Assembly (NCBI GenBank): GCA_017443265.1
Contig: JAFSOU010000095.1
Location: 1-64,000 of the forward strand
Direction: 5' to 3'
DNA: 64,000 bases
Source of the DNA: Bacteroidales bacterium
GTDB taxonomy: Bacteria; Bacteroidota; Bacteroidia; Bacteroidales; P3
Shown here: piece after piece, positions 1-64,000 of the stretch
How positions within the stretch are numbered: position 1 is the stretch's first letter
How the letters are laid out: every line of letters begins with the position of its first letter
Notes under the pieces: generated by a model
Told to the model about the DNA's origin: nothing
The model's input: only the letters and a program-made list of their open reading frames with translations
Databases searched by the model: none
Translations under genes and position numbers: made by a program

Positions 1-230
1 AACCCCTGATGGGGTTGTTTTTTCTTGCGGGGTGGAAATCATCATCCAAGGCTATTGAGAGGCAACCCCTGATGGGGTTGTTTTTTCTTGCGGGGTGGAA
101 ATCATCATCCAAGGCTATTGAGAGGCAACCCCTGATGGGGTTGTTGTTTGCGAGGCATACACCATTGCCCCCCAGACTGTGAGTCTGGGGCAAATGGGAT
201 GATGTGCTTTCAGCACTTTTTTACACAGGG
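1..230. repeat. 63-bp tandem repeat and hairpin-rich REP-like block
   Basis: A 63-bp unit occurs twice in full (1-63, 64-126) and a third copy starts at 127 and diverges. Each unit begins with the inverted repeat AACCCC-TGAT-GGGGTT. Further right are two more small hairpins, CCAGACT-GTG-AGTCTGG near 172 and TGTGCT-TTC-AGCAC near 203. The same set of hairpins recurs at 1592-1870, so this is a dispersed intergenic element. It abuts the 3' end of the SecD-like gene. Confidence 0.8.
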
Positions 231-264
231 CAATGGATGCTCTCTACGAGAGTGTGTTATACAA

Positions 265-1524
265 CTACTGCTCAAAAATGGTTTCCTTCACTATCTTGAC
301 AGGAAGAGGAAGTTTACCGCTTTTAAATAGATTGGCAATATCTTTAGCCTCCTCTTCGGTGAAATCGCCTGTAATGGAGGAGCGGCCACCTTCGATTTCT
401 CCGCAAATGCGGGGAGCAGAGAAAACCACATCGTCGAGGACAATGGCTATGAATTCACCAACATTGGTTCCTGTGATGCGTTTCCATTCGCGGGCACCTT
501 CGCTGTTCATGGTTATAGCTATTTCATTACCGGTAGTATTATTGAAGCACTGACGTGCGTCAGCGACGACTCCACCATCAAGTAGTGGTGAGCCGTCGCG
601 GGTGGTTACCTGGATGGCGTAAAGCTCATAAAGATCGTTGGTTCTTGATGGCTTCGCTCCCCAGAGGAATTTAATTGCTGGAGGAAGGATATTATTCTGA
701 CGAGCCTTTGCGAGCATCTCGTCAATGGCGGCCCTGTCCTTGGGGGTGGCGTAGCCTACCATGCAGCCGTCGGAGAACTGTCCGTTTTCGGGATTTACAT
801 TGGGATAGAGTTTTGCGAAAAGAGGGTTGTTCTTTTCGTACTCGGCCTGAAACTGTTCATTTTGCAGTTGTGTACTATCGGATACAATAACCGACAACAG
901 AGAGTCAAGTGCATTATTTAATGTATTATAATCATCATTTGTAGATGCAATATATTTATTCACATCGTCCAGGTATTGGAAAGCGTCTTTGTTTTTGGCT
1001 CCCAACCAGAACAGGAGTTCGCCACGTTGTTGTAAAAGATAGCGGATGCGGTCTGGTTCTTTAACTCCTGACAGTTTTAGTTTTATACGGCCATTTCCAG
1101 TTTTTTCGAGTTTTGGACGAACTGAACCGAATTTTTCCATACGCTTGAGCAGAATCTGGCAAGTGTAGTCGTAAGCATCTGTAGCCTCGGAACGCAAGAC
1201 GCTCATAACAGTGTTATTATCATCGGTCAGTCTTATACGGTCGCGCAACTGTGTGCCGAAATAGGGAGCAAGCTGCACATCGGGATCAAGCTTGTAGATA
1301 GACTCTTCAAATAGGCTTAAGAAGTCAGATTGTGGTTTTTCCATCTTGAGTTTCTTTGCCTCATCTATGGCTTGGTTGAAAAGAGAGTCTTGAGTGTAGT
1401 TGGCCAAAGCCAAAACCATCTCATCGGTGGAGACTTCAAGCTCTATTTCCATTTTAGGACCTCTATTGCAAGAACTTGTAAACAAAAGTGTTACGACCGA
1501 TAACAACAACGCTATTTTTTTCAT
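265..1524 (-). CDS. SecD periplasmic-domain-like lipoprotein
   Basis: 419 aa. The first 20 residues form a lipoprotein signal (basic MKK, hydrophobic stretch, Cys in LFTSSC). The rest resembles the periplasmic P1 region of Bacteroidetes SecD/SecDF: it opens with a segment like the SecD 'LEVS...ALAN...DSLFNQAI' region and ends with GKLPLPVKIV, the segment that in SecD leads into transmembrane helix 2. No further membrane segment is present, so the protein would be a lipid-anchored, periplasm-facing SecD head without the translocase channel part. A -7 box (CAAAAATA on the plus strand, 1558-1565) lies 34 bp upstream. Its role is unknown: it may assist SecDF or be a diverged paralogue. Family assignment is good, function is inference. 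Confidence 0.75.
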   Translation of the reverse strand: MKKIALLLSVVTLLFTSSCNRGPKMEIELEVSTDEMVLALANYTQDSLFNQAIDEAKKLKMEKPQSDFLSLFEESIYKLDPDVQLAPYFGTQLRDRIRLTDDNNTVMSVLRSEATDAYDYTCQILLKRMEKFGSVRPKLEKTGNGRIKLKLSGVKEPDRIRYLLQQRGELLFWLGAKNKDAFQYLDDVNKYIASTNDDYNTLNNALDSLLSVIVSDSTQLQNEQFQAEYEKNNPLFAKLYPNVNPENGQFSDGCMVGYATPKDRAAIDEMLAKARQNNILPPAIKFLWGAKPSRTNDLYELYAIQVTTRDGSPLLDGGVVADARQCFNNTTGNEIAITMNSEGAREWKRITGTNVGEFIAIVLDDVVFSAPRICGEIEGGRSSITGDFTEEEAKDIANLFKSGKLPLPVKIVKETIFEQ

Positions 1525-1591
1525 TTTTTATGTGTTTTTTTGAGTGATTTGATTTTGCAAAAATACGATTTTTTTTTGATTTATTACTTAA

Positions 1592-1870
1592 AGGCAACCC
1601 CTAACGGGGTTGTTTCTTGGGGTGAGAGGCATCCTCTCCCCCAGACTGTGAGTCTGGGGTTAATAGGATGATGTGCTTTCAGCACATTTTTACACGGTAT
1701 TCTTCTTTATAGGGGCAACCCCTAGCAGGGTTGTTGTTTGCGGGGAGGGAGACATCATCAGTCCCCAGACTGCGCTTTGAATTATTCTCCGCTTCGCTAT
1801 CGAAACTGCACTGTCAGTTTCTTCATCGGGGTTAATGGGATGATGTGCTTTCAGCACATTTTTGAGAAGC
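1592..1870. repeat. REP-like hairpin cluster, second copy
   Basis: Contains AACCCCTAACGGGGTT, the CCAGACT/AGTCTGG hairpin, two copies of ATGTGCT-TTC-AGCACAT, and a GAAACTG/CAGTTTC hairpin with the flank TTCTCCGCTTCGCTAT. The last element also occurs at about 12911-12958. This fills the gap between pruA and the SecD-like gene; no gene is visible here. Confidence 0.75.
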
Positions 1871-1894
1871 CTTCAATACGATGTCATATGGGGA

Positions 1895-1934
1895 AATAAA
1901 AGTTGCGGGGCGTTTCTGCGAAACGCCCCGCAAC
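1895..1934 (-). terminator. Strong intrinsic terminator after pruA
   Basis: A perfect 15-bp stem (GTTGCGGGGCGTTTC / GAAACGCCCCGCAAC, 3-nt loop, 1902-1934) is followed on the minus strand by TTTTATTT. It lies 26 bp past the pruA stop codon. Confidence 0.85.
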
Positions 1935-1959
1935 GGGTTTTGACACTATATATAATGTA

Positions 1960-3594
<1,635 letters not shown>

Positions 3595-3795
3595 ATTATA
3601 AAAAACGTTTAAAGTTATTATTTCAAAAACGATTAAATAATTTGCGTTATATTCTGATTCTATGATATTTACAAATATTACTACTTTATTTAAGACAAAC
3701 AAAGATACAAATAATATTTGAAAAACGGAAAAGAGTTACGCTTTTTTTCCGAAAAAACTTATCTCCAATCCTTCCGATAAGTCTTTGGAGTTGGG

Positions 3796-4218
3796 CTAAA
3801 GTTTGAAATTCAGCGGCAATGTGTATTGAACACGTACAGGTTTGTTACGTTGTGTGCCAGGTTTCCATTTCGGCATATTGCGAACTACACGCAAAGCTTC
3901 TTCGTCGCAACCACCTCCAATACCGCGCAGCACTTCTGCATTGGAGATTGAGCCATCTCTTTCAACAACGAAAGATATATAAACCTTGCCTGTGATTTTT
4001 TCCTTTTTTGCCTGCTCGGGGTACTTGAGGTTATCGACAAGATACTTGTACATAGCATTTTCCCCGCCGGGGAATTCGGGCATTGTTTCAACCACTACAA
4101 ATACGCCGTCATCAACAGTTACTTCACGGTAGTTGCTGTTGTTTTTTGTGTCGTCGGTTTGTGCCTGCAAGGAAAAAAATCCTGCACACAAGGCTAAAAA
4201 TAAAACTGCTTTTTTCAT
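3796..4218 (-). CDS. TonB C-terminal domain protein
   Basis: 140 aa. A signal peptide (MKKAVLFLALCAGFFSLQAQ) is followed by a TonB C-terminal domain: MPEFPGGENAMYKYL, YPEQAKKEKITGKVYISFVV, and VVRNMPKWKPGTQRNKPVRV are typical Bacteroidetes TonB motifs. The protein lacks the N-terminal membrane anchor and proline-rich linker of a true energy transducer, so it is likely a secreted, stand-alone TonB-CTD protein. I chose the start at 4218 because it gives a clean signal peptide; residues upstream of it overlap the 3' end of the next gene. It sits 28 bp downstream of the metallophosphoesterase gene and may be co-transcribed. Confidence 0.85.
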   Translation of the reverse strand: MKKAVLFLALCAGFFSLQAQTDDTKNNSNYREVTVDDGVFVVVETMPEFPGGENAMYKYLVDNLKYPEQAKKEKITGKVYISFVVERDGSISNAEVLRGIGGGCDEEALRVVRNMPKWKPGTQRNKPVRVQYTLPLNFKL

Positions 4219-4246
4219 CTTTCTTTGGTTTTTGTATATATTACAA

Positions 4247-5350
4247 TTATTTGATTCCATGACTTTTAAGCTCCAAGATAACATACTCGCTGCGGCTTCC
4301 GATACGGAATTTGCCTCCCCAGATGCCGAGACCGGAAGAGACATAATACTGAGTTTTGCCACGTTGGTGCGAGCCGTAGGATTTTTCATACAACGCCCTT
4401 GTTATCAGATTGATAGGAAACACCTGCCCGTCGTGGGTGTGTCCGCTGAACTGGAAATCGACGCCGGCCTGCTCGGCCTGTTCGAGATTGTAGGGCTGGT
4501 GGTCGAGGAGGAATATGTATTTGCTTGTGTCTTGGTTTTCAAGAATTTGGCCGATGGTATTGCGGTTGGAGACGCTGCGGTCGTTGCGGCCGGCGATAAG
4601 CAGGTCGTCGCCGAAAGGCACACAGGTGTCGATGAGCAGATTGATGCCTGCCTTGCGGTAGAAGTCCTTGGCCTCCCCTACCCCCGAAATAAATTCGTGG
4701 TTGCCGAGACAGGCATAAACTGGGGCGTTGAGCCGATGAAACTCCTCGTACATCTTCTGCTCATTCACAGGATACGGGCTGATATCGATAATATCGCCGG
4801 CAATGAGGATGAGGTCGGCATTTTCGGCGTTGAGCATATCCACCCATTTGGCAAGGGTGCCACGCTGGTTGTGGTAGCCGATATGCAAGTCGCTCAACAT
4901 AAGGATTTTATACGGCCGGGAGAGTTTTTTTTCGGTGGTGGCGGAGATTTGGGTGCGGTGCTTGTGGTAGTAATGGATGTTGCCATAAATGAATATGACG
5001 CAAATCACTCCCGTTACCAACAGGGTGCCTTTCAGCGAGTTGTGCAGCAGGTGGGCGGGCATGACGTGGGCGAGCCGCAGTATGTCCATAAGCAAGAAAA
5101 TCATCAGCAGATAGAGCAGAATAAAAATCCACGAGGTGGTGATTTCGTAGATTGTGGCGGCGAGCGGGATAGGCATTTTCTCCATGCCTACGACAACGCT
5201 AAGTATCATGGAAACAATGAGTAACACTCCAAGTGCCACTACAACTGTCTTGCCGATGTTGCCGAAAGGCAGAATGCACCAGATATGGCGCATAACGTAA
5301 ACCATAGCGACGAGGACAATAGCGAAGGCAAGGTAAATCATTTTGTGCAT
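4247..5350 (-). CDS. Membrane-anchored calcineurin-like metallophosphoesterase
   Basis: 367 aa. The first 125 residues carry about four membrane helices, followed by a metallophosphoesterase domain with DLHIGYH (154-160), GDIID, GNHEF and SGHTHDGQ, the full set of dinuclear-metal ligands. This is the YkuE/YaeI-like architecture, whose members hydrolyse phosphoesters, for example at the membrane; the substrate cannot be read from sequence. The TonB-CTD gene follows closely on the same strand. Confidence 0.9.
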   Translation of the reverse strand: MHKMIYLAFAIVLVAMVYVMRHIWCILPFGNIGKTVVVALGVLLIVSMILSVVVGMEKMPIPLAATIYEITTSWIFILLYLLMIFLLMDILRLAHVMPAHLLHNSLKGTLLVTGVICVIFIYGNIHYYHKHRTQISATTEKKLSRPYKILMLSDLHIGYHNQRGTLAKWVDMLNAENADLILIAGDIIDISPYPVNEQKMYEEFHRLNAPVYACLGNHEFISGVGEAKDFYRKAGINLLIDTCVPFGDDLLIAGRNDRSVSNRNTIGQILENQDTSKYIFLLDHQPYNLEQAEQAGVDFQFSGHTHDGQVFPINLITRALYEKSYGSHQRGKTQYYVSSGLGIWGGKFRIGSRSEYVILELKSHGIK

Positions 5351-5769
5351 CAGTTACAAACAATTATCTATCAAAATTTTTCAAACCGGAGACATGGCGG
5401 ATAGGCAGTGGACTGAACTCCGAGAGCATATCTTCCGAGAAACACACCGACTTGGAAAAAACGAGTGGTTCATATTATGGTATTTGTATAGATTATAATA
5501 CGAAAGAAATACAGTTTAAAACAACGCATACGCCTAATACCTTGACAGTTGCAGCACTAAGACATATAACATTACCCTACAAAGATACGAATAAAAATTG
5601 AAAAATGCACCAATTTTTGAAAAAACACCCCCCTCGCGCAACAAGCAGCCGAGATTCCGACAACAGCCGTGCGTTACGCAGGCGGTGTATCCACATTGCC
5701 GGAGCAACAATGCGGAAAAACACATCGAGACACTGCCATACAATTAGTTAAATCAACAGCATAATACCG
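5351..5769. other. Intergenic region, no gene recognised
   Basis: 419 bp. On the minus strand a short open stretch of about 35 codons ends at 5356 (Arg-Asn-Phe-Asp-Arg then stop), but it has a stop immediately before it and no suitable start. It could be the tail of a decayed gene. No hairpin terminator or operator stands out. Confidence 0.4.
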
Positions 5770-6093
5770 CTACTTTTTGGGTTCGTCGCCGATTTTCGGT
5801 TTAAGTGGTGAATCGGAAAGCACCTGAGCAGTGTACCCGAATTTTTGGAAACTTTCCGCAATGCTTTTGGCGGAGTTCTTATCGGCGTCATAAGTGATGG
5901 TAACCGTCTGGTCGGGTAGGCTGGTAACAATTTTCTTGACACCTTTTTCGAAACGCAGGTTGCTTTTGATTGTGTTTTCACAACTTTCGCAGTGCATTAC
6001 AGGACTGGTGGTTACAACCACCACTCGCAAGTTTTTGGCGGACAGCAAGGAAACCACGCAAAGCATCATAGCCATTAAAACAGTTTTTTTCAT
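5770..6093 (-). CDS. Secreted heavy-metal-associated (HMA) domain protein
   Basis: 107 aa. A signal peptide (MKKTVLMAMMLCVVSLLSA) precedes a single HMA ferredoxin-like domain with the metal-binding MHCESCENTI motif (two Cys spaced CxxC) and the TSLPDQTVTITYD strand. HMA proteins bind Cu(I) or other soft metals and pass them on. A start two codons further upstream (6099) is equally possible. It is the last gene of a three-gene operon with the TonB receptor (44-bp gap) and a small Cys-rich protein, which points to metal, probably copper, acquisition or handling at the envelope. Confidence 0.85.
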   Translation of the reverse strand: MKKTVLMAMMLCVVSLLSAKNLRVVVVTTSPVMHCESCENTIKSNLRFEKGVKKIVTSLPDQTVTITYDADKNSAKSIAESFQKFGYTAQVLSDSPLKPKIGDEPKK

Positions 6094-6137
6094 TTCCATT
6101 TATTTTTAATAATTAAACAATTGATTACTAACACATT

Positions 6138-8144
6138 TTATATATCGAGACGAAACCCGGCATAAACCATTATGCCCTGAGTGGGTCCCCACACCAAAGT
6201 GGGTTCAAAATCGGAGCTCCATGGGTCGGCGGCATTGATAATAGGATCGGGTTGGCTGTAATTGGTGATATTTTCCACCCCAAGATAGAGAGAAAATTTT
6301 TTGAACCAACGAGTTATCTGAGCATTAAGCACCGGATAGGCCCCAAAACGGTCTGGCCACGACTGTTCGCCATTGGGCAAAAGGTATGGTGTAGGCATAC
6401 GTCCAGAACCATTAAGTTGCAGTGTCGCATCGAATTGCCATAGCCCCAAACCGAGCTTCGCTGTAATGGTGAACAGAGCTTTGTTCCGCGACAACAGGGG
6501 TTTTTCCATCAACACGCCGTTGTAAGTTGTGTGGACATCGTTTAACCGGTAGGCTGCCGTAATTTCGAGAACATCCTTAACCAACGGATAAGAGACGTCA
6601 ATCTGAAAGGTACCGGAATAGGACGTTCCGTCCAAGGCCGTGAGATGGATAGCCGTTCGGTCGGTTTCGTAATCAACAATATTTTGGGAAAGGAAGTGAG
6701 TATAATAATACTCCAAGTTGATTTTCAGATATTTGGAAAGAACATTGAACATGAAGTTCGCCGAAAGGCCGACATTCCACGCTTTATCGCGGACAATTGT
6801 GTCAACAAAAACATTTCTTCCGGACGAGAGCAAGAAATGGTTTACGGCCAGCGGACGCTGCGAAAGAGTGGCCTTGCCCGCAGAGAGGCGCACCGTAAAC
6901 CAATCAGAAGGTGCCAACTTAACATGGACACGGGGAGTGAGGAACAATCCATACAGACTGCTAAAGTCGGTTCTGACACCAGCCATAGCCGAAAGTTTGT
7001 GGGAAGGGGAAAAAGTGTACTGCAAATAAGCCCCGCCAAGAGTCTCGTCGAAATCATCGAGGAAAGAAAAATCATCTGGTTGCGAACGCAGCAGGGCATG
7101 GTCGAGGATTGCATTGTGTTCCAGTGTGATACCGGCAGAAAGCTCGTGATCCAGTGTAATTTTAGTCTCGTACATAAGCTGGGAATAGAAACGTTTTTCG
7201 TCGGAATGGAGCTCCTTGGAACCGAAACCGCCGTAAAAATCATTATAGGAAAAGGATGACACAAAGGCCACGTTAGACTCATGCAACGGATTGATAATGA
7301 AAGCATGTTTCATATAGGCACCGTAACGCCTTGTATCTATGTCGATTAGAAAAGGTTTGGAGGAAGAATTGAAACGTTGGCCACTGCGCCTATTGTCGTA
7401 CAAAGCGGTAATACCTCCATGAAAGATGTAACGATTTTTGGCAAAGTGCCATCGGTTTTGAAAATTGAGATTGGTGATGAGCGGAGAGTCGGCGAAACCA
7501 TCAGAATTGGCATCATGGGCCAAAAAATCGTAGTTGCCGTGCAGAAGCACTTCGGCACTCAGGCCATCGCTAAGGTGCATATTGGCCGCCACATTAGCCT
7601 CGGTGCGTCCCATGGAATTGGTGTAAAGGTTAACTTTCAACGACTGAACGTCCTGCGGTTTGAGGTACTCAATATCCATCAATCCTGCCAAGGAGCTGTA
7701 GCCAGTTTTCACAGAGGCGCACCCTTTGGAGAGGCTGATGCTCTTAATCCACGTCCCAGGTACGAAATCCAAGGCGTAAGGCAAGGCAGCGCCGGAAAAA
7801 TCGGGCAGACCTTCGGAAAGCATACCCACATAAATACCGCCAAGGCCCAACAAACGTATCTGCTTTGTCCCCGTAGCAGCGTCGGTATAGGTAACATCGA
7901 CCGAGGGATTGGTGGTGAAACTTTCGCCCAAATTACAACAGGCGGCTTTGAAAAGCTCGTTTTGCCCTATTTGAACAGCGTTTTCGGTCGTATTTTTTTG
8001 AGTAACGCCAAGATTGCGTTTTGCAGAAACCGAAACGCCTTTAAGCGTCATGGCATTTCCCAGACTATCAGCATTTTGCGACAACGATTGTGCACAAAAA
8101 CCCACAATGGCAAAAAACACCATCGGTACAAAAAAATTTTTCAT
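6138..8144 (-). CDS. TonB-dependent outer-membrane receptor, metal-operon type
   Basis: 668 aa. Signal peptide, then a plug domain beginning at about residue 45 with the segment ELFKAACCNLGESF, whose CC pair is typical of Bacteroidetes receptors next to HMA proteins, then a beta-barrel ending in the aromatic-rich MVYAGFRLDI, a normal outer-membrane C-terminus. No carboxypeptidase-like N-terminal domain is present and no SusD neighbour, so a glycan utilisation role is unlikely. Gene order Cys-rich protein - receptor - HMA protein suggests uptake of a metal or metal complex; the exact substrate is inference. Confidence 0.9.
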   Translation of the reverse strand: MKNFFVPMVFFAIVGFCAQSLSQNADSLGNAMTLKGVSVSAKRNLGVTQKNTTENAVQIGQNELFKAACCNLGESFTTNPSVDVTYTDAATGTKQIRLLGLGGIYVGMLSEGLPDFSGAALPYALDFVPGTWIKSISLSKGCASVKTGYSSLAGLMDIEYLKPQDVQSLKVNLYTNSMGRTEANVAANMHLSDGLSAEVLLHGNYDFLAHDANSDGFADSPLITNLNFQNRWHFAKNRYIFHGGITALYDNRRSGQRFNSSSKPFLIDIDTRRYGAYMKHAFIINPLHESNVAFVSSFSYNDFYGGFGSKELHSDEKRFYSQLMYETKITLDHELSAGITLEHNAILDHALLRSQPDDFSFLDDFDETLGGAYLQYTFSPSHKLSAMAGVRTDFSSLYGLFLTPRVHVKLAPSDWFTVRLSAGKATLSQRPLAVNHFLLSSGRNVFVDTIVRDKAWNVGLSANFMFNVLSKYLKINLEYYYTHFLSQNIVDYETDRTAIHLTALDGTSYSGTFQIDVSYPLVKDVLEITAAYRLNDVHTTYNGVLMEKPLLSRNKALFTITAKLGLGLWQFDATLQLNGSGRMPTPYLLPNGEQSWPDRFGAYPVLNAQITRWFKKFSLYLGVENITNYSQPDPIINAADPWSSDFEPTLVWGPTQGIMVYAGFRLDI

Positions 8145-8212
8145 ACTGTAAATAGATTTAATTATTGACTATTGAAATCACACGCTCTTGCTCATGAGCA
8201 ACAGTCAACAAA

Positions 8213-8581
8213 TCAAATCTGGAGTATGCGTTTTTTACGAAGGCGCAACGTAGGCGGCGGAAAATAAAACTTGGGAGAAAGGGCCTCAGAGCGAGGGATA
8301 ACGATGGCCTTGAAGGCCACACCCAACAACGGGATTAAAAATATCAGAAACGCCGAGGCACTATGCTGCGACGGCGTAACGGGGGCGTCGTTCAGATAAT
8401 CAACGTTGATGAAGCCGAATGTCATACATTCGGAGTCGCTTGAACAGCACCCTCCGTCATAATCGGCGAGCAGGGTTATTTTTCCCGTACAACTACATTG
8501 CTTGAAAAGGATGTTACGCCCTGAAACTGCTGACAAAGCAGCCAAGACAACGACAACCAATATTTTAAGTCGGTTCAACAC
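8213..8581 (-). CDS. Small Cys-rich exported protein (HYC_CC_PP-like)
   Basis: 122 aa. N-terminal signal or membrane anchor, then KQCSCTGKITL, GGCCSSDSEC, and a later hydrophobic helix. Cys pattern and position in front of a TonB receptor plus HMA protein match the HYC_CC_PP family of Bacteroidetes metal operons, although the HYC triplet itself is replaced by QCSC. It is the first gene of the operon (69 bp before the receptor). Function is not established; metal binding is a reasonable inference. Confidence 0.65.
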   Translation of the reverse strand: MLNRLKILVVVVLAALSAVSGRNILFKQCSCTGKITLLADYDGGCCSSDSECMTFGFINVDYLNDAPVTPSQHSASAFLIFLIPLLGVAFKAIVIPRSEALSPKFYFPPPTLRLRKKRILQI

Positions 8582-9213
8582 ATCCTTAAGTTTTATATTT
8601 CACTTGCACGAATACCTGTTGGACTCCAAGTTTCCACATACCTCAACGCTAACCGGTAATCGACGTTTATTCACTAAATAAACGTTATATTGTTGCGGAT
8701 ATTGCACAAAAGCGAAAAAAAAATAGAAAACCCGGCCGGAACATAAATACCCACATAGCATCATTACGTCCATCAAAAATTTAAAACCTTGGTATAATTA
8801 TGTGATTATGAGCGATTTAAAAACAATATCTAATGCTCTACGATTTCAAATGGTCTTTTTAGTAATTATCAATTCTTTACCAAAAAAAGTATCTAAATTT
8901 TAGGCTATAAAAAATTCGAATTATCACATTTGGCATTATTTAAATTTTAGTGGACACTTGTGCCTTAGTATCAACAATTTGACTAACAAAACCCTGTCTG
9001 CCAAAATTGCAGTACTGCCACATCTTTTTGGAACGTTGGCAATAATAGAAAGGCCTTTTCGCCGAGTGCACATTATGCCAAGCACCTAAGAAACAGCGAG
9101 TAAGACCAATAGAGGTGCGACATTTCCGCAAGTTATGAAGGAGTGATGCCGGATACGGGGCGGTAGGCATATAAATTGTACTGCCGTTGCAATGGTTTAT
9201 AAAAATGGGGAAG
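8582..9213. other. Intergenic region, no gene recognised
   Basis: 632 bp, AT-rich. It must hold the promoter of the metal operon on the left side, but no clear -7 box stands out. An open frame of 76 codons on the minus strand (8940-9170) has no recognisable domain, no ribosome binding site and a stop-rich context, and I do not call it. Confidence 0.4.
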
Positions 9214-10479
9214 TCATTTGTTTTTTACATCGAGGGCATCGCGGATACCGTTGCCGACAAGCATAAAGGCCAGAACGATAATCATAATGGCGAAGCCCGG
9301 CAGCAAGGCCAGATAGGCTGAGTCGAGAAGGATGTAGGCGTAGTTCTCTTTGACCATTGTGCCCCACGAGGGCATGGGCGGCTGCACGCCGATACCGAGG
9401 AAACTCAGGCCGGCTTCGAGGAGTATGGCGGAGGCGAAATTGGAGGCGGCAATGACTATGACGGCACCCAGGACATTGGGCAGGATGTGTCGGAAAATGA
9501 TACGGAAAGTGCGGTAACCCAGAGCTTTGGCAGCTTCGACATACTCTTTTTCGCGGATGCTTAGCACCTGTCCGCGCACCACACGGGCGACATCCACCCA
9601 CATGGTAAGTCCCACAGCTACAAAGACTTGCCAGAAACCTTTGCCCAAAGCGAAGGTTATGGCGATGACCAAAAGCACGGTGGGTATGGACCACACCACG
9701 TTGATAAACCACATTATAAGGCTGTCAACCCAGCGGCCAAAATAGGCGGCCAACGCACCGAGGGTGATGCCGATGAGCAAGGCGATGGCGATGGCGATGA
9801 AACCTACGGAGAGGCTCACACGACTGCCTATCATTATCTGGCTGAGCACATCGCGGCCGTAGCCGTCGGTGCCGAGGATGAAGGTGCGTTTCTGGATGCA
9901 GTGCTTACGCACATATTGCTGCAATTCGGGCACGGAGTATGTATGTGGCTGGTTTTTAAGGTCGTAGTAGGTGGTTTTATTACCGGAACGGGTAATGGGG
10001 TTTTCGGGGTTGACGGCAAAAGCGATGTCGGCAAGGGCGAAACGGAGTATCTCGCCGTCGTTGGGAGTGGAACCGGTGTAAGTCTCCACACGCAGACTGT
10101 CGGCATAGAAACAATATTTGTGTATGGGATAGGCGTAGTAGCTGAGCGGCTCGCCGTGCAACATCTTGGAAATAAGAGAAGTACGCTCGCGCTCGACATT
10201 TTCCTCCACACAGAGCAAAGTGGCGGTGGAGCCGGGCTTGAGGGTGGCGAGTTCGAGGTACTGCTGGTTGCAATAGGGGGTGCTGTCGGGGGTGATGAGA
10301 TAGCCGAGGATGGCGGTGATGGCAAAGAGTATGATGACAACGAGGCTGGTCATGGCCATTTTGTTGCGTTTGAAACGCCGCCACACCTCGCGGTTGAGGG
10401 AGACTCCGCCTTCGGCATCAGCTACGGAGTTGCGCAGTTTTTGCCCGAACAAGCGTCCGAAAAACTTTCTCTCTGCCAT
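9214..10479 (-). CDS. ABC transporter permease, OppC/DppC type
   Basis: 421 aa inner-membrane permease. One N-terminal helix (about 41-62) is followed by an unusually long periplasmic stretch of about 130 residues, then five helices with the BPD permease signature EYVEAAKALGY and the OppC hallmark LEAGLSFLGIGVQPPMPSWG. It would pair with an OppB-like permease and an ATPase for peptide (or nickel) import, but neither is adjacent, so the transporter genes are dispersed. Promoter -7 box at 10534-10541 (CAAAGATA on the plus strand). Confidence 0.9.
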   Translation of the reverse strand: MAERKFFGRLFGQKLRNSVADAEGGVSLNREVWRRFKRNKMAMTSLVVIILFAITAILGYLITPDSTPYCNQQYLELATLKPGSTATLLCVEENVERERTSLISKMLHGEPLSYYAYPIHKYCFYADSLRVETYTGSTPNDGEILRFALADIAFAVNPENPITRSGNKTTYYDLKNQPHTYSVPELQQYVRKHCIQKRTFILGTDGYGRDVLSQIMIGSRVSLSVGFIAIAIALLIGITLGALAAYFGRWVDSLIMWFINVVWSIPTVLLVIAITFALGKGFWQVFVAVGLTMWVDVARVVRGQVLSIREKEYVEAAKALGYRTFRIIFRHILPNVLGAVIVIAASNFASAILLEAGLSFLGIGVQPPMPSWGTMVKENYAYILLDSAYLALLPGFAIMIIVLAFMLVGNGIRDALDVKNK

Positions 10480-10555
10480 TATCTATCTTAGTATCAATTG
10501 GTTATGTTTTAATATGCGATATTTGCACAAAAGCAAAGATACGAATTTTTTGTGA

Positions 10556-10800
10556 AAAGTGATGAGTGATGAGTGATTAGTTAGTGATCTGTGATCTGTG
10601 ATCTGTGATAAAGAGCGGTTTTTTTGTCCTGCTCAGCTTCGCTTGGCGAAAATCTCTGTAGATCTTTCTATTTTGCTCCTGTTCGCCTACGGCTCACGAG
10701 ATCTTGTAAATCTTGTAGATTATTTTTGTTTTCCTGCTTGTCTTCGACAAGCGAATTGCGGATAGGAGAATTTCAACTTTCAATTATCAACTGATTACTG
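10556..10800. repeat. Dispersed intergenic repeats
   Basis: Contains tandem TGATCTG/TGATGAG heptamers and one copy of the dispersed motif GAGATCTTGTAAATCTTGTA preceded by a CTCCTGTTCGCC segment. Further copies of this motif lie near 11861, 22133, 34522 and 35708. No gene here. Confidence 0.7.
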
Positions 10801-10815
10801 ACCACTGATTACTGA

Positions 10816-11586
10816 TTACTCCTTATCCTCCAGCAGTTGGTCGAGTTTTTTCTCTATCTCGTCGAGTTTGGCTTTGACGTCGTCGTTGTTGTCGGCAACC
10901 ATGGCATCCACAAAAATGGAGTTGATGAACGACATGCCGATGATGCCGCCCATAACAAGAAGCAGACAGAAATAGAAGCGCACCACCCTGCCGATGGCGG
11001 GCGTGGTGGCGGCGGCGATGGTGTCGGGGATGTCGTACCAGCCTTCGACAGTGCAGATGCGGAATACGGAATAGATGGAGTCGAGCGGGGTGGCGAAATA
11101 GGCGGGGGCTATGTCCTTGAAAAGACTGCAGTTGATGAGACCGAAGACAATGACGAGCACCAAAAAGCAGAGCAATATGGCGTAGGACTCGCGTATGGCC
11201 ATCTTGAACCCCGCCACAATTTTGGAGAAATTGGGAAGGAAATGCAACACACGGAGGAAACGCAACGTGCGTAACAATCTTAGTACCAGCAGGAAAGAGA
11301 CGTCGAACATTCCCAAATCGATGAAGAGCGCCACGAGCGACGGCAGGGAGATTATAACTAAAATGCCGTCCAAGCGGTTCCAGCCGGACGACCAATAGCC
11401 TTTGGCACCATACTCGAAGTGTTTGACAATCATCTCGATAATGAAAATTACGGTACATACCGCATCTAGTACCTGAAGCAATACATTGTCGATGTTGCTG
11501 GCCTGTAAAAAGATGACCACGGCACTGACGAAAATCACGCCTAGGATGAATTTCTCGTTGAGAAAGAGGTGTTTAAGATGTTTCAT
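10816..11586 (-). CDS. Single-domain voltage-gated cation channel (BacNaV-like)
   Basis: 256 aa, the length of prokaryotic voltage-gated Na+/Ca2+ channels. Six membrane helices; S4 carries Arg at every third position (R103, R106, R109, R112). The pore loop has the selectivity filter T179-V-E-G-W-Y-D185, in place of the TLESW of NaChBac/NavAb. The C-terminus (about 234-256) is a heptad-like coiled coil, as in the tetrameric family. The Gly at filter position 4 together with an Asp at position 7 resembles the Ca2+-selective channel CavMr. Promoter: TACCTTTG (11643-11650, complement) with a GTACA-N4-TGTAC palindrome just upstream. Confidence 0.9.
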   Translation of the reverse strand: MKHLKHLFLNEKFILGVIFVSAVVIFLQASNIDNVLLQVLDAVCTVIFIIEMIVKHFEYGAKGYWSSGWNRLDGILVIISLPSLVALFIDLGMFDVSFLLVLRLLRTLRFLRVLHFLPNFSKIVAGFKMAIRESYAILLCFLVLVIVFGLINCSLFKDIAPAYFATPLDSIYSVFRICTVEGWYDIPDTIAAATTPAIGRVVRFYFCLLLVMGGIIGMSFINSIFVDAMVADNNDDVKAKLDEIEKKLDQLLEDKE

Positions 11587-11642
11587 AATGGGTTAGGACT
11601 TGCGGATTGTTTGTAAAAAAAATGCCAGCAGAGACATATCTG

Positions 11643-11674
11643 CAAAGGTACAGAAAAAAAGTACATTTTTGTAC
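11643..11674 (-). promoter_or_regulatory. Channel gene promoter with GTACA-N4-TGTAC palindrome
   Basis: A -7 box (11643-11650, reads TACCTTTG on the minus strand) is followed upstream by a 14-bp perfect palindrome at 11661-11674. The palindrome occupies about the same distance from the -7 box as the WYL-type operators elsewhere, but its sequence is different. Confidence 0.5.
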
Positions 11675-11744
11675 AAAAATAGCACAACCACAACTGAAAC
11701 TATTGATTTTCAACACCATTATCTTGGTTTATTGTTCACAAAAT

Positions 11745-11822
11745 ACAACTTTTTCCAGTTTTTTTGATGTGAAATTTACAACTTTTTCCAATTTTAGATG
11801 GTCAAATTCACAACTTTTTCCA
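11745..11822. repeat. Three-copy array, ACAACTTTTTCCA, period 32-33 bp
   Basis: The 13-mer ACAACTTTTTCCA starts at 11745, 11778 and 11810, each followed by T-rich sequence. The period is that of the array next to the AAA_14 ATPase at 36149 and of the hairpin array at 49824. It may be a scar or regulatory array of a lost ATPase gene. Confidence 0.75.
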
Positions 11823-11944
11823 TTTTTGGCACGAATAATTCCCCTGCTCGCTGGAGCTCGCGAGATCTTGTAAATCTTGTAAATTGGATTCGCTGCGATC
11901 GCTGACCACTGAATACTGACCACTAAATTTTCAACTTTCAATCT

Positions 11945-12571
11945 TCAATTGCCAATTTCAACATGTATTTCCGTCTCGAAGTTGCGGACAAAGATAAAGT
12001 CGGTGATGGCGAACTTGGTATGGTGGAAAAGATGATGGAAAGCACTGGTAAGGCGCAGGTCTTTGGTCAGTTCGGGGTCTAGGCCCTCGTTCCAGTTGGG
12101 CGGCGGAGAGTTCCAGCCGGTAAGCGAGTCGAAACCGGGTGTACTGTCGGCGGTAAAGCGCAGGTCGAAGAGCGTGACGCCGTCGTGATAGAGCTGGTTC
12201 CAACCGCTGTCGCACAGAGCGCACCACAAGTCCTGACGGTCGGTGCCCTGCACAGGATGCAGCTTGGGATAGTCGTGGCTGAGAAAACAACGGGCCTCCA
12301 ACACAACGTTGCCGCCATAAGCCTTGTCCTTGATGTCGTTCCAGACAAGGCTCGCCCGGTGGTACATATCGCGCAAAGCGTCGACAAGAGCGTCGTTGAA
12401 AGCTACGATATGGGGCAGTAGCTCCCCCTGATGCGCTAGTACCCTGCTGTTTATCACTTCCTTACGCAACGACAATAGGCAGTCGCAGTCGGGATAATTA
12501 ATTGCGTTGTCGTATTTCCGAAGGATTTCCTTCTCAATAAGTTTTATGTCGGTATCGTGTATGTTTAACAT
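11945..12571 (-). CDS. Hypothetical protein, 208 aa
   Basis: I do not recognise this protein. It has no signal peptide or membrane helix. The centre is rich in Cys, Trp and His (DLWCALCDSGWNQLYHDG, and HHLFHHTKF near the end), which could bind metal. Codon use and GC content resemble the core genome rather than the AT-rich restriction genes. A 78-aa gene starts 12 bp before it, so the two are probably one transcript. Confidence 0.7.
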   Translation of the reverse strand: MLNIHDTDIKLIEKEILRKYDNAINYPDCDCLLSLRKEVINSRVLAHQGELLPHIVAFNDALVDALRDMYHRASLVWNDIKDKAYGGNVVLEARCFLSHDYPKLHPVQGTDRQDLWCALCDSGWNQLYHDGVTLFDLRFTADSTPGFDSLTGWNSPPPNWNEGLDPELTKDLRLTSAFHHLFHHTKFAITDFIFVRNFETEIHVEIGN

Positions 12572-12583
12572 GGTTTCTGATTT

Positions 12584-12820
12584 TTATTTGCAAAGGAAGT
12601 GCTTTGTAAGATAGACTGGGCAATCACTAGAGGCGTTCTCTTTGTAATACCGCACTGCAAAAATTTCGTCTTCTTCTACATGTAGCAAACGTAATATGGA
12701 ATATCCGCTTCTGCCGATGAGAAGAGACTTTTGGATGTGATAGATCCCTTTTGTTGTATAAAAAGTGACTTCACGGTTTTTGTCGATGGCATCGAGGTTT
12801 TCTTTAATGTGTTTAAGCAT
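12584..12820 (-). CDS. Hypothetical protein, 78 aa
   Basis: No recognised domain. Predicted alpha plus beta, with N-terminal MLKHIKENLDAIDK helix and several short strands. It lies 12 bp upstream of the 208-aa gene in a probable two-gene operon. Confidence 0.6.
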   Translation of the reverse strand: MLKHIKENLDAIDKNREVTFYTTKGIYHIQKSLLIGRSGYSILRLLHVEEDEIFAVRYYKENASSDCPVYLTKHFLCK

Positions 12821-13024
12821 AGGTGTTTTTTATTTCGGATTTCGGAATTAGGATTTCGGAATTATTTTTCTTGCTCGCTTTACAGGGGCTAACGTCCCTG
12901 TCTATGGACTTGTTTTTCTCCGCTTCGCTATTGAAACTACCACTGGCAGTTTCTTCACCCCATTCGGGGCTATCTGCTGACCACTGAATACTGAATACTG
13001 GCAACTATTGTTTCTACCGCTCGC
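12821..13024. repeat. Dispersed repeat segment
   Basis: Includes the TTCTCCGCTTCGCTAT segment and GAAACT/CAGTTTC hairpin also present near 1783-1833, and the 'GACCACTGAATACTG' motif common in intergenic parts of this genome. No gene. Confidence 0.65.
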
Positions 13025-13489
13025 CTATGGCTCGGAGTCGCCAATATCGTTTCCCATTTTCGCGATATCCTTCAGTTCCTCCCATAAACCGCTTTTGCCC
13101 ATCTCCTTTTTACGAAACGAACTTATTACCAATACTATAAAAAGCAATATAACAGAAGCTCCCGCAAGGACAAAAAACAACTTGGCAACGACAGAAAAGA
13201 CCTTGACCCAAACGGGAAACGGCTTGCGCAACGTAAGAAAGATCGAAATTGCCAGCGGCACCAGAAATATCAACCACTTGAGGTTGAACTCCCCCCTGTT
13301 GAGGACTATCATGAATGCCGCGAAAAAGAAAATTGCCACAAATTGAAGCACCAAATCCGCTATTCCAACAAAAATAGGAACACGTTTTTTCTTTGAGACG
13401 AAAAACATTATCAAAAAAACTATCAATGAGATCAATCCCAGATAGAAAGCGATTTTATTATCGCCTGCCAAATCATTTAAAAATTTCAT
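13025..13489 (-). CDS. Small integral membrane protein, 154 aa
   Basis: About four to five hydrophobic helices (roughly 14-32, 39-63, 72-88, 95-120) with short basic loops and an acidic C-terminal tail. No family recognised. It stands between the hypothetical pair and the first microprotein gene and has no evident partner. Confidence 0.65.
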   Translation of the reverse strand: MKFLNDLAGDNKIAFYLGLISLIVFLIMFFVSKKKRVPIFVGIADLVLQFVAIFFFAAFMIVLNRGEFNLKWLIFLVPLAISIFLTLRKPFPVWVKVFSVVAKLFFVLAGASVILLFIVLVISSFRKKEMGKSGLWEELKDIAKMGNDIGDSEP

Positions 13490-13571
13490 TGTTGAATTAT
13501 TTATCAGTGTTTAACAAATAGATTGGGGTATGCAGAAAAAAAAGACACAGCATCCCTAATCTGTAAAAAAA

Positions 13572-13706
13572 CTATTTTGCCACAAAAACATAGGTTTTGC
13601 CACTCACCAGCTTAGCGGTGCATCCCAGCTTACGGGCGGCAGTCATCAACTCGCTCATGGATTTGTAGGTCTGGCTGTTGCCATTCGGAAAATTTAATGT
13701 ATACAT
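13572..13706 (-). CDS. Microprotein A, copy 1 (44 aa)
   Basis: 44 aa, beginning MYTLNFPNGNSQTYKS and ending KTYVFVAK. The same protein occurs at 28349-28483 with one difference (Cys instead of Gly at residue 29) and a diverged 45-aa form at 47519-47656. Conservation of protein, leader and start context across copies shows this is a real gene. The predicted fold is a short strand, helix (SMSELMTAARKLG), and two strands. The leader contains GTTGCGCCCGACACG (13723-13737) and an AGGGAT ribosome binding site. Transcription comes from the palindromic promoter at 13759-13794. Function unknown. Confidence 0.85.
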   Translation of the reverse strand: MYTLNFPNGNSQTYKSMSELMTAARKLGCTAKLVSGKTYVFVAK

Positions 13707-13758
13707 TTTTCAATCCCTTGTACGTGTCGGGCGCAACTGTTAGTGGTTAATAATGCCA

Positions 13759-13794
13759 CAAAGATACAGCGGCCCTGTGCAAAACCATGGCACA
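13759..13794 (-). promoter_or_regulatory. WYL-type palindromic promoter, site 1
   Basis: Minus strand: 19-bp palindrome TGTGCCATGGTTTTGCACA (13776-13794), 9-bp spacer, then TATCTTTG (13759-13766). Drives microprotein A copy 1. About 90 bp around it are nearly identical to site 2. Confidence 0.85.
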
Positions 13795-13973
13795 AGAGGA
13801 GATTTTTTTCAGTTTGGAGTTTGCAGTTTGCAGTTTGCAGTTAGGAGTTGGGAATGAGGGGGATATAACAATCCGCGGGGACTTCATGAAGAGAAGTGCG
13901 GAGGAATGGATGAATTGGAGTAGTGGGCGTTAGAAATATAGGAAACGAGCACACTATAAATGTTTGTTAGAAA

Positions 13974-14357
13974 TCAATCTTTTGTTTTGATTAAATCCTC
14001 ATAAATGCGCGCAGGACTTTCGCCATCATTAATTCTTTGATTTGCATTATCCGCTAAAACAATTTCATCTTGACATAAATCAATTACATTTTGAACTATC
14101 TGGTTTAGCTTTTCGGCGTCGGGGCTTAACCCATGTGACATCATCTGAAAAACACAATGGTGATATATTTTGATAAGAGATTTCTTAGCTGACAATCCGC
14201 TTAATGTAATCCAAATCGGAACATCATATTCGCCATATTCTCTACCTCCCGATATATAAGTAATTTCTTCTTCGTCCTCTGAAAAGATGAATTATATTTT
14301 GCTCTTTGCAGATTCTGTTATTGCAATAAAAATGTCTTCTATTTCAATATTTTTCAT
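13974..14357 (-). pseudogene. Small gene interrupted by an in-frame TAA
   Basis: From the ATG at 14357 the frame reads 21 codons (MKNIEIEDIFIAITESAKSKI), meets TAA at 14292-14294, and then continues open in the same frame to 13974. The downstream part (FIFSEDEEEITYISGGREYG...) looks fully coding and would give a protein of about 126 residues if the stop were a sense codon. Only the last 73 codons, from an internal Met at 14195, would otherwise be translated. No known family. It follows the single DUF262 gene on the same strand and may have been its accessory gene. A sequencing error is possible. Confidence 0.65.
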
Positions 14358-14475
14358 GATTCGCATTTTTATTTTTAACTATTTGAGATTAAAGAGATAC
14401 ATCAAAACATATCGATATGAAACATTCAGAATTCTTTTACGATATTACGTTTTAAAGTTTGCAAAATTATCAATC

Positions 14476-16227
14476 CTATAAATACTTTTTGATTTTTGAA
14501 AAAATCAAAGATTTACGAGCTTCAATGAATTCCAAAAAATAATTTGAATCCCACAAGTCTTTACCTTCAGAATAACGTTCGGGAATCAGATGCAATTTCA
14601 TATATTCTGCGATGTCTTTTTGTTCTGTTTCGACACTCGTAGGGACAATTTCATTCATGAATGCGTAGAATTCCATATCCTGTTTGCTACGGTTTGTTCT
14701 ATACCACAACAATTGAAAATTGCATATGGAATATATTTGATTCCCCTCATATCCCTTTTGCTCCAAAATACTTTTAGGATGGATGTGGTCAATGTCATTT
14801 TGGCGATTAGCTGTGATAGTGTCGTCATCATACATTAAATATACTACAAGATTTCTTTCGTAAGAATTGATTTTGTCAATAGTCTCAACCAGATTCTCAT
14901 CATAAGAATTTAATCTTTCACGATACAAAGAATTAATAACGTCAATCGGGAATGCCTCTCCTTTGTTTTCGGCAAAAGCTGAGAGTAAAAGTTTTCTTGC
15001 TGTTTTATTAGGATCCCAACCACTGCCTCTTTGATAAACATGATTCAAATACGAAAGCACAAGCCATTTTCTGATGATCTTAAATTCAGAATCAAGTTCC
15101 GCATTATCGAACAACTCCTTGACTTCTGTATCGTTTTTCTTCAGATAGAAAATGTAATAAGAAATAAATTCTAAAGGAACTATGCTAGGACGACAATCTT
15201 TAATGTAATTGTACAATTTAGTTTTTTGGAGAAATTTTCTAGTTGCTTCAAGGGATAATTCGATTCTATTTTGATATTGTTCAATGAAATTAGAATCCTC
15301 TTTTTTAATATCCGTGATATCTTTTTGAGATTGGTTCTCAAGTAGAAAAATATACTTTATAACAGCATCCTGGTTAAATCCAAAATCAGAATATTTATCT
15401 TTTATCTCATTAAGAAATCGTTCATTACTAACAGAATATGATTTCAAAAAGGATCTCATTAGTTCAATTGCAGTAAGTTTTGTGCCACCTTGGTTAAGCT
15501 TTTGAAATAGCCTCACAATTCTTACTCTATTATCATCAATGTTCTTATGTTTATCGTAATCGACACTACATACTCCAACAACGGGATTCGTCAAAAAAGA
15601 AGCCATGAAGAGCAAAACATTATCCAATATGGCCTCACGTTCTGCGCCATTCTCAATAAAATCAATGATTTTATCATCGTCCATAACAGTTTTATACATA
15701 CCTCCTGCCTCGATTGCAAGTTGATACAAATTGTCCACACTAATCCAAGCAGTTCTCCTACGACAAGAAGCATCATAGTTGTCGATATCCTTTGTCAATT
15801 TGTTGGAAACATCATCCTTTGCAAACGTAAAATTAAAAACTCCCTTTGAGGATTCCCCATTCAAATCAAAATACAAGGATTCTCCGTTGTATTCTCCAGT
15901 GATTCCAATGTAAATTGCAGACAATCTTTGTTGTCCATCAATAACATAACTGATTTCTTTTTCAGTTAATTTATACTCCTTTGATTCGGGAGTTTGTCCT
16001 AAATAATTTTTGATGAATGACCTATATGCAAAGAGAGGTTCTTTTTTTGCTGGTTCTTTTACTGTCATTATTCCTCCAAATGACTCTTGTAACATTATGG
16101 TTTCGAATAATGCGATAATTTTATCCTTATCCCAGACTAATTCTCTCTGAATTATTGGGAGAACGAAATTTCCATACTCAATTTCAACAATAATATCCTT
16201 AATCGTGTAAGTTTTCCATTGTGCCAT
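14476..16227 (-). CDS. DUF262/DUF1524 GmrSD-like restriction protein, single
   Basis: 583 aa. The N-terminal DUF262 (GmrS-like) domain shows LPIIQRELVW (residues 23-32) and the signature VIDGQQRLSAIY near residue 92. The C-terminal half holds a DUF1524-like HNH nuclease core, DIDHIHPKS, near residue 475, followed by an Asn/Arg-rich segment. GmrSD proteins are modification-dependent (type IV) restriction enzymes in which DUF262 hydrolyses nucleotide and DUF1524 cuts DNA. Both domains are in one chain here. The gene is AT-rich relative to its surroundings. It lies behind a conserved 5' leader (16281-16342) with a weak -7 box. Confidence 0.9.
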   Translation of the reverse strand: MAQWKTYTIKDIIVEIEYGNFVLPIIQRELVWDKDKIIALFETIMLQESFGGIMTVKEPAKKEPLFAYRSFIKNYLGQTPESKEYKLTEKEISYVIDGQQRLSAIYIGITGEYNGESLYFDLNGESSKGVFNFTFAKDDVSNKLTKDIDNYDASCRRRTAWISVDNLYQLAIEAGGMYKTVMDDDKIIDFIENGAEREAILDNVLLFMASFLTNPVVGVCSVDYDKHKNIDDNRVRIVRLFQKLNQGGTKLTAIELMRSFLKSYSVSNERFLNEIKDKYSDFGFNQDAVIKYIFLLENQSQKDITDIKKEDSNFIEQYQNRIELSLEATRKFLQKTKLYNYIKDCRPSIVPLEFISYYIFYLKKNDTEVKELFDNAELDSEFKIIRKWLVLSYLNHVYQRGSGWDPNKTARKLLLSAFAENKGEAFPIDVINSLYRERLNSYDENLVETIDKINSYERNLVVYLMYDDDTITANRQNDIDHIHPKSILEQKGYEGNQIYSICNFQLLWYRTNRSKQDMEFYAFMNEIVPTSVETEQKDIAEYMKLHLIPERYSEGKDLWDSNYFLEFIEARKSLIFSKIKKYL

Positions 16228-16280
16228 AACTAACTAAAAACGACTTCTAATTTTATACCATTCTGATTTCCATATCATTT

Positions 16281-16342
16281 CATCCGTCTTTCTGCCGAAG
16301 TCCTTTAAACAAAAAGCAGACAAAATGACACTGCAATTTTAC
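16281..16342 (-). promoter_or_regulatory. Shared restriction-gene leader, copy 1
   Basis: Minus strand: -7-like TAAAATTG, then GTCTGCTTTTTGTTTAAAGG and ACTTCGGCAGAAAGACGG. Very similar leaders stand at 23705-23768 (orphan), 38791-38850 and 42206-42265. It precedes the single DUF262 gene. Confidence 0.7.
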
Positions 16343-16372
16343 GTTTTTTTCTCCAAACTGAAAAGACTTTTT

Positions 16373-16609
16373 TCACACCTCACCCAACCTTGCGTTCTCG
16401 TCCTTCTCGATAATACTGATACATTTTTCGATGTCGGAGATAAGATTCTTCATGACCTCAATTTTATCCTGCTTTGTGTATCCCTGAATTTCCACATCTG
16501 GGAATATCACTTGGTTGAATTCATTGTCAAGAAGTTCGCGAATGGAAAATTCGATTATTTCCCCATTTGTGTTGATAAAGGTAAAATAGTCATCGTAAAA
16601 ATCGTTCAT
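16373..16609 (-). CDS. Microprotein B, copy 1 (78 aa)
   Basis: Begins MNDFYDDYFTFINTNGEI and ends with an acidic helix (IEKCISIIEKDENARLGEV). A near-identical paralogue lies at 23796-24029. I take the start at 16609 because it has the same AGGGAT ribosome binding site and leader as microprotein A; longer forms would overlap that leader. Both B copies sit just downstream of a DUF262 gene pair (here 215 bp after it), each with its own palindromic promoter. No known family; acidic, soluble, possibly an inhibitor or accessory of the restriction proteins (inference). Confidence 0.8.
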   Translation of the reverse strand: MNDFYDDYFTFINTNGEIIEFSIRELLDNEFNQVIFPDVEIQGYTKQDKIEVMKNLISDIEKCISIIEKDENARLGEV

Positions 16610-16661
16610 AAAACTATCCCTAATTCGTGTCGGGAGCAACTGTTAGTGGTTAATAATGCCA

Positions 16662-16697
16662 CAAAGATACAGCGGCCCTGTGCAAAACCATGGCACA
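16662..16697 (-). promoter_or_regulatory. WYL-type palindromic promoter, site 2
   Basis: Palindrome TGTGCCATGGTTTTGCACA (16679-16697, minus strand), 9-bp spacer, TATCTTTG (16662-16669). Drives microprotein B copy 1; the cassette is nearly identical to site 1 although the downstream gene differs. Confidence 0.85.
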
Positions 16698-16824
16698 AGA
16701 GGGAAGTTTTTTTCAGTTGGGAGTTTGGAGTTAGGAGTTTGTAGTTGGGAATGAGGGGGATAGAGACAATGAGCAGCACATTTTTGAAGGGTGGTGCGGA
16801 GGTATATGTGGGTGCAATGGTGGG

Positions 16825-18771
16825 TCAATCGTTATATCCCAGAATTTTTTTTCGTTTGGATATCAAATCCAACAACTCGTTGTAATGTCCTATAATTTGC
16901 TCCTTGCGATAATTACCGTTATTTTCTTTTGTGATTGCGTACATTATTTGCCTATTTGCGCCCAAATTACCTTTGTCAAATGTTTCTGCTTTTTCTTTGG
17001 CGTCTCTATCACTCAAACGAGAATTGGCACTTTTGCTTATCAAACAAAGGTTACCAAGATTATCAATATAATTTTCATGGTCTGGCAACTTTTCTGTGTT
17101 TCGAGCAGCCCATTCACGAGCCATATGGTGTTCAATGGAATTCCAATATTTGAAATCAAAATCCTCAACTTTTTTTGAGCCTTCAATGTTTTTTTCTTCC
17201 TTAGAATCTACCCAATATAGATAGTCAATGAAATTAAAAAGAAAATGAGGTGTACTAAGTCCTTTGGAATATGAGTTTTCTTTTGTTATATTGCCATCCT
17301 CAATTCTCCTGAATCTCTTTTCTTCAGGGACATCGCTTTTAAATTCTGCTATATTGTCGTATTTCTTCAAAATAATTTTGTCTAACTCTTCAAGATATTC
17401 TTTGTAACCTACAACAACTGTGTTTTTCTCCACGAACCATTTCAATATATCGCAAAGCCAATCTTTATAAATCCTTGTTCTAAATGTAACTTGCAACATT
17501 GATAATGCTTTTATAATTCTATCCTGTTCATAGGATAACTTGTCCTCCTTCTCTTCTGTTTTCCCAAATGTTTGAATATATGTCCACTTACCATTTTCAT
17601 ATTTCTTTGGCTTCATTAACGTCCATTTTTCTCCATCTTCCGATTTGGTATCAGTGGCAGGCGAGGTTTTAACAACATATCTGTCGAAAATAGTACGACA
17701 AAAAAACAATGTTTTAATAAATAATATGGACAATTCTGAATCCCAATTTTTTTCGGAAGACTTAAAAGTATCAATAAGATATTTTTCATTCAACGGAATG
17801 CTGTTGTTCGGGAATACAACATTAAAAACATGCATTAAGAAATTTGGAAAATCAATAATGGATTTGTATTTAGATTCGTTTTCATTCTCATCTTCTCTTT
17901 GAGTGTTATTTGTAACATTGTTTATATCGGAATTGGGTGAATCGGTATTTAAAATCACATCAATAGTTTTATAACTTTCTTTTTTTTCGGACGTGCCCAA
18001 TTCTAAGATTTTATCAAAATTGAAACTGTCATACTTTTCTCCAAAATATTTACATCTATCATCAGCTGTAAATAATTTCTGAATTTGTATGTCCATTTGA
18101 GAACATGCAGTCCATATTTTGGCGAACTCAGAATGGTATTTAGAATCCAATTTATTAATTAAAAAGGACTTCAATATTTCGTGCTTTTGGAGTTGAACTC
18201 CGCGATTGTTCATTATTTCAAAATAAGATGCGACATCGGTGTCCTGCGGAATTTCCACCCTAACCAATATCACATTATACTTAAAGTATCTTTTGAAATC
18301 TTCGCCAATTGATTTTATTGTTATACCATCATCGGGGTTCTCAGCATCTAAATTAATTTCTTTAATAAAATCTATTGCATTTCTTAAATGTGCTGTCTGA
18401 GGATAATCAATACTACAGCTATCGTCATCGGAATTATAAAATACTCGGAAAAACTCTTCAACTTCAGGACGGGAGTCATAAAACAATCGTGGTTCTTTAT
18501 TGATATGTAATATTTTAGTTATCAGAGATAAAACAGTCAGTCTCTGTTGTCCATCAACAACTTCAAAATCCCCATTTGAACGTTTTAAAACAACCAAACT
18601 GCCGATATAATAATGGCCGTACTGATTTTGTTTAAATGCCGTATAAATATCCTGTAATAGTTGTTCTATCTGCTCCCTTCTCCATGAAAAATTGCGTTGG
18701 TATAGTGGTATTATGTATTTATTCTGATTGTCAAAAATTTCACTGATATTTTTGCCCAAATTTTCACTCAT
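16825..18771 (-). CDS. DUF262/DUF1524 protein, second of overlapping pair 1
   Basis: 648 aa. DUF262 domain with IIPLYQRNFSWRREQIEQLL near residue 17 and VVDGQQRLTVLSLI near residue 72. The C-terminal part has SIEHHMAREW, the place where DUF1524 proteins have the EH/HNH catalytic motif, followed by NYIDNLGNLCLIS with conserved Asn. Its start codon overlaps the end of the upstream DUF262 gene by 8 bp, so translation is coupled. Likely the nuclease-bearing partner of a two-component GmrSD-like system. Confidence 0.88.
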   Translation of the reverse strand: MSENLGKNISEIFDNQNKYIIPLYQRNFSWRREQIEQLLQDIYTAFKQNQYGHYYIGSLVVLKRSNGDFEVVDGQQRLTVLSLITKILHINKEPRLFYDSRPEVEEFFRVFYNSDDDSCSIDYPQTAHLRNAIDFIKEINLDAENPDDGITIKSIGEDFKRYFKYNVILVRVEIPQDTDVASYFEIMNNRGVQLQKHEILKSFLINKLDSKYHSEFAKIWTACSQMDIQIQKLFTADDRCKYFGEKYDSFNFDKILELGTSEKKESYKTIDVILNTDSPNSDINNVTNNTQREDENENESKYKSIIDFPNFLMHVFNVVFPNNSIPLNEKYLIDTFKSSEKNWDSELSILFIKTLFFCRTIFDRYVVKTSPATDTKSEDGEKWTLMKPKKYENGKWTYIQTFGKTEEKEDKLSYEQDRIIKALSMLQVTFRTRIYKDWLCDILKWFVEKNTVVVGYKEYLEELDKIILKKYDNIAEFKSDVPEEKRFRRIEDGNITKENSYSKGLSTPHFLFNFIDYLYWVDSKEEKNIEGSKKVEDFDFKYWNSIEHHMAREWAARNTEKLPDHENYIDNLGNLCLISKSANSRLSDRDAKEKAETFDKGNLGANRQIMYAITKENNGNYRKEQIIGHYNELLDLISKRKKILGYND

Positions 18772-20641
18772 GGTATCCTGTTTTTATAAAGTTTATGATA
18801 TTTGGATTATTGATTTTTCCTTCTTCTTTGTATGTGGGTTCATATAATGCATTTGTCTTCTTATCAAATTCGGATAAGTCTGCTAAATCTTTTGCATTGA
18901 TGATTATTTTAAAATACTCGCTTGGTAGTTCTGATACAAAACTATACTTCACCTGACTTTTGGTCAATCTATTAACATAAATTATCCGATAAAGTTGCTT
19001 GTAATACTTATTTAGCCCTTTTTCGCCGAATTTGTCAAAAAGCACAAATACAATAGATTTGAACGCTTCTCGTAAATATGTGTCACCAGTTCTTGATGCT
19101 GGTCCTTTGGGCTTGAATACATCTTTGTCTTCAGTGTTTTTTCGTTCCTCCTTAATTATATCATACTTTTTCTCCCCCCAACAATAATTTAAGCAATGTG
19201 TATAATAGAAATCTTTAAATTCACTTAATTGGTATGTGCCGATATTGATGAACATTTGTTTATAGATTTCCACATACGTTTCCACATAATCAAAAAAATC
19301 TTTTCCGTTTACGATCTGTTGATTGATGTTTACAAAAGGATTGATATGCTCATTGTCTCCATGTTCAAAACGATTTTTTGTTGCTGCGGTGCCTGATAAA
19401 ATAGCATCATAAAATTTTGAGGTAAGATACTGTAAAAGTTGTGGATTCTGATATGGAAATTGTGCGGGGTGATTCTTGTCTATGGTAATTCCTTTAAATT
19501 CTTCAATTTCCGTCTTTGAAAACTCTTCGGCTTTTGTTCGCCTGCTCCATATACGACTTCTGTATAATTGTTCATCAAATAATTGCCTTAAAATATCGAT
19601 GTTAGGATCATCTTTAATTCTTGGAGTTGGATCGTATTGAGTGGCTTCTTCCCACCGTTTGTCACATTTAATCTTCTCCTCGCGACTTTCATGCTCCATT
19701 GCCCTAATATGATATGCTTTCAATAGATTGTATGCTTCTAATTCTTTACCCCTACCATTTTGAGAATCGAACATTTGAAAAGCTTCGGTAATATCATAAA
19801 CCACAATTTTCACAAACTCACAATTGTCCAATACATATTTGACAAATGCATTTAAATCAGACTTCACATTCTCATCAATCCACGCACAGATGAATTTATA
19901 ATTATCTCGAATTTTATCAAAGGATTCTGAACCAAATTCGAGCGGGCTGTCAAACCTTTTCTTATCATCTTCCAATTCTAAATCACCATCATTGTTATTA
20001 TCGTTCCAGCATTTTAGAAGAAGAAATATTGTAGTCAACCTCTGTTGGCCATCAACTATTTCCAAAATATTTTTTTCTTCATTATTGAATAAAATCACAC
20101 TACCTATCCTGTAATTCTTTTTGCCAGCATTTTTACTTGCGAGAATGTCTTCCAATAATTGACGAACATTCTTTTCTTCCCACCTGTATGGTCTTTGGTA
20201 AGTCGGTATCTGCAGACGTTTCTCATTAACAAGTGTTCTGACAGAAACTACTTCAGCTAGAATTTCGGAAGTTTTTAGTGTTTGTTTTTCAAATTCAAGT
20301 ATATGAGGCTCCATAATTCCTTTCATCTGCAAAAATCCCTGCTCAACATCATTAACAGACTCAATATTTTTGTTAAGAGTCCAACGGCAATCTTGTCGCC
20401 ACCAGTGATTTCTTGATACAAGCGAGTCTTTTACCTGTTCCCGAAGATAGTTTCTAATTGGCCGCCAATTACTTCCTTCTATATCAAGATGTATTTTCCC
20501 TTCATTAAGTTCATAATGTAAATTGTCGCCAAGACATGTGCCTGCCTGGATAAAACAGTAACCTTCTTCGTAACGAATACTAGCATTAGGAAATTCCTTT
20601 TGGGCAAATTTTTCGAATTCTTCCTTAGTTATTTCTTTCAT
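18764..20641 (-). CDS. DUF262 protein with N-terminal extension, first of pair 1
   Basis: 625 aa. The first 135 residues form an extra domain (KEFPNASIRYEEGYCFIQAG) before the DUF262 domain with LQIPTYQRPYRWEEKNVRQL and IVDGQQRLTTIFLLLK. No HNH motif is evident in the C-terminal half, so it may act as sensor or NTPase subunit for the following 648-aa protein. I take the start at 20641 because the -7 box (TAAATTTG, 20695-20702) lies inside the longer open frame. AT-rich. Confidence 0.88.
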   Translation of the reverse strand: MKEITKEEFEKFAQKEFPNASIRYEEGYCFIQAGTCLGDNLHYELNEGKIHLDIEGSNWRPIRNYLREQVKDSLVSRNHWWRQDCRWTLNKNIESVNDVEQGFLQMKGIMEPHILEFEKQTLKTSEILAEVVSVRTLVNEKRLQIPTYQRPYRWEEKNVRQLLEDILASKNAGKKNYRIGSVILFNNEEKNILEIVDGQQRLTTIFLLLKCWNDNNNDGDLELEDDKKRFDSPLEFGSESFDKIRDNYKFICAWIDENVKSDLNAFVKYVLDNCEFVKIVVYDITEAFQMFDSQNGRGKELEAYNLLKAYHIRAMEHESREEKIKCDKRWEEATQYDPTPRIKDDPNIDILRQLFDEQLYRSRIWSRRTKAEEFSKTEIEEFKGITIDKNHPAQFPYQNPQLLQYLTSKFYDAILSGTAATKNRFEHGDNEHINPFVNINQQIVNGKDFFDYVETYVEIYKQMFINIGTYQLSEFKDFYYTHCLNYCWGEKKYDIIKEERKNTEDKDVFKPKGPASRTGDTYLREAFKSIVFVLFDKFGEKGLNKYYKQLYRIIYVNRLTKSQVKYSFVSELPSEYFKIIINAKDLADLSEFDKKTNALYEPTYKEEGKINNPNIINFIKTGYHE

Positions 20642-20694
20642 TTGATAATAATATAATCTAATTGCATTGTATAAAACCTTTCCAAACCATTTTG

Positions 20695-20741
20695 CAAATT
20701 TACGTTTTTTTCTCCAAACTTCCAAACCGATGCCCCCCCCC
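20695..20741 (-). promoter_or_regulatory. Promoter of DUF262 pair 1, with C9 tract
   Basis: Minus strand: TTTG (-33-like), 20-bp spacer ending GAGAAAAAAACG, then TAAATTTG (20695-20702). A run of nine C (20733-20741) lies just upstream of the -33 position. The GAGAAAAAAACG segment recurs at the other DUF262-type leaders. Confidence 0.6.
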
Positions 20742-20780
20742 ACTGGGCAAAAAGCATTTCAACTCCCAATTATCAACTTG

Positions 20781-21275
20781 TCAAAGTATTTTCATCGCTA
20801 TTTGGGCGCAGGCCTCGGCGTCGGCGAGGGCGTGGTGGTGGTTTCTGAGGTCGTAGCCGCAGGCACGGGCAACGGTGTGCAGCTGGTGGTTGGGCAGACG
20901 TTTGCCGAAATGGCGGCGCGAGGCCCGGCAGGTGCAGTGGAAAGTGTAGTCGGGATAGTCCATCTGATAGACACGGAAGGCTGCCCGCAGGCACCGCTCG
21001 TCGAAAGGGCTGTTGTGGGCCACAAGGGGCAGTCCGGCGATGAGCGGCTCCACCTGCCGCCACACGTCGGGGAACGAGGGGGCGGTGTCGGTGTCTTCGT
21101 GCCCCAAGCCGTGCACCTCGCTGCAGAACCAGCTGTAGTAGTCGGGCTCGGGGTGGATAAGGGAGTAGAATGTGTCGGCAACCACGCCGCCGCGCACCAC
21201 CACCACTCCCACGCTGCACACGCTGCTGGGGTGTCCGTTGGCGGTCTCGAAATCTATTGCTGCAAAGTCGGTCAT
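20781..21275 (-). CDS. DnaQ-like 3'-5' exonuclease (DEDDh)
   Basis: 164 aa single-domain exonuclease. Motif I is AIDFETA (residues 6-12), motif II HNSPFDERCL, and motif III HHALADAEACA, giving all DEDDh residues. Such proteins resemble the DNA polymerase III epsilon subunit and degrade DNA or RNA 3' ends. GC-rich, unlike the flanking DUF262 genes. It follows the 176-aa gene after 234 bp of repeats and may be read from the same palindromic promoter (site 3). Confidence 0.9.
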   Translation of the reverse strand: MTDFAAIDFETANGHPSSVCSVGVVVVRGGVVADTFYSLIHPEPDYYSWFCSEVHGLGHEDTDTAPSFPDVWRQVEPLIAGLPLVAHNSPFDERCLRAAFRVYQMDYPDYTFHCTCRASRRHFGKRLPNHQLHTVARACGYDLRNHHHALADAEACAQIAMKIL

Positions 21276-21280
21276 GATTT

Positions 21281-21500
21281 TAGTGAACTGTGATGTGTGA
21301 ACTGTGAACTGTGATTTTTTAGTGATTAGTGATTGGATTGTGAACAGTGATCAGTGAGCTGTGAACTGTATTTTTTGGTGAATTGTGAAAGCGTTAAGAT
21401 GTTTAGATGTGGCTTCGACAGGCTCAGCCACCGAGAAGGCTCTGCGGTCACTGAGCTTGTCGAAGTGCCGCCTCTAACTACAAACTCAACACTGCAAACT
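21281..21500. repeat. Dispersed GTGAACTGTGAT-type repeats
   Basis: Short tandem TGTGAACTGTGAT/AGTGATTAGTGAT motifs, an inverted repeat around CTTCGACAGGCTCAG / CTGAGCTTGTCGAAG (about 21412-21466) and AACTACAAACT motifs. No gene. Confidence 0.65.
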
Positions 21501-21509
21501 ACAAACTAA

Positions 21510-22040
21510 TTACCAAAGGCTTCCCTCCATCCAGCGTTTGACGAGTTTGCGTTGGTGCTCGAGGGTTTCGTCGGGGTAGATGCGTTTGTGACGTTCCTCG
21601 ATGGGGGCGAGAATGCTCTCTGCATCCTTGCATTGCTTGGCCACACGCCATTCGTCGCTGTACAGTCCGGTGCGGTAGTCGCGCACATAACCGCAATAGA
21701 CGCACGACTTAAGCAACTCGGTGAGCAGCCAAAGCAACTCGCGTTTGTCGAGCAACATTATACGCACGTAATAGTCGTGGGTGCCGAAGAGTCTTTCGAG
21801 GTAGTCCATCACACAATACTGTATGGCGTGACGGTAGGTGTATTCGCGGCCCTCGGCGTAACGGTTGATAACACGGCTGAGCTTGCCTCCGCGTCGGGCG
21901 AAAATGCCCAAGGCGATGAGTTTGTTTTCCATAGGGCGATGTTCCCACTCGTACGAACAATGGTCCCAGTAGTCGCGGTTGGCAAGAACGCTTTCGTATT
22001 CTTTGAGCGGAAGTTTTTCGTAATATTCGTAATTTATCAT
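21510..22040 (-). CDS. Hypothetical protein, 176 aa, in palindrome regulon
   Basis: Soluble, helical, Tyr/Arg-rich protein (MINYEYYEKLPLKEYES at the start; CVYCGYVRDYRTG in the middle has a CxxC). I do not recognise the family. GC-rich. The palindromic promoter site 3 lies about 230 bp upstream with repeats in between, and the DnaQ-like exonuclease follows, so the two may form one transcript. Confidence 0.65.
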   Translation of the reverse strand: MINYEYYEKLPLKEYESVLANRDYWDHCSYEWEHRPMENKLIALGIFARRGGKLSRVINRYAEGREYTYRHAIQYCVMDYLERLFGTHDYYVRIMLLDKRELLWLLTELLKSCVYCGYVRDYRTGLYSDEWRVAKQCKDAESILAPIEERHKRIYPDETLEHQRKLVKRWMEGSLW

Positions 22041-22260
22041 GGTTTTTGGTGATTGGTGATTCGTGATTCGTGATTCGTGAACAGGTCAATTAATCATTTT
22101 TTTCTTTATGTCTCCTGCTCAGCTTCGCTTCGCGAGATCTTGTAAATCTTGTAAATTTCTTCGCCTTCGGCGAAAGCTTCGCAATAACTATAAATTGTAA
22201 ACTATAAACTATTAACTAATTGTACATTGTTCATTGTTCATTGTAAATTGTTCATTGTTC
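22041..22260. repeat. Dispersed repeats in the leader
   Basis: Contains GTGATTCGTGATTCGTGA, a GAGATCTTGTAAATCTTGTA copy and TTGTTCATTGTACATTG-like motifs. Located between the 176-aa gene and its likely promoter. Confidence 0.6.
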
Positions 22261-22267
22261 TGTATTG

Positions 22268-22303
22268 CAAAGATACGACGTTGGTGTGCCATTTGGTGGC
22301 ATA
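22268..22303 (-). promoter_or_regulatory. WYL-type palindromic promoter, site 3
   Basis: Minus strand TATGCCACCAAATGGCACA (22285-22303), 9-bp spacer, TATCTTTG (22268-22275). Points toward the 176-aa gene. Confidence 0.8.
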
Positions 22304-22390
22304 GTGAGGAGATTTATTTTTGAGATAGTAATTAGTAATGAGTAGTTAGTAATTGGGAATAAGAGGGATAGAGAGAGACTAAAAATAATT

Positions 22391-22531
22391 ATTGGTGTCC
22401 GACAAAAAGTTCGATTACAATATGTAATTACATGATTCTTAGATAATTGAGGCCCAGTTCAAACATAAGGGGCTTGCCACACATGAAAAGTCTCATTATC
22501 AGACATATACGTACTTTTATCGGACACCAAT
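22391..22531. mobile_element. MITE, 141 bp
   Basis: The ends are inverted repeats: ATTGGTGTCCGACAAAAAGT on the left, and on the right the complement of ATTGGTGTCCGATAAAAGT. The element is flanked by direct repeats AAAAATAAT (22381-22389 and 22533-22541), a plausible 9-bp target-site duplication. It is too short for a transposase. The end sequence and target size suggest an IS4-like parent element. Confidence 0.75.
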
Positions 22532-22644
22532 GAAAAATAATCTACAGCGTATTTTGAAGGATTGTGCAGGGAGAGGGGTGTGGAAAGGAGGAAAGTGTTT
22601 CAGCCCGCGAAAAAACGTGCGAGTGAGTCGGTGGGAGGAACGGC

Positions 22645-23589
22645 CTATCTTCTCGTGTTGAACAGGTCGGCGGCGGAGTGGAACAATTCGAAATAGATGC
22701 GCATATTCTCCAGCTCGTACCATTTGGCCAGATTAACAGGGTCGGCATCGAGGTTGTAGATTTTGGCGTCTGGCATGGCCAAGAGAAACGGGGAGTGCGT
22801 GGCGATGATGAACTGGGCACCGCAACGCATAGCGGAGAAATGTATGACCTTCGCCAGACTTTGCTGAAACTTGCACGACATACTGTTTTCAGGCTCGTCC
22901 AAGAGATACAGACCATCTTCTTCGATTTCCGTCATCAGATAGCGCAGTCCGTTTTCTCCGTTGGAAAAGCCATCCGCCAAGGTGCCAAGCTCTTCCGACA
23001 GCGATTGCACCACACTCTGTTTCTTGAATTTCCGAGTCCGCAGCAACTCTTCGACTCCCTCCCCTGAGGAGAAATCGATATGCCGTGGGTAATTCTGATG
23101 GTATTTCACATCCAATATCTCATCCCTCAGGATCCGGCTTTTAGCCGCCTTGATTTCATTTTTGCTTCTGGAGCCCAGAATCATCTTGAAGATGTCATCG
23201 CTGGTGATCATCTTGGCGATTTCCGAAAGTGATGCTGCTGGATGTTCCGCTTCCCATTCGTAGTCGATCGTGAACTTGCACAATTTGCAGTAGCGTTCCA
23301 TCATCACGGTCGTGTTGTATGGGGCGTTTCTTTTGATGCCCAGTTTTTCGGAAATCACATTGAGGGCGGTGGATTTCCCGCTGCCATTGCCGCCATACAA
23401 GATGGTAATCGGGGCAAAATCCAAGGATTCAAGGCTGTGGTTCGACAGAACACCAAAGGGATAATTGCCTGAGACGTCCTTGTGGAAATAGCACTCATTC
23501 CGAGAGACCGGATCTTTATGGTAATAGTCGATCAAGGCATTGTCCTCTTGTTCAAAAGTGGGGAATTTGAATGATTCGAGATAGATCAT
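22645..23589 (-). CDS. SMC/ABC-like AAA ATPase (AAA_21 type)
   Basis: 314 aa soluble ATPase. Walker A GGNGSGKST (66-74), an ABC-signature-like FSNGENG, Walker B LYLLDEPE and the H-loop ATHSPF. It lacks a long coiled coil and has no nuclease domain, so it is shorter than OLD-type nucleases. The start at 23589 is set by the promoter: the -7 box (23607-23614) lies inside the longer open frame. The leader is only about 10-15 nt. It is under palindrome site 4. Such ATPases occur in several defence systems together with an effector; no obvious partner overlaps here. Confidence 0.88.
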   Translation of the reverse strand: MIYLESFKFPTFEQEDNALIDYYHKDPVSRNECYFHKDVSGNYPFGVLSNHSLESLDFAPITILYGGNGSGKSTALNVISEKLGIKRNAPYNTTVMMERYCKLCKFTIDYEWEAEHPAASLSEIAKMITSDDIFKMILGSRSKNEIKAAKSRILRDEILDVKYHQNYPRHIDFSSGEGVEELLRTRKFKKQSVVQSLSEELGTLADGFSNGENGLRYLMTEIEEDGLYLLDEPENSMSCKFQQSLAKVIHFSAMRCGAQFIIATHSPFLLAMPDAKIYNLDADPVNLAKWYELENMRIYFELFHSAADLFNTRR

Positions 23590-23606
23590 AGTCGTTGTTT
23601 TTGCGG

Positions 23607-23642
23607 CAAAGATAGCGCGTGAGTGTGCCATTTGGTGGCACA
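23607..23642 (-). promoter_or_regulatory. WYL-type palindromic promoter, site 4
   Basis: Perfect 19-bp palindrome arms, TGTGCCACCAAATGGCACA (23624-23642, minus strand), 9-bp spacer, TATCTTTG (23607-23614). Drives the SMC-like ATPase gene. Confidence 0.88.
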
Positions 23643-23704
23643 GTTAAAATATTTTCTAAATCAAGGTAACTTCTTTTACACTATTTTTGATTGTAGAGTC
23701 ATTT

Positions 23705-23768
23705 AATCCGTCTTTATGCCGAATTCCATTAAACAAAAAGCAGACAAAACGACCCTGCTAATTTACGT
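23705..23768 (-). promoter_or_regulatory. Shared restriction-gene leader, orphan copy 2
   Basis: Nearly the same sequence as the leader at 16281-16342 (GTCTGCTTTTTGTTTAATGG, then AATTCGGCATAAAGACGG), but no DUF262 gene follows; the SMC-like ATPase with its own promoter does. The -7 box is degraded (TAAATTAG). Confidence 0.7.
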
Positions 23769-23795
23769 TTTTTTCTCCAAACCGCAAAGACTTTT

Positions 23796-24029
23796 TCACA
23801 CCTCACTCAACCTTGCGTTCTCGTCCTTCTCGATAATACTGATACATTTTTCGATGTCGGCGATAAGATTTTTCATGACCTCTATTTTATCCTGCTTTGT
23901 GTATCTCTGCGTATCCACTGCGAAAATCACTTGGTTGAATTCATGGTCAAGAAGTTCGCGAATGGAAAATTCAATTATTTCCCCATTTGTGTTGATAAAG
24001 GTAAAATAGTCATCGTAAAAATCGTTCAT
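23796..24029 (-). CDS. Microprotein B, copy 2 (77 aa)
   Basis: Paralogue of the 78-aa protein at 16373-16609, differing at about ten positions, mostly around FAVDTQRYTKQ in the middle. The same leader (GTTGCGCCCGGCACG) and AGGGAT ribosome binding site fix the start at 24029. It lies 156 bp after DUF262 pair 2 and has its own palindromic promoter. The block from here to the orphan leader is a duplicate of 16285-16640. Confidence 0.8.
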   Translation of the reverse strand: MNDFYDDYFTFINTNGEIIEFSIRELLDHEFNQVIFAVDTQRYTKQDKIEVMKNLIADIEKCISIIEKDENARLSEV

Positions 24030-24113
24030 AAAACTATCCCTAATTCGTGCCGGGCGCAACTTTTTGGTTTTTAAATAATTACATTGTGAAATACGTGTCT
24101 ATTACGTATGCGG

Positions 24114-24149
24114 CAAAGATACGCCGGCGGTGTGCCAATGGGTGGCACA
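24114..24149 (-). promoter_or_regulatory. WYL-type palindromic promoter, site 5
   Basis: Minus strand TGTGCCACCCATTGGCACA (24131-24149), perfect arms, 9-bp spacer, TATCTTTG (24114-24121). Drives microprotein B copy 2. The leader after the box resembles that of site 6, not that of site 2. Confidence 0.88.
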
Positions 24150-24185
24150 GGTCTGTAGAAAAATGATGGTGAGTAATGCTATTAG

Positions 24186-26486
24186 CTATTTTGAGGATTC
24201 TTTGATAAGACAGTCTAGTGCTTTAGTAAACAAAGAAGTGTCAGTTTCCATTTCTTCCGTTACTCGAAAACAATAATAGTTGTCTTTATCAAGTTTGCCT
24301 TCTTCATAATTTGGACGTTTTTTATAATCTGCCCAATCATTTTCCATAAGGTAAATATCGAGTTCTATATCATTTGAGGATCCATACCATCGGAAATAAT
24401 GGTTGTTGTATTTGAAATCAACATTCTTCTCCACACATTTATAATATCGACAATTCTCTATACAATTTTTTTTACAATAGTTGATAATATTATCGAATTT
24501 TAGTTGCGCTAAAATAGGATTTAGTACAATTTGACAAGATGGATACCCACTTTGCCATATAGCGTGGTAATTGTGATATGTCCTGCGCATCCAAGCACCA
24601 GGCATATTATTGCACACATAATCCATCAATTCGTCATCAACAATGTTCTTTATTAATGGTTCCCTAATTCTTTCTATGCTTTTTTTCGTTGTTTCAATAG
24701 TCACTCCCGTACCCATTATTGCATCAACGGCATTTTTCCAATTATTAGAAACTAAAATGCTTTTCCAATGAACAGCATCATTTGAAAATTCAAAATGCCA
24801 CCATATTTTATCCCAGAAATCATCACAATTTGCCATTAATGATTTCATTAATAAGGCATTGGACATGAATTTTTCTTTTCCGTCTTTTACTCCTTCTTTA
24901 TCAAAATACTTCTTTGCATTTGCCCATTTTGTATCAAAATCACACCAGTATATATTTCCTTCGCCATCCGTAAACAAGAACCTGATTGCACCTTTGAAGA
25001 ATGCGTAACTTTCGGCATCGATAATTATTTCTTTCCAAGTTTGATAATCAGAACCATCTTCCTTTTTGCAAGAACCATTGTATTTGCGAAGATTGCCATC
25101 TTCGTCAAGGATTTGTTTTGCTTTGGCGATTTCTTCTTTCAATTGGTCTGATATATTACCACCAAATTCAATGTCTGAAAGACATTTATATAAAGAAGTG
25201 ACATTGTTATCGTGCATAAACTTATGAATTTCTCCTACACGTTTACAATACGTAACAAAGTTATCATATTCTGAAACATAGTTTTCTGCCATATTCCAAA
25301 CAAATCTCATTGCAGATTCATCACCATCAAACAAGATATATGTAAAAATGACTGACAATAATTTGTATTCAGATTTGTCAGACACTTTAATTGTGTCTTT
25401 ACTCCAATAAGGTTTTATTGTCGGCGCAATTGTCAAGGCATACGCCAAAGCAGGGAAAGCATTAACTAATTTCAATACTTTTTCTATTGGATCAAATTGG
25501 ATATAGTCGGCGTAGTTTTTGTCATTTTCTTCTTTTTTGTTAATTACCTTCAAATTTTCCGCAATTGTTTTTTCCTCTATTTTTTCATCTGATTCTTGTC
25601 CAAAGGCAGCCCAATATCCCGACAAGAAGCGGACTATGAACTTGGCTATATTTACATCATATTTACTTGGGTTATCTTTATCCCAAAACGCATTCGTCCA
25701 ATCTCTGTCCATAAAAAACTTCCACTTTTCTTTGAAACTATCCTTGGGCGCAGCATTGTTTTCAGGGAACCATTTCATTTCTACTTTAATAGTATCAGGT
25801 AACACCTTTTCAATTTTGGCTTTCAAATTTTCAAAAGCAGTCAATGGTTTGCCACGTGAGTTCATTTTCAGATAAAGATTCTCGTTCAAGCCGTTGGATT
25901 CCAAATCAAAGAAGAAGAAAGTAACCTTGTTCAGATTTGGATAGTCAGTTATTTCATTACATTTTTCGTGAATGGCATCTAACATATTCAACATTCCTTC
26001 CACGGTCGGGTCTTTTTCCCAATAATTCATAAACCAGGAAGAATCCTTTATAATATCGGATACTTTTTTGTCTTTTTGGACAGTCCATTCTTCGCTTGTA
26101 ATGCTCTTGCAAAAGTCTGATGCAGCACGCCGCGTGTCGTATGAGAATTTGGACAAATCAAATTCTGTATTTGTTTTTCCTGCTTTTTGCCTATAAAGAT
26201 GCAACAAGAAAAGCGTTGTCAACCGTTGCTGCCCATCAACGGGAATGAAACAGTTCATTTCTTTACCGTCGATAATCCTTTTTTCTTTAGAACCAAACAC
26301 AAGGTCAAAGTGGACATCCTTGCCGCAGAAAATGTCGTTCAGTAAATTATTCCTTACATCAGTTGCTTTTTTGTCAGTACGTCCCTGGGCATAATCACGC
26401 TGAATCATTGGAACCAGTATTTTATCATATTGCTCCAACAATTTTGAAAAGGTATATTCTTGATAATTTGATGTATTATTGCTCAT
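24186..26486 (-). CDS. DUF262 protein, long form, second of pair 2
   Basis: 766 aa. DUF262 motifs VPMIQRDYAQGR (about 26-37) and PVDGQQRLTTLFLL near residue 92; a large C-terminal region of about 500 residues without a recognisable HNH, containing many Trp and Cys (KKNCIENCRYYKCVEK). It starts 11 bp inside the end of the upstream DUF262 gene (ATG at 26486), so the pair is translationally coupled. I prefer this start to one ten codons earlier. AT-rich. Confidence 0.88.
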   Translation of the reverse strand: MSNNTSNYQEYTFSKLLEQYDKILVPMIQRDYAQGRTDKKATDVRNNLLNDIFCGKDVHFDLVFGSKEKRIIDGKEMNCFIPVDGQQRLTTLFLLHLYRQKAGKTNTEFDLSKFSYDTRRAASDFCKSITSEEWTVQKDKKVSDIIKDSSWFMNYWEKDPTVEGMLNMLDAIHEKCNEITDYPNLNKVTFFFFDLESNGLNENLYLKMNSRGKPLTAFENLKAKIEKVLPDTIKVEMKWFPENNAAPKDSFKEKWKFFMDRDWTNAFWDKDNPSKYDVNIAKFIVRFLSGYWAAFGQESDEKIEEKTIAENLKVINKKEENDKNYADYIQFDPIEKVLKLVNAFPALAYALTIAPTIKPYWSKDTIKVSDKSEYKLLSVIFTYILFDGDESAMRFVWNMAENYVSEYDNFVTYCKRVGEIHKFMHDNNVTSLYKCLSDIEFGGNISDQLKEEIAKAKQILDEDGNLRKYNGSCKKEDGSDYQTWKEIIIDAESYAFFKGAIRFLFTDGEGNIYWCDFDTKWANAKKYFDKEGVKDGKEKFMSNALLMKSLMANCDDFWDKIWWHFEFSNDAVHWKSILVSNNWKNAVDAIMGTGVTIETTKKSIERIREPLIKNIVDDELMDYVCNNMPGAWMRRTYHNYHAIWQSGYPSCQIVLNPILAQLKFDNIINYCKKNCIENCRYYKCVEKNVDFKYNNHYFRWYGSSNDIELDIYLMENDWADYKKRPNYEEGKLDKDNYYCFRVTEEMETDTSLFTKALDCLIKESSK

Positions 26487-28227
26487 TGTCAAAGAAGTTT
26501 TTAATAGTTTGTTCAAGTTTGTTTTTGTATGAATCTCGGTCGTCTTTATCCCAAAATGCCATTTGCTCAGGCTTTTCAGAATAGAATTTCATAAACACAT
26601 TCATACTGCAAGCAGGAATGAAACTGCCTTGCTGATAATACTCTTGAAGTTTCTGTCTCTTTTCAAAAAAGAACTTGTTGCCAATACCACGGTTGTCGTG
26701 AGCCGTAAGAAGTGTTAAGTTCTGAATGCCCATTAAGTCATCGCCAGCAGCAAAATACTTTGCTCTTTCTTCTTCAATGATTTTCGTGTCTTTTTCTTCC
26801 TTATTAATGGCATCAATAAGAATTCTGAGATATTCGTTATCTTTGAACTTCTCAACAGCTTTTTTCAAGTCATCATCATTTTTGGGATTTTGTGGTGATA
26901 TATGCTCAACATCCCATTTATACTTATGAAGATTTGCAAAAGAGAACTTGACAGCCTCTTGTGGCCTTTCATTTAGAGTTGCAATATTGAACAACAGCAG
27001 TAAATTGAAAACCTTATCCTTGTTTTCATCATACCTTAATTGCATGAAACCATCAGGATGGTCAATGTGATTCTTACTTTCATCAACAAGCCATTTCTTG
27101 AATGTTTTTTTAGATTTTTCTTCGCAAAACATCTTGTAGATTTCACTTAATTTTTTTCCTCCTTTGGCTGCTCTGTGATAACCGATGAGATTGTACATTA
27201 CAGAATCATTGAACCATCCTTCCATAATATAGAATACTTTCCGAACATTTTCCCATATTATCTTTGATTCCTTGTAAGAATCTTTGCTTTCATTTCCATT
27301 AATCAAATCATTGAAATAGAAGAATGTTCTAAAAGGTTCATCAGTACGGTATTTGTTATTTTGCTCACTCGACTCAAGCATTAAATCAAACAGCAGATTG
27401 ATGCAAGATGAGGGTTTCTCTTTATTACCTGCAAGAAAATACCAGAAATCATCCTGTCGCAACGTACGTTCAATTTGGTCAAATTCATCGGCAAGCAAAC
27501 GTTGCTCTACTTCGCGGTGTACAATATCTTCCTTGCCCACTTTATTCAAAAACAGAGCTTTGATAAGTTCTGCATTTGTAAGAGCAATTTTACCCGAATT
27601 GAGATTGTTGAATATATCGTGTTCTTGTTCCTCTAAAACATCTCCAACATTGTAGAAAATGAATTTGGTTTGTTCCAAAATCTTATTGCGAAACACCTCG
27701 ATGTCTATTTTAACATCCTTTGGATTAATCCATTTCTTTTCTTCATCGGTTCGTTTCTCTAAATGAATCCACCTATCTATGAAGTATTTAGCACTCGTCA
27801 AATGATATATTTCGATATTATTTTTCTTAATCTCAGTGCTCTTGTCGCAATCTTTGATGTATGACTCTCGCTCGTATTCTATAGATGGACACTTTTCATT
27901 CCCCAATGCTTTCAGGATCAAATAAATTGTAGTTAAACGCTGTTGTCCATCAATGACAATCCACTCCCCCTTAAGTAAGGTTTCTACATCTTCGATTGAA
28001 TTAGCCTGCTTTATTTCAGCAAGCAAATCCTTTTTTCGCTTTTTTACGACTAATGGTTGAAGACAATAGAATTCACCGTCAACACCCTTGTTGAACTCAC
28101 AAATATCATTTAGTAAGTTTTCAATTTGCAAGTCCGTCCAGCGATATCCACGCTGGTAGCTTGGTATAAAGAACTTCATTCCAAGAAGTTCACTAACAGA
28201 TTTTAATTCAATATTATTCTCTGCCAT
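26476..28227 (-). CDS. DUF262/DUF1524 protein, first of pair 2
   Basis: 583 aa with both domains: FFIPSYQRGYRWTDLQIENL near residue 19, VIDGQQRLTTIYLIL near residue 94, and the DUF1524 nuclease motif WDVEHISPQNP near residue 430. In this pair the DUF1524-bearing protein comes first, opposite to pair 1. Promoter -7 box TAACTTTG at 28266-28273 (complement). Predicted type IV restriction of modified DNA. Confidence 0.9.
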   Translation of the reverse strand: MAENNIELKSVSELLGMKFFIPSYQRGYRWTDLQIENLLNDICEFNKGVDGEFYCLQPLVVKKRKKDLLAEIKQANSIEDVETLLKGEWIVIDGQQRLTTIYLILKALGNEKCPSIEYERESYIKDCDKSTEIKKNNIEIYHLTSAKYFIDRWIHLEKRTDEEKKWINPKDVKIDIEVFRNKILEQTKFIFYNVGDVLEEQEHDIFNNLNSGKIALTNAELIKALFLNKVGKEDIVHREVEQRLLADEFDQIERTLRQDDFWYFLAGNKEKPSSCINLLFDLMLESSEQNNKYRTDEPFRTFFYFNDLINGNESKDSYKESKIIWENVRKVFYIMEGWFNDSVMYNLIGYHRAAKGGKKLSEIYKMFCEEKSKKTFKKWLVDESKNHIDHPDGFMQLRYDENKDKVFNLLLLFNIATLNERPQEAVKFSFANLHKYKWDVEHISPQNPKNDDDLKKAVEKFKDNEYLRILIDAINKEEKDTKIIEEERAKYFAAGDDLMGIQNLTLLTAHDNRGIGNKFFFEKRQKLQEYYQQGSFIPACSMNVFMKFYSEKPEQMAFWDKDDRDSYKNKLEQTIKNFFDNEQ

Positions 28228-28265
28228 ATAGTTATAGTTAATTTTTGATGGGGTTATTTTTTATG

Positions 28266-28273
28266 CAAAGTTA
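28266..28273 (-). promoter_or_regulatory. -7 box of DUF262 pair 2
   Basis: TAACTTTG on the minus strand, 38 bp before the start codon. No WYL-type palindrome is present upstream. Confidence 0.6.
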
Positions 28274-28312
28274 CACATTTTTTTCTTAACATCCAAGGCT
28301 TCTGTGCAAAAC

Positions 28313-28338
28313 AAGGCGGAAGGCGTGCCTTCCGCCTT
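28313..28338 (-). terminator. Intrinsic terminator after microprotein A copy 2
   Basis: Stem AAGGCGGAAGGC / GCCTTCCGCCTT with a 2-nt loop, just past the stop codon at 28349. Confidence 0.75.
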
Positions 28339-28348
28339 ACACATCGGC

Positions 28349-28483
28349 TTACTTGGCCACAAAAACATAGGTTTTGCCACTCACCAGCTTGGCGGTGCCT
28401 CCCAGCTTACGGGCGGCAGTCATCAACTCGCTCATGGATTTGTAGGTCTGGCTGTTGCCGTTCGGAAAATTAAGTGTGTACAT
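28349..28483 (-). CDS. Microprotein A, copy 2 (44 aa)
   Basis: Identical to copy 1 at 13572 except Gly for Cys at residue 29. Same leader (GTTGCGCCCGACACG) and AGGGAT ribosome binding site, palindromic promoter site 6 and a clean terminator behind it, so it is a complete single-gene transcription unit directly upstream of DUF262 pair 2. Function unknown. Confidence 0.85.
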   Translation of the reverse strand: MYTLNFPNGNSQTYKSMSELMTAARKLGGTAKLVSGKTYVFVAK

Positions 28484-28567
28484 TTTTCAATCCCTTTTAC
28501 GTGTCGGGCGCAACTTTTTGGTTTTTAATTTAATTAAATCTGTTATACGTATAAGTTACGTATGTTG

Positions 28568-28603
28568 CAAAGATACGGTGGCAGTGTGAAAATTGGTGGC
28601 ACA
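28568..28603 (-). promoter_or_regulatory. WYL-type palindromic promoter, site 6
   Basis: Minus strand TGTGCCACCAATTTTCACA (28585-28603), one degenerate arm, 9-bp spacer, TATCTTTG (28568-28575). Drives microprotein A copy 2. Confidence 0.82.
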
Positions 28604-28752
28604 GTGTCAAAAAAAGCCAACATGCAATGTAGAAGTCGATTGTAAATAGCCGAATAAGCGGCGATATTTTGAAGTTCAACAAAAAGGTTGTATTTTTGCA
28701 AAGTGTTTGCAAAAGCCCACAATTCAATTATTTATCTGAAACACACCACACT

Positions 28753-29763
28753 ATGACATTAGAGAACAACATCATAATCTATCAGACTGAGGACGGACGC
28801 ACGTCGTTGGAGGTGCGCTTGGAGAACGAAAACGTTTGGCTTACCGCCAATCAAATGGCAATGCTTTTTGGCCGCGACGAAAAGACAGTGCGTAAGCATA
28901 TAAATAATGCAATTAGGGAAGAATTGTCGGATGCTGTGGTTGTCGCAAAATTTGCGACAACCACTCAACACGGAGCCATTGAGGGCAAAACACAGACTCA
29001 CGATGTCAGTTATTTCAATCTGGATGTCATTATTTCTGTTGGCTATAGAGTGAAATCACAAAACGGTGTAAACTTTCGCCGCTGGGCCAACAGCGTGCTG
29101 AAACAATATCTTGTGAAAGGCTATGCCATACACGACCGCATAAGGAAAAAACAGATCGAGGAACTGCGTCAGCTGGTGCAGATGGTGGGACGCACAATGA
29201 GTAATCAGCAACTACCCGACAGTATCGAAAGCCAAGACCTGCTCGACGTTGTGGTGGACTACACCTACGCCCTCGACACCCTCGACAACTACGACTATGA
29301 GCGACTGAGTATCGGCAACACCACAAAAGCCGAACCGTTCCACGCCACTTACGAAAGTGCCATACAGGAGATATTGCGTCTGCGCGAAAGGTTCGGCAGC
29401 TCCGACCTTTTCGGACACGAAAAAGACGGCTCCTTCAAAAGCAGCATCGGGCAGATTTACCAGACTTTCGACGGCATAGAACTCTACCCAAGCGTGGAGG
29501 AGAAAGCGGCTGTGCTGCTCTACCTTGTGGTGAAAAACCACTCGTTCAGCGACGGCAACAAACGTATTGCCGCCACGCTTTTTCTGTGGTTTCTGAACAA
29601 CAACCGCATTTTGTACAACTCCGACGGCTCCAAGCGCATAGCCGACGCCACCCTTGTGGCCCTTACTCTGATGATTGCCGAAAGTCGATCCGAGGAGAAA
29701 GACGTGATGGTGAAAGTGGTAGTAAACCTGATAAACAGAAATATAAACGAGTGCGGCGGTTGA
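28753..29763 (+). CDS. RhuM-family / Fic-Doc fusion protein
   Basis: 336 aa. The N-terminal RhuM domain shows VWLTANQMAMLFGRDEKTVRKH, FNLDVIISVGYRVKSQNGV and FRRWANSVLKQY. The C-terminal third is a Fic/Doc domain with HSFSDGNKR (about 263-271), i.e. the Fic motif with catalytic His and the GNK anion-binding loop, as in death-on-curing proteins. Fic proteins modify targets with AMP or phosphate; RhuM-Fic fusions occur in Bacteroidetes defence or toxin-antitoxin contexts. It is the first plus-strand gene of the island; promoter TATTTTTG at 28691-28698. No separate antitoxin is visible next to it. Confidence 0.9.
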   Translation: MTLENNIIIYQTEDGRTSLEVRLENENVWLTANQMAMLFGRDEKTVRKHINNAIREELSDAVVVAKFATTTQHGAIEGKTQTHDVSYFNLDVIISVGYRVKSQNGVNFRRWANSVLKQYLVKGYAIHDRIRKKQIEELRQLVQMVGRTMSNQQLPDSIESQDLLDVVVDYTYALDTLDNYDYERLSIGNTTKAEPFHATYESAIQEILRLRERFGSSDLFGHEKDGSFKSSIGQIYQTFDGIELYPSVEEKAAVLLYLVVKNHSFSDGNKRIAATLFLWFLNNNRILYNSDGSKRIADATLVALTLMIAESRSEEKDVMVKVVVNLINRNINECGG

Positions 29764-29784
29764 TATAACGTCCCGGCAAACCGC

Positions 29785-30297
29785 TTACACTATCGGGTCG
29801 CCGCAAAACTTACGCCGCAGGCATTTCCTGCAGTGCAGTCCCATCCACACCTCGTCGAACTGCTGCATGGCCTGGCACACAAGCTCGGGCTCGTCGGTGA
29901 GGAGGCCCGCCTCGAAATTGCGTGTGTTGGCGCCTTTCATGCCTATGCCGGCACCGGTAAGGTTGGCGCTGCCGAAATATACCGCACTGCCGTCGAACAC
30001 CAGCATCTTGAAATGCACACGCGGACAGAGCGCCCTTTCCAAGCCTCTGGCCAACAGCGGATAACGGTCGAAATCGGCGCGGAAAATGGGCCCCGGCTCC
30101 TTGGCGTGTATCAGCCTTATCTCCACCTTTCTACGCAAAAGCTGGGAGAGCACCGCCAGAAAAGGCTCGGTGCCCTCCCCCACTTTCACGTACAGGTCCT
30201 TGATGTCGGCGGTGCCTATCCACAACGAACGGCTAACGGTGGCCACACGCGACAGCACAAGGTTGTAATGGTCTGTGTTTGAGATATATTGTATCAT
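29785..30297 (-). CDS. PLD-like (phospholipase D superfamily) protein
   Basis: 170 aa with one HKD-type motif, HFKMLVFDGSAVYFGSANLTGAG (catalytic His and Lys, about residues 91-93), followed by a C-terminal Cys cluster HCRKCLRRKFC that may bind metal. Single-HKD proteins usually act as dimers and include nucleases. The ATG overlaps the stop of the upstream DUF932-like gene (ATGA), so it is the last gene of a three-gene operon with that gene and a RecA-like ATPase. The operon is driven from palindrome site 7. Nuclease effector role is inference. Confidence 0.85.
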   Translation of the reverse strand: MIQYISNTDHYNLVLSRVATVSRSLWIGTADIKDLYVKVGEGTEPFLAVLSQLLRRKVEIRLIHAKEPGPIFRADFDRYPLLARGLERALCPRVHFKMLVFDGSAVYFGSANLTGAGIGMKGANTRNFEAGLLTDEPELVCQAMQQFDEVWMGLHCRKCLRRKFCGDPIV

Positions 30298-31358
30298 TGC
30301 ATATACACATTGTTGTAGTCCATAATGTCGCGTTTTTGGTTGAGCAGGTTCACGCTCTGGCTCATGAGTTGCGAGCGGCGCAGGTCGTGTTGTGCCCACG
30401 TTGGATTGTGCGAGGCAAAGGCGGTGAGGGTGTTGAACAACTGCCACACAGTGGTGTCGCTCACGGAATGGCGCATACCGCTGGCGTCGAGGGTGTAGCC
30501 GGCCTGCTCGTAGCGTGTTCGGTTTGCCATATATGGGATGAGTTGGGCTGCGTCCTGTTCCTCCACGCCCAATCGCTGGAGCATACGCACTCCAGTGCCC
30601 AGCTCGTGCAACGAGGCTTGGGTGTTCATTGCCACACGGGCGTTGCCAAGCATCTTGTTGAGGTTCTGTTTCAGCACCCCGTTCTCGCTGTTGATGGTGA
30701 GCATACGCTTGAGCAACTTTTCGTCTTGCAACGAGTTGGTTTGCAGCAATTTATGTTCGCTAAAAGTCGTCATACCGTTGGAGCAGACCAACCTGAGGTA
30801 GTAGTTGCCAAAGGCTATCTCGGTGGGATTCCACCGCAGCCACAGGCCGTTGGACTCGAAGGCATCGTCTTTGGCAAACTCCATATATTCGGGATTGACC
30901 GAACGCATAAGTATCGACACTTCGGAGCCATCGTTATACTGCACCTCTTCGGGCTCATAACTATTACGGTCCATAAACATCTCGGCGAAATCGAAAAAAG
31001 ACTCTGGCGGGATAAGGTGGCTTTTGGTCTGGTGTATGTGATTGATAGTGCGGTTTTTCGTGTCGGCCACAAAGATAACGCGGGTGTCGTCGCTGTTGTC
31101 GGCCTGTGCAAAGAAATTGCGCAGGTTGGAGATGCCCTTCTCGCCGTAGCTGCGTTGCGCCATCTGGCTCTGCTTGGGCATGATGCCGAGATATTTGTCG
31201 ATATCGAAAACCATATCGTCGGTGAGTTGCACCACAGCACCGCCGACACGGTAATGGTTGTCTGACTCGGCCACAATTTCGTTTCTCGCCACTTCCTTGT
31301 AGGCCACGGGCTGTAGCAGGAAATGGTCTTTTGTAATTTGGTAATCTGTCTGTTGCAT
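30294..31358 (-). CDS. DUF932-like protein
   Basis: 354 aa. The central segment FGNYYLRLVCSNGMTTFSEH is the typical core of DUF932/phage-plasmid-like proteins, which occur on plasmids, phages and in defence loci and have no settled function. No membrane segment. The start (31358) lies 5 bp after the stop of the ATPase gene and its end overlaps the PLD gene, so it is tightly coupled to both. GC-rich like its neighbours. Confidence 0.8.
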   Translation of the reverse strand: MQQTDYQITKDHFLLQPVAYKEVARNEIVAESDNHYRVGGAVVQLTDDMVFDIDKYLGIMPKQSQMAQRSYGEKGISNLRNFFAQADNSDDTRVIFVADTKNRTINHIHQTKSHLIPPESFFDFAEMFMDRNSYEPEEVQYNDGSEVSILMRSVNPEYMEFAKDDAFESNGLWLRWNPTEIAFGNYYLRLVCSNGMTTFSEHKLLQTNSLQDEKLLKRMLTINSENGVLKQNLNKMLGNARVAMNTQASLHELGTGVRMLQRLGVEEQDAAQLIPYMANRTRYEQAGYTLDASGMRHSVSDTTVWQLFNTLTAFASHNPTWAQHDLRRSQLMSQSVNLLNQKRDIMDYNNVYMQ

Positions 31359-31363
31359 AGTCG

Positions 31364-32206
31364 TTAAGTATTTGATTTGTTGAACAATTTGTCGAATTCG
31401 TCGGCAAAATAGCGTATCTGCGACGACACGTTGCTTTGCAGCTTGCGCAGTTTCAGGTCGTCGTTGTATTTCTGTTCGTCGAAAAACACGTCGCCGGTGG
31501 CGTTGAGGTTGTAGTAGAGTTTCACGCCCACGTCGCCACGGCGGTGTTTGGAGAAAATCACATAGCGGTCGCTGTAGATGTTTTTGGGGTTGTCCAGCCG
31601 CAGCTCCATCATGGCTGTAATACTGTGTTTCAATCGGTTGGAGCCCACAAATGCGCCGCTTTTGGTTACCTGCTGTATGGTTAGGAAAGTGGTGTTCACG
31701 CCCCTGTCGTTCTGGGCCTTGTTTTGCTGTTTGATAAGGCACAGCAGCATGCTTTCGGCTTTTTTCATGGTTACCTCCTCCTCCTCTTTTACGATGCCCT
31801 GCAGCTCGTAAAACGAGTCGATGGCCACTATGTCCCAGCCACGTTGCATCACTTCGGTAAGGGCGTTCCAATTGTGGGTGTCCTCGTCTATCTGGCTTTC
31901 TACAAAAAGGATGTCGAGGTTGCCGAACTTGGGGAAACGTTGCACGTAGATGGCAAGGTCGATCTCGTTCATCTCGGCACTGACAAAAAGGATGCGCGCC
32001 TGCGGCTGCTCTTTCTGTATATTGGCAAGCATATCGAGTATAATGGTGGTTTTGCCCACGCCGGGGTCGCCTATAATCATATAGTTAACCCCTTTGGGCA
32101 GACCGCTGTAGGAACAGAGCAGCCTGTCGAGGACAGTGCCGGTGCGGTAGTTCTCGAACAGACTGCTGCTGAAATGCAGGTCGCTCATCCTTACAATGTC
32201 TTTCAT
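31364..32206 (-). CDS. RecA/RadA/DnaB-like P-loop ATPase
   Basis: 280 aa. Walker A GDPGVGKTT (46-54), followed by LFVSAEMNEIDLAIY, a RadA/DnaB-like segment, and Walker B WDIVAIDSFYEL. It lacks the zinc finger and Lon-like part of RadA, so it is a minimal RecA-fold ATPase. The start at 32206 is supported by the -7 box (32227-32234), which overlaps longer frames. First gene of the ATPase/DUF932-like/PLD operon under palindrome site 7. Confidence 0.88.
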   Translation of the reverse strand: MKDIVRMSDLHFSSSLFENYRTGTVLDRLLCSYSGLPKGVNYMIIGDPGVGKTTIILDMLANIQKEQPQARILFVSAEMNEIDLAIYVQRFPKFGNLDILFVESQIDEDTHNWNALTEVMQRGWDIVAIDSFYELQGIVKEEEEVTMKKAESMLLCLIKQQNKAQNDRGVNTTFLTIQQVTKSGAFVGSNRLKHSITAMMELRLDNPKNIYSDRYVIFSKHRRGDVGVKLYYNLNATGDVFFDEQKYNDDLKLRKLQSNVSSQIRYFADEFDKLFNKSNT

Positions 32207-32226
32207 ATTATCTGTGTTATGTTTTG

Positions 32227-32262
32227 CAAAAATAGTGTCAAACTGTGCCAATGCGTGGCACT
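32227..32262 (-). promoter_or_regulatory. WYL-type palindromic promoter, site 7
   Basis: Minus strand AGTGCCACGCATTGGCACA (32244-32262), 9-bp spacer, TATTTTTG (32227-32234). Drives the RecA-like ATPase operon. Confidence 0.85.
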
Positions 32263-32382
32263 CGGAGGGTGTTTTTTTTCATCACCTCAGAACAAGCCAA
32301 GTATAACACAATTTTTCCGAATAGCAATGGCTAAGTGCCGATTTTAAAAAAACAACCCGTTTCACAACCACCTCCAAATCAA

Positions 32383-34164
32383 TCAGTTCTGGCAGTTGAA
32401 ACCGATTTTCTTGCGTTTGGAACCTCCGAGTTTTTCGTGGCGGCACATATCCTCAATGGCGTCGATGTCGGGGCGTTTGCCGTGCAGCACCTCTTCCATC
32501 ACCACCTTACGCACGATGTTGTCTATCTCGCCGCCGGAGAAGTCGTGTTTTTGCGCCAGCTGATGGCACTCGTCGTCGGAGAGCCACTCCAGCTTGCTTT
32601 TCCAGATGCTCTGCTTGGCCTCGACTGTGGGCTGGTTGAACTGCACCTTGAAAAGGAAACGACGTGCAAAAGCGCTGTCGAGGTTGTCGGTGAGGTTGGT
32701 GGTAGCTATCAGTATGCCGTCGAGGTTCTCCATCTCCTCGAGGATGATGTTCTGTATGGCGTTTTCGGTCTGCGCCACGCTGCTGTTGGTGTTGTTCACG
32801 TTCTGGCGACTGCCGAAAAGTGCGTCGGCCTCGTTGAAAAGGAGTATGGGCTTACGTTCCTCTCTCTCGCACATGCTGCGGTAGTTGGTGAAGATGCGTT
32901 TCACTAATTTCTGGCTCTCGCCGTACCAGCAGGTCTTGGCGGCGCTGATGTCCACATGGCACACGGCGCGGCCGGTGGCGCGGGCTATCTGCATGGCCGT
33001 CTCGGTCTTTCCCGTGCCGGGCAAGCCATGGAAAAGGGCGGTGATGCCTTTGGGCAACGACATCTTGTCGAGACGCTGCTGCAGCTCGGAGAACTTGTCG
33101 TCGTCGAGGTTTTGGGTGAAAAGCTCCAGCTGCTTGGTAAGGTCGGCATCGTAAAACATCTGTTTTTCAGGTATTTTGTCAGGATAAATAAGGTTTTTGT
33201 TACGTGCTTCGGCCTCGTCGGTGAAAAGGTCGTAGTCCTCCTCCAGAAACAGCCGTTTACCCTTGTCGGTGAGCGAGAGGCTGGCTTCGGAGAACATATT
33301 GCCGGAGCTTATCTCCACCAGTCCTGCCTTTTGCAGAAGATGCTGCTGGTCTTTCAGCATCTTGCCTATGGCAAAACGCATGCGATAGTTGTCGTAGATG
33401 TCGTTCAACGTGCATTCCAAACCGCTCTCGCGGCGATGGCTTGTGAGAAAATCGTCGCAGATTTCGTAGAACAGCGTGCGGTCCTCGGATTCGGAGAACA
33501 TCTTACAAACGTTTTTCACGAAAGTGAGCTCGGGGTATTCAAACTCCACCTCCGCCACTTTCTCAAAAAGAAGATGCGTGGGGGCATCCTCGGAACTGCG
33601 GCCTTCGATAAGGTCCGACACCATTTTCACGAACTTGTAACGATGGATTTCCTCGCCGCCGAGTTTGCTTTTGTCGAAAGCCTTGCCGCTCATGATAGTC
33701 TCTTTCACAATGGGATTGATGACATAATCGGGATTGTTGGAAAAATGGCGGTGATTAGTGACTTGCACAAGGTACTTGTTCTTGACAAGGTAGTCGAAAT
33801 TTTCAGCCAGAACCATAAACTGCATGTTGTTAAGTTCGAAAAAACTGCACACGTCGTCGGCATCGAAATTATCCCTGTTGAAATTTTTGCTGAAAGCCGC
33901 CACAAACAAAGCCGACTGCAATGGGGTAACACCCAGATACTTCGACAGATACACGTTTTGATTAACAACCTCCATCATGGTTTTTGCGGTGAAGGGATTT
34001 TTTTTGTCATCTTCGTTGTCGACAAAACGACCATGGCGACACGCCCTTTTCTCCTGCTCCGACAGGGTGTCGGGAGCTATAGTGTTGAGTAGATAGGTTT
34101 TGGAGTCCTCCAGCTGCATGGCGAGGTAACTCACTGTCTTCAGAATGTTTTTTGTTTTTTTCAT
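32383..34164 (-). CDS. AAA+ ATPase, 593 aa, with N-terminal winged-helix-like region
   Basis: The C-terminal AAA+ module has Walker A LPGTGKTE (about 379-386), a Walker B written LLFNEAD (Asn in place of the first Asp), sensor ATTNLTDNLD and the arginine-finger-like FARRF. This NEAD variant is seen in ARC/CDC48-like bacterial ATPases. The N-terminal 350 residues are helical with winged-helix-like repeats (LVEISSGNMFSEASLSLTDKG) and may bind DNA or substrates. The gene is divergent from the WYL regulator gene and has its own palindromic promoter (34193-34228). Confidence 0.88.
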   Translation of the reverse strand: MKKTKNILKTVSYLAMQLEDSKTYLLNTIAPDTLSEQEKRACRHGRFVDNEDDKKNPFTAKTMMEVVNQNVYLSKYLGVTPLQSALFVAAFSKNFNRDNFDADDVCSFFELNNMQFMVLAENFDYLVKNKYLVQVTNHRHFSNNPDYVINPIVKETIMSGKAFDKSKLGGEEIHRYKFVKMVSDLIEGRSSEDAPTHLLFEKVAEVEFEYPELTFVKNVCKMFSESEDRTLFYEICDDFLTSHRRESGLECTLNDIYDNYRMRFAIGKMLKDQQHLLQKAGLVEISSGNMFSEASLSLTDKGKRLFLEEDYDLFTDEAEARNKNLIYPDKIPEKQMFYDADLTKQLELFTQNLDDDKFSELQQRLDKMSLPKGITALFHGLPGTGKTETAMQIARATGRAVCHVDISAAKTCWYGESQKLVKRIFTNYRSMCEREERKPILLFNEADALFGSRQNVNNTNSSVAQTENAIQNIILEEMENLDGILIATTNLTDNLDSAFARRFLFKVQFNQPTVEAKQSIWKSKLEWLSDDECHQLAQKHDFSGGEIDNIVRKVVMEEVLHGKRPDIDAIEDMCRHEKLGGSKRKKIGFNCQN

Positions 34165-34192
34165 TTCTTTAAATGTTTAAAAAATTACTATA

Positions 34193-34228
34193 CAAAAATA
34201 TAAACTCGGTGTGCAGAAATATTGCACA
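34193..34228 (-). promoter_or_regulatory. WYL-type palindromic promoter, site 8
   Basis: Minus strand TGTGCAATATTTCTGCACA (34210-34228), 9-bp spacer, TATTTTTG (34193-34200). Drives the AAA+ ATPase gene. The centre differs from the other sites but the TGTGC/GCACA arms and spacing are kept. Confidence 0.82.
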
Positions 34229-34329
34229 GTTTTACAAAATATTGTTCTACAATTTATTACAAATAGCTATTAGTATCATTTTCGTTTTTTGATTGTCGAA
34301 ATCCGACGTTTTTTCACTCCATTTTTCGG

Positions 34330-34675
34330 TGTAAAACTAAAGGGAGGCTTGTAGTTTGGTTCGCTGCGCTATCTGACAACTGAATACTTTTTTCTCCTGC
34401 TCGCCTACGATTCTGTGTTTAGTGAACAGTGATCAGTGATCAGTGATAAAGATCGGGGTGGTATATCCTGCTCGCTATTGCTCACGTTTTTCTATTTTTT
34501 TCTCCTGCTCGCTGACGCTCACGAGATCTTGTAAATCTTGTAGATTGGTTCGCTGCGCTCACATTTATTTGTTATTTGATACGGTGAGTTGAATAGTTGG
34601 ATAGGCCTTAAACCAGTCTTTACTATTCCCGCGGGGCAACGAGCATTTCAATTTTCAACTTTCAACTTTCAACTT
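34330..34675. repeat. Dispersed repeats between divergent genes
   Basis: Contains CAGTGATCAGTGATCAGTGA, a CTGACGCTCACGAGATCTTG copy with TAAATCTTGTAGATT, and TTTCAACTTTCAACTTTC. No gene. Confidence 0.65.
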
Positions 34676-34681
34676 TTTAGG

Positions 34682-34717
34682 TGTGCCACAAAATTTCACA
34701 CTAAATTTGTATATTTG
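34682..34717 (+). promoter_or_regulatory. WYL-type palindromic promoter, site 9 (of the WYL gene)
   Basis: Plus strand TGTGCCACAAAATTTCACA (34682-34700), 9-bp spacer, TATATTTG (34710-34717). It is the only plus-strand copy and stands directly before the WYL regulator gene, as expected for autoregulation. Confidence 0.85.
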
Positions 34718-34744
34718 CAGTATCGTACCAAAACATTCACAGTT

Positions 34745-35656
34745 ATGACCAAAGACCTGATACGCAAATATATATGGCTTATCGACCATATCCAAAAAGA
34801 AGGCGTGGAGGGCGTTACCTACGCCGACATCGCGCAGAGATGGAAAGAATACACCGGAACGCCGTACGCCAAACGCACGTTCCACAACCATATCAACGCT
34901 GTTTACGAACTTTTCGGCATCGAAATAAAATGCCTCAAAGGCAAAAACCTGAACAGGTACTACATAAGCGACAACAGCGACTTTAAAGACATTTCGGGTT
35001 TTAAAAACTGGCTGCTCGACGCCATGTCGCTGAGCTGCGCGCTGGAGGTGAAAGAGCCGCTGAAAAAACGCATTCTGCTGGAGGAAGTGCCATCGGGACG
35101 CGAAAACCTTACGGACATACTGGAGGCCATGGGCAACGGCAAAACATTGACATTCACCTACAAAGCCTTTTGGATGGACGGCGACAAGGAATCGACGTTC
35201 TACAACGTGGAGCCATACGCGCTAAAGATGTTCAAACGGCGCTGGTATCTGCTGGCCAAATACGGCGACGGCCCGCTCAAGACCTACGCCCTCGACCGCA
35301 TGAGCAATATCGACGAGGAGTTCAACAATTTCACCCCTCCCGAAGATTTCGACGCCGAGGAGTTTTTCAGCACCTGTTTCGGCATTATCAGCGACCAAAA
35401 AGTGGAACCGGAAATAATATACCTGAAGGTGGACGACTTTCAGGCCAAATACCTGCGGTCGCTGCCCCTGCACCACTCGCAGAAAGAGGTGGAACAAACC
35501 AATGATTACACGGTGTTCAGCTATTACCTGCGCCCGTCGTTCGATTTTGTGCAGGAGATATTGCACCACGGCGATACTATGGAAGTGCTCAAGCCCGAGA
35601 GCCTGCGCGCAGAGGTAGCACGCATCGCCAGAGTGATGGCGGAGAGAAACTCTTGA
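34745..35656 (+). CDS. WYL-domain transcriptional regulator
   Basis: 303 aa. N-terminal winged helix (YADIAQRWKEYTGTPYAKRTFHNHINAV, about 24-53), then a WYL domain (LTFTYKAFW, VEPYALKMFKRRWYLLAKY near residues 158-172) and a C-terminal WCX-like extension (HHSQKEVEQTNDYTVF). WYL regulators such as BrxR and CapW sense a ligand and bind inverted repeats in front of phage-defence operons. This gene carries the same palindrome in its own promoter as nine other transcription units nearby, so it is the likely regulator of that regulon. Whether it activates or represses is not decided by sequence. Confidence 0.9.
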   Translation: MTKDLIRKYIWLIDHIQKEGVEGVTYADIAQRWKEYTGTPYAKRTFHNHINAVYELFGIEIKCLKGKNLNRYYISDNSDFKDISGFKNWLLDAMSLSCALEVKEPLKKRILLEEVPSGRENLTDILEAMGNGKTLTFTYKAFWMDGDKESTFYNVEPYALKMFKRRWYLLAKYGDGPLKTYALDRMSNIDEEFNNFTPPEDFDAEEFFSTCFGIISDQKVEPEIIYLKVDDFQAKYLRSLPLHHSQKEVEQTNDYTVFSYYLRPSFDFVQEILHHGDTMEVLKPESLRAEVARIARVMAERNS

Positions 35657-35689
35657 CAGTTCGGAAGTCAGAGTTCGGAATTTTTCTCC

Positions 35690-35830
35690 TGCTCGCTGGC
35701 GCTCGCGAGATCTTGTAAATCTTGTTGATTATTTTGTTCTCCTTTTCGCCGTTGGCGAAAGAAATCTTTTTAATCTTGTAAATGAAGAAAGGTCCAATGG
35801 CCCTTTCGACAGCCCGAAGGGCGGAGAACA
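35690..35830. repeat. Dispersed repeats
   Basis: CTCCTGCTCGCTGGCGCTCG with GAGATCTTGTAAATCTTGTT, then an AAAGGTCCAATGGCCCTTT hairpin with CCCGAAGGGCGGAGAA, also seen at the end of the 206-aa gene near 49750. Confidence 0.65.
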
Positions 35831-36148
35831 CATTCGCTTAGCTCACATTTTTGAATCTCGGGTGGCCTCCCCTACAGTTTTTCCAGCCAGTGGGAGTCAT
35901 TACACAAAATATGTTACATAAAATATGTAATCGCAAAAACACCTTTGTTTATGTGGGTTTGCGAGAGGGAAAGTGTAGCGGTTGGGGGCATAAAAAAGGC
36001 GGAGCCAAGGCTAAGCCCCAAAGGAGGTAATCAACACGCAACTATTTTCATCGGTTTTAGAGCTTTCAAAAAAACAAGTTTTCCGCTTACTAGTCTCTCC
36101 CCGAAAAGGGTTTTTTCCAAACGATGGCACAGGACGTTTAACTTCAAA
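35831..36148. other. Intergenic region, no gene recognised
   Basis: About 320 bp with a partial inverted repeat ATATGTTACATAAAATATGTAA near 35908 and no convincing coding frame. Confidence 0.4.
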
Positions 36149-36246
36149 TTTTGCGGAAACAATAATTTTTTGCAAAAAAGATTTTGCGGAAACAATAATA
36201 TTTTGCAAAATAAATTTTGCGGAAATAAAAAAAAGTCGTATCTTTG
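36149..36246 (+). promoter_or_regulatory. 33-bp iteron array and promoter of the AAA_14 gene
   Basis: TTTTGCGGAAA starts at 36149, 36182 and 36215, a period of exactly 33 bp (three helical turns); each of the first two units also contains TTTTGCAAAA. The array ends 5 bp before TATCTTTG (36239-36246). Likely a regulator- or self-binding array for the ATPase gene that follows. Confidence 0.75.
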
Positions 36247-36271
36247 CACTCGCATCCAATGATATAACAAT

Positions 36272-37594
36272 ATGCATTTCAAAAGAAAAATATACGATGA
36301 AATGCTCCGCTGGAAACGAGAAAAGGGCGGGAAAACCGCTTTGCTCATAAAAGGAGCCCGTCGCGTTGGAAAGACGACCATTGTGAAAGAGTTCGCACAA
36401 AGGGAGTACGACTCTTACATTTTCATAGACTTTTCGAACGTGTCAAAAAACATCAGTTCGTTATTCGACGACATGAGCGATTTGAACTACTTCTTTCTTC
36501 ATTTGCAGACAGAAACGGGAGTTGTGCTTCACAAAAGGCGTTCTGTCATTGTTTTTGACGAAGTCCAACTAAAGCCATTGGCAAGGCAGTCCATCAAACA
36601 CCTTGTGGCCGACGGCCGTTACGATTATATCGAAACAGGTTCGTTGCTCACTCTGAAGAAAAATGTAAAAGACATTGTTATCCCGAGCGAAGAGACTCGA
36701 CTCACAATGCATCCACTTGATTTCGAGGAATTTCTATGGGCGACAGGTAACGAGACGGGCTTGGACTTTATTCGTCTGTTTTTGGATATGAAAAAACCTT
36801 TGGAACAGTCGCACCGCAAAATAATGCGCAACCTTCGTCTTTATCTTCTTGTAGGAGGCATGCCGCAATCCGTCGACACATACCTCTCCAACAACAATTT
36901 TCAAGATGTTGACGAAACAAAACGCGGGATAATATCGCTTTACGACGACGATTTCCGAAAAATAGACACAAGTGGCAAAGCATCGCGATTGTTTTTTAAT
37001 ATTCCAGGACAACTCAACCACAATGCCGCCCGGTACCATATTGGCAGCGTGGTGGGACAAAATAACGAGAACACACAAACGGTAATAGCCGATATGGCAG
37101 ATAGTTTGGTGGTTTCTTTAGCCTACCACGCCAACGATCCAAACGTGGGTATGGGCTTGAGCAAGGACATAAACCTTTACAAAATGTTCCTTTGCGACAC
37201 CGGACTGTTCGTCACCATGGCCTTTTGGGACAAATCTCAAACAGAAAATGTTATATACCAGCAACTTCTGTCGGACAAACTGCCTGCAAACCTTGGCTAC
37301 GTGTACGAAAACCTTGCGGCACAGATGCTGCTAGCCGCTGGCAATCAATTGTATTACTACACATTCCCCGATGGGAACAAGCACAACTACGAGATTGACT
37401 TCATCATTTCACGTGGCAACAAACTATGCCCAATTGAAGTCAAATCCTCCGGCTATCGCACACACAAGTCGTTGGATTTGTTTTGCGAAAAATACTCATC
37501 CCGCATAGGCAACCGCTATCTATTGTACACCAAAGACTTTCAACGCGACGGCCAAACGCTGTGTGTGCCTTTCTATATGGCTGGATTAATATAA
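36272..37594 (+). CDS. AAA_14/DUF4143 family ATPase
   Basis: 440 aa. Walker A GARRVGKTT (28-36), Walker B VIVFDEVQ, GSLLTL sensor segment, and the C-terminal DUF4143 domain with YEIDFIISRGNKLCPIEVKSS, a nuclease-like fold core. Very common, often multi-copy, in Bacteroidetes and archaea; function poorly known. Codon use is mixed. It is a stand-alone unit with its own array promoter and shares a bidirectional terminator with the convergent nuclease gene. Confidence 0.92.
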   Translation: MHFKRKIYDEMLRWKREKGGKTALLIKGARRVGKTTIVKEFAQREYDSYIFIDFSNVSKNISSLFDDMSDLNYFFLHLQTETGVVLHKRRSVIVFDEVQLKPLARQSIKHLVADGRYDYIETGSLLTLKKNVKDIVIPSEETRLTMHPLDFEEFLWATGNETGLDFIRLFLDMKKPLEQSHRKIMRNLRLYLLVGGMPQSVDTYLSNNNFQDVDETKRGIISLYDDDFRKIDTSGKASRLFFNIPGQLNHNAARYHIGSVVGQNNENTQTVIADMADSLVVSLAYHANDPNVGMGLSKDINLYKMFLCDTGLFVTMAFWDKSQTENVIYQQLLSDKLPANLGYVYENLAAQMLLAAGNQLYYYTFPDGNKHNYEIDFIISRGNKLCPIEVKSSGYRTHKSLDLFCEKYSSRIGNRYLLYTKDFQRDGQTLCVPFYMAGLI

Positions 37595-37679
37595 ATTCAC
37601 CTATTCCTGCACTTTAACTATTATTTATGGCAAAACGGCTGAAAAGTGTTTTTCAAAAAATAAGTATCAGAAGAAAAAC

Positions 37680-37704
37680 AAGGCGGAGCCGAAGCTCCGC
37701 CTTT
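37680..37704. terminator. Bidirectional intrinsic terminator
   Basis: Stem GGCGGAGC / GCTCCGCC, loop CGAA, A-tract on one side and T-tract on the other, between convergent genes ending at 37594 and 37714. Confidence 0.85.
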
Positions 37705-37713
37705 ATTATAAAT

Positions 37714-38751
37714 TTATTCGATTAACCATTTCAATTTACTGAAAAAATTAGCAATTTGTTTAGTAATAGATGGTATTGAACCGATTAGTTTATTCAAATC
37801 ATTGTCTTCCAAGAAAAAGATAACAATTTCACACTCTTTTACTCCTTTATTTGTAACATTACCAACGATTAAATTAGAAATTTCCGGAAAAGTAGCAATC
37901 TTTTGTCTCAAGCTATCTCGATGTTTCATTTTTAATTTTTTCTCATATTCATTTTTAGGCTCTGAATAGAGATTTAATCTAATATAAAATTTATCAGAGC
38001 GAATGTCAACTCTCCAAAACAATTTTTCCCAATAACTACCTCCATCATATTCTTTTTCTTTTATATCAATTTGGGTCCAAGGTCTACCATAACTAGTACC
38101 GTTACGTATTTCTAAATAATCACAATTCTGTTCATCCATTTCACGAACTATGATATCACAAAGATATTTTTGCGCTTCATCTCCCCACAGAATAGAGTAA
38201 TCTTGTTCTTTAAACAATTTGTTGTGGAAACTATTGTTTAAATTAATAAATGATTCATTTATATATTCATAGTACATTTGTATAATTGGGTGTAGAGTAA
38301 CGCAACCCTTAATGGCCGATGAAATCATTTTTGCTGTAACAATATCGTATCCCAATTCAGATACATATTGTTTTTCTTCTACATTAATGTACGCTAGTTT
38401 AAGGTATAAGTATCGATAACAATTTGGAAATTTGTTTTTATAGTCCTCTAATTGAGTGCCGTGATAAGAACTTCTTGTCTTGTCTTCAAATAAAACAACT
38501 TGTTCTGATTCATCATCACTAAAAATGAAACTAAGAAATACGTCAACGTTGTTTTTTTGTCTCTCCAAACTTATTTTACTAACAGGTCTCCCCCTGTCTT
38601 CCTCTTTCAATACAATATTGTCAAATAACTCTTGTTTTGCAGTTTCATACCTATTATCAGAATCAAGAAAGTAGAAAAGCCAAACAATAAAAGCATCTGT
38701 ACTCAACTCTTTCGTTGCATGATAAAAAATGTTTGTATTTGTATTCTTCAT
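37714..38751 (-). CDS. PD-(D/E)XK nuclease superfamily-like protein
   Basis: 345 aa, AT-rich. The N-terminal half has VDVFLSFIF and QVVLFEDKTRSSYHGTQLEDY, consistent with the D...ExK catalytic core of PD-(D/E)XK nucleases. The start STDAFIVWLFYFL is typical of this subgroup, seen in Bacteroidetes defence islands. It has the shared restriction-gene leader (38791-38850). It lies directly downstream of McrBC and could be part of that module or independent. Confidence 0.75.
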   Translation of the reverse strand: MKNTNTNIFYHATKELSTDAFIVWLFYFLDSDNRYETAKQELFDNIVLKEEDRGRPVSKISLERQKNNVDVFLSFIFSDDESEQVVLFEDKTRSSYHGTQLEDYKNKFPNCYRYLYLKLAYINVEEKQYVSELGYDIVTAKMISSAIKGCVTLHPIIQMYYEYINESFINLNNSFHNKLFKEQDYSILWGDEAQKYLCDIIVREMDEQNCDYLEIRNGTSYGRPWTQIDIKEKEYDGGSYWEKLFWRVDIRSDKFYIRLNLYSEPKNEYEKKLKMKHRDSLRQKIATFPEISNLIVGNVTNKGVKECEIVIFFLEDNDLNKLIGSIPSITKQIANFFSKLKWLIE

Positions 38752-38790
38752 TTTTTACAAAGGACTTCTAATTAAACTTGTTTTTTCCTC

Positions 38791-38850
38791 GCCCCCCTTC
38801 CCTGCCGAAGTCTATTAAACAGTGTCGGGTGAAACGATTTTGCAAAGTTA
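38791..38850 (-). promoter_or_regulatory. Shared restriction-gene leader, copy 3
   Basis: Minus strand: TAACTTTG (38843-38850), then CGTTTCACCCGACACTG and TTTAATAGACTTCGGCAGGG. The CCCGACAC core also occurs in the microprotein leaders. Confidence 0.7.
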
Positions 38851-38942
38851 CATTTTTTATTTTATTTCTCCAAATATTTTTTGCCGTGCATTATATATAT
38901 ATATCAATGAGTTACAAAATTCAACATCATTTGAAACATCTT

Positions 38943-38968
38943 AAAAAAGGCGGGGACGAGGCTCCGCC
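38943..38968 (-). terminator. Terminator after mcrC
   Basis: GGCGGAGCC / GGGGACG-type stem followed on the minus strand by TTTTTT, 8 bp past the mcrC stop codon. Confidence 0.6.
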
Positions 38969-38975
38969 GGGAAAT

Positions 38976-40340
38976 CTAAGAGGTCACTTGGTCATCCTCC
39001 TTCTCGAAAGGATTATTGGATATTCCTATTAACCTTTTTTCGCTTTTTTCAATCCCTTCTACAAAATTTGTCCATACCCATGAGTTGTCATTGACATCAA
39101 TCGGTTTTTGAGGCACATAAAAAGGAATAATGTGCATAAAACCTCCATATCCTACTAATTTATAATGCATTGGGTCATCCATGCTCTCATAAGGGAAAAC
39201 ATAACCTCCGTGACGAGCCTTTTTGCAATACATATAAGTAACAACCTGATACAAATCTTCACGCCCCACACCGTTATTCAAGTGTTTATATTTGGCATCA
39301 AGGATGAAATCGTCTTTCCAAAAGTCGGGATAAAGCCGACGACTATTTTTGCCGATTGCATCATCACCAGATTTATTTTCAAACATTCGAAAACCATCTA
39401 TTTGATTTTTATTTTGAGGGTGATTGAACTCCAAAGGTCTTAATATCGTATTCAAATACTCCTCCCAAAGCCAAGCCCCATCGAACAAAACACCATAAAC
39501 CTTGTCTTTCTCCTGTCCGTATTTGAGGGATTCGTGGCGGAGAATACGCAGACAGAGGTTTTGCAGCTCCGTGTATGCCGAAAAATAAGGATGGCGAACC
39601 GGACGCAAATTCTGGTTGATGACTTTCATACGTTCCCGAACGTTGTACGATTGTGTGGCAAGATTTATTTGCATCACACAATTCTTGGTTTCCGGGTCGT
39701 TGTTCAGAATATTTGCGCCAAACTCTTTGGTACGTATGTATTCGATTGTATGACGCACCAGCTGAGTAACCTCGTTGTCGTAGCTGTGTTCACGAGTGGA
39801 ATAAGCAACGGTTCCTCGGAAAGGAATATTTTCGCGGATATGCCGATTTACGTCAATCGGTCCCCGAATGTTGGCATCGTTGTATTCAAATCTTCTGTAT
39901 TTTTTGAACAGTCCCTGTGCAAGTGCCTTCTTCAAGAAGTGAGGGAACAGGTAAAGAAGAAAATCGAAAATGTCCTCTTGTCGGGTGGTGTGTTTTATAT
40001 CGAACAAATTGATAGAAAACACTTTCTGGAGCATATAATGAAGGAAATAGTCGTCCCCGTCCTCTTTGGCAAAACGCGATTTGATGTCCAATTGCGTGTC
40101 ATTCACTCCAACAAAGCCCATAATGTTTCCCGTGGAGATTTCATCATTACGCATAGAGATAATACAGTTCTCACTGATTTCATCGCCATAACGGTGCAAA
40201 TCTCTTGGGAACACCAAAAGATTGGGGTTGTCTTCTAAAGAGAGTTCGCCAATTTTTATGTCGGCAATTTTCAACAAATTTGCCTTGTCCGAATCAGGGA
40301 CCTTACTCCTGCTGTTGTCCGTTATCTGAATCAGACTCAT
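38976..40340 (-). CDS. mcrC: McrC-like 5-methylcytosine restriction subunit
   Basis: 454 aa. McrC family: N-terminal beta-rich part, central helical region (DYFLHYMLQKVFSINLFD), and the PD-(D/E)XK nuclease core near the C-terminus, LYPDFWKDDFILDAKYKH, with Asp and Lys of the active site. McrC is the nuclease that McrB recruits to modified DNA. The start overlaps the end of mcrB by 38 bp; a shorter start is possible. Followed by a terminator. Confidence 0.92.
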   Translation of the reverse strand: MSLIQITDNSRSKVPDSDKANLLKIADIKIGELSLEDNPNLLVFPRDLHRYGDEISENCIISMRNDEISTGNIMGFVGVNDTQLDIKSRFAKEDGDDYFLHYMLQKVFSINLFDIKHTTRQEDIFDFLLYLFPHFLKKALAQGLFKKYRRFEYNDANIRGPIDVNRHIRENIPFRGTVAYSTREHSYDNEVTQLVRHTIEYIRTKEFGANILNNDPETKNCVMQINLATQSYNVRERMKVINQNLRPVRHPYFSAYTELQNLCLRILRHESLKYGQEKDKVYGVLFDGAWLWEEYLNTILRPLEFNHPQNKNQIDGFRMFENKSGDDAIGKNSRRLYPDFWKDDFILDAKYKHLNNGVGREDLYQVVTYMYCKKARHGGYVFPYESMDDPMHYKLVGYGGFMHIIPFYVPQKPIDVNDNSWVWTNFVEGIEKSEKRLIGISNNPFEKEDDQVTS

Positions 40341-42156
40341 TGTCGTAAGCCGCTTTTAGAGTTTTCAATTTTTCTTCCAATTTCTGCATACCTCTAAGAT
40401 ATTCACGAAGAAGTCCTTCAAGATGATTTTTCCACAACTGCTGGAAATTACCGTTGTAGTTTTTCAGTTTTAGAAAATATGCGGGACCAATGTGATAAGC
40501 GGTAGAAAGTCCTTCGATACTCTCAATAGCTTTATTCAGGTTTTTCATACGGTTGATAGCTATTTCCTTTTGTGGCAGTTCATCAAGCATTTCAACTCTA
40601 TCCATAGCTTTGATCTCCTTGAACGCAAACCTGCGGCGAAAAGCAAAATCCATACTCTCCACGCTGCGGTCAATGTCGTTCATGGTACCAATGATATAGA
40701 CGTTTTCGGGAACATAAAAACCTTTTTTGAAAATGTCGCCATCCTCCACGATGTTCTGGTACTGAGTTTGCATGCGCCCCTTTTCGCCACGATACCCTGG
40801 GTCAATGGAAAAGAACAATTCTCCAAAGATTTTTGATATTTCGCCTCGGTTGATTTCGTCGATGATGAAGACGTATTTTTCCACATTTTTATTCTCTTGA
40901 CCAGCTGAATAATCCTTCAACCCCATATTTTTTTTCAAGTAACCAACTATGGCCTTTCTATAGTTATCATGACCACCGCTTGGCACTCCTTTTAATCCGC
41001 GATAAATATTATATAGTTGCTCTTTCGTAAAGAACTTGGAATGTCCTCTTATTTTTTCAGCCATTCCAATTGAGCCATCGCTCGAATACAATCTTTCTGT
41101 TAATCCAGTGCCATAAGAATTTAATTCTATACGAATATTCCTCGCACCGGTCAATAGGGGTATTTCAATATATGGATTATCTTCTAAATGGGCTATTAGT
41201 TTATCCCATACCTCATCAAAATTGTCGCAACCACCTACAAACGTTGATCTGACAGCATTCTTACAAAAGGTTTTAAACACACCGTCCTTTCTTTCAAACC
41301 CAACATTCCCGTCTTCATCTTGCATAGGCCTTAAGCCCTCAACAAAATCTGTGTAGTCGTAAGACGGGTGGAATTGGACGAAACCACATTGTTCGTTGAA
41401 TTTGTTTTCCTCTTCTGGATTCAAATTTTCTTTGATTTCCCCGAAAATCATTTGCTGAGCAATTTGTTTTGCAAGATAGGTTTTACCTGTGCCAGGAGCA
41501 CCGGTGAGGATGAGGTTGTGGTTAGAAATTAAAACATTGACTAATGCCTCAACCTTCTTTGAGTTCTCTTCGTTATTTAAAGCTTTCATATAATTAATCT
41601 TTGTTTCTTTTATTCTTTCATCTAAGTTTTCTTTTAACGCTTTTAATTGTTTTTCACATTGTTTGGGTTGTATGTCAATATTATTTTCTCTCTTAAATTT
41701 TCCCCAATTTCTATTAATATAACCGTTAATATTATCTAGCCCACAATCTACAATTCCAGGCGCTCCTTGACCACCCTGCGACATAAGATTATCATCTTTG
41801 CAAAAAGAATCCCAATCAATCCATGTGACGGGAAATAGAGAATTTGAATAATCAAATTTAGAATCATAACAATAAGTGAATTCATCAGGTATTTCCGCTA
41901 TTCCTTTTATTTGATTTCCTTCTAATGCTAATATTATGTCTCCAGACTTAATCTTTCTGAACAACTGATTAAAAGTATTTTTCCCACCTTGTGAACCATA
42001 AGTTATTCGTGGAAAATATTCTTCAATATCTTCCGATGGATCTAGTAAAAAAGTTAAATCCCCAAACTCACTCCAACCTTGTGCCACAACGTGACGTTGT
42101 TTTAATTCTTCATAGGTTGCATAGTTTGTGTCAACTCCTATTTTTTTTATTCCCAT
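40303..42156 (-). CDS. mcrB: McrB-like AAA+ GTPase with N-terminal EVE-like reader
   Basis: 617 aa. The N-terminal 110 residues (GWSEFGDLTFLLD, IKSGDIILALEGNQIKGIAEI) resemble an EVE/PUA-like modified-base reader. The AAA+ motor has Walker A LTGAPGTGKTY near residue 219, Walker B YVFIIDEINRGEISKIFGEL and the McrB-type GTMNDIDRSVESMDFAFRRRF. The reader domain, not the classical McrB DNA-binding domain, would set which modified base is recognised. AT-rich, operon with mcrC, shared leader at 42206-42265. Confidence 0.92.
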   Translation of the reverse strand: MGIKKIGVDTNYATYEELKQRHVVAQGWSEFGDLTFLLDPSEDIEEYFPRITYGSQGGKNTFNQLFRKIKSGDIILALEGNQIKGIAEIPDEFTYCYDSKFDYSNSLFPVTWIDWDSFCKDDNLMSQGGQGAPGIVDCGLDNINGYINRNWGKFKRENNIDIQPKQCEKQLKALKENLDERIKETKINYMKALNNEENSKKVEALVNVLISNHNLILTGAPGTGKTYLAKQIAQQMIFGEIKENLNPEEENKFNEQCGFVQFHPSYDYTDFVEGLRPMQDEDGNVGFERKDGVFKTFCKNAVRSTFVGGCDNFDEVWDKLIAHLEDNPYIEIPLLTGARNIRIELNSYGTGLTERLYSSDGSIGMAEKIRGHSKFFTKEQLYNIYRGLKGVPSGGHDNYRKAIVGYLKKNMGLKDYSAGQENKNVEKYVFIIDEINRGEISKIFGELFFSIDPGYRGEKGRMQTQYQNIVEDGDIFKKGFYVPENVYIIGTMNDIDRSVESMDFAFRRRFAFKEIKAMDRVEMLDELPQKEIAINRMKNLNKAIESIEGLSTAYHIGPAYFLKLKNYNGNFQQLWKNHLEGLLREYLRGMQKLEEKLKTLKAAYDNESDSDNGQQQE

Positions 42157-42205
42157 TTTGTGTAATATATTAATTAACGACTAAAAACATAAATAAAAAT
42201 TTCGC

Positions 42206-42265
42206 CTATCTTATCCTGCCGAAGTCCATTAAACAGAATCCGAAGAAAACGATTTTGCAAAGTTA
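42206..42265 (-). promoter_or_regulatory. Shared restriction-gene leader, copy 4
   Basis: Minus strand: TAACTTTG (42258-42265), then TCGTTTTCTTCGGATTCTG and TTTAATGGACTTCGGCAGG. It precedes mcrB. Confidence 0.7.
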
Positions 42266-42359
42266 CAAATTATTTTGTAATTTTCAAAGCTTTTTTGCTG
42301 TGCGTTATATATACATATCAACAAGTTACAAAAGGATGATATAGCTTACAATCTCATAA

Positions 42360-42386
42360 AAAAGGCGGGGCCAAGGCTCCGCCTTT
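42360..42386 (-). terminator. Terminator after nuclease copy 2
   Basis: Stem AAAGGCGGGGCC / GGCTCCGCCTTT, 12 bp downstream of the stop codon at 42398. Confidence 0.8.
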
Positions 42387-42397
42387 GGAGAGAAAAT

Positions 42398-43528
42398 CTA
42401 TTTTTCTTTAAAAAAATCGTGTATTATCTTGAAATCATCAAGAATCGCATTCAAATTATCGTTAGTCAAACCAAGTTCTCGGGTGTAATACTTTCTGGCA
42501 TGTTCTTTCTGCAACTCGATTTTTCTACTTAACTCTTTCAGCAATTTCGAATTAGTAATATCCCCGTTTTTCTGTTCCAAACAACAACTAACAGTGTCAA
42601 ACTCATCACTCAGTTCTAAATAAAGAAAATAATTTGACCCGTTTTTACTTAACTCCGTTACCAACGGATACTTTTGGGGATTTTTGTCTTTGAAGGGTTT
42701 TACACCTTTATCACGGTTCCACTCATCAATTTTTGATTTAATCAAATCATAGATATAATTCGGGAAATCATCTAAAAGTTTCTTCGTTTTGTTGTATCCA
42801 TCAGAAACTTTTCCTAGGTCTTTCTCGAATTCTTCATCGAAATAATTTTTCAATTCTTTTTCCATTTTGTCTCCTTTTTTTAATATTTGTAAATAATTGA
42901 TATATTGTTTTAAAGCACTTTCCAAAATAGTTTCGTTCCGGGCAATGCTGATGTTTTTTTCCAACCACGGCAATATGTCGTATAAATATGAAAGATTGCA
43001 AAAACGGGTGGAAAATTCGGTTTTTTGACGTGGGCCGCTCCAAGTGTCAGCACTTGGTTTTTGGTAATATTTTGTCAGATAAACGATATATAGATTGTCC
43101 TTTTTAATACCTTTTTCCTCAACTTTTTCGATGTACCTGTCCAGCTGCCTATCCTGATCAACTGCCCCGCATACCTTATTCTCAACTATTATTGCGTTCT
43201 CTCCGGTTAAAATCAGCACATCTATCCTGTCCTTCTCCTGAGTTATTTCGGGAGATGCAACCATAATTTTCGAAAAATCGCACTCTAACACTTTCTGTTT
43301 ATCTTTTATATACTCCAACAATGAGTCCAGAAAAACATATTTACCTTCTTCTTTATATTGCAGGAGTTTAGCCAATATACGGCTGTGTGCGTTCTCGTTT
43401 ATATGCAACTCCTCAATAATATTGAGATGATAGGGTTGTTTCTTTTTTACTTCCTCTAATTTTTCTGAGTATTCTTTCGCCAACGCTATAATATCAGCAT
43501 ACTTTACATTTTTTTTAATTTTACTCAT
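42398..43528 (-). CDS. PD-(D/E)XK nuclease family protein, tandem copy 2
   Basis: 376 aa. The first 60 residues are almost identical to the neighbour at 43750-44928. The nuclease core reads RIDVLILTGENAIIVENKVCGA (Asp, then ExK), followed by DQDRQLDRYIEKV. This PDDEXK_4-like family is common in defence islands. After the first third the two paralogues diverge strongly (C-terminal parts share little), which suggests selection for different targets or partners. The promoter region, including a -7-like TAACTTTA, was copied with the gene. Confidence 0.88.
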   Translation of the reverse strand: MSKIKKNVKYADIIALAKEYSEKLEEVKKKQPYHLNIIEELHINENAHSRILAKLLQYKEEGKYVFLDSLLEYIKDKQKVLECDFSKIMVASPEITQEKDRIDVLILTGENAIIVENKVCGAVDQDRQLDRYIEKVEEKGIKKDNLYIVYLTKYYQKPSADTWSGPRQKTEFSTRFCNLSYLYDILPWLEKNISIARNETILESALKQYINYLQILKKGDKMEKELKNYFDEEFEKDLGKVSDGYNKTKKLLDDFPNYIYDLIKSKIDEWNRDKGVKPFKDKNPQKYPLVTELSKNGSNYFLYLELSDEFDTVSCCLEQKNGDITNSKLLKELSRKIELQKEHARKYYTRELGLTNDNLNAILDDFKIIHDFFKEK

Positions 43529-43622
43529 TTTGTGGATTTAAATTAGAAATACAATTTTGTAAAGTTACAAAATACCATTAATTTTCAAAACCTTTTTGCC
43601 GTACACTATATATATCAACAAG

Positions 43623-43670
43623 TTACAGTGCCACACCCCAGTTGTCGGCCACGTTTTTTTCGGTGGTGGA
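43623..43670 (-). pseudogene. Duplicated 3' tail of the 167-aa gene
   Basis: Encodes TEKNVADNWGVAL and a stop, the same end as the 167-aa protein at 45024, with about 60 bp of near-identical flanking DNA. It is a remnant that travelled with the tandem duplication of the nuclease gene. Confidence 0.85.
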
Positions 43671-43692
43671 GAGATAAATCTTTTGAATACTT

Positions 43693-43715
43693 AAAGGCTA
43701 GCGGCGCCAGCCTTT
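43693..43715 (-). terminator. Terminator after nuclease copy 1
   Basis: Stem AAAGGCT / AGCCTTT around a GC-rich loop, 35 bp past the stop codon at 43750. Confidence 0.55.
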
Positions 43716-43749
43716 AATTTGTTGACAACTATACAATTATTTTTTTCAA

Positions 43750-44928
43750 CTATTTAATTGTATTCAACACTTCAAAAAAGGTCTCTTTTAGCTGTTTCAA
43801 ATTCGCATTACTAAGCAGCCACGTGCATTCATAAGTATGTTTATCCTCATTAAAACCTTCTTTACATTTATCTTGCAGTACTTTTTTGATTTTCTTGACA
43901 GTATCGTTTGTTTCACTTATATTATTTTTAGTATCTTCTACCTGAAACACACAATAAATGTTTTCAAGATTTTGGTATGGTTTCGCAAATTTAATATACA
44001 AAAAATAGTCTTGAGAGCCCACCCCTTTGCATTTGACTACCAGAGGATTATACTCCGGCTCAGCTTCTTCTTTGTATAATTCGATTTTATCTGTTTCCTT
44101 TATTTCTTCTTTCCATTTGCATATTTCTTCTACAATAAGATTTCTTTTATATTCAACTATTCCGTCATTGAACTCCGTCAAGCTATTGTGTGTTTCAACA
44201 ACTTTATCAACGTCTTTAGAAAATCCATTGTTTTCAAAGAATTGTTTCATTTTTGCTTCCATTTTGTCCTCGTTTTTAAGAATTTGTAAATAATTTGCAT
44301 ATTGTTCTAATGCACTTTTTAATTCGGTTTCTTTTTCGTCAAGTTTGTCCTTGACATCATTTAGCCATTGCAAAATGTCAATCATATAAGAAAGATTACA
44401 AAAGCGGGCCTTGAATTTCCCTTCTTCGACCTTGGAGCTCCAAGTATTTTTTGTGGGACTTTGATAATATTTTGTCAAATAAACGATATAAATATCACTT
44501 TTACCATAGCCTTTACCCTTTACCTTTTCTACATATCTGTGCAACTGTTTTTCCTGATCGTTGGCGCCACATATTTTATTTTCGATTATTACTGCCTGTT
44601 TTTCACCTAAAACGAGCACGTCAATCCTGTCTTTTTCCTGAGTGATTTCTGGAGAAACAACATTTATTTTCGAAAAATCACAACTAGAGCCATTCTTATC
44701 ATTGATATACTCCAACAATGACTGCAGAAAAACATATTTTCCTTCATTGTCTTTATATTGAAGAAGTTTAGCCAATATACGGCTGTGTGCGTTCTCGTTT
44801 ATATGCAACTCCTCAATAATATTGAGATGATAGGGTTGTTTCTTTTTTACTTCCTCTAATTTTTCTGAGTATTCTTTCGCCAACGCTAGAATATCAGCAT
44901 ACTTTACATTTTTTTTAATTTTACTCAT
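43750..44928 (-). CDS. PD-(D/E)XK nuclease family protein, tandem copy 1
   Basis: 392 aa paralogue of the previous gene. The core is RIDVLVLGEKQAVIIENKICGAN with DQEKQLHRYVEKV. N-terminal MSKIKKNVKYADILALAKEY is shared with copy 2. AT-rich. It follows the MreB-like operon on the same strand, 95 bp after the 167-aa gene, and may have inserted behind it. Confidence 0.88.
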   Translation of the reverse strand: MSKIKKNVKYADILALAKEYSEKLEEVKKKQPYHLNIIEELHINENAHSRILAKLLQYKDNEGKYVFLQSLLEYINDKNGSSCDFSKINVVSPEITQEKDRIDVLVLGEKQAVIIENKICGANDQEKQLHRYVEKVKGKGYGKSDIYIVYLTKYYQSPTKNTWSSKVEEGKFKARFCNLSYMIDILQWLNDVKDKLDEKETELKSALEQYANYLQILKNEDKMEAKMKQFFENNGFSKDVDKVVETHNSLTEFNDGIVEYKRNLIVEEICKWKEEIKETDKIELYKEEAEPEYNPLVVKCKGVGSQDYFLYIKFAKPYQNLENIYCVFQVEDTKNNISETNDTVKKIKKVLQDKCKEGFNEDKHTYECTWLLSNANLKQLKETFFEVLNTIK

Positions 44929-45023
44929 TTTTGTTGATTTAAATTAGAAATGCAATTTTGTAAAGTTACAAAATACTATTAATTTTCAAAACCTTTTTGT
45001 CGTACACTATATATATCAACAAG

Positions 45024-45527
45024 TTACAGTGCCACACCCCAGTTGTCGGCCACGTTTTTTTCGGTGATGGCGGCTATGTCGGTGTAAACAGCGTCGAAAA
45101 ACTCGCTAAAGGCTTTGGGCTGACCGCCGGCTTTGGCGTAGTCGTCCATGCTGCGGGTCTCCACAAAGTCGAGCGCGCTGCCCTCGAGCTGCTCCAACAG
45201 ACGGGTTTCCAGCTCCTTGCCGGCTTCCTCGAACCCGAAAGGCTCCACCAGCACCATGCCCGCCTTGCAGCCTTTGGCAAGCAGTGCCTTAAGGCCTTTC
45301 ACGGCACTGTCCATAGTCGTAGCACGCAGGGCCGACATCACCACCACCGCAACACAGTGGGTAACAGCGGATTGTGCGTTATCGGCAGGCAGCACGGCGT
45401 TCCATTCTGTGTGCACGGCCACGTTTTGGGCGGCGCATTTCTCTTTCAGTATTTTCTCCAACTGTCCGTGGCTGTGGTCATCGCACAGCACCACGGCAAA
45501 CGATTGTTTTTGTTGTGTTTGGTTCAT
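45024..45527 (-). CDS. Hypothetical protein, 167 aa, in MreB-like operon
   Basis: Alternating strand-helix pattern (FAVVLCDDHSHGQLEKIL, CVAVVVMSAL, AGMVLVEPFGFEEA) suggests a Rossmann-like alpha/beta fold. No family recognised. It starts 22 bp after the MreB-like gene and is the third gene of the operon under palindrome site 10. GC-rich, in contrast to the nuclease genes downstream. Its last 13 codons are duplicated at 43623-43670. Confidence 0.75.
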   Translation of the reverse strand: MNQTQQKQSFAVVLCDDHSHGQLEKILKEKCAAQNVAVHTEWNAVLPADNAQSAVTHCVAVVVMSALRATTMDSAVKGLKALLAKGCKAGMVLVEPFGFEEAGKELETRLLEQLEGSALDFVETRSMDDYAKAGGQPKAFSEFFDAVYTDIAAITEKNVADNWGVAL

Positions 45528-45549
45528 TTTTTGTTTTTTTATGTTACTT

Positions 45550-46803
45550 TCATTTTATCAATATATCATCGAAACGGTCGAAATGCATTAGTTCCAAGAA
45601 TGGATTAGGGTTGATTGGAACGCGCTTGACAAGCACGTCAAATTCCGACAAGCTTTCTTGCTCCGAAACGCGATTGCCTTCGGCATCGGTTACACCATGT
45701 TTTGAACAATAGTCGCCCACGACATCTTTAAGGCGAATGTCCAACTCCGGAAATCTAGCACTACCTCCGGTCAATGCTATGCGTTTTGTCTTGAATAATA
45801 TATCGTATGCCATCTCGGGAGGGATGCTTTCAAGAACTTCCATCACCGCCATGTCAATTTTTCTCAGCAGCTCTTCATTAGGCAGTTCAATGTCCATGCA
45901 AAATATCACAATGTTCTCAAGCTTATTAGTGTCGGGGTTCATACCAACAATTTCCTTAGCACCTGTAACGTTTTCTTCCATTAGTCTGAAACCGATATCC
46001 AACATGGCTTGTTCGGCATGTTCTTCGTCAACAAGTAGGTTGTGCCTTTTCAGCAAATACTCGCAAGTATTTTTTGTAAACAATTTTCCGGCGAAGGGTA
46101 GCGTTTTGCTAGTAACGATGCCGCCGAGGGCTATCACCGAAATTTCGGTAACTCCACCGCCACAACGGACTATCATTTTTGCCTCGGGTTCGTAAATGTC
46201 GTAACCCAAGCAAATGGCTTCGGCCAATGGTCGGTAGATAAAACGTACATCCTTGGCACCCGTTTCCTGCAACGCCTCACGCAACAGGTCGATCTCTTGT
46301 GTGGAGAAAGTGGCAGGTACAATCATCAGCATTTTGGAAATTTCACTGCCTTGAAAAAGTAGTTTCTTACGTTCCACAACCATCTCTCTTACAAGATATT
46401 GGGCGGCTTCTTTGTCCGCTATTTCCCCCGCCACCAACGGACGCACAACGGCATCGCCATCCTGCAAATCAAAATTGTTACGTTCATCGCCAATTTCGAC
46501 AAATTTGCCATCACGTTTGACAACGGCAGTCGAAGATCCATAACGTTCCCAAGTTGGGAAACCTTGTCTGAAAAAGAGCGAACAATATGTGTTTCCCAAT
46601 TCAAATATCGCATTAAGTTTTTTGTCGTTACGATAATCTCTATACATCTCCAACAGCTCAATCAGTCTGTCAAGTTTGTCATTGTCTAAACGATGATCGA
46701 ATCTCAACGAAGAAAAAAGGCGCAAACACTCTTTGTCTCCAACCGTTTCCACATAATAATTGTCTATAGGAATCCAAAAGTCTCCTGTTACTTGTTTTTT
46801 CAT
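45550..46803 (-). CDS. MreB-like bacterial actin, divergent
   Basis: 417 aa, about 70 residues longer than MreB. The actin-fold landmarks are visible: RPLAEAICLGYDI, the phosphate-2 type loop MIVRCGGGVTEISVIALGGI (about 197-216), and ALTGGSARFPELD (adenosine motif). The N-terminal 120 residues are unlike MreB. No mreC/mreD/rodA genes are near; the neighbours are two unknown genes, so it is not the cell-shape MreB. Actin-like proteins also serve in plasmid partition and as filament-forming ATPases. Under palindrome site 10. Confidence 0.85.
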   Translation of the reverse strand: MKKQVTGDFWIPIDNYYVETVGDKECLRLFSSLRFDHRLDNDKLDRLIELLEMYRDYRNDKKLNAIFELGNTYCSLFFRQGFPTWERYGSSTAVVKRDGKFVEIGDERNNFDLQDGDAVVRPLVAGEIADKEAAQYLVREMVVERKKLLFQGSEISKMLMIVPATFSTQEIDLLREALQETGAKDVRFIYRPLAEAICLGYDIYEPEAKMIVRCGGGVTEISVIALGGIVTSKTLPFAGKLFTKNTCEYLLKRHNLLVDEEHAEQAMLDIGFRLMEENVTGAKEIVGMNPDTNKLENIVIFCMDIELPNEELLRKIDMAVMEVLESIPPEMAYDILFKTKRIALTGGSARFPELDIRLKDVVGDYCSKHGVTDAEGNRVSEQESLSEFDVLVKRVPINPNPFLELMHFDRFDDILIK

Positions 46804-46923
46804 TGTTTTTTAATGTTTTGGTTAATAATATGATTTTTATAAATGAGCCTGTCGTTCGGTCATTGCATTAAAACATTCTGGCATAGGCGTGAGGCTGCAA
46901 CTGCGTTTCAACTTATTTAATTA

Positions 46924-47229
46924 TTATTCGAAGCACCAATTTTCCTCCAGCAAGTTTTTATAAACCACACTACGTTCCATAAAGGAGTTGGCAATGGCGT
47001 TGCTGATTACGGGTTTCTGGTTGCTGACACGTTCTTTCTCCGACCACCACAGGTATGCCGCCATCACGCACTGCTCCATAGGGATGCCGTAAGGTGCAAG
47101 AAACACGCCCCGTTCGTTCAAAATGCCTTCCAAAGCCGCGTTGCCCATGGTGATGTTCTGGCCGAAAAGGCCTAAAGCCAGTCTGCCGATAAAATCATAA
47201 ACTTTGTCGTCAAAAGATTCTTTTTTCAT
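46924..47229 (-). CDS. Hypothetical protein, 101 aa, first gene of MreB-like operon
   Basis: Small helical protein (MKKESFDDKVYDFIGRLALGL; PMEQCVMAAYLWWSEKERVS). No known family. It lies 120 bp before the MreB-like gene and about 105 bp after the palindromic promoter. Confidence 0.75.
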   Translation of the reverse strand: MKKESFDDKVYDFIGRLALGLFGQNITMGNAALEGILNERGVFLAPYGIPMEQCVMAAYLWWSEKERVSNQKPVISNAIANSFMERSVVYKNLLEENWCFE

Positions 47230-47333
47230 TGTTTTTTTACTTTTTTAATTGGTGGTTCCTTTTTCGCCTAACTTCCTGACGCAGAGCGAACCACAACATC
47301 TCCGCGCGTCGGTTTTCTCGTCTTTCGACACTG

Positions 47334-47369
47334 CAAAGATACCATCGCGCTGTGCAAATCCGTGGCACA
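47334..47369 (-). promoter_or_regulatory. WYL-type palindromic promoter, site 10
   Basis: Minus strand TGTGCCACGGATTTGCACA (47351-47369), 9-bp spacer, TATCTTTG (47334-47341). Drives the 101-aa / MreB-like / 167-aa operon. Confidence 0.87.
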
Positions 47370-47480
47370 GCATAGCCAGGGCCTTTCTACCAAAGGAAAT
47401 GCAGAACTGATTTTTTTTTTACAAAAACGACACAAAAACGAGCTTTTTTGATGTAATTTGGCCATGCGAGTGTGCATAAC

Positions 47481-47512
47481 AAAAAGTGCCGGCTTTATTT
47501 CCGGCACTTTTT
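47481..47512 (-). terminator. Terminator after microprotein A copy 3
   Basis: Stem AAAAAGTGCCGG / CCGGCACTTTTT with an 8-nt loop, directly after the stop codon at 47519. Confidence 0.85.
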
Positions 47513-47518
47513 CTGCTG

Positions 47519-47656
47519 TTACTTTTTTGGCACAAAAACGTAGGTTTTGCCATTAACAATCTTTGCCATGCCTCCCATATCACGTGCGGCTTTTGTCAGG
47601 TCGCTGACGGAGGCGTAGGTCTGGCTCATTCCGTTCGGAAAATTTAAAGTGTACAT
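47519..47656 (-). CDS. Microprotein A, copy 3 (45 aa, diverged)
   Basis: MYTLNFPNGMSQTYAS... ending KTYVFVPKK; about two thirds identical to copies 1 and 2, with the helix changed to VSDLTKAARDMGG. The start at 47656 matches the other copies. Its promoter is different: TATTTTTG (47694-47701) with 11-bp direct repeats upstream instead of the palindrome. It has its own terminator. Function unknown. Confidence 0.82.
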   Translation of the reverse strand: MYTLNFPNGMSQTYASVSDLTKAARDMGGMAKIVNGKTYVFVPKK

Positions 47657-47693
47657 AATCTTTTTGTTTAAATTAAACTTTATTTTACGCCTG

Positions 47694-47744
47694 CAAAAAT
47701 ACTCCAATCCCGCCACTCAGCGCAGGTCTAAATAAAGTCCAAAT
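47694..47744 (-). promoter_or_regulatory. Promoter with 11-bp direct repeats
   Basis: Minus strand: ATTTGGACTTT followed directly by ATTTAGACCTG (47744-47723), 21 bp, then TATTTTTG (47694-47701). The same repeat pair stands before the 206-aa gene at 49101. Confidence 0.7.
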
Positions 47745-47827
47745 TGCAACAGATTAGCAATTAGCCATATACACAGATTCCAAAAAGAAGATTTTGGCTG
47801 AAGCCAGCGCAAAAAGCTCCGCCACAA

Positions 47828-49057
47828 TCACCGCCCCATCAGTACTTTGCAACGTTCCACCACTCGCAGAAAGAGGCTGTAAACCTCGTCCTTGTCGTTG
47901 CAGTATTTCCACACGCAGCTTATGTCGTACTCTGGCAGAAGGTTCTGTTTCAGGTCGTTGAGAACGAGGTTTTGGCCGTATCTTATTCGTTTGCCGCTCT
48001 TGGTATCCATAATCAGAGCCTGGCAATACATGCCTTTGCCGTCGGTATCATCGAAAATATATACGCACAGCGCTGTTTTGTCGGTAAGCGGAAACGACAC
48101 ATCGGTAAAGGTGGACACACCTACATATTGGTTGGGCTTAAGGTCGGGGAAACGCTTGGCGGTATTTTCCACCCAGTCGGGAAAAGGCGCGTCGAAAAGG
48201 GCATCGTATGCGAACAACTCTGTATCGGTTGCGTAGTAAGGCTTTGAATTGGCAAAAAACCAAACTCCTGCCACCAAAACAGCGGCCAGCAATGCAGCCA
48301 CCAACGAAACTCCCGCAATGTCGGCTCTGCGCAAGGCCTTTTCCACAGCCTTTGCGGAGGGGTAACGCTTTTGCGGATCGCTTTTGGTGCAACGCCGTGC
48401 CACGTGGCAATAGCGGTGCGGGAAAAGTTCTTTCAGCAAAACTCCGAAAGCATAGATGTCGGCACGGGAGTCCACAGCCACGCCGGGCCGCATCTGCTCG
48501 GGGGCGGCATAGGCTTTGGTATATGCAGGGCCCTTAAGAACGGCATAGTCGTCGCTGTCGGCCAAACCGAAGTCTATCAGCTTCACATTGTCGCCGTTGC
48601 GGGTAACAAGTATGTTGGAGGGCTTGAGGTCGCGGTGAACTATCTGCTTGGCGTGACAGTAGTCCAAGGCCTCCAGCAGCTGCAACGCCACTTTCTTACG
48701 CAGTTCGCGCGAGGGACGCTCGGCAAGGAAATCGGACAACGGACGGCCGTTAACATAGTCCATTGCAAAGCAGATGCCCAGCTCGGGATGCTCCTCCATG
48801 CGGTAGGCGCGCACTATGTTGTCGTGGTCGAGGCGCGAGGCGATGTCGAACTCCTTTTGCAGCAGGGTTCGGAAAACGGGGTCGGACTGCCGGTCGGGTT
48901 TTATGCCCTTCAGCACCTCCCAACGGCCGTTGCGACGCACTTTCACCACACGGCTGTATCCCCGCGACTGGATTTCCTCGAAATCGCCGCCACCGTCCGA
49001 AGCACTGAAAGACACCACGTTAACGTAGTCGGATATGCTGTTTTCATTGTTTTCCAT
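47828..49057 (-). CDS. Eukaryotic-type Ser/Thr protein kinase, membrane-anchored
   Basis: 409 aa. Kinase domain with a Lys of the VAIK type in WEVLKGIK, HRDLKPSNILV near residue 140, DFGLAD near 160, and the APEQ segment; the Gly-rich loop is weak. The C-terminal lobe is short and runs into a single membrane helix (about residues 250-275), followed by an extracytoplasmic domain of about 135 residues of unknown type. It would phosphorylate cytosolic proteins in response to an envelope cue. The start at 49057 is fixed by the -7 box at 49063-49070. Divergent from the 206-aa gene. Confidence 0.9.
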   Translation of the reverse strand: MENNENSISDYVNVVSFSASDGGGDFEEIQSRGYSRVVKVRRNGRWEVLKGIKPDRQSDPVFRTLLQKEFDIASRLDHDNIVRAYRMEEHPELGICFAMDYVNGRPLSDFLAERPSRELRKKVALQLLEALDYCHAKQIVHRDLKPSNILVTRNGDNVKLIDFGLADSDDYAVLKGPAYTKAYAAPEQMRPGVAVDSRADIYAFGVLLKELFPHRYCHVARRCTKSDPQKRYPSAKAVEKALRRADIAGVSLVAALLAAVLVAGVWFFANSKPYYATDTELFAYDALFDAPFPDWVENTAKRFPDLKPNQYVGVSTFTDVSFPLTDKTALCVYIFDDTDGKGMYCQALIMDTKSGKRIRYGQNLVLNDLKQNLLPEYDISCVWKYCNDKDEVYSLFLRVVERCKVLMGR

Positions 49058-49100
49058 CGCTGCAAAAATACGAAAAATTTCCAACCAAACACAAATAAAT

Positions 49101-49149
49101 ATTTAGACCTTATTTGGACCTCCCATGCCATTTTTTTTCTTTACCTTTG
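49101..49149 (+). promoter_or_regulatory. Promoter with 11-bp direct repeats, copy 2
   Basis: ATTTAGACCTT and ATTTGGACCTC stand side by side (49101-49122), 19 bp before TACCTTTG (49142-49149). The 11-bp phasing is like OmpR/PhoB-type sites. Confidence 0.7.
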
Positions 49150-49170
49150 CAGAAATGAAAACAACTGCCC

Positions 49171-49791
49171 ATGGACACACAAAACACACATTTTGAAACA
49201 CTTAAATCGCTCGTTGAGAAAATCCTGTCGCATCCGCTGAAAACGAGCAAGGATTTTGCCGAACTTCATGACAAGATGCAGGAAAGTAATGGTGAAACTC
49301 TCGGAACAACCACTCTGAAACGCATTTGGAACTACATTGGCGGCGACAACGCTTTACGCGAAAGCTCCCTCGACATTCTATGCCAATTTGTCGGCTACCC
49401 CGACTGGAGCACTTTTCTGGCCGACCACTGCGGCGACGAAGACCGTGAATCGTCGAACTTTGTGCTGCTACAGACGTTGCGTGGCACCGACTTACGGACA
49501 GGCGACCGAATCGAACTGCGCTGGAACCCCAACCGACGGCTTTTAGCACTTCATAAAGGCAACGGTGTTTTTGAGACATTGGAGTCGGAAAACTCCAAGA
49601 TAACCGTCGGCACCACATTCCACTGCGAACGATTCACCATCGGACTGCCGCTGTTCATCGACATACTCCGCCCCGACACCCCGCCAGCCCTCTACCAAGC
49701 CGGCAAAAAAGGCGGAATCACCAAGATAAAAGTGATTAGTGATGAAGAAAGGTTCAGTGAACCTTTCGATAGCACGAAGCGCGGAGAATAA
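49171..49791 (+). CDS. Hypothetical protein, 206 aa, with HTH-like N-terminus
   Basis: The N-terminal 85 residues (DFAELHDKMQESNG, TTLKRIWNYIGG, SSLDILCQFVGYPDWSTF) match a Bacteroidetes-specific module usually found at the start of regulatory proteins. The rest is beta-rich (LRTGDRIELRWNPNRRLLAL). The last codons run into a dispersed hairpin repeat (AAAGGTTCAGTGAACCTTT). It is divergent from the kinase gene, whose substrate it might be (inference). Confidence 0.75.
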   Translation: MDTQNTHFETLKSLVEKILSHPLKTSKDFAELHDKMQESNGETLGTTTLKRIWNYIGGDNALRESSLDILCQFVGYPDWSTFLADHCGDEDRESSNFVLLQTLRGTDLRTGDRIELRWNPNRRLLALHKGNGVFETLESENSKITVGTTFHCERFTIGLPLFIDILRPDTPPALYQAGKKGGITKIKVISDEERFSEPFDSTKRGE

Positions 49792-49823
49792 AATAATTGG
49801 TGATTGGTCCTCAGGACAAAAAG

Positions 49824-49902
49824 TTTCTTTGTAAAGAAAGAAAATTGCCAAAAAGTTTCTTTATAAAGAAAAAAATCCACAAAAAGTTTCTTTGCAAAGA
49901 AA
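49824..49902. repeat. Three 16-bp palindromes, period 31-32 bp
   Basis: TTTCTTTGTAAAGAAA (49824), TTTCTTTATAAAGAAA (49856) and TTTCTTTGCAAAGAAA (49887), each preceded by AAAAG. They lie between the 206-aa gene and sufC. Same period as the arrays at 11745 and 36149, with different sequence. Confidence 0.8.
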
Positions 49903-50061
49903 AAAAATGTGCCCTGTTGCCGAGAAAAAAAACAATTCCGAACTCCGCATTCCGAACTCCGCATTGAAAAAAAAATCGTATATTTGCAACAGAGTGCGAT
50001 GTGGCAAAACCTATCGCAAGTAGTTTATTGTAAATAAGTTAGAAAATAAAACACACGACTG

Positions 50062-50829
50062 ATGTCATTACTTTCCATACGCAACCTGCACGCCTCGATA
50101 GGCGACAAGGAGATTCTCAAGGGTGTGAACCTCGAAATCAACGAGGGCGAAGTGCACTCCATAATGGGTCCCAACGGCAACGGCAAAAGCACCCTCGCCG
50201 CCGTTATAGTGGGCAACAGCAAATTCACCGTAACCCAGGGCGAAGTGATTTTCAAAGGCAAAAATATCCTTGACATGCCCGTTGAGGAACGTGCCGCCGA
50301 AGGTCTTTTCCTAGGATTCCAGTACCCCGTGGAGATTCCGGGAGTGAGCATAAGCAACTTTATGCGCACCGCCGTCAACGAGCAACGCAAATACCGCGGC
50401 CTCGACCCCCTCTCAGGAAGCGAGTTTTTCAAACTGATGGAAGAGAAAAAGCAGATAGTGGAACTCACCTCGAACCTTGCCAGCCGCTCTGTTAACGAAG
50501 GTTTCTCGGGTGGCGAGAAAAAGAAAAACGAGATTTTCCAGATGGCTATGCTCGACCCCAAACTGGCCATCCTCGACGAAACGGACTCCGGCCTCGACAT
50601 CGACGCACTGCGCATCGTAGCCAACGGCGTCAACAAGCTGCGCCGCCCCGACAACGCCACCGTCGTCATCACTCACTACCAGCGTCTGCTCGACTACATA
50701 GTGCCCGACTTTGTGCATATCCTCTACGAAGGTCGCATAGTCAAGACCGGCGACAAAAACCTCGCCCTCGAGCTGGAGAAAAAAGGCTACGCCTGGATTA
50801 AAGAAGAACTCGAAAACTCAGCCAAATAA
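50062..50829 (+). CDS. sufC: Fe-S cluster assembly ATPase SufC
   Basis: 255 aa ABC-type ATPase. Walker [10 protein letters not shown], SufC-specific [11 protein letters not shown] signature, Walker [17 protein letters not shown] and H-loop VITHYQR. With SufB and SufD it forms the scaffold that builds [Fe-S] clusters in the cytosol. Promoter TATATTTG at 49979-49986. It starts the operon; sufB, normally upstream, is not in this window. Confidence 0.96.
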
Positions 50830-50831
50830 CC

Positions 50832-52187
50832 ATGACCACCACCGAACTGATACTCAGCAAAACAGCGGCATTGTCCACCGGCGACGGCCCGCAGAGCCTT
50901 GCAGCCCTGCAACGTCAGGCCGCCGATTTCCTTGCCGAAAACCGTTTCGCTTTCCGCAAAAACGAGGTGTGGCGCAACGTGGATTTCGGCGAGTTTATGG
51001 ACGACGAGCTCACATCTCCCCTGCCCGACAACTCGCGGCAAACCTCGTTCAGCTGCGACATCCCCAACCTCGACACCACCAAACTCACCGTTTGCAACGG
51101 ATATTATAAGGCCAACGCACAGGACAGCATTCCCAACGGCGTGATAATCTGCAGCTTGCGCGAATCTTTGGACAAACACCCCCAGCTGGTGGAGAAGGTG
51201 CTCGGACAAACAACTCCCGTCAACAACAGTTTCCTTTCGGCCAACACCGCCCTCTTCACCGACGGCGTTTTTATCTACATCCCCGACGGCGTTACAGTGG
51301 AAAAACCGCTCCAGATACTCAGCGTGGCGGATTACGACAAACCGATGCTGCTGCAGACGCGCAACCTCGTGTATATCGGCAAAAACAGCCAGCTCACCCT
51401 TATCCACTGCGACGACTCGTACAACCACAACCGCTGTTTCTCCAACACCGTCACCGAGATTGTCATCGACGAGGACGCCCGTCTGGACCACTATAAGATG
51501 CAGAACCTCAACGACAACTCCGGACTTATCAACCAGACTTTCGTGCGTATGCGCCAAAACTCATCGCTGCTCTCCAACGGAGTATCGTTCAACGGCGGCA
51601 ACATACGCAACCACAACGAGATACGTATGGACGGCGAACACTGCAACGTGCAGGTGCACGGCCTTTACCTGATGGACAAGGAACAGAAAATTGACAACTA
51701 CGTGTACGTGGAGCACAGCCACCCCAACTGCGACAGCTACGAGCTTTTCAAAGGCATCCTCGACGACAACGCCCACGGCAGTTTCAACGGACATGTGCTT
51801 GTGTGCGACGGCGCCTTCAAGACCAACGCCCAACAATCGAACAAAAACATACTGCTCACCGACAAGGCCACCATCAACTCCAAACCTTTCCTCGAAATCT
51901 ACAACGACGATGTGAAATGCTCGCACGGCTCCAGCATAGGCCAGCTCGACGAACAGGCACTATTCTATATGATGCAGCGCGGCATACGCCGACACACAGC
52001 CACCACACTGCTGATGTTCGCTTTCTGCGACGAAGTGCTGAAAGACATCAACATAGCACCGCTACAGCAACAGCTGCGTGAGATGGTGCGACGCCGTCTG
52101 CAAGGCGAACTCACCTCCTGCGACAACTGCGTAATAGGCTGCAACACAAACGATTGCCATTTCCCCATCGACACATCGCGGCTATGA
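50832..52187 (+). CDS. sufD: Fe-S cluster assembly protein SufD
   Basis: 451 aa. SufD C-terminal beta-helix domain with NGGNIRNHNEIRMDGEHC, VEHSHPNCDSYELFKGILDD and QSNKNILLTDKATINSKPFL; the C-terminal part KCSHGSSIGQLDEQALFYMM is the SufB/SufD core. It starts 2 bp after sufC. Cys and His residues that hold the nascent cluster are present. It ends with ATGA overlap into the next gene. Confidence 0.95.
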   Translation: MTTTELILSKTAALSTGDGPQSLAALQRQAADFLAENRFAFRKNEVWRNVDFGEFMDDELTSPLPDNSRQTSFSCDIPNLDTTKLTVCNGYYKANAQDSIPNGVIICSLRESLDKHPQLVEKVLGQTTPVNNSFLSANTALFTDGVFIYIPDGVTVEKPLQILSVADYDKPMLLQTRNLVYIGKNSQLTLIHCDDSYNHNRCFSNTVTEIVIDEDARLDHYKMQNLNDNSGLINQTFVRMRQNSSLLSNGVSFNGGNIRNHNEIRMDGEHCNVQVHGLYLMDKEQKIDNYVYVEHSHPNCDSYELFKGILDDNAHGSFNGHVLVCDGAFKTNAQQSNKNILLTDKATINSKPFLEIYNDDVKCSHGSSIGQLDEQALFYMMQRGIRRHTATTLLMFAFCDEVLKDINIAPLQQQLREMVRRRLQGELTSCDNCVIGCNTNDCHFPIDTSRL

Positions 52188-53815
52188 CACGCAAGGCGCT
52201 CCTGACACTGACATTCCTGCTGTCGTTGGCCGTTTTACACTCTCAAAACAACATCGACTACCTGCTCAACTGCCAGTGCGGAACAGCCCTTACATCCAGT
52301 CAGACCGACGACCTGCGTCAGGCCTTCGAGCTTTACAACGCCAAACGCCTCACTCAGAGCATACGTATTGCCCGTCAGGTGATGAAACAGGCGCCGCAAT
52401 CGCCTCATCCTTACTTCCTTATGGGACTCATCTACGCCAAGCGCGAGAATCTGATGAAAGTGTCGGCGATGTTCAAAAAAGTGAACGCCATCTGCCCCGA
52501 CTACCCCGACGCCCGTGCCCATTTCTTCATCGGCATGATAAACTACAGCAACGAGGAATTTGGCCGCGCCACCGACAATCTGAACCGTTTTTTCGAGCTT
52601 GCCGCCAACGACCCTCAAGGCATCTATGCCGAATATCGCGAGGACGCAGAGATATACCGCCGCTGGTCGGCCTTTCTCAACAACATGGCCACCAACCCCG
52701 TGCCTTTCGAACCCAAGTCGATGACCAACATCTCCACCCCGCACAACGACCTGCTGCCCTACCGCACGGTGGACGGCTCGCAGTTCTGGCTCTATCGTTT
52801 CATACCTAAATACAAGACCGAGAGCCTCGGCTACCAGCCTGAAACTCAGGAAAAAGTATTGAAACTCTTCCAGTGCCGGCTTCTGCCCTACGGCAACTAC
52901 TCGGAAGGCAAGGTGATGGGCACCCCTTTTAACCGAACCGGCACCGAAGGCGGGGTAACCCTCACCGCCGACAACCACCTGCTTTTCTATTCCATTATTA
53001 AAAAGGAGAGCAACGGCTACAACAACAGCGACATTTTCTTTACCGAATTCAAGGGCGGACGTTGGCAGCCCGCCGAAAACATCGGGCCGGTGATAAACAA
53101 CGCCAACAGCAGCGAGGCCATGCCCTCCGTCACTCCCGACGGCTCACGGCTCTATTTTTCCAGTAACCGCAAAGGCGGCCTTGGCGGCGACGACATCTGG
53201 TGCTCCGAACGGCAGCCCGACGGCAGCTGGGGCGCGCCCTACAACCTCGGCTCGACAGTGAACACCTCCGGCGACGAGCGTTTCCCCTTTATCTGCGCCG
53301 ACGGCGAGACGCTTTTCTTCTCCTCCAACGGACAGATGTGCATCGGTGGCTACGACGTGTTTTACGTGCGTCTCGACGGCCGCAACACGGCTCCCGCCAA
53401 AAACCTCGGCTATCCCATCAACACCGACGCCGACGAGGTGGGTTTCGGCATCACCGCCGACGGCACAAAAGCCTATTTCTCCTCAAACCGCTATCCGGGC
53501 AAGGGCGGCATGGACATTTTCGAGTTCGAGCTTTACCCACAGGCACGGCCTAAACGCATGATAGTTCTCAAAGGAAGTGCCATCGACAAAAACGGCAACG
53601 CCATCGGCGACAAGATTACTGTGGTGGAAAACAACACAAAAAAACGCACCGAATTTCCCTTAAACGCCCGTAACGGACATTTCACCGTGGTGGTGAAAGC
53701 CGAATGCGGCAACGACATAAGCCTTTGGCAGAACGGCCGCTGCCTCGCCACCAAAAAAGTGGGCATCGACACAGCAGGTTGCCGAGGAGAGATTGTGTTT
53801 TTGAGGAGGAAGTGA
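52184..53815 (+). CDS. TPR-PD40 beta-propeller protein, exported
   Basis: 543 aa. A signal peptide (MTRKALLTLTFLLSLAVLHS) is followed by TPR-like helices (about 30-190), then WD40-like PD40 repeats (PSVTPDGSRLYFSSNRKGG, DDIWCSERQPDGSWGAPYNLG, GITADGTKAYFSSNRYPGKG) and a short Ig/CRD-like end. It has the build of Bacteroidetes OmpA-family propeller proteins such as PorE, but lacks the OmpA domain. It overlaps sufD by 4 bp and may be co-transcribed. Confidence 0.85.
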   Translation: MTRKALLTLTFLLSLAVLHSQNNIDYLLNCQCGTALTSSQTDDLRQAFELYNAKRLTQSIRIARQVMKQAPQSPHPYFLMGLIYAKRENLMKVSAMFKKVNAICPDYPDARAHFFIGMINYSNEEFGRATDNLNRFFELAANDPQGIYAEYREDAEIYRRWSAFLNNMATNPVPFEPKSMTNISTPHNDLLPYRTVDGSQFWLYRFIPKYKTESLGYQPETQEKVLKLFQCRLLPYGNYSEGKVMGTPFNRTGTEGGVTLTADNHLLFYSIIKKESNGYNNSDIFFTEFKGGRWQPAENIGPVINNANSSEAMPSVTPDGSRLYFSSNRKGGLGGDDIWCSERQPDGSWGAPYNLGSTVNTSGDERFPFICADGETLFFSSNGQMCIGGYDVFYVRLDGRNTAPAKNLGYPINTDADEVGFGITADGTKAYFSSNRYPGKGGMDIFEFELYPQARPKRMIVLKGSAIDKNGNAIGDKITVVENNTKKRTEFPLNARNGHFTVVVKAECGNDISLWQNGRCLATKKVGIDTAGCRGEIVFLRRK

Positions 53816-53867
53816 AAGATTGTAAATAGTGACAGCTAAACCTGTCGCCCACCCCACCTACCAATTA

Positions 53868-55301
53868 CTAACTATCTCTTCTCTCCAACAGCATAACATT
53901 TTCCACGTGCTGGGTGTGGGGGAACATATCCACTGGCTGTATGGCCTTCACCGCATATTTTTCCGATAGCATAGACACGTCGCGGGCCTGCGTGGCAGGG
54001 TTGCAACTTACATAAACGATTTTCTGCGGCAGGGTGGCAAGCAGCTGGTTAACAACCTTTTCGTGCATTCCGGCGCGCGGCGGGTCGGTGATAACGATGT
54101 CGGGAGTGCCGTGCTGGGCGATGAAATCGTGAGTAAGTATGTCGGCCATGTCGCCGGCAAAGAAAGTGGTGTTGTCGAAACCGTTGAGTTCGGCGTTCAC
54201 GCGGGCATCGGCCACGGCGTCCTCCACATACTCTATACCCACCACTTTTTTGCAGTATTTGGCCACAAAGCAGGCTATTGTGCCAGTACCGGTATATAGG
54301 TCGTAAACGGTCTCGCTGCCGTGCAGGTCGGCAAAATCGGCCACAAAGCCGTACAGATTGCGAGCCTGCTGCGAGTTGGTCTGGTAAAACGACTTGGGAC
54401 TAATTCGGAACTTCAGCGGGGTGTCGCCTGTGTGGTAGGCAGGCATAATCTCGGTTATGTACGGACTGCCGTGGTAGGACACCACGTCGAGGTCGTTGTA
54501 CGAATCGTTGAGTTTTTCGTTAATAATATATTGTAGCGAGGTTATTTGCGGAAATTCGGCTTTCACGAAATCGAGCAGGGGGAACAGCAAACTTTTGTCG
54601 ACCTTGGCCACAATCACTATGAGCATCCACTCGCCCTCCTGAGTATTGCGTATCACAAGGTTGCGCAAAAAGCCCTCGTGGGTGCGGATGTCGTAGAACT
54701 CCAGCCCTTGTTGCGAGGCGTATTCGCGTATGCGGTTGCGGATGTCGTTGGAGAGGTCGTCCTGAAGGGCGCAATACTGGATGTCGAGCACCTTGTCGTA
54801 CAGTCCGGGGATATGCAGTCCGAGTGCGTTGGGCTGCGGTTTGAAATCGGGGTTGGAAATCTCTTCGGGTGTCATCCAGCGGCGGTTGGAGAAGGTGAAC
54901 TCCAGTTTGTTGCGGTAGTGGAAGATACGTTCCGAGCCGCAGATGGGACTCATGGCCGACACGTCGATTTTGCCGATGCGTTCCAAGTTGCTCGCCACCT
55001 GATTCTGTTTGCACTTCAGCTGGTCGGGATAGTTGAAAGTCTGCCACTTGCAGCCTCCGCAAACACCGAAATGTGGGCATTGCGCCGGCACACGGCGGTC
55101 GCTGTAGTATTTTATGGCAATGGCCTTGCCTTCGGCGTAGTTTTTCTTCGATTTCAGGATGCGGATGTCCACCACGTCGCCGGGTACCACAAAGGGCACA
55201 AACACCACTTTGTTTTCCACCCGTGCAAGGGCCATGCCCTCCGACACGGCGTCGATTATCTCCACATCGGTATATATCACCTCTTTTTTCGCTTTGCGCA
55301 T
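53868..55301 (-). CDS. rlmD: 23S rRNA (uracil-C5)-methyltransferase RlmD/RumA type
   Basis: 477 aa. N-terminal TRAM domain, an Fe-S Cys set CPHFGVCGGCKWQ, SAM-binding motif VYDLYTGTGTIACF, ITDPPRAGMH, and the catalytic loop VYVSCNPATQARD with nucleophilic Cys. It methylates a uracil of 23S rRNA. I prefer the start at 55301 because a longer frame (to 55358) runs into the terminator stem of rpmH. Confidence 0.93.
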   Translation of the reverse strand: MRKAKKEVIYTDVEIIDAVSEGMALARVENKVVFVPFVVPGDVVDIRILKSKKNYAEGKAIAIKYYSDRRVPAQCPHFGVCGGCKWQTFNYPDQLKCKQNQVASNLERIGKIDVSAMSPICGSERIFHYRNKLEFTFSNRRWMTPEEISNPDFKPQPNALGLHIPGLYDKVLDIQYCALQDDLSNDIRNRIREYASQQGLEFYDIRTHEGFLRNLVIRNTQEGEWMLIVIVAKVDKSLLFPLLDFVKAEFPQITSLQYIINEKLNDSYNDLDVVSYHGSPYITEIMPAYHTGDTPLKFRISPKSFYQTNSQQARNLYGFVADFADLHGSETVYDLYTGTGTIACFVAKYCKKVVGIEYVEDAVADARVNAELNGFDNTTFFAGDMADILTHDFIAQHGTPDIVITDPPRAGMHEKVVNQLLATLPQKIVYVSCNPATQARDVSMLSEKYAVKAIQPVDMFPHTQHVENVMLLERRDS

Positions 55302-55356
55302 AAATCTTTCGTTTTTTTTCGGTTCAGCGACGCCGTTTTGCCTCTCCATAAAAGTC

Positions 55357-55395
55357 AAAAAAGAAGCAAAGTGGACTTCACCCTGCTTCTTTTTT
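55357..55395. terminator. Terminator between rpmH and rlmD
   Basis: Perfect 12-bp stem AAAAAAGAAGCA / TGCTTCTTTTTT with an inner GTG/CAC pair; on the minus strand it follows rpmH and precedes rlmD. Confidence 0.8.
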
Positions 55396-55445
55396 CCTTT
55401 AAAGGCTTATGTTTTTCTTTTTTGGCGCCAAAGAAAAATAAAACT

Positions 55446-55592
55446 CTATCGTTCGTCGGAAACGGTCAGTTTTTTTCTGCCTTTCTTTCTGCGAGCAGCC
55501 AAAACTCGACGTCCATTTGCTGTGGACATGCGTTGACGGAAACCGTGCTTATTGGCTCTCTTTCTGCGTGATGGTTGAAATGTTCTTTTCAT
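55446..55592 (-). CDS. rpmH: 50S ribosomal protein L34
   Basis: 48 aa, [20 protein letters not shown] then [20 protein letters not shown], ending KLTVSDER. All L34 signature residues are present. Short gene with a strong terminator 50 bp downstream. Confidence 0.97.
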
Positions 55593-55825
55593 TTTTCGTC
55601 TATTTTTGAGTTTGCAAAGATACGAAAAAAATCAATACCAACGAAAAAAAAATTCAAATTACCGTTTCACAAAGAAAACAAAGCAAAAAAACGTCAAAGT
55701 AAACTATTGAACAATAGACTGTTAAAAAAACAGATAAAACAAGCCCTCCACAAACAAAAAATTTTGAGTACCTTTGCAAACCGAAAAGAAAGTCTCTTTT
55801 CGCATCAAATTTTTTACAAAATAGT

Positions 55826-56497
55826 ATGACAAAAGACACGTTTTTCGAATACGTTTCCAATCCATTGCGGTTTAGTCTGCAGGACAAACTCGACATACAC
55901 AACGAACGCATGAGCTACCCGTTCTGCGCCGTGCTTCAGGTGCTTGATCTGCTCAGCGACAAAGCCACCTCGGGCACAAATTTCAACCCGCAGATGGTGT
56001 CGCGAGTGTCGGTGCAGGTACCCGAAAGCGCCGCCCTTACGGCAAGACTCGAGAAAACCGCCCTCAAAACCGACGACTCCGCCTCCGAAGCCGAGGCACG
56101 GCACCTGAAAGAGAAAATCGAAGCCGCCAAAAACAAGGAGATGGGCTTCACCGCCTCCGGCGAAATCGACATCCTCGACGAGATAAATTCCTTCCAGGAC
56201 ATCTCGTTCAAAACTGCTCCAAAAAGTGTAATTTTGGAGAAATTTCTCGACCCAAACACCCAAAAAGCACCCCAAAACAGACCCGAAAGACATCTAACCA
56301 TCGACGAATTGGGCAAAAAAAGCAACTCCGACAGCAACGGCTTAACCACTGAAACTCTTGCAATTATACTTGAAAAACAGGGCAAATTCGAAAAAGCAAT
56401 AGAAATATATGAAAAATTGATGCACCAAAATCCAGAAAAAAATAGTATCTTTGCAGTCCGAATTTCGGAATTAAAAAATAAGTTAGAAACAAAATAA
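55826..56497 (+). CDS. Conserved Bacteroidales protein, 223 aa, with C-terminal TPR motif
   Basis: Ends with a TPR unit TETLAIILEKQGKFEKAIEIYE. The middle is Ala/Glu-rich and probably flexible (EAEARHLKEKIEAAKNKE). It is commonly found just before secG in Bacteroidales; here the gap is 11 bp, so the two form an operon. -7 box TACCTTTG at 55769-55776. Role unknown. Confidence 0.8.
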   Translation: MTKDTFFEYVSNPLRFSLQDKLDIHNERMSYPFCAVLQVLDLLSDKATSGTNFNPQMVSRVSVQVPESAALTARLEKTALKTDDSASEAEARHLKEKIEAAKNKEMGFTASGEIDILDEINSFQDISFKTAPKSVILEKFLDPNTQKAPQNRPERHLTIDELGKKSNSDSNGLTTETLAIILEKQGKFEKAIEIYEKLMHQNPEKNSIFAVRISELKNKLETK

Positions 56498-56508
56498 AAT
56501 CAAAAAAA

Positions 56509-56874
56509 ATGTACACAGCTATTGTAGTAATAATACTTTTTATCTGCGTTATTTTAGCAATTGTGGTTCTCGTTCAGAACTCGAAGGGTGGCGGACTGGC
56601 ATCCAATTTCCAAAGCCAGAACCAGTATATGGGCGTACGCAAAACCGCCGACTTTTTGGAAAAAGCTTCATGGACCTTGGCCGTTTTGCTCATGGTTCTC
56701 AGCCTTGCTTGCGTGGCTTTCGTTCCAAAACACACCAACGACGAGAAACAGAACACCGAGTCCGGCATCAAACTCGACAATGTCAACATCCCGATGAGCA
56801 ACCCCACAACAACTACCGCTCCTGCTCCCGCTACCGAAAACGCCGCTCCTGCCGCTCAGCCCGAAGCCGAATAA
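56509..56874 (+). CDS. secG: Preprotein translocase subunit SecG
   Basis: 121 aa. Two membrane helices (about 4-24 and 55-73) around the conserved loop VLVQNSKGGGLAS, with the Ala/Pro/Thr-rich C-terminal tail usual for Bacteroidetes SecG. Part of the SecYEG channel. Followed by a strong terminator. Confidence 0.95.
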   Translation: MYTAIVVIILFICVILAIVVLVQNSKGGGLASNFQSQNQYMGVRKTADFLEKASWTLAVLLMVLSLACVAFVPKHTNDEKQNTESGIKLDNVNIPMSNPTTTTAPAPATENAAPAAQPEAE

Positions 56875-56896
56875 CAGCACACATACAAGAAAATAT

Positions 56897-56930
56897 AAAA
56901 AGCGATTTGCTCCGCAAATCGCTTTTTTTT
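56897..56930 (+). terminator. Intrinsic terminator after secG
   Basis: Stem AGCGATTTGC / GCAAATCGCT with a 3-nt loop and eight T. Confidence 0.9.
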
Positions 56931-56948
56931 GACAATATTATTACAGGA

Positions 56949-58361
56949 ATGGACATCAACGCACAAGTGCTACGGCTGCTTTTCGCCAACCTGCCCCACA
57001 CCCCTACCGACGGGCAGCGTGAGGCCGCCGATGCCATAGTCCGTTTCCTCTTCGACCCCGACCCCGACTCGGCTTTTGTACTGAAAGGCTATGCCGGCAC
57101 CGGAAAGACAACCCTCGTAAGCGCCCTGATACAAACCCTGCCTCAGCTGAAAGTGCGCTCGGTGCTCCTTGCTCCCACCGGAAGAGCGGCCAAAGTACTC
57201 TCCAACTACTCGGGCCGTCAGGCACTTACCATACACAAAAAAATCTACGCCACCACCGCCGACGCCAACGGCTTGCTACGATGCTCGCGAGTGCCCAACA
57301 AACACTCCTATACTCTTTTCATCGTCGACGAGGCTTCGATGATTGGCGAGGACAACGACAGCGGCCGAAACCTGCTCGACGACCTCGTAAGCTACGTGAA
57401 AGAGGGCTCCCACTGCCGTCTGATGCTCATCGGCGACACCGCACAGCTCCCCCCCGTTGGCTCACCCATAAGTCCCGCCCTCGACTGCAATTACCTTTCG
57501 CGGATAACCAGCCTTAACATCTACACCGCCGAACTCACCGAAGTGGTGCGTCAGACCGAGACATCGGGAATTTTGTTCAACAGCACGCTGATACGCAATC
57601 AGATAGCCTCCGGAAACGACATCGCCGAAACGCCTGTTTTCCAAATAAACGAAATCAACGACGTTGTACGTATCGACGGCGGCGAGCTGGAGGATATCCT
57701 CAACCGGGAATACTCCGACAAAGGCTCGGAGGAGGTGGTGGTGATCTGCCGCACCAACAAACGCGCCAACATCTTCAACAACGCCATACGCAACCGCATC
57801 CTCTTCCGCGATGACCAGCTGAACACCGGCGACTACCTTATGGTGGTGAAAAACAACTATTTCTGGACCGACGAAGATGCATCCTTGGGCTTCATCGCCA
57901 ACGGTGACATAGCGGAGATTCTGCGTCTGCGCAATTTTGAAGAGATGTACGGATTCCGTTTCGCCATGGCCACGTTGCGTTTCATCGACTACCCCGACGC
58001 ACCGGAGATAGAGTGCCGCATCCTGCTCGACACACTCTATTCCGAGTCTCCGTCGCTCACCGCCGACGAAAGTCGCAGACTATACGAGCAGGTGGCCCTC
58101 GACTACGCCGACCTGCCTACCAAGGGCGACCGCCTGAAAGCCATACGCAACGACCCGTATTACAACGCCTTACAGGTAAAATTCGCCTACGCCCTTACCT
58201 GCCACAAGACGCAGGGCGGACAGTGGGACACCGCCATCATCGACCAAGGCTTCCTGCCCGACGGGGTGATAGACCGCGAATACCTGCGATGGCTCTACAC
58301 CGCCCTCACCCGAGCAAAAAAACAGGTCTTTCTGCTCAATTTCGACGATATTATGTTTTGA
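56949..58361 (+). CDS. RecD-like/Pif1-type superfamily 1 DNA helicase
   Basis: 470 aa. Walker A GYAGTGKTT (47-55), Walker B FIVDEASMIGE, motif III GDTAQLPPVGSP, motif V VKFAYALTCHKTQGGQWDTA and motif VI YTALTRAKKQ. It is an ATP-dependent 5'-3' helicase with the RecD2 core but no N-terminal extension. Its last 13 codons (AKKQVFLLNFDD and a stop) are found again, diverged only at synonymous sites, at 59757-59806. Confidence 0.92.
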   Translation: MDINAQVLRLLFANLPHTPTDGQREAADAIVRFLFDPDPDSAFVLKGYAGTGKTTLVSALIQTLPQLKVRSVLLAPTGRAAKVLSNYSGRQALTIHKKIYATTADANGLLRCSRVPNKHSYTLFIVDEASMIGEDNDSGRNLLDDLVSYVKEGSHCRLMLIGDTAQLPPVGSPISPALDCNYLSRITSLNIYTAELTEVVRQTETSGILFNSTLIRNQIASGNDIAETPVFQINEINDVVRIDGGELEDILNREYSDKGSEEVVVICRTNKRANIFNNAIRNRILFRDDQLNTGDYLMVVKNNYFWTDEDASLGFIANGDIAEILRLRNFEEMYGFRFAMATLRFIDYPDAPEIECRILLDTLYSESPSLTADESRRLYEQVALDYADLPTKGDRLKAIRNDPYYNALQVKFAYALTCHKTQGGQWDTAIIDQGFLPDGVIDREYLRWLYTALTRAKKQVFLLNFDDIMF

Positions 58362-58576
58362 TGAAAAAAATAATTGCTTTTTTGTCTAAAACATTCATTT
58401 AAAGAAAAAGCGAAATTTGCTAAAACCATAAAATACAATATCTTATCCAATTTTAAATAAACCAGACGAACAAATCACACAACTATTTTTATGTAAAAAA
58501 AATATTTTTTTTTGCATAAAAATGTCGTTTATTGAAAAAAACTTCGTATCTTTGCCATTGCAAAAAGAATGAAGAA

Positions 58577-59710
58577 ATGACAAAAAAAATAAATCCTTTC
58601 ATTGTTACGGGCAAAATCCCAAAACAATATTTCTGCGACCGCGACAAAGAATCCGAACAACTTGTGCGTTTTTTGGATAGCCGTGAAAACGTAGTGCTAA
58701 TGTCGCAGCGACGTATGGGAAAAACCAAACTTGTGGAACACAGTCTAGAAAACGGCAGTAAAGAGTACGTTCTAATAACTATTGACATACTCCACACATC
58801 ATCCTTCCGCGAATTCATTCAACTTCTAGGAGCCACTGTTTTCGACAGCCTTGCCAAGCGGAGCACCCGGATGATGAAGCTCTTCACGGCAACCCTGCGT
58901 TCACTCAGTGCCAGTTTTGGATACGACCCTATTCAAAACACACCCACATTGGACATACATTTGGGCGACATAACTATGCCGGAGTATACCTTGAAAGAGA
59001 TTTTCGAATATATTGAAAAGTCCAACCGACGCTGCATCATAGTTATCGACGAATTCCAGCAAGTCACGAAATATCCCGAAAAAAATGTCGAAGCACTGTT
59101 GCGCACACACATACAGCATCTCGAAAACGCCAATCTTGTCTTTGCCGGTAGCCAACGCAGATTGATGGAAGAGATATTCTTTTCGGAGAAACGCCCATTC
59201 TATATGAGTGCAAGAAGCATCGTACTCGAAGCCATACCACTTGACTGTTACTGTAATTTCGCCTGTCACCATTTTCTAAAGGCAGGAAAAGAAATCGAAA
59301 GAGAGGCTGTCAGTCTGGTTTACGACACATTTAAAGGGGTAACGCTCTACCTACAACGCATTATGAAAGATGCCTTCAGCATCACTTCTGTTGGCGAAAA
59401 ATGCGACACTGACACGATACAACACCTTATCAATGACTACCTTATGGAGTGCGAGCCTCGCCTGCGCGAACAACTGGCTCTTATTACCGAGCCTCAAAAA
59501 GAATTGCTTTATGCTATGAGTGAAGAAGGGGAGCCTGTTAAGAGTATCACCGCATCGGCATTTATCAAGCGACATAGAATGAAATCGACCAGTGCAGTTC
59601 AGTCTGCCGCAAAAAAACTTCTGGAGTTCGACCTACTAACACGACGCGACGGTCTCTATTATATTGCCGACCCGCTGATGGACTTGTGGCTAAAGTCACG
59701 CAGGCTATAA
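58577..59710 (+). CDS. AAA ATPase, archaeal-ATPase-like
   Basis: 377 aa. P-loop SQRRMGKTK (43-51), Walker B CIIVIDEFQQV, GSQRRLM sensor, and a C-terminal winged helix (SITASAFIKRHRMKSTSAVQ). Family of STAND-like ATPases common in Bacteroidetes and archaea. -7 box TATCTTTG at 58547-58554, flanked by an AT-rich TTTTTATG / CATAAAAA inverted repeat. The gene is enclosed between two copies of the helicase 3' end, which indicates insertion or replacement at that site. Confidence 0.88.
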   Translation: MTKKINPFIVTGKIPKQYFCDRDKESEQLVRFLDSRENVVLMSQRRMGKTKLVEHSLENGSKEYVLITIDILHTSSFREFIQLLGATVFDSLAKRSTRMMKLFTATLRSLSASFGYDPIQNTPTLDIHLGDITMPEYTLKEIFEYIEKSNRRCIIVIDEFQQVTKYPEKNVEALLRTHIQHLENANLVFAGSQRRLMEEIFFSEKRPFYMSARSIVLEAIPLDCYCNFACHHFLKAGKEIEREAVSLVYDTFKGVTLYLQRIMKDAFSITSVGEKCDTDTIQHLINDYLMECEPRLREQLALITEPQKELLYAMSEEGEPVKSITASAFIKRHRMKSTSAVQSAAKKLLEFDLLTRRDGLYYIADPLMDLWLKSRRL

Positions 59711-59756
59711 AACAACATCGCCACAGAAAAGTGTGCAACTTCCCTACTATTTAACA

Positions 59757-59806
59757 GCCAAAAAACAGGTCTTCCTACTCAATTTCGACGACTTTTTCTT
59801 TGAATA
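59757..59806 (+). pseudogene. Second copy of the helicase 3' end
   Basis: Encodes TAKKQVFLLNFDDFFFE and a stop. Over 32 bp (59760-59791 against 58316-58348) only two bases differ, and all substitutions in the shared codons are synonymous. It is the likely original end of the helicase gene, displaced by the ATPase cassette. Confidence 0.85.
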
Positions 59807-59836
59807 AAAAAAACGGGCACCTGAAAGGCACCCGTC
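59805..59836 (-). terminator. Terminator after gyrB
   Basis: Stem ACGGGTGCC / GGTGCCCGT with a 5-nt loop and eight T on the minus strand, 22 bp past the gyrB stop. Confidence 0.85.
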
Positions 59837-59858
59837 TTTAGCAATATAGTAGCCAATC

Positions 59859-61844
<1,986 letters not shown>

Positions 61845-62030
61845 TCAGTTTAAAATTAGATTGCAAAAGTACGATTTTTTTTCGGATTTTCGAGCCTTTT
61901 CCACCATAAAAATATCAAAAGTTATGCACATTTTCAGCCACTTCTCAACAACTTATAAAAACGGTCTGAAAATCATTTGTGATTTCAGCTTTTTTTCGTA
62001 CTTTTGCAACTCCAAAACGAGTTCGACACA

Positions 62031-62597
62031 ATGAATTTTATAACGCTTCTGCTTTTGGCCATAGGACTTTCGATGGACGCCTTCGCAGTGTCGGTGTGCA
62101 AGGGACTTTCGTTGAAACGCACCAGCCTGCGCGCCTATCTGGCGGTGGGACTCTGGTTCGGCGGGTTCCAAGCGCTGATGCCCGTTGTCGGCTATTACCT
62201 GATATTTCGTTTCAAAAACTACGTAACGGCCATCGACCACTGGATAGCCTTCGCCCTGCTTGCAATAATTGGGATAAACATGATTCGCGAGGCCCTTTCG
62301 GGGAAAGAAGAGTCGGCCGACGCATCGCTGGATTTCAGAACGATGCTGCTCCTTGCCATAGCCACCAGCATCGACGCCCTTGCGGTAGGCATATCGTTCG
62401 CCTGCCTCGAAGTAAATCTGCTCCCAGCTGTAACCTTAATCGGCTTTACGACATTCATCTTGTCGGATGTGGGACTGAAAGTCGGCTCGCTGTTCGGACT
62501 GCGCTACAAATCCAAAGCCGAAATCGCAGGGGGCGTTATTCTGATTCTGCTCGGTGTGAAAATCGTGCTTGAACATCTGGAAATCATATCGTTCTGA
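62031..62597 (+). CDS. mntP: Manganese efflux pump MntP
   Basis: 188 aa, six membrane helices. Family motifs GLSMDAFAVSVCKGL (14-28) and ATSIDALAVGISFA with the conserved Asp residues of the ion path. Exports Mn2+ to prevent toxicity. Promoter TACTTTTG at 61999-62006; the leader is too short (about 20 nt) for a Mn riboswitch. Divergent from gyrB. Confidence 0.95.
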   Translation: MNFITLLLLAIGLSMDAFAVSVCKGLSLKRTSLRAYLAVGLWFGGFQALMPVVGYYLIFRFKNYVTAIDHWIAFALLAIIGINMIREALSGKEESADASLDFRTMLLLAIATSIDALAVGISFACLEVNLLPAVTLIGFTTFILSDVGLKVGSLFGLRYKSKAEIAGGVILILLGVKIVLEHLEIISF

Positions 62598-62770
62598 CAC
62601 CTCGGCAACGTCAGGCATTCTTTTATTTGAAAGATTTTCGTCGTTTTTGCCAAAAAAAACAAAAAAAATATGTAACTTTGCAATGTTCAACACAACAACC
62701 CCAAAAAGGTGTTTCGCACCATAAAACAATTGGGAAAAACGCAAATCAAAAATAATAAAACACCGCAACA

Positions 62771-64000
62771 ATGAAAAAAACACTATTTCTTTTCGCAATA
62801 GCGATAGCAACAGTCATTTTCAGCGGCAACGCCCAGTCGAAATTCGGCAACGCCCTGAAAAACGCCGCCAAGAAAGCCACCAAAGAGGTGGTTGACGACG
62901 CCAAAAATTCTGCCAACAAAAAAGCCGAAAACGCTGTGAACAACGCTGTAAAAGGCACTATAAGCGGGACCAACAAATCCACCTCGGCTCCTGTGGCTCC
63001 GTCGGCTAACGCCAAAATTCCCGGCAACGCTCTATACGTGAGTAGCACAACGGGCAGCAACCGCAACGACGGCAGCAAGTCGGCACCCCTGAAAAACATC
63101 GCCAAAGCCCTTGAGCTGGCACCTGCAGGAGCCACTATCGTGGTGGCCGAAGGCAACTACTACGGCCTGCTCAATTGCGGCAACATAGTGATAACCAAAC
63201 CAGTAACCCTGCTCGGCGGCTACAGCACCGATTTCTCGGAGAGGGATATTCTGAAACACCGCACCATGATTCAGCCCACCGCCTCCTCCAACGGCTCGGT
63301 GAGCGGCAACGGCACCATACAGATACGCAGCGTGCAGGCTCCCCGCGATTTCGTCATACTCGACGGTTTCATTATGGACCGCGGCAACGGAATAGCCTAC
63401 AACGCCAAGGGCGAAGGCAAGCCCGCCGGTGTGGAAAGCCCCATGATGAATCCCATTGGCACTGCCGGCATAGGTGGCGAGAACTTCAACGAAAGCTCGG
63501 TACTGACAAACGAAATATCTATGATTTATCTCGATGGTTATCAGGGCGTTGTAAACAACGTGAATGTAGTAATTCGCAACTGCACTTTCGTAAACTGCCC
63601 CAATTTCGGCATCATAGGCATGCTCAAAGGCGGCTCGCTTACTGTTGAAAACAACGTGTTTGTGAACATCCGCATGGCTACCCTCGACGTGCGTGGCGCC
63701 GACATCAAATCGGTGGTGCCCATCAATTTCCGCTACAACACCGTGCTTTTCGTGTGGTCGCGATTGAAAGACCTTGGCGATATGGGCTACGGCTACCGCA
63801 TGATTCCCGGAACCACCAACACCGTGGAAAACAACATCTTCGGCTGTGCCGTGTTTGCCGGCATGGACCGCACCCACGTGGACAGCGACAAAGCACGCGA
63901 GGCAATGCGTAAGGAGTATGTAAGGAACAACATTTTCTTCCTCAACCGACAGACCGACCTCACACTGCCCGGCGGCGGTAAGTTCCTACGCGTAAGCGCC
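62771..64000 (+). CDS. Exported parallel beta-helix (pectate-lyase-fold) protein, partial
   Basis: 410 codons visible; the gene runs off the right edge. A signal peptide (MKKTLFLFAIAIATVIFSGN) and Ala/Lys-rich spacer (about 25-70) precede a right-handed beta-helix with LYVSSTTGSNRNDGSKSAPL, a DUF1565-like start, and repeated NNxF/NCTF coils (VVIRNCTFVNCPNFGI, VENNVFVNI). Probably a surface or periplasmic carbohydrate-active or adhesive protein. -7 box TAACTTTG at 62673-62680. Confidence 0.88.
   Translation, partial: MKKTLFLFAIAIATVIFSGNAQSKFGNALKNAAKKATKEVVDDAKNSANKKAENAVNNAVKGTISGTNKSTSAPVAPSANAKIPGNALYVSSTTGSNRNDGSKSAPLKNIAKALELAPAGATIVVAEGNYYGLLNCGNIVITKPVTLLGGYSTDFSERDILKHRTMIQPTASSNGSVSGNGTIQIRSVQAPRDFVILDGFIMDRGNGIAYNAKGEGKPAGVESPMMNPIGTAGIGGENFNESSVLTNEISMIYLDGYQGVVNNVNVVIRNCTFVNCPNFGIIGMLKGGSLTVENNVFVNIRMATLDVRGADIKSVVPINFRYNTVLFVWSRLKDLGDMGYGYRMIPGTTNTVENNIFGCAVFAGMDRTHVDSDKAREAMRKEYVRNNIFFLNRQTDLTLPGGGKFLRVSA

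Follow-up and report, generated by a model that had tools for sequence, protein, structure and literature searches.

Why should the gene of a bacterial actin stand behind an operator of the kind found at defence-type genes, and what could its product do there? The question is raised by a three-gene operon of a Bacteroidales bacterium (GTDB lineage P3; GenBank assembly GCA_017443265.1), in which genes for a 101-aa protein, a 417-aa MreB-like protein and a 167-aa protein follow a palindrome. We have analysed this operon within positions 1 to 64,000 of contig JAFSOU010000095.1 (the window, belonging to the genome designated G000) and in its relatives, orthologues of the operon being present in one contig (L005) and in the genomes of three further species of the genus (G182, G183 and G184). 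A sequence-only reading of the window had described the three genes behind the palindromic site, both of which are confirmed here, and had suggested that they provide a filament-forming sensor or effector. The features considered are collected in Table 1.

Table 1. Coordinates of the actin operon, its neighbours and the ten operators, in positions of the window
Feature	Position	Strand	Remarks
101-aa protein, no assigned family	46924..47229	-	operon gene 1; relatives compared, dN/dS
417-aa MreB paralogue, catalytic triad replaced, new N-terminal stretch of ~65 aa	45550..46803	-	profile, fold, tree, alignment
167-aa alpha/beta protein, predicted fold like FtsZ N-terminal (GTPase) domain	45024..45527	-	AlphaFold model; no support from sequence profiles
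Ser/Thr protein kinase (PknB-like)	47828..49084	-	neighbour in 3/4 species; possible, uncertain member of actin unit
45-aa ORF (MYTLNFPNGMSQTY...) directly upstream of actin operon	47519..47656	-	paralogues, G184 orthologue
Actin-operon operator, perfect inverted repeat CTGTGC-N9-GCACAG	47350..47370	-	palindrome scan, conservation
-7 box TATCTTTG of actin-operon promoter	47334..47341	-	exactly 8 nt past operator
WYL-WCX transcriptional regulator, candidate regulon repressor	34745..35656	+	own promoter bears operator
Operator of WYL gene	34681..34701	+	WYL regulator's own promoter, same 8-nt spacing
Operator of AAA ATPase gene 32383-34164	34209..34229	-	operator scan
Operator of 280-aa ORF (ATG 57 nt downstream; frame of ORF 31364-32251)	32243..32263	-	
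Operator of 44-aa ORF + GmrSD-type genes 26476-28227, 24186-26516	28584..28604	-	
Operator upstream of 77-aa ORF + AAA_21 gene	24130..24150	-	
Operator of AAA_21 ATPase gene (ORF 22645-23631, later start likely)	23623..23643	-	
Operator upstream of 176-aa ORF 21510-22040	22284..22304	-	
Operator of 78-aa ORF + GmrSD gene 14476-16227	16678..16698	-	
Operator of 44-aa ORF + 154-aa ORF 13025-13489	13775..13795	-	

Upstream of the operon the palindrome GCTGTGC-N9-GCACAGC extends without mismatch over positions 47349-47371. The window contains 12 near-matches to it against 1.7 expected, a number reached by none of 100 shuffles. In a scan for the palindrome with up to three mismatches allowed, the sequence downstream of the matches was inspected: at 10 sites of the window the motif TAnnTTTG follows in the same orientation after exactly 8 nt, this motif being the -7 consensus of sigma-ABfr, the primary sigma factor of Bacteroides (PMC7366714). 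With C allowed for the last T it has a frequency of about 0.0007 of the strand positions here. The exact composite of operator and -7 box occurs 7 times in the 2.77-Mb genome, 6 of them in the window, and with up to two mismatches it gives 20 genome matches against 0 for the reversed control. An open reading frame starts with ATG 54 to 264 nt after each of the 10 operators. The claim that the actin operon lies under a defence-type palindrome holds in that its operator-promoter is common to neighbouring defence-type genes, and this sharing is well supported.

Small open reading frames are also found here. One family of 44-45 aa (MYTLNFPNG-SQTY...GKTYVFV), located on the minus strand at 13706, 28483 and 47656, stands behind two operators and before the actin operon: the 45-aa frame next to the operon has paralogues after operators 28584 and 13775, and its orthologue precedes the actin gene of G184. 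Operators 16678 and 24130 are followed by members of a second family (77-78 aa, MNDFYDDYFTFINTNG...). These frames might serve the defence units as leaders, antitoxins or small regulators.

One of the operators is the promoter of the WYL gene itself; the WYL-WCX protein, in which both domains score over the cut-off, is the obvious candidate binder of all ten and their likely repressor. Related sites occur outside this island. TGTACC-type palindromes with the same spacing to TAnnTTTG are found at WYL paralogues and other loci (G000:C100:9086, C124:14305; G182:C65; G183:C99; G184:C4:37804), and the paralogues in G182, G183 and G184 bear their own related palindromes with the spacing unchanged; apparently these WYL regulators form a family whose operator specificity drifts. 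A WYL-controlled defence island is a regulatory frame of known kind, and the clear operators outline a ten-promoter regulon that is open to direct testing.

The surroundings of the operon comprise two PDDEXK_4 nucleases, McrBC-like genes (a label that comes from reading the open reading frames and not from a family search) and one Ser/Thr kinase, and suf-like genes adjoin it at the edge of the island. The earlier statement that it has no mreC, mreD or rod genes beside it is borne out by the open reading frames and Pfam matches of the neighbourhood in the window. The nuclease genes (42398-43528 and 43750-44928) are adjacent, highly similar and next to the McrBC-like genes, and are likely a tandem duplication. 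Five GmrSD-type genes are gathered in a single island at positions 14476-28227, some of its units sitting behind near-identical operators (13775, 16678) as though copied along with their promoters. None of the three operon proteins matches any defence model of PADLOC.

The 417-aa protein scores 150 bits against the Pfam family MreB_Mbl (PF06723), whose curated cut-off is 27, and MreB came first in a PDB fold search with its AlphaFold model, which is poor (pLDDT 58) and good only for the fold class. Other actin-like families were rejected: HSP70 reached 21.6 bits and FtsA 16.7, ParM gave no match, and MamK appeared behind MreB at rank 39 of the fold search. Sequence and fold comparisons place the protein with MreB, the best match in both, rather than with ParM, Alp or Hsp70-like proteins. 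A housekeeping role as the cell's MreB is ruled out by a separate mreB elsewhere in the genome (G000:C80), which scores 404 bits against 150 for the operon protein; mreC is found on another contig, C63. The concern that the protein might be orthologous to the housekeeping MreB of a genome with no other mreB is thereby removed. In the tree the five members of the 417-aa family form one clade apart from the MreBs, with a support of 100/100 and a stem of 3.5 changes per column, and the protein can be regarded as the divergent MreB paralogue that had been suspected; the branch is too long for placing its source among the MreBs of Bacteroidota. A phylum-wide profile search returned only ordinary MreBs among the matches listed outside the genus. 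The genome also encodes another MreB-like protein (335 aa, 78 bits; G000:C96:88-1017, L003, L046), which has diverged strongly and branches at a large distance from the operon actin.

The catalytic glutamate of Caulobacter MreB is E140 (PMC4051119). In our alignment the P1 aspartate, the catalytic glutamate and the P2 aspartate are invariant in 55 of 55 MreBs of Bacteroidota and replaced in all five members of the 417-aa family, the P1 Asp by E, Q or W, the catalytic Glu by R and the P2 Asp by R or H. The aligned glutamate column is matched to the Caulobacter residue through the EPMAAAIG motif of MreB. The glycines of the P2 and adenosine motifs are mostly retained and the C-terminal tail FDRF-DFLIK resembles that of the genome's own MreB, to which the protein is about 30-35% identical; the N-terminal segment and helix of MreB are replaced by about 65 residues beginning MKK-VTGD, and the protein departs from MreB at many otherwise invariant columns. 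Identity to MreB taken by subdomain gave no clear pointer to either filament end. The loss of the ATPase site is well supported, and the protein is probably an ATPase-dead MreB, for which hydrolysis of ATP is very unlikely and binding of metal-nucleotide doubtful. Since the three acids are lost in all members, ordinary ATP-driven filament dynamics are unlikely, and the description of the protein as filament-forming finds no support.

The 167-aa partner was matched to no family in searches including Pfam and PADLOC; it was not found in a sample of 392 other Bacteroidales genomes from outside the genus, nor did viral, plasmid and wider Bacteroidales searches give any relative beyond the genus. 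Its AlphaFold model, which rests on 5 sequences, has a pLDDT of 79 and a pTM of 0.79. When this model was used for a fold search, the top 50 PDB matches were all FtsZ, 13 of them at E <0.001 (best 1e-4), and a viral structure library gave nothing at E <0.001. As we read the model, its strands and helices are arranged in the order of the N-terminal domain of FtsZ up to helix H7, and the motif AGMVLVEPFGFE is reminiscent of how strand 5 of FtsZ ends (VVAIVTMPFRFEG in the cell's own FtsZ). The GGGTGTG loop for GTP and the T7 loop are absent from all five family sequences. Comparison with FtsZ by hhalign found only the PF-x-FE motif, HMM and pairwise scores were not consistently above those of shuffled sequences, and the Pfam profile PF00091 gave no match; sequence homology to FtsZ is accordingly unsupported. 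Because these sequence tests came out negative, we hold the claim to a predicted FtsZ-like fold and do not claim descent from FtsZ. The protein had been described as an alpha/beta protein, which stands, although a merely generic one is not what the PDB matches predict. The genome carries a tandem pair of ftsZ genes in the vicinity of an FtsA-like gene (G000:C76:90183-91844, L094, L074); two copies are also present in G182 and G183 and one in G184. Of the pair, the first gene is divergent, scoring 100 bits in G000 and 127 in G182.

All three genes occur in the same order in G182, G183 and contig L005, with an operator that is identical in G183 and has one arm mismatch in G182. In G184 the actin is 39% and the 161-aa partner 56% identical, the 101-aa gene is absent, and the corresponding position carries a symmetric variant, CTCTGC-TTCGGTTTG-GCAGAG, 8 nt before a TATTTTCG box. 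Both arms have changed alike and the inverted repeat is still perfect, which fits an operator bound by a dimer. Comparison of the neighbourhoods demonstrates that the pairing of actin and 167-aa protein is constant in the four species examined and that the 101-aa gene and the kinase are variable; the kinase, found in G000, G182 (96% identity) and G184 (64%), is missing in G183. The 101-aa protein shares 93-95% identity with its three relatives, and viral, plasmid and wider Bacteroidales searches outside the genus gave one weak relative (G309) and otherwise nothing. A 233-240-aa protein without Pfam family is encoded near the actin operon in G182 and G184 (L037:8134-8856, L039:9650-10351).

Across the three operon genes dN/dS ranges from 0.14 to 0.64, below 1 in every comparison. 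For the 101-aa gene it is 0.14-0.21, and for the actin and 167-aa genes it is mostly 0.3-0.6 among near relatives, indicating moderate constraint; by this measure the latter two evolve faster than the 101-aa and kinase genes. With orthologues in relatives and dN/dS within this range, these are real genes under purifying selection.

We propose that the operon is derepressible, and that its MreB paralogue and FtsZ-like domain act on, or stand in for, the host MreB and FtsZ during infection, a reading to which we assign a probability of roughly 0.37. The WYL repressor would bind CTGTGC-N9-GCACAG directly upstream of the -7 box and keep the operon off until infection or DNA damage signals its release. 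The MreB paralogue, which retains the fold of actin, the glycine loops and the tail at the C-terminus and is devoid of the metal-ATP residues, would then be made in a burst together with the small FtsZ-like domain. By docking on the MreB and FtsZ filaments of the cell, or by capping them, both mimics may stall elongation and division, and the infected cell would stop growing; the 101-aa protein may assist or target the two mimics. Joint blocking is a known route to cell arrest, since CbtA, a single toxin of E. coli, is reported to inhibit the polymerisation of both MreB and FtsZ, although the two-hybrid analysis in the same paper saw binding to FtsZ and not to MreB (PMC5371832). We infer the defence role, the target and the growth arrest; as it is limited to one genus, the operon is tied to defence only by its shared operators and its location. 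We also put forward, as a tentative and rather doubtful formulation, a pair of co-expressed, catalytically dead mimics of actin and tubulin, silenced by WYL and released by infection to freeze MreB and FtsZ or to bait attacks on them.

Non-catalytic mimics would also suit decoys, and the dead MreB-like and FtsZ-like proteins might bait the inhibitors that phages direct at MreB and FtsZ, either by titrating these or by signalling that they are present, perhaps via the kinase that is adjacent in three of the four species. T7 and similar phages encode one inhibitor for FtsZ and another for MreB, and the higher evolutionary rate of the actin and 167-aa genes would fit an arms race. However, neither mimic is fused to a signalling domain, the kinase is missing in one species and does not stand under the same operator, and the identity to host MreB represents a large divergence for a bait, so that we consider a decoy or guard unlikely. 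The filament-forming sensor or effector of the sequence-only reading would demand that the actin polymerises without hydrolysis into a scaffold triggering defence. Nucleotide-independent filaments are conceivable, and the protein retains both the fold of actin and its glycine loops; nevertheless, all three catalytic or metal-binding acids are lost, the N-terminal helix is replaced along with many invariant columns, and family searches of the operon proteins found no recognition or killing domain. Such a scaffold seems to us distinctly unlikely, and we prefer the poisoning of filaments over bait or scaffold.

The operon might also lie outside immunity, as a lineage-specific cytoskeletal accessory that modulates, for instance, shape or division in times of stress, the WYL regulon being a general regulon of DNA damage or stress. 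Some WYL regulators are reported to respond to DNA damage (PMC10693628, PMC12340889), and the position of the operon at the island edge beside suf-like genes, together with its restriction to one genus, agrees with such a role. The remaining genes of the regulon are, however, of the restriction and ATPase types that defence islands typically contain, and we regard a non-defence function as improbable. That the actin is a degenerate, functionless remnant of an mreB duplication might be suggested by its lost catalytic residues and its long branch, but all five members are intact and full length, dN/dS stays below 1 throughout, and promoter and operator are kept; this explanation is very improbable.

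To our knowledge, ATPase-dead pseudo-actins have hardly been described in bacteria. Our literature searches turned up no report that connects a protein like MreB with a defence island, which is weak evidence because the library searched was open-access only, and the cargo of the operon is without counterpart in PADLOC or in the open-access papers searched. If MreB and FtsZ are truly targeted or imitated by the pair, the host cytoskeleton itself would have supplied the parts of an immune strategy, and co-expressed dead mimics of both cytoskeletons would be a new kind of immune effector.

With respect to known systems, the regulatory frame resembles that of BrxR, a WYL repressor binding inverted repeats in an island that also holds a GmrSD enzyme (PMC9122601), and of CapW, which is reported to control a CBASS system (PMC9122588): these likewise combine a WYL protein, a defence-rich island and inverted-repeat operators at promoters including its own. 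Unlike BrxR, ten promoters of one island are involved here, with a strict 8-nt spacing to the -7 box, and the boxes described for BrxR are 11-bp repeats with 5-bp spacers (PMC9122601), unlike CTGTGC-N9-GCACAG.

The 417-aa protein shares with MreB (PF06723) the fold, the domain order, the glycines of the P2 and adenosine motifs and the FDRF-DFLIK tail, and departs from it in the three replaced acids, the new N-terminus of about 65 aa, the lack of mreC and mreD neighbours and its own clade. Its actin core is also matched by phrog_22570, a phage MreB-like family (E 2e-21), although this family has 682 positions and is matched over the MreB core only. MreB-like stretches are present in 22 phage records (INPHARED MT835502.1 and others), 15 of them named Bacteriophage sp.; among the matches listed they show 29-36% identity, and the records listed are from human faecal samples. 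The 167-aa protein is like FtsZ (PF00091) in its predicted fold and in the PF-x-FE motif at the matching strand end, and differs in having neither the GGGTGTG loop, the T7 loop and the C-terminal domain nor support at the sequence level. Finally, the joint effect on MreB and FtsZ proposed here is that of the CbtA/CbeA (YeeV/YeeU) type IV toxin-antitoxin system (PMC5371832); no antitoxin was identified here, and in contrast to CbtA, an inhibitor that binds MreB and FtsZ, the operon proteins are themselves MreB-like and FtsZ-like.
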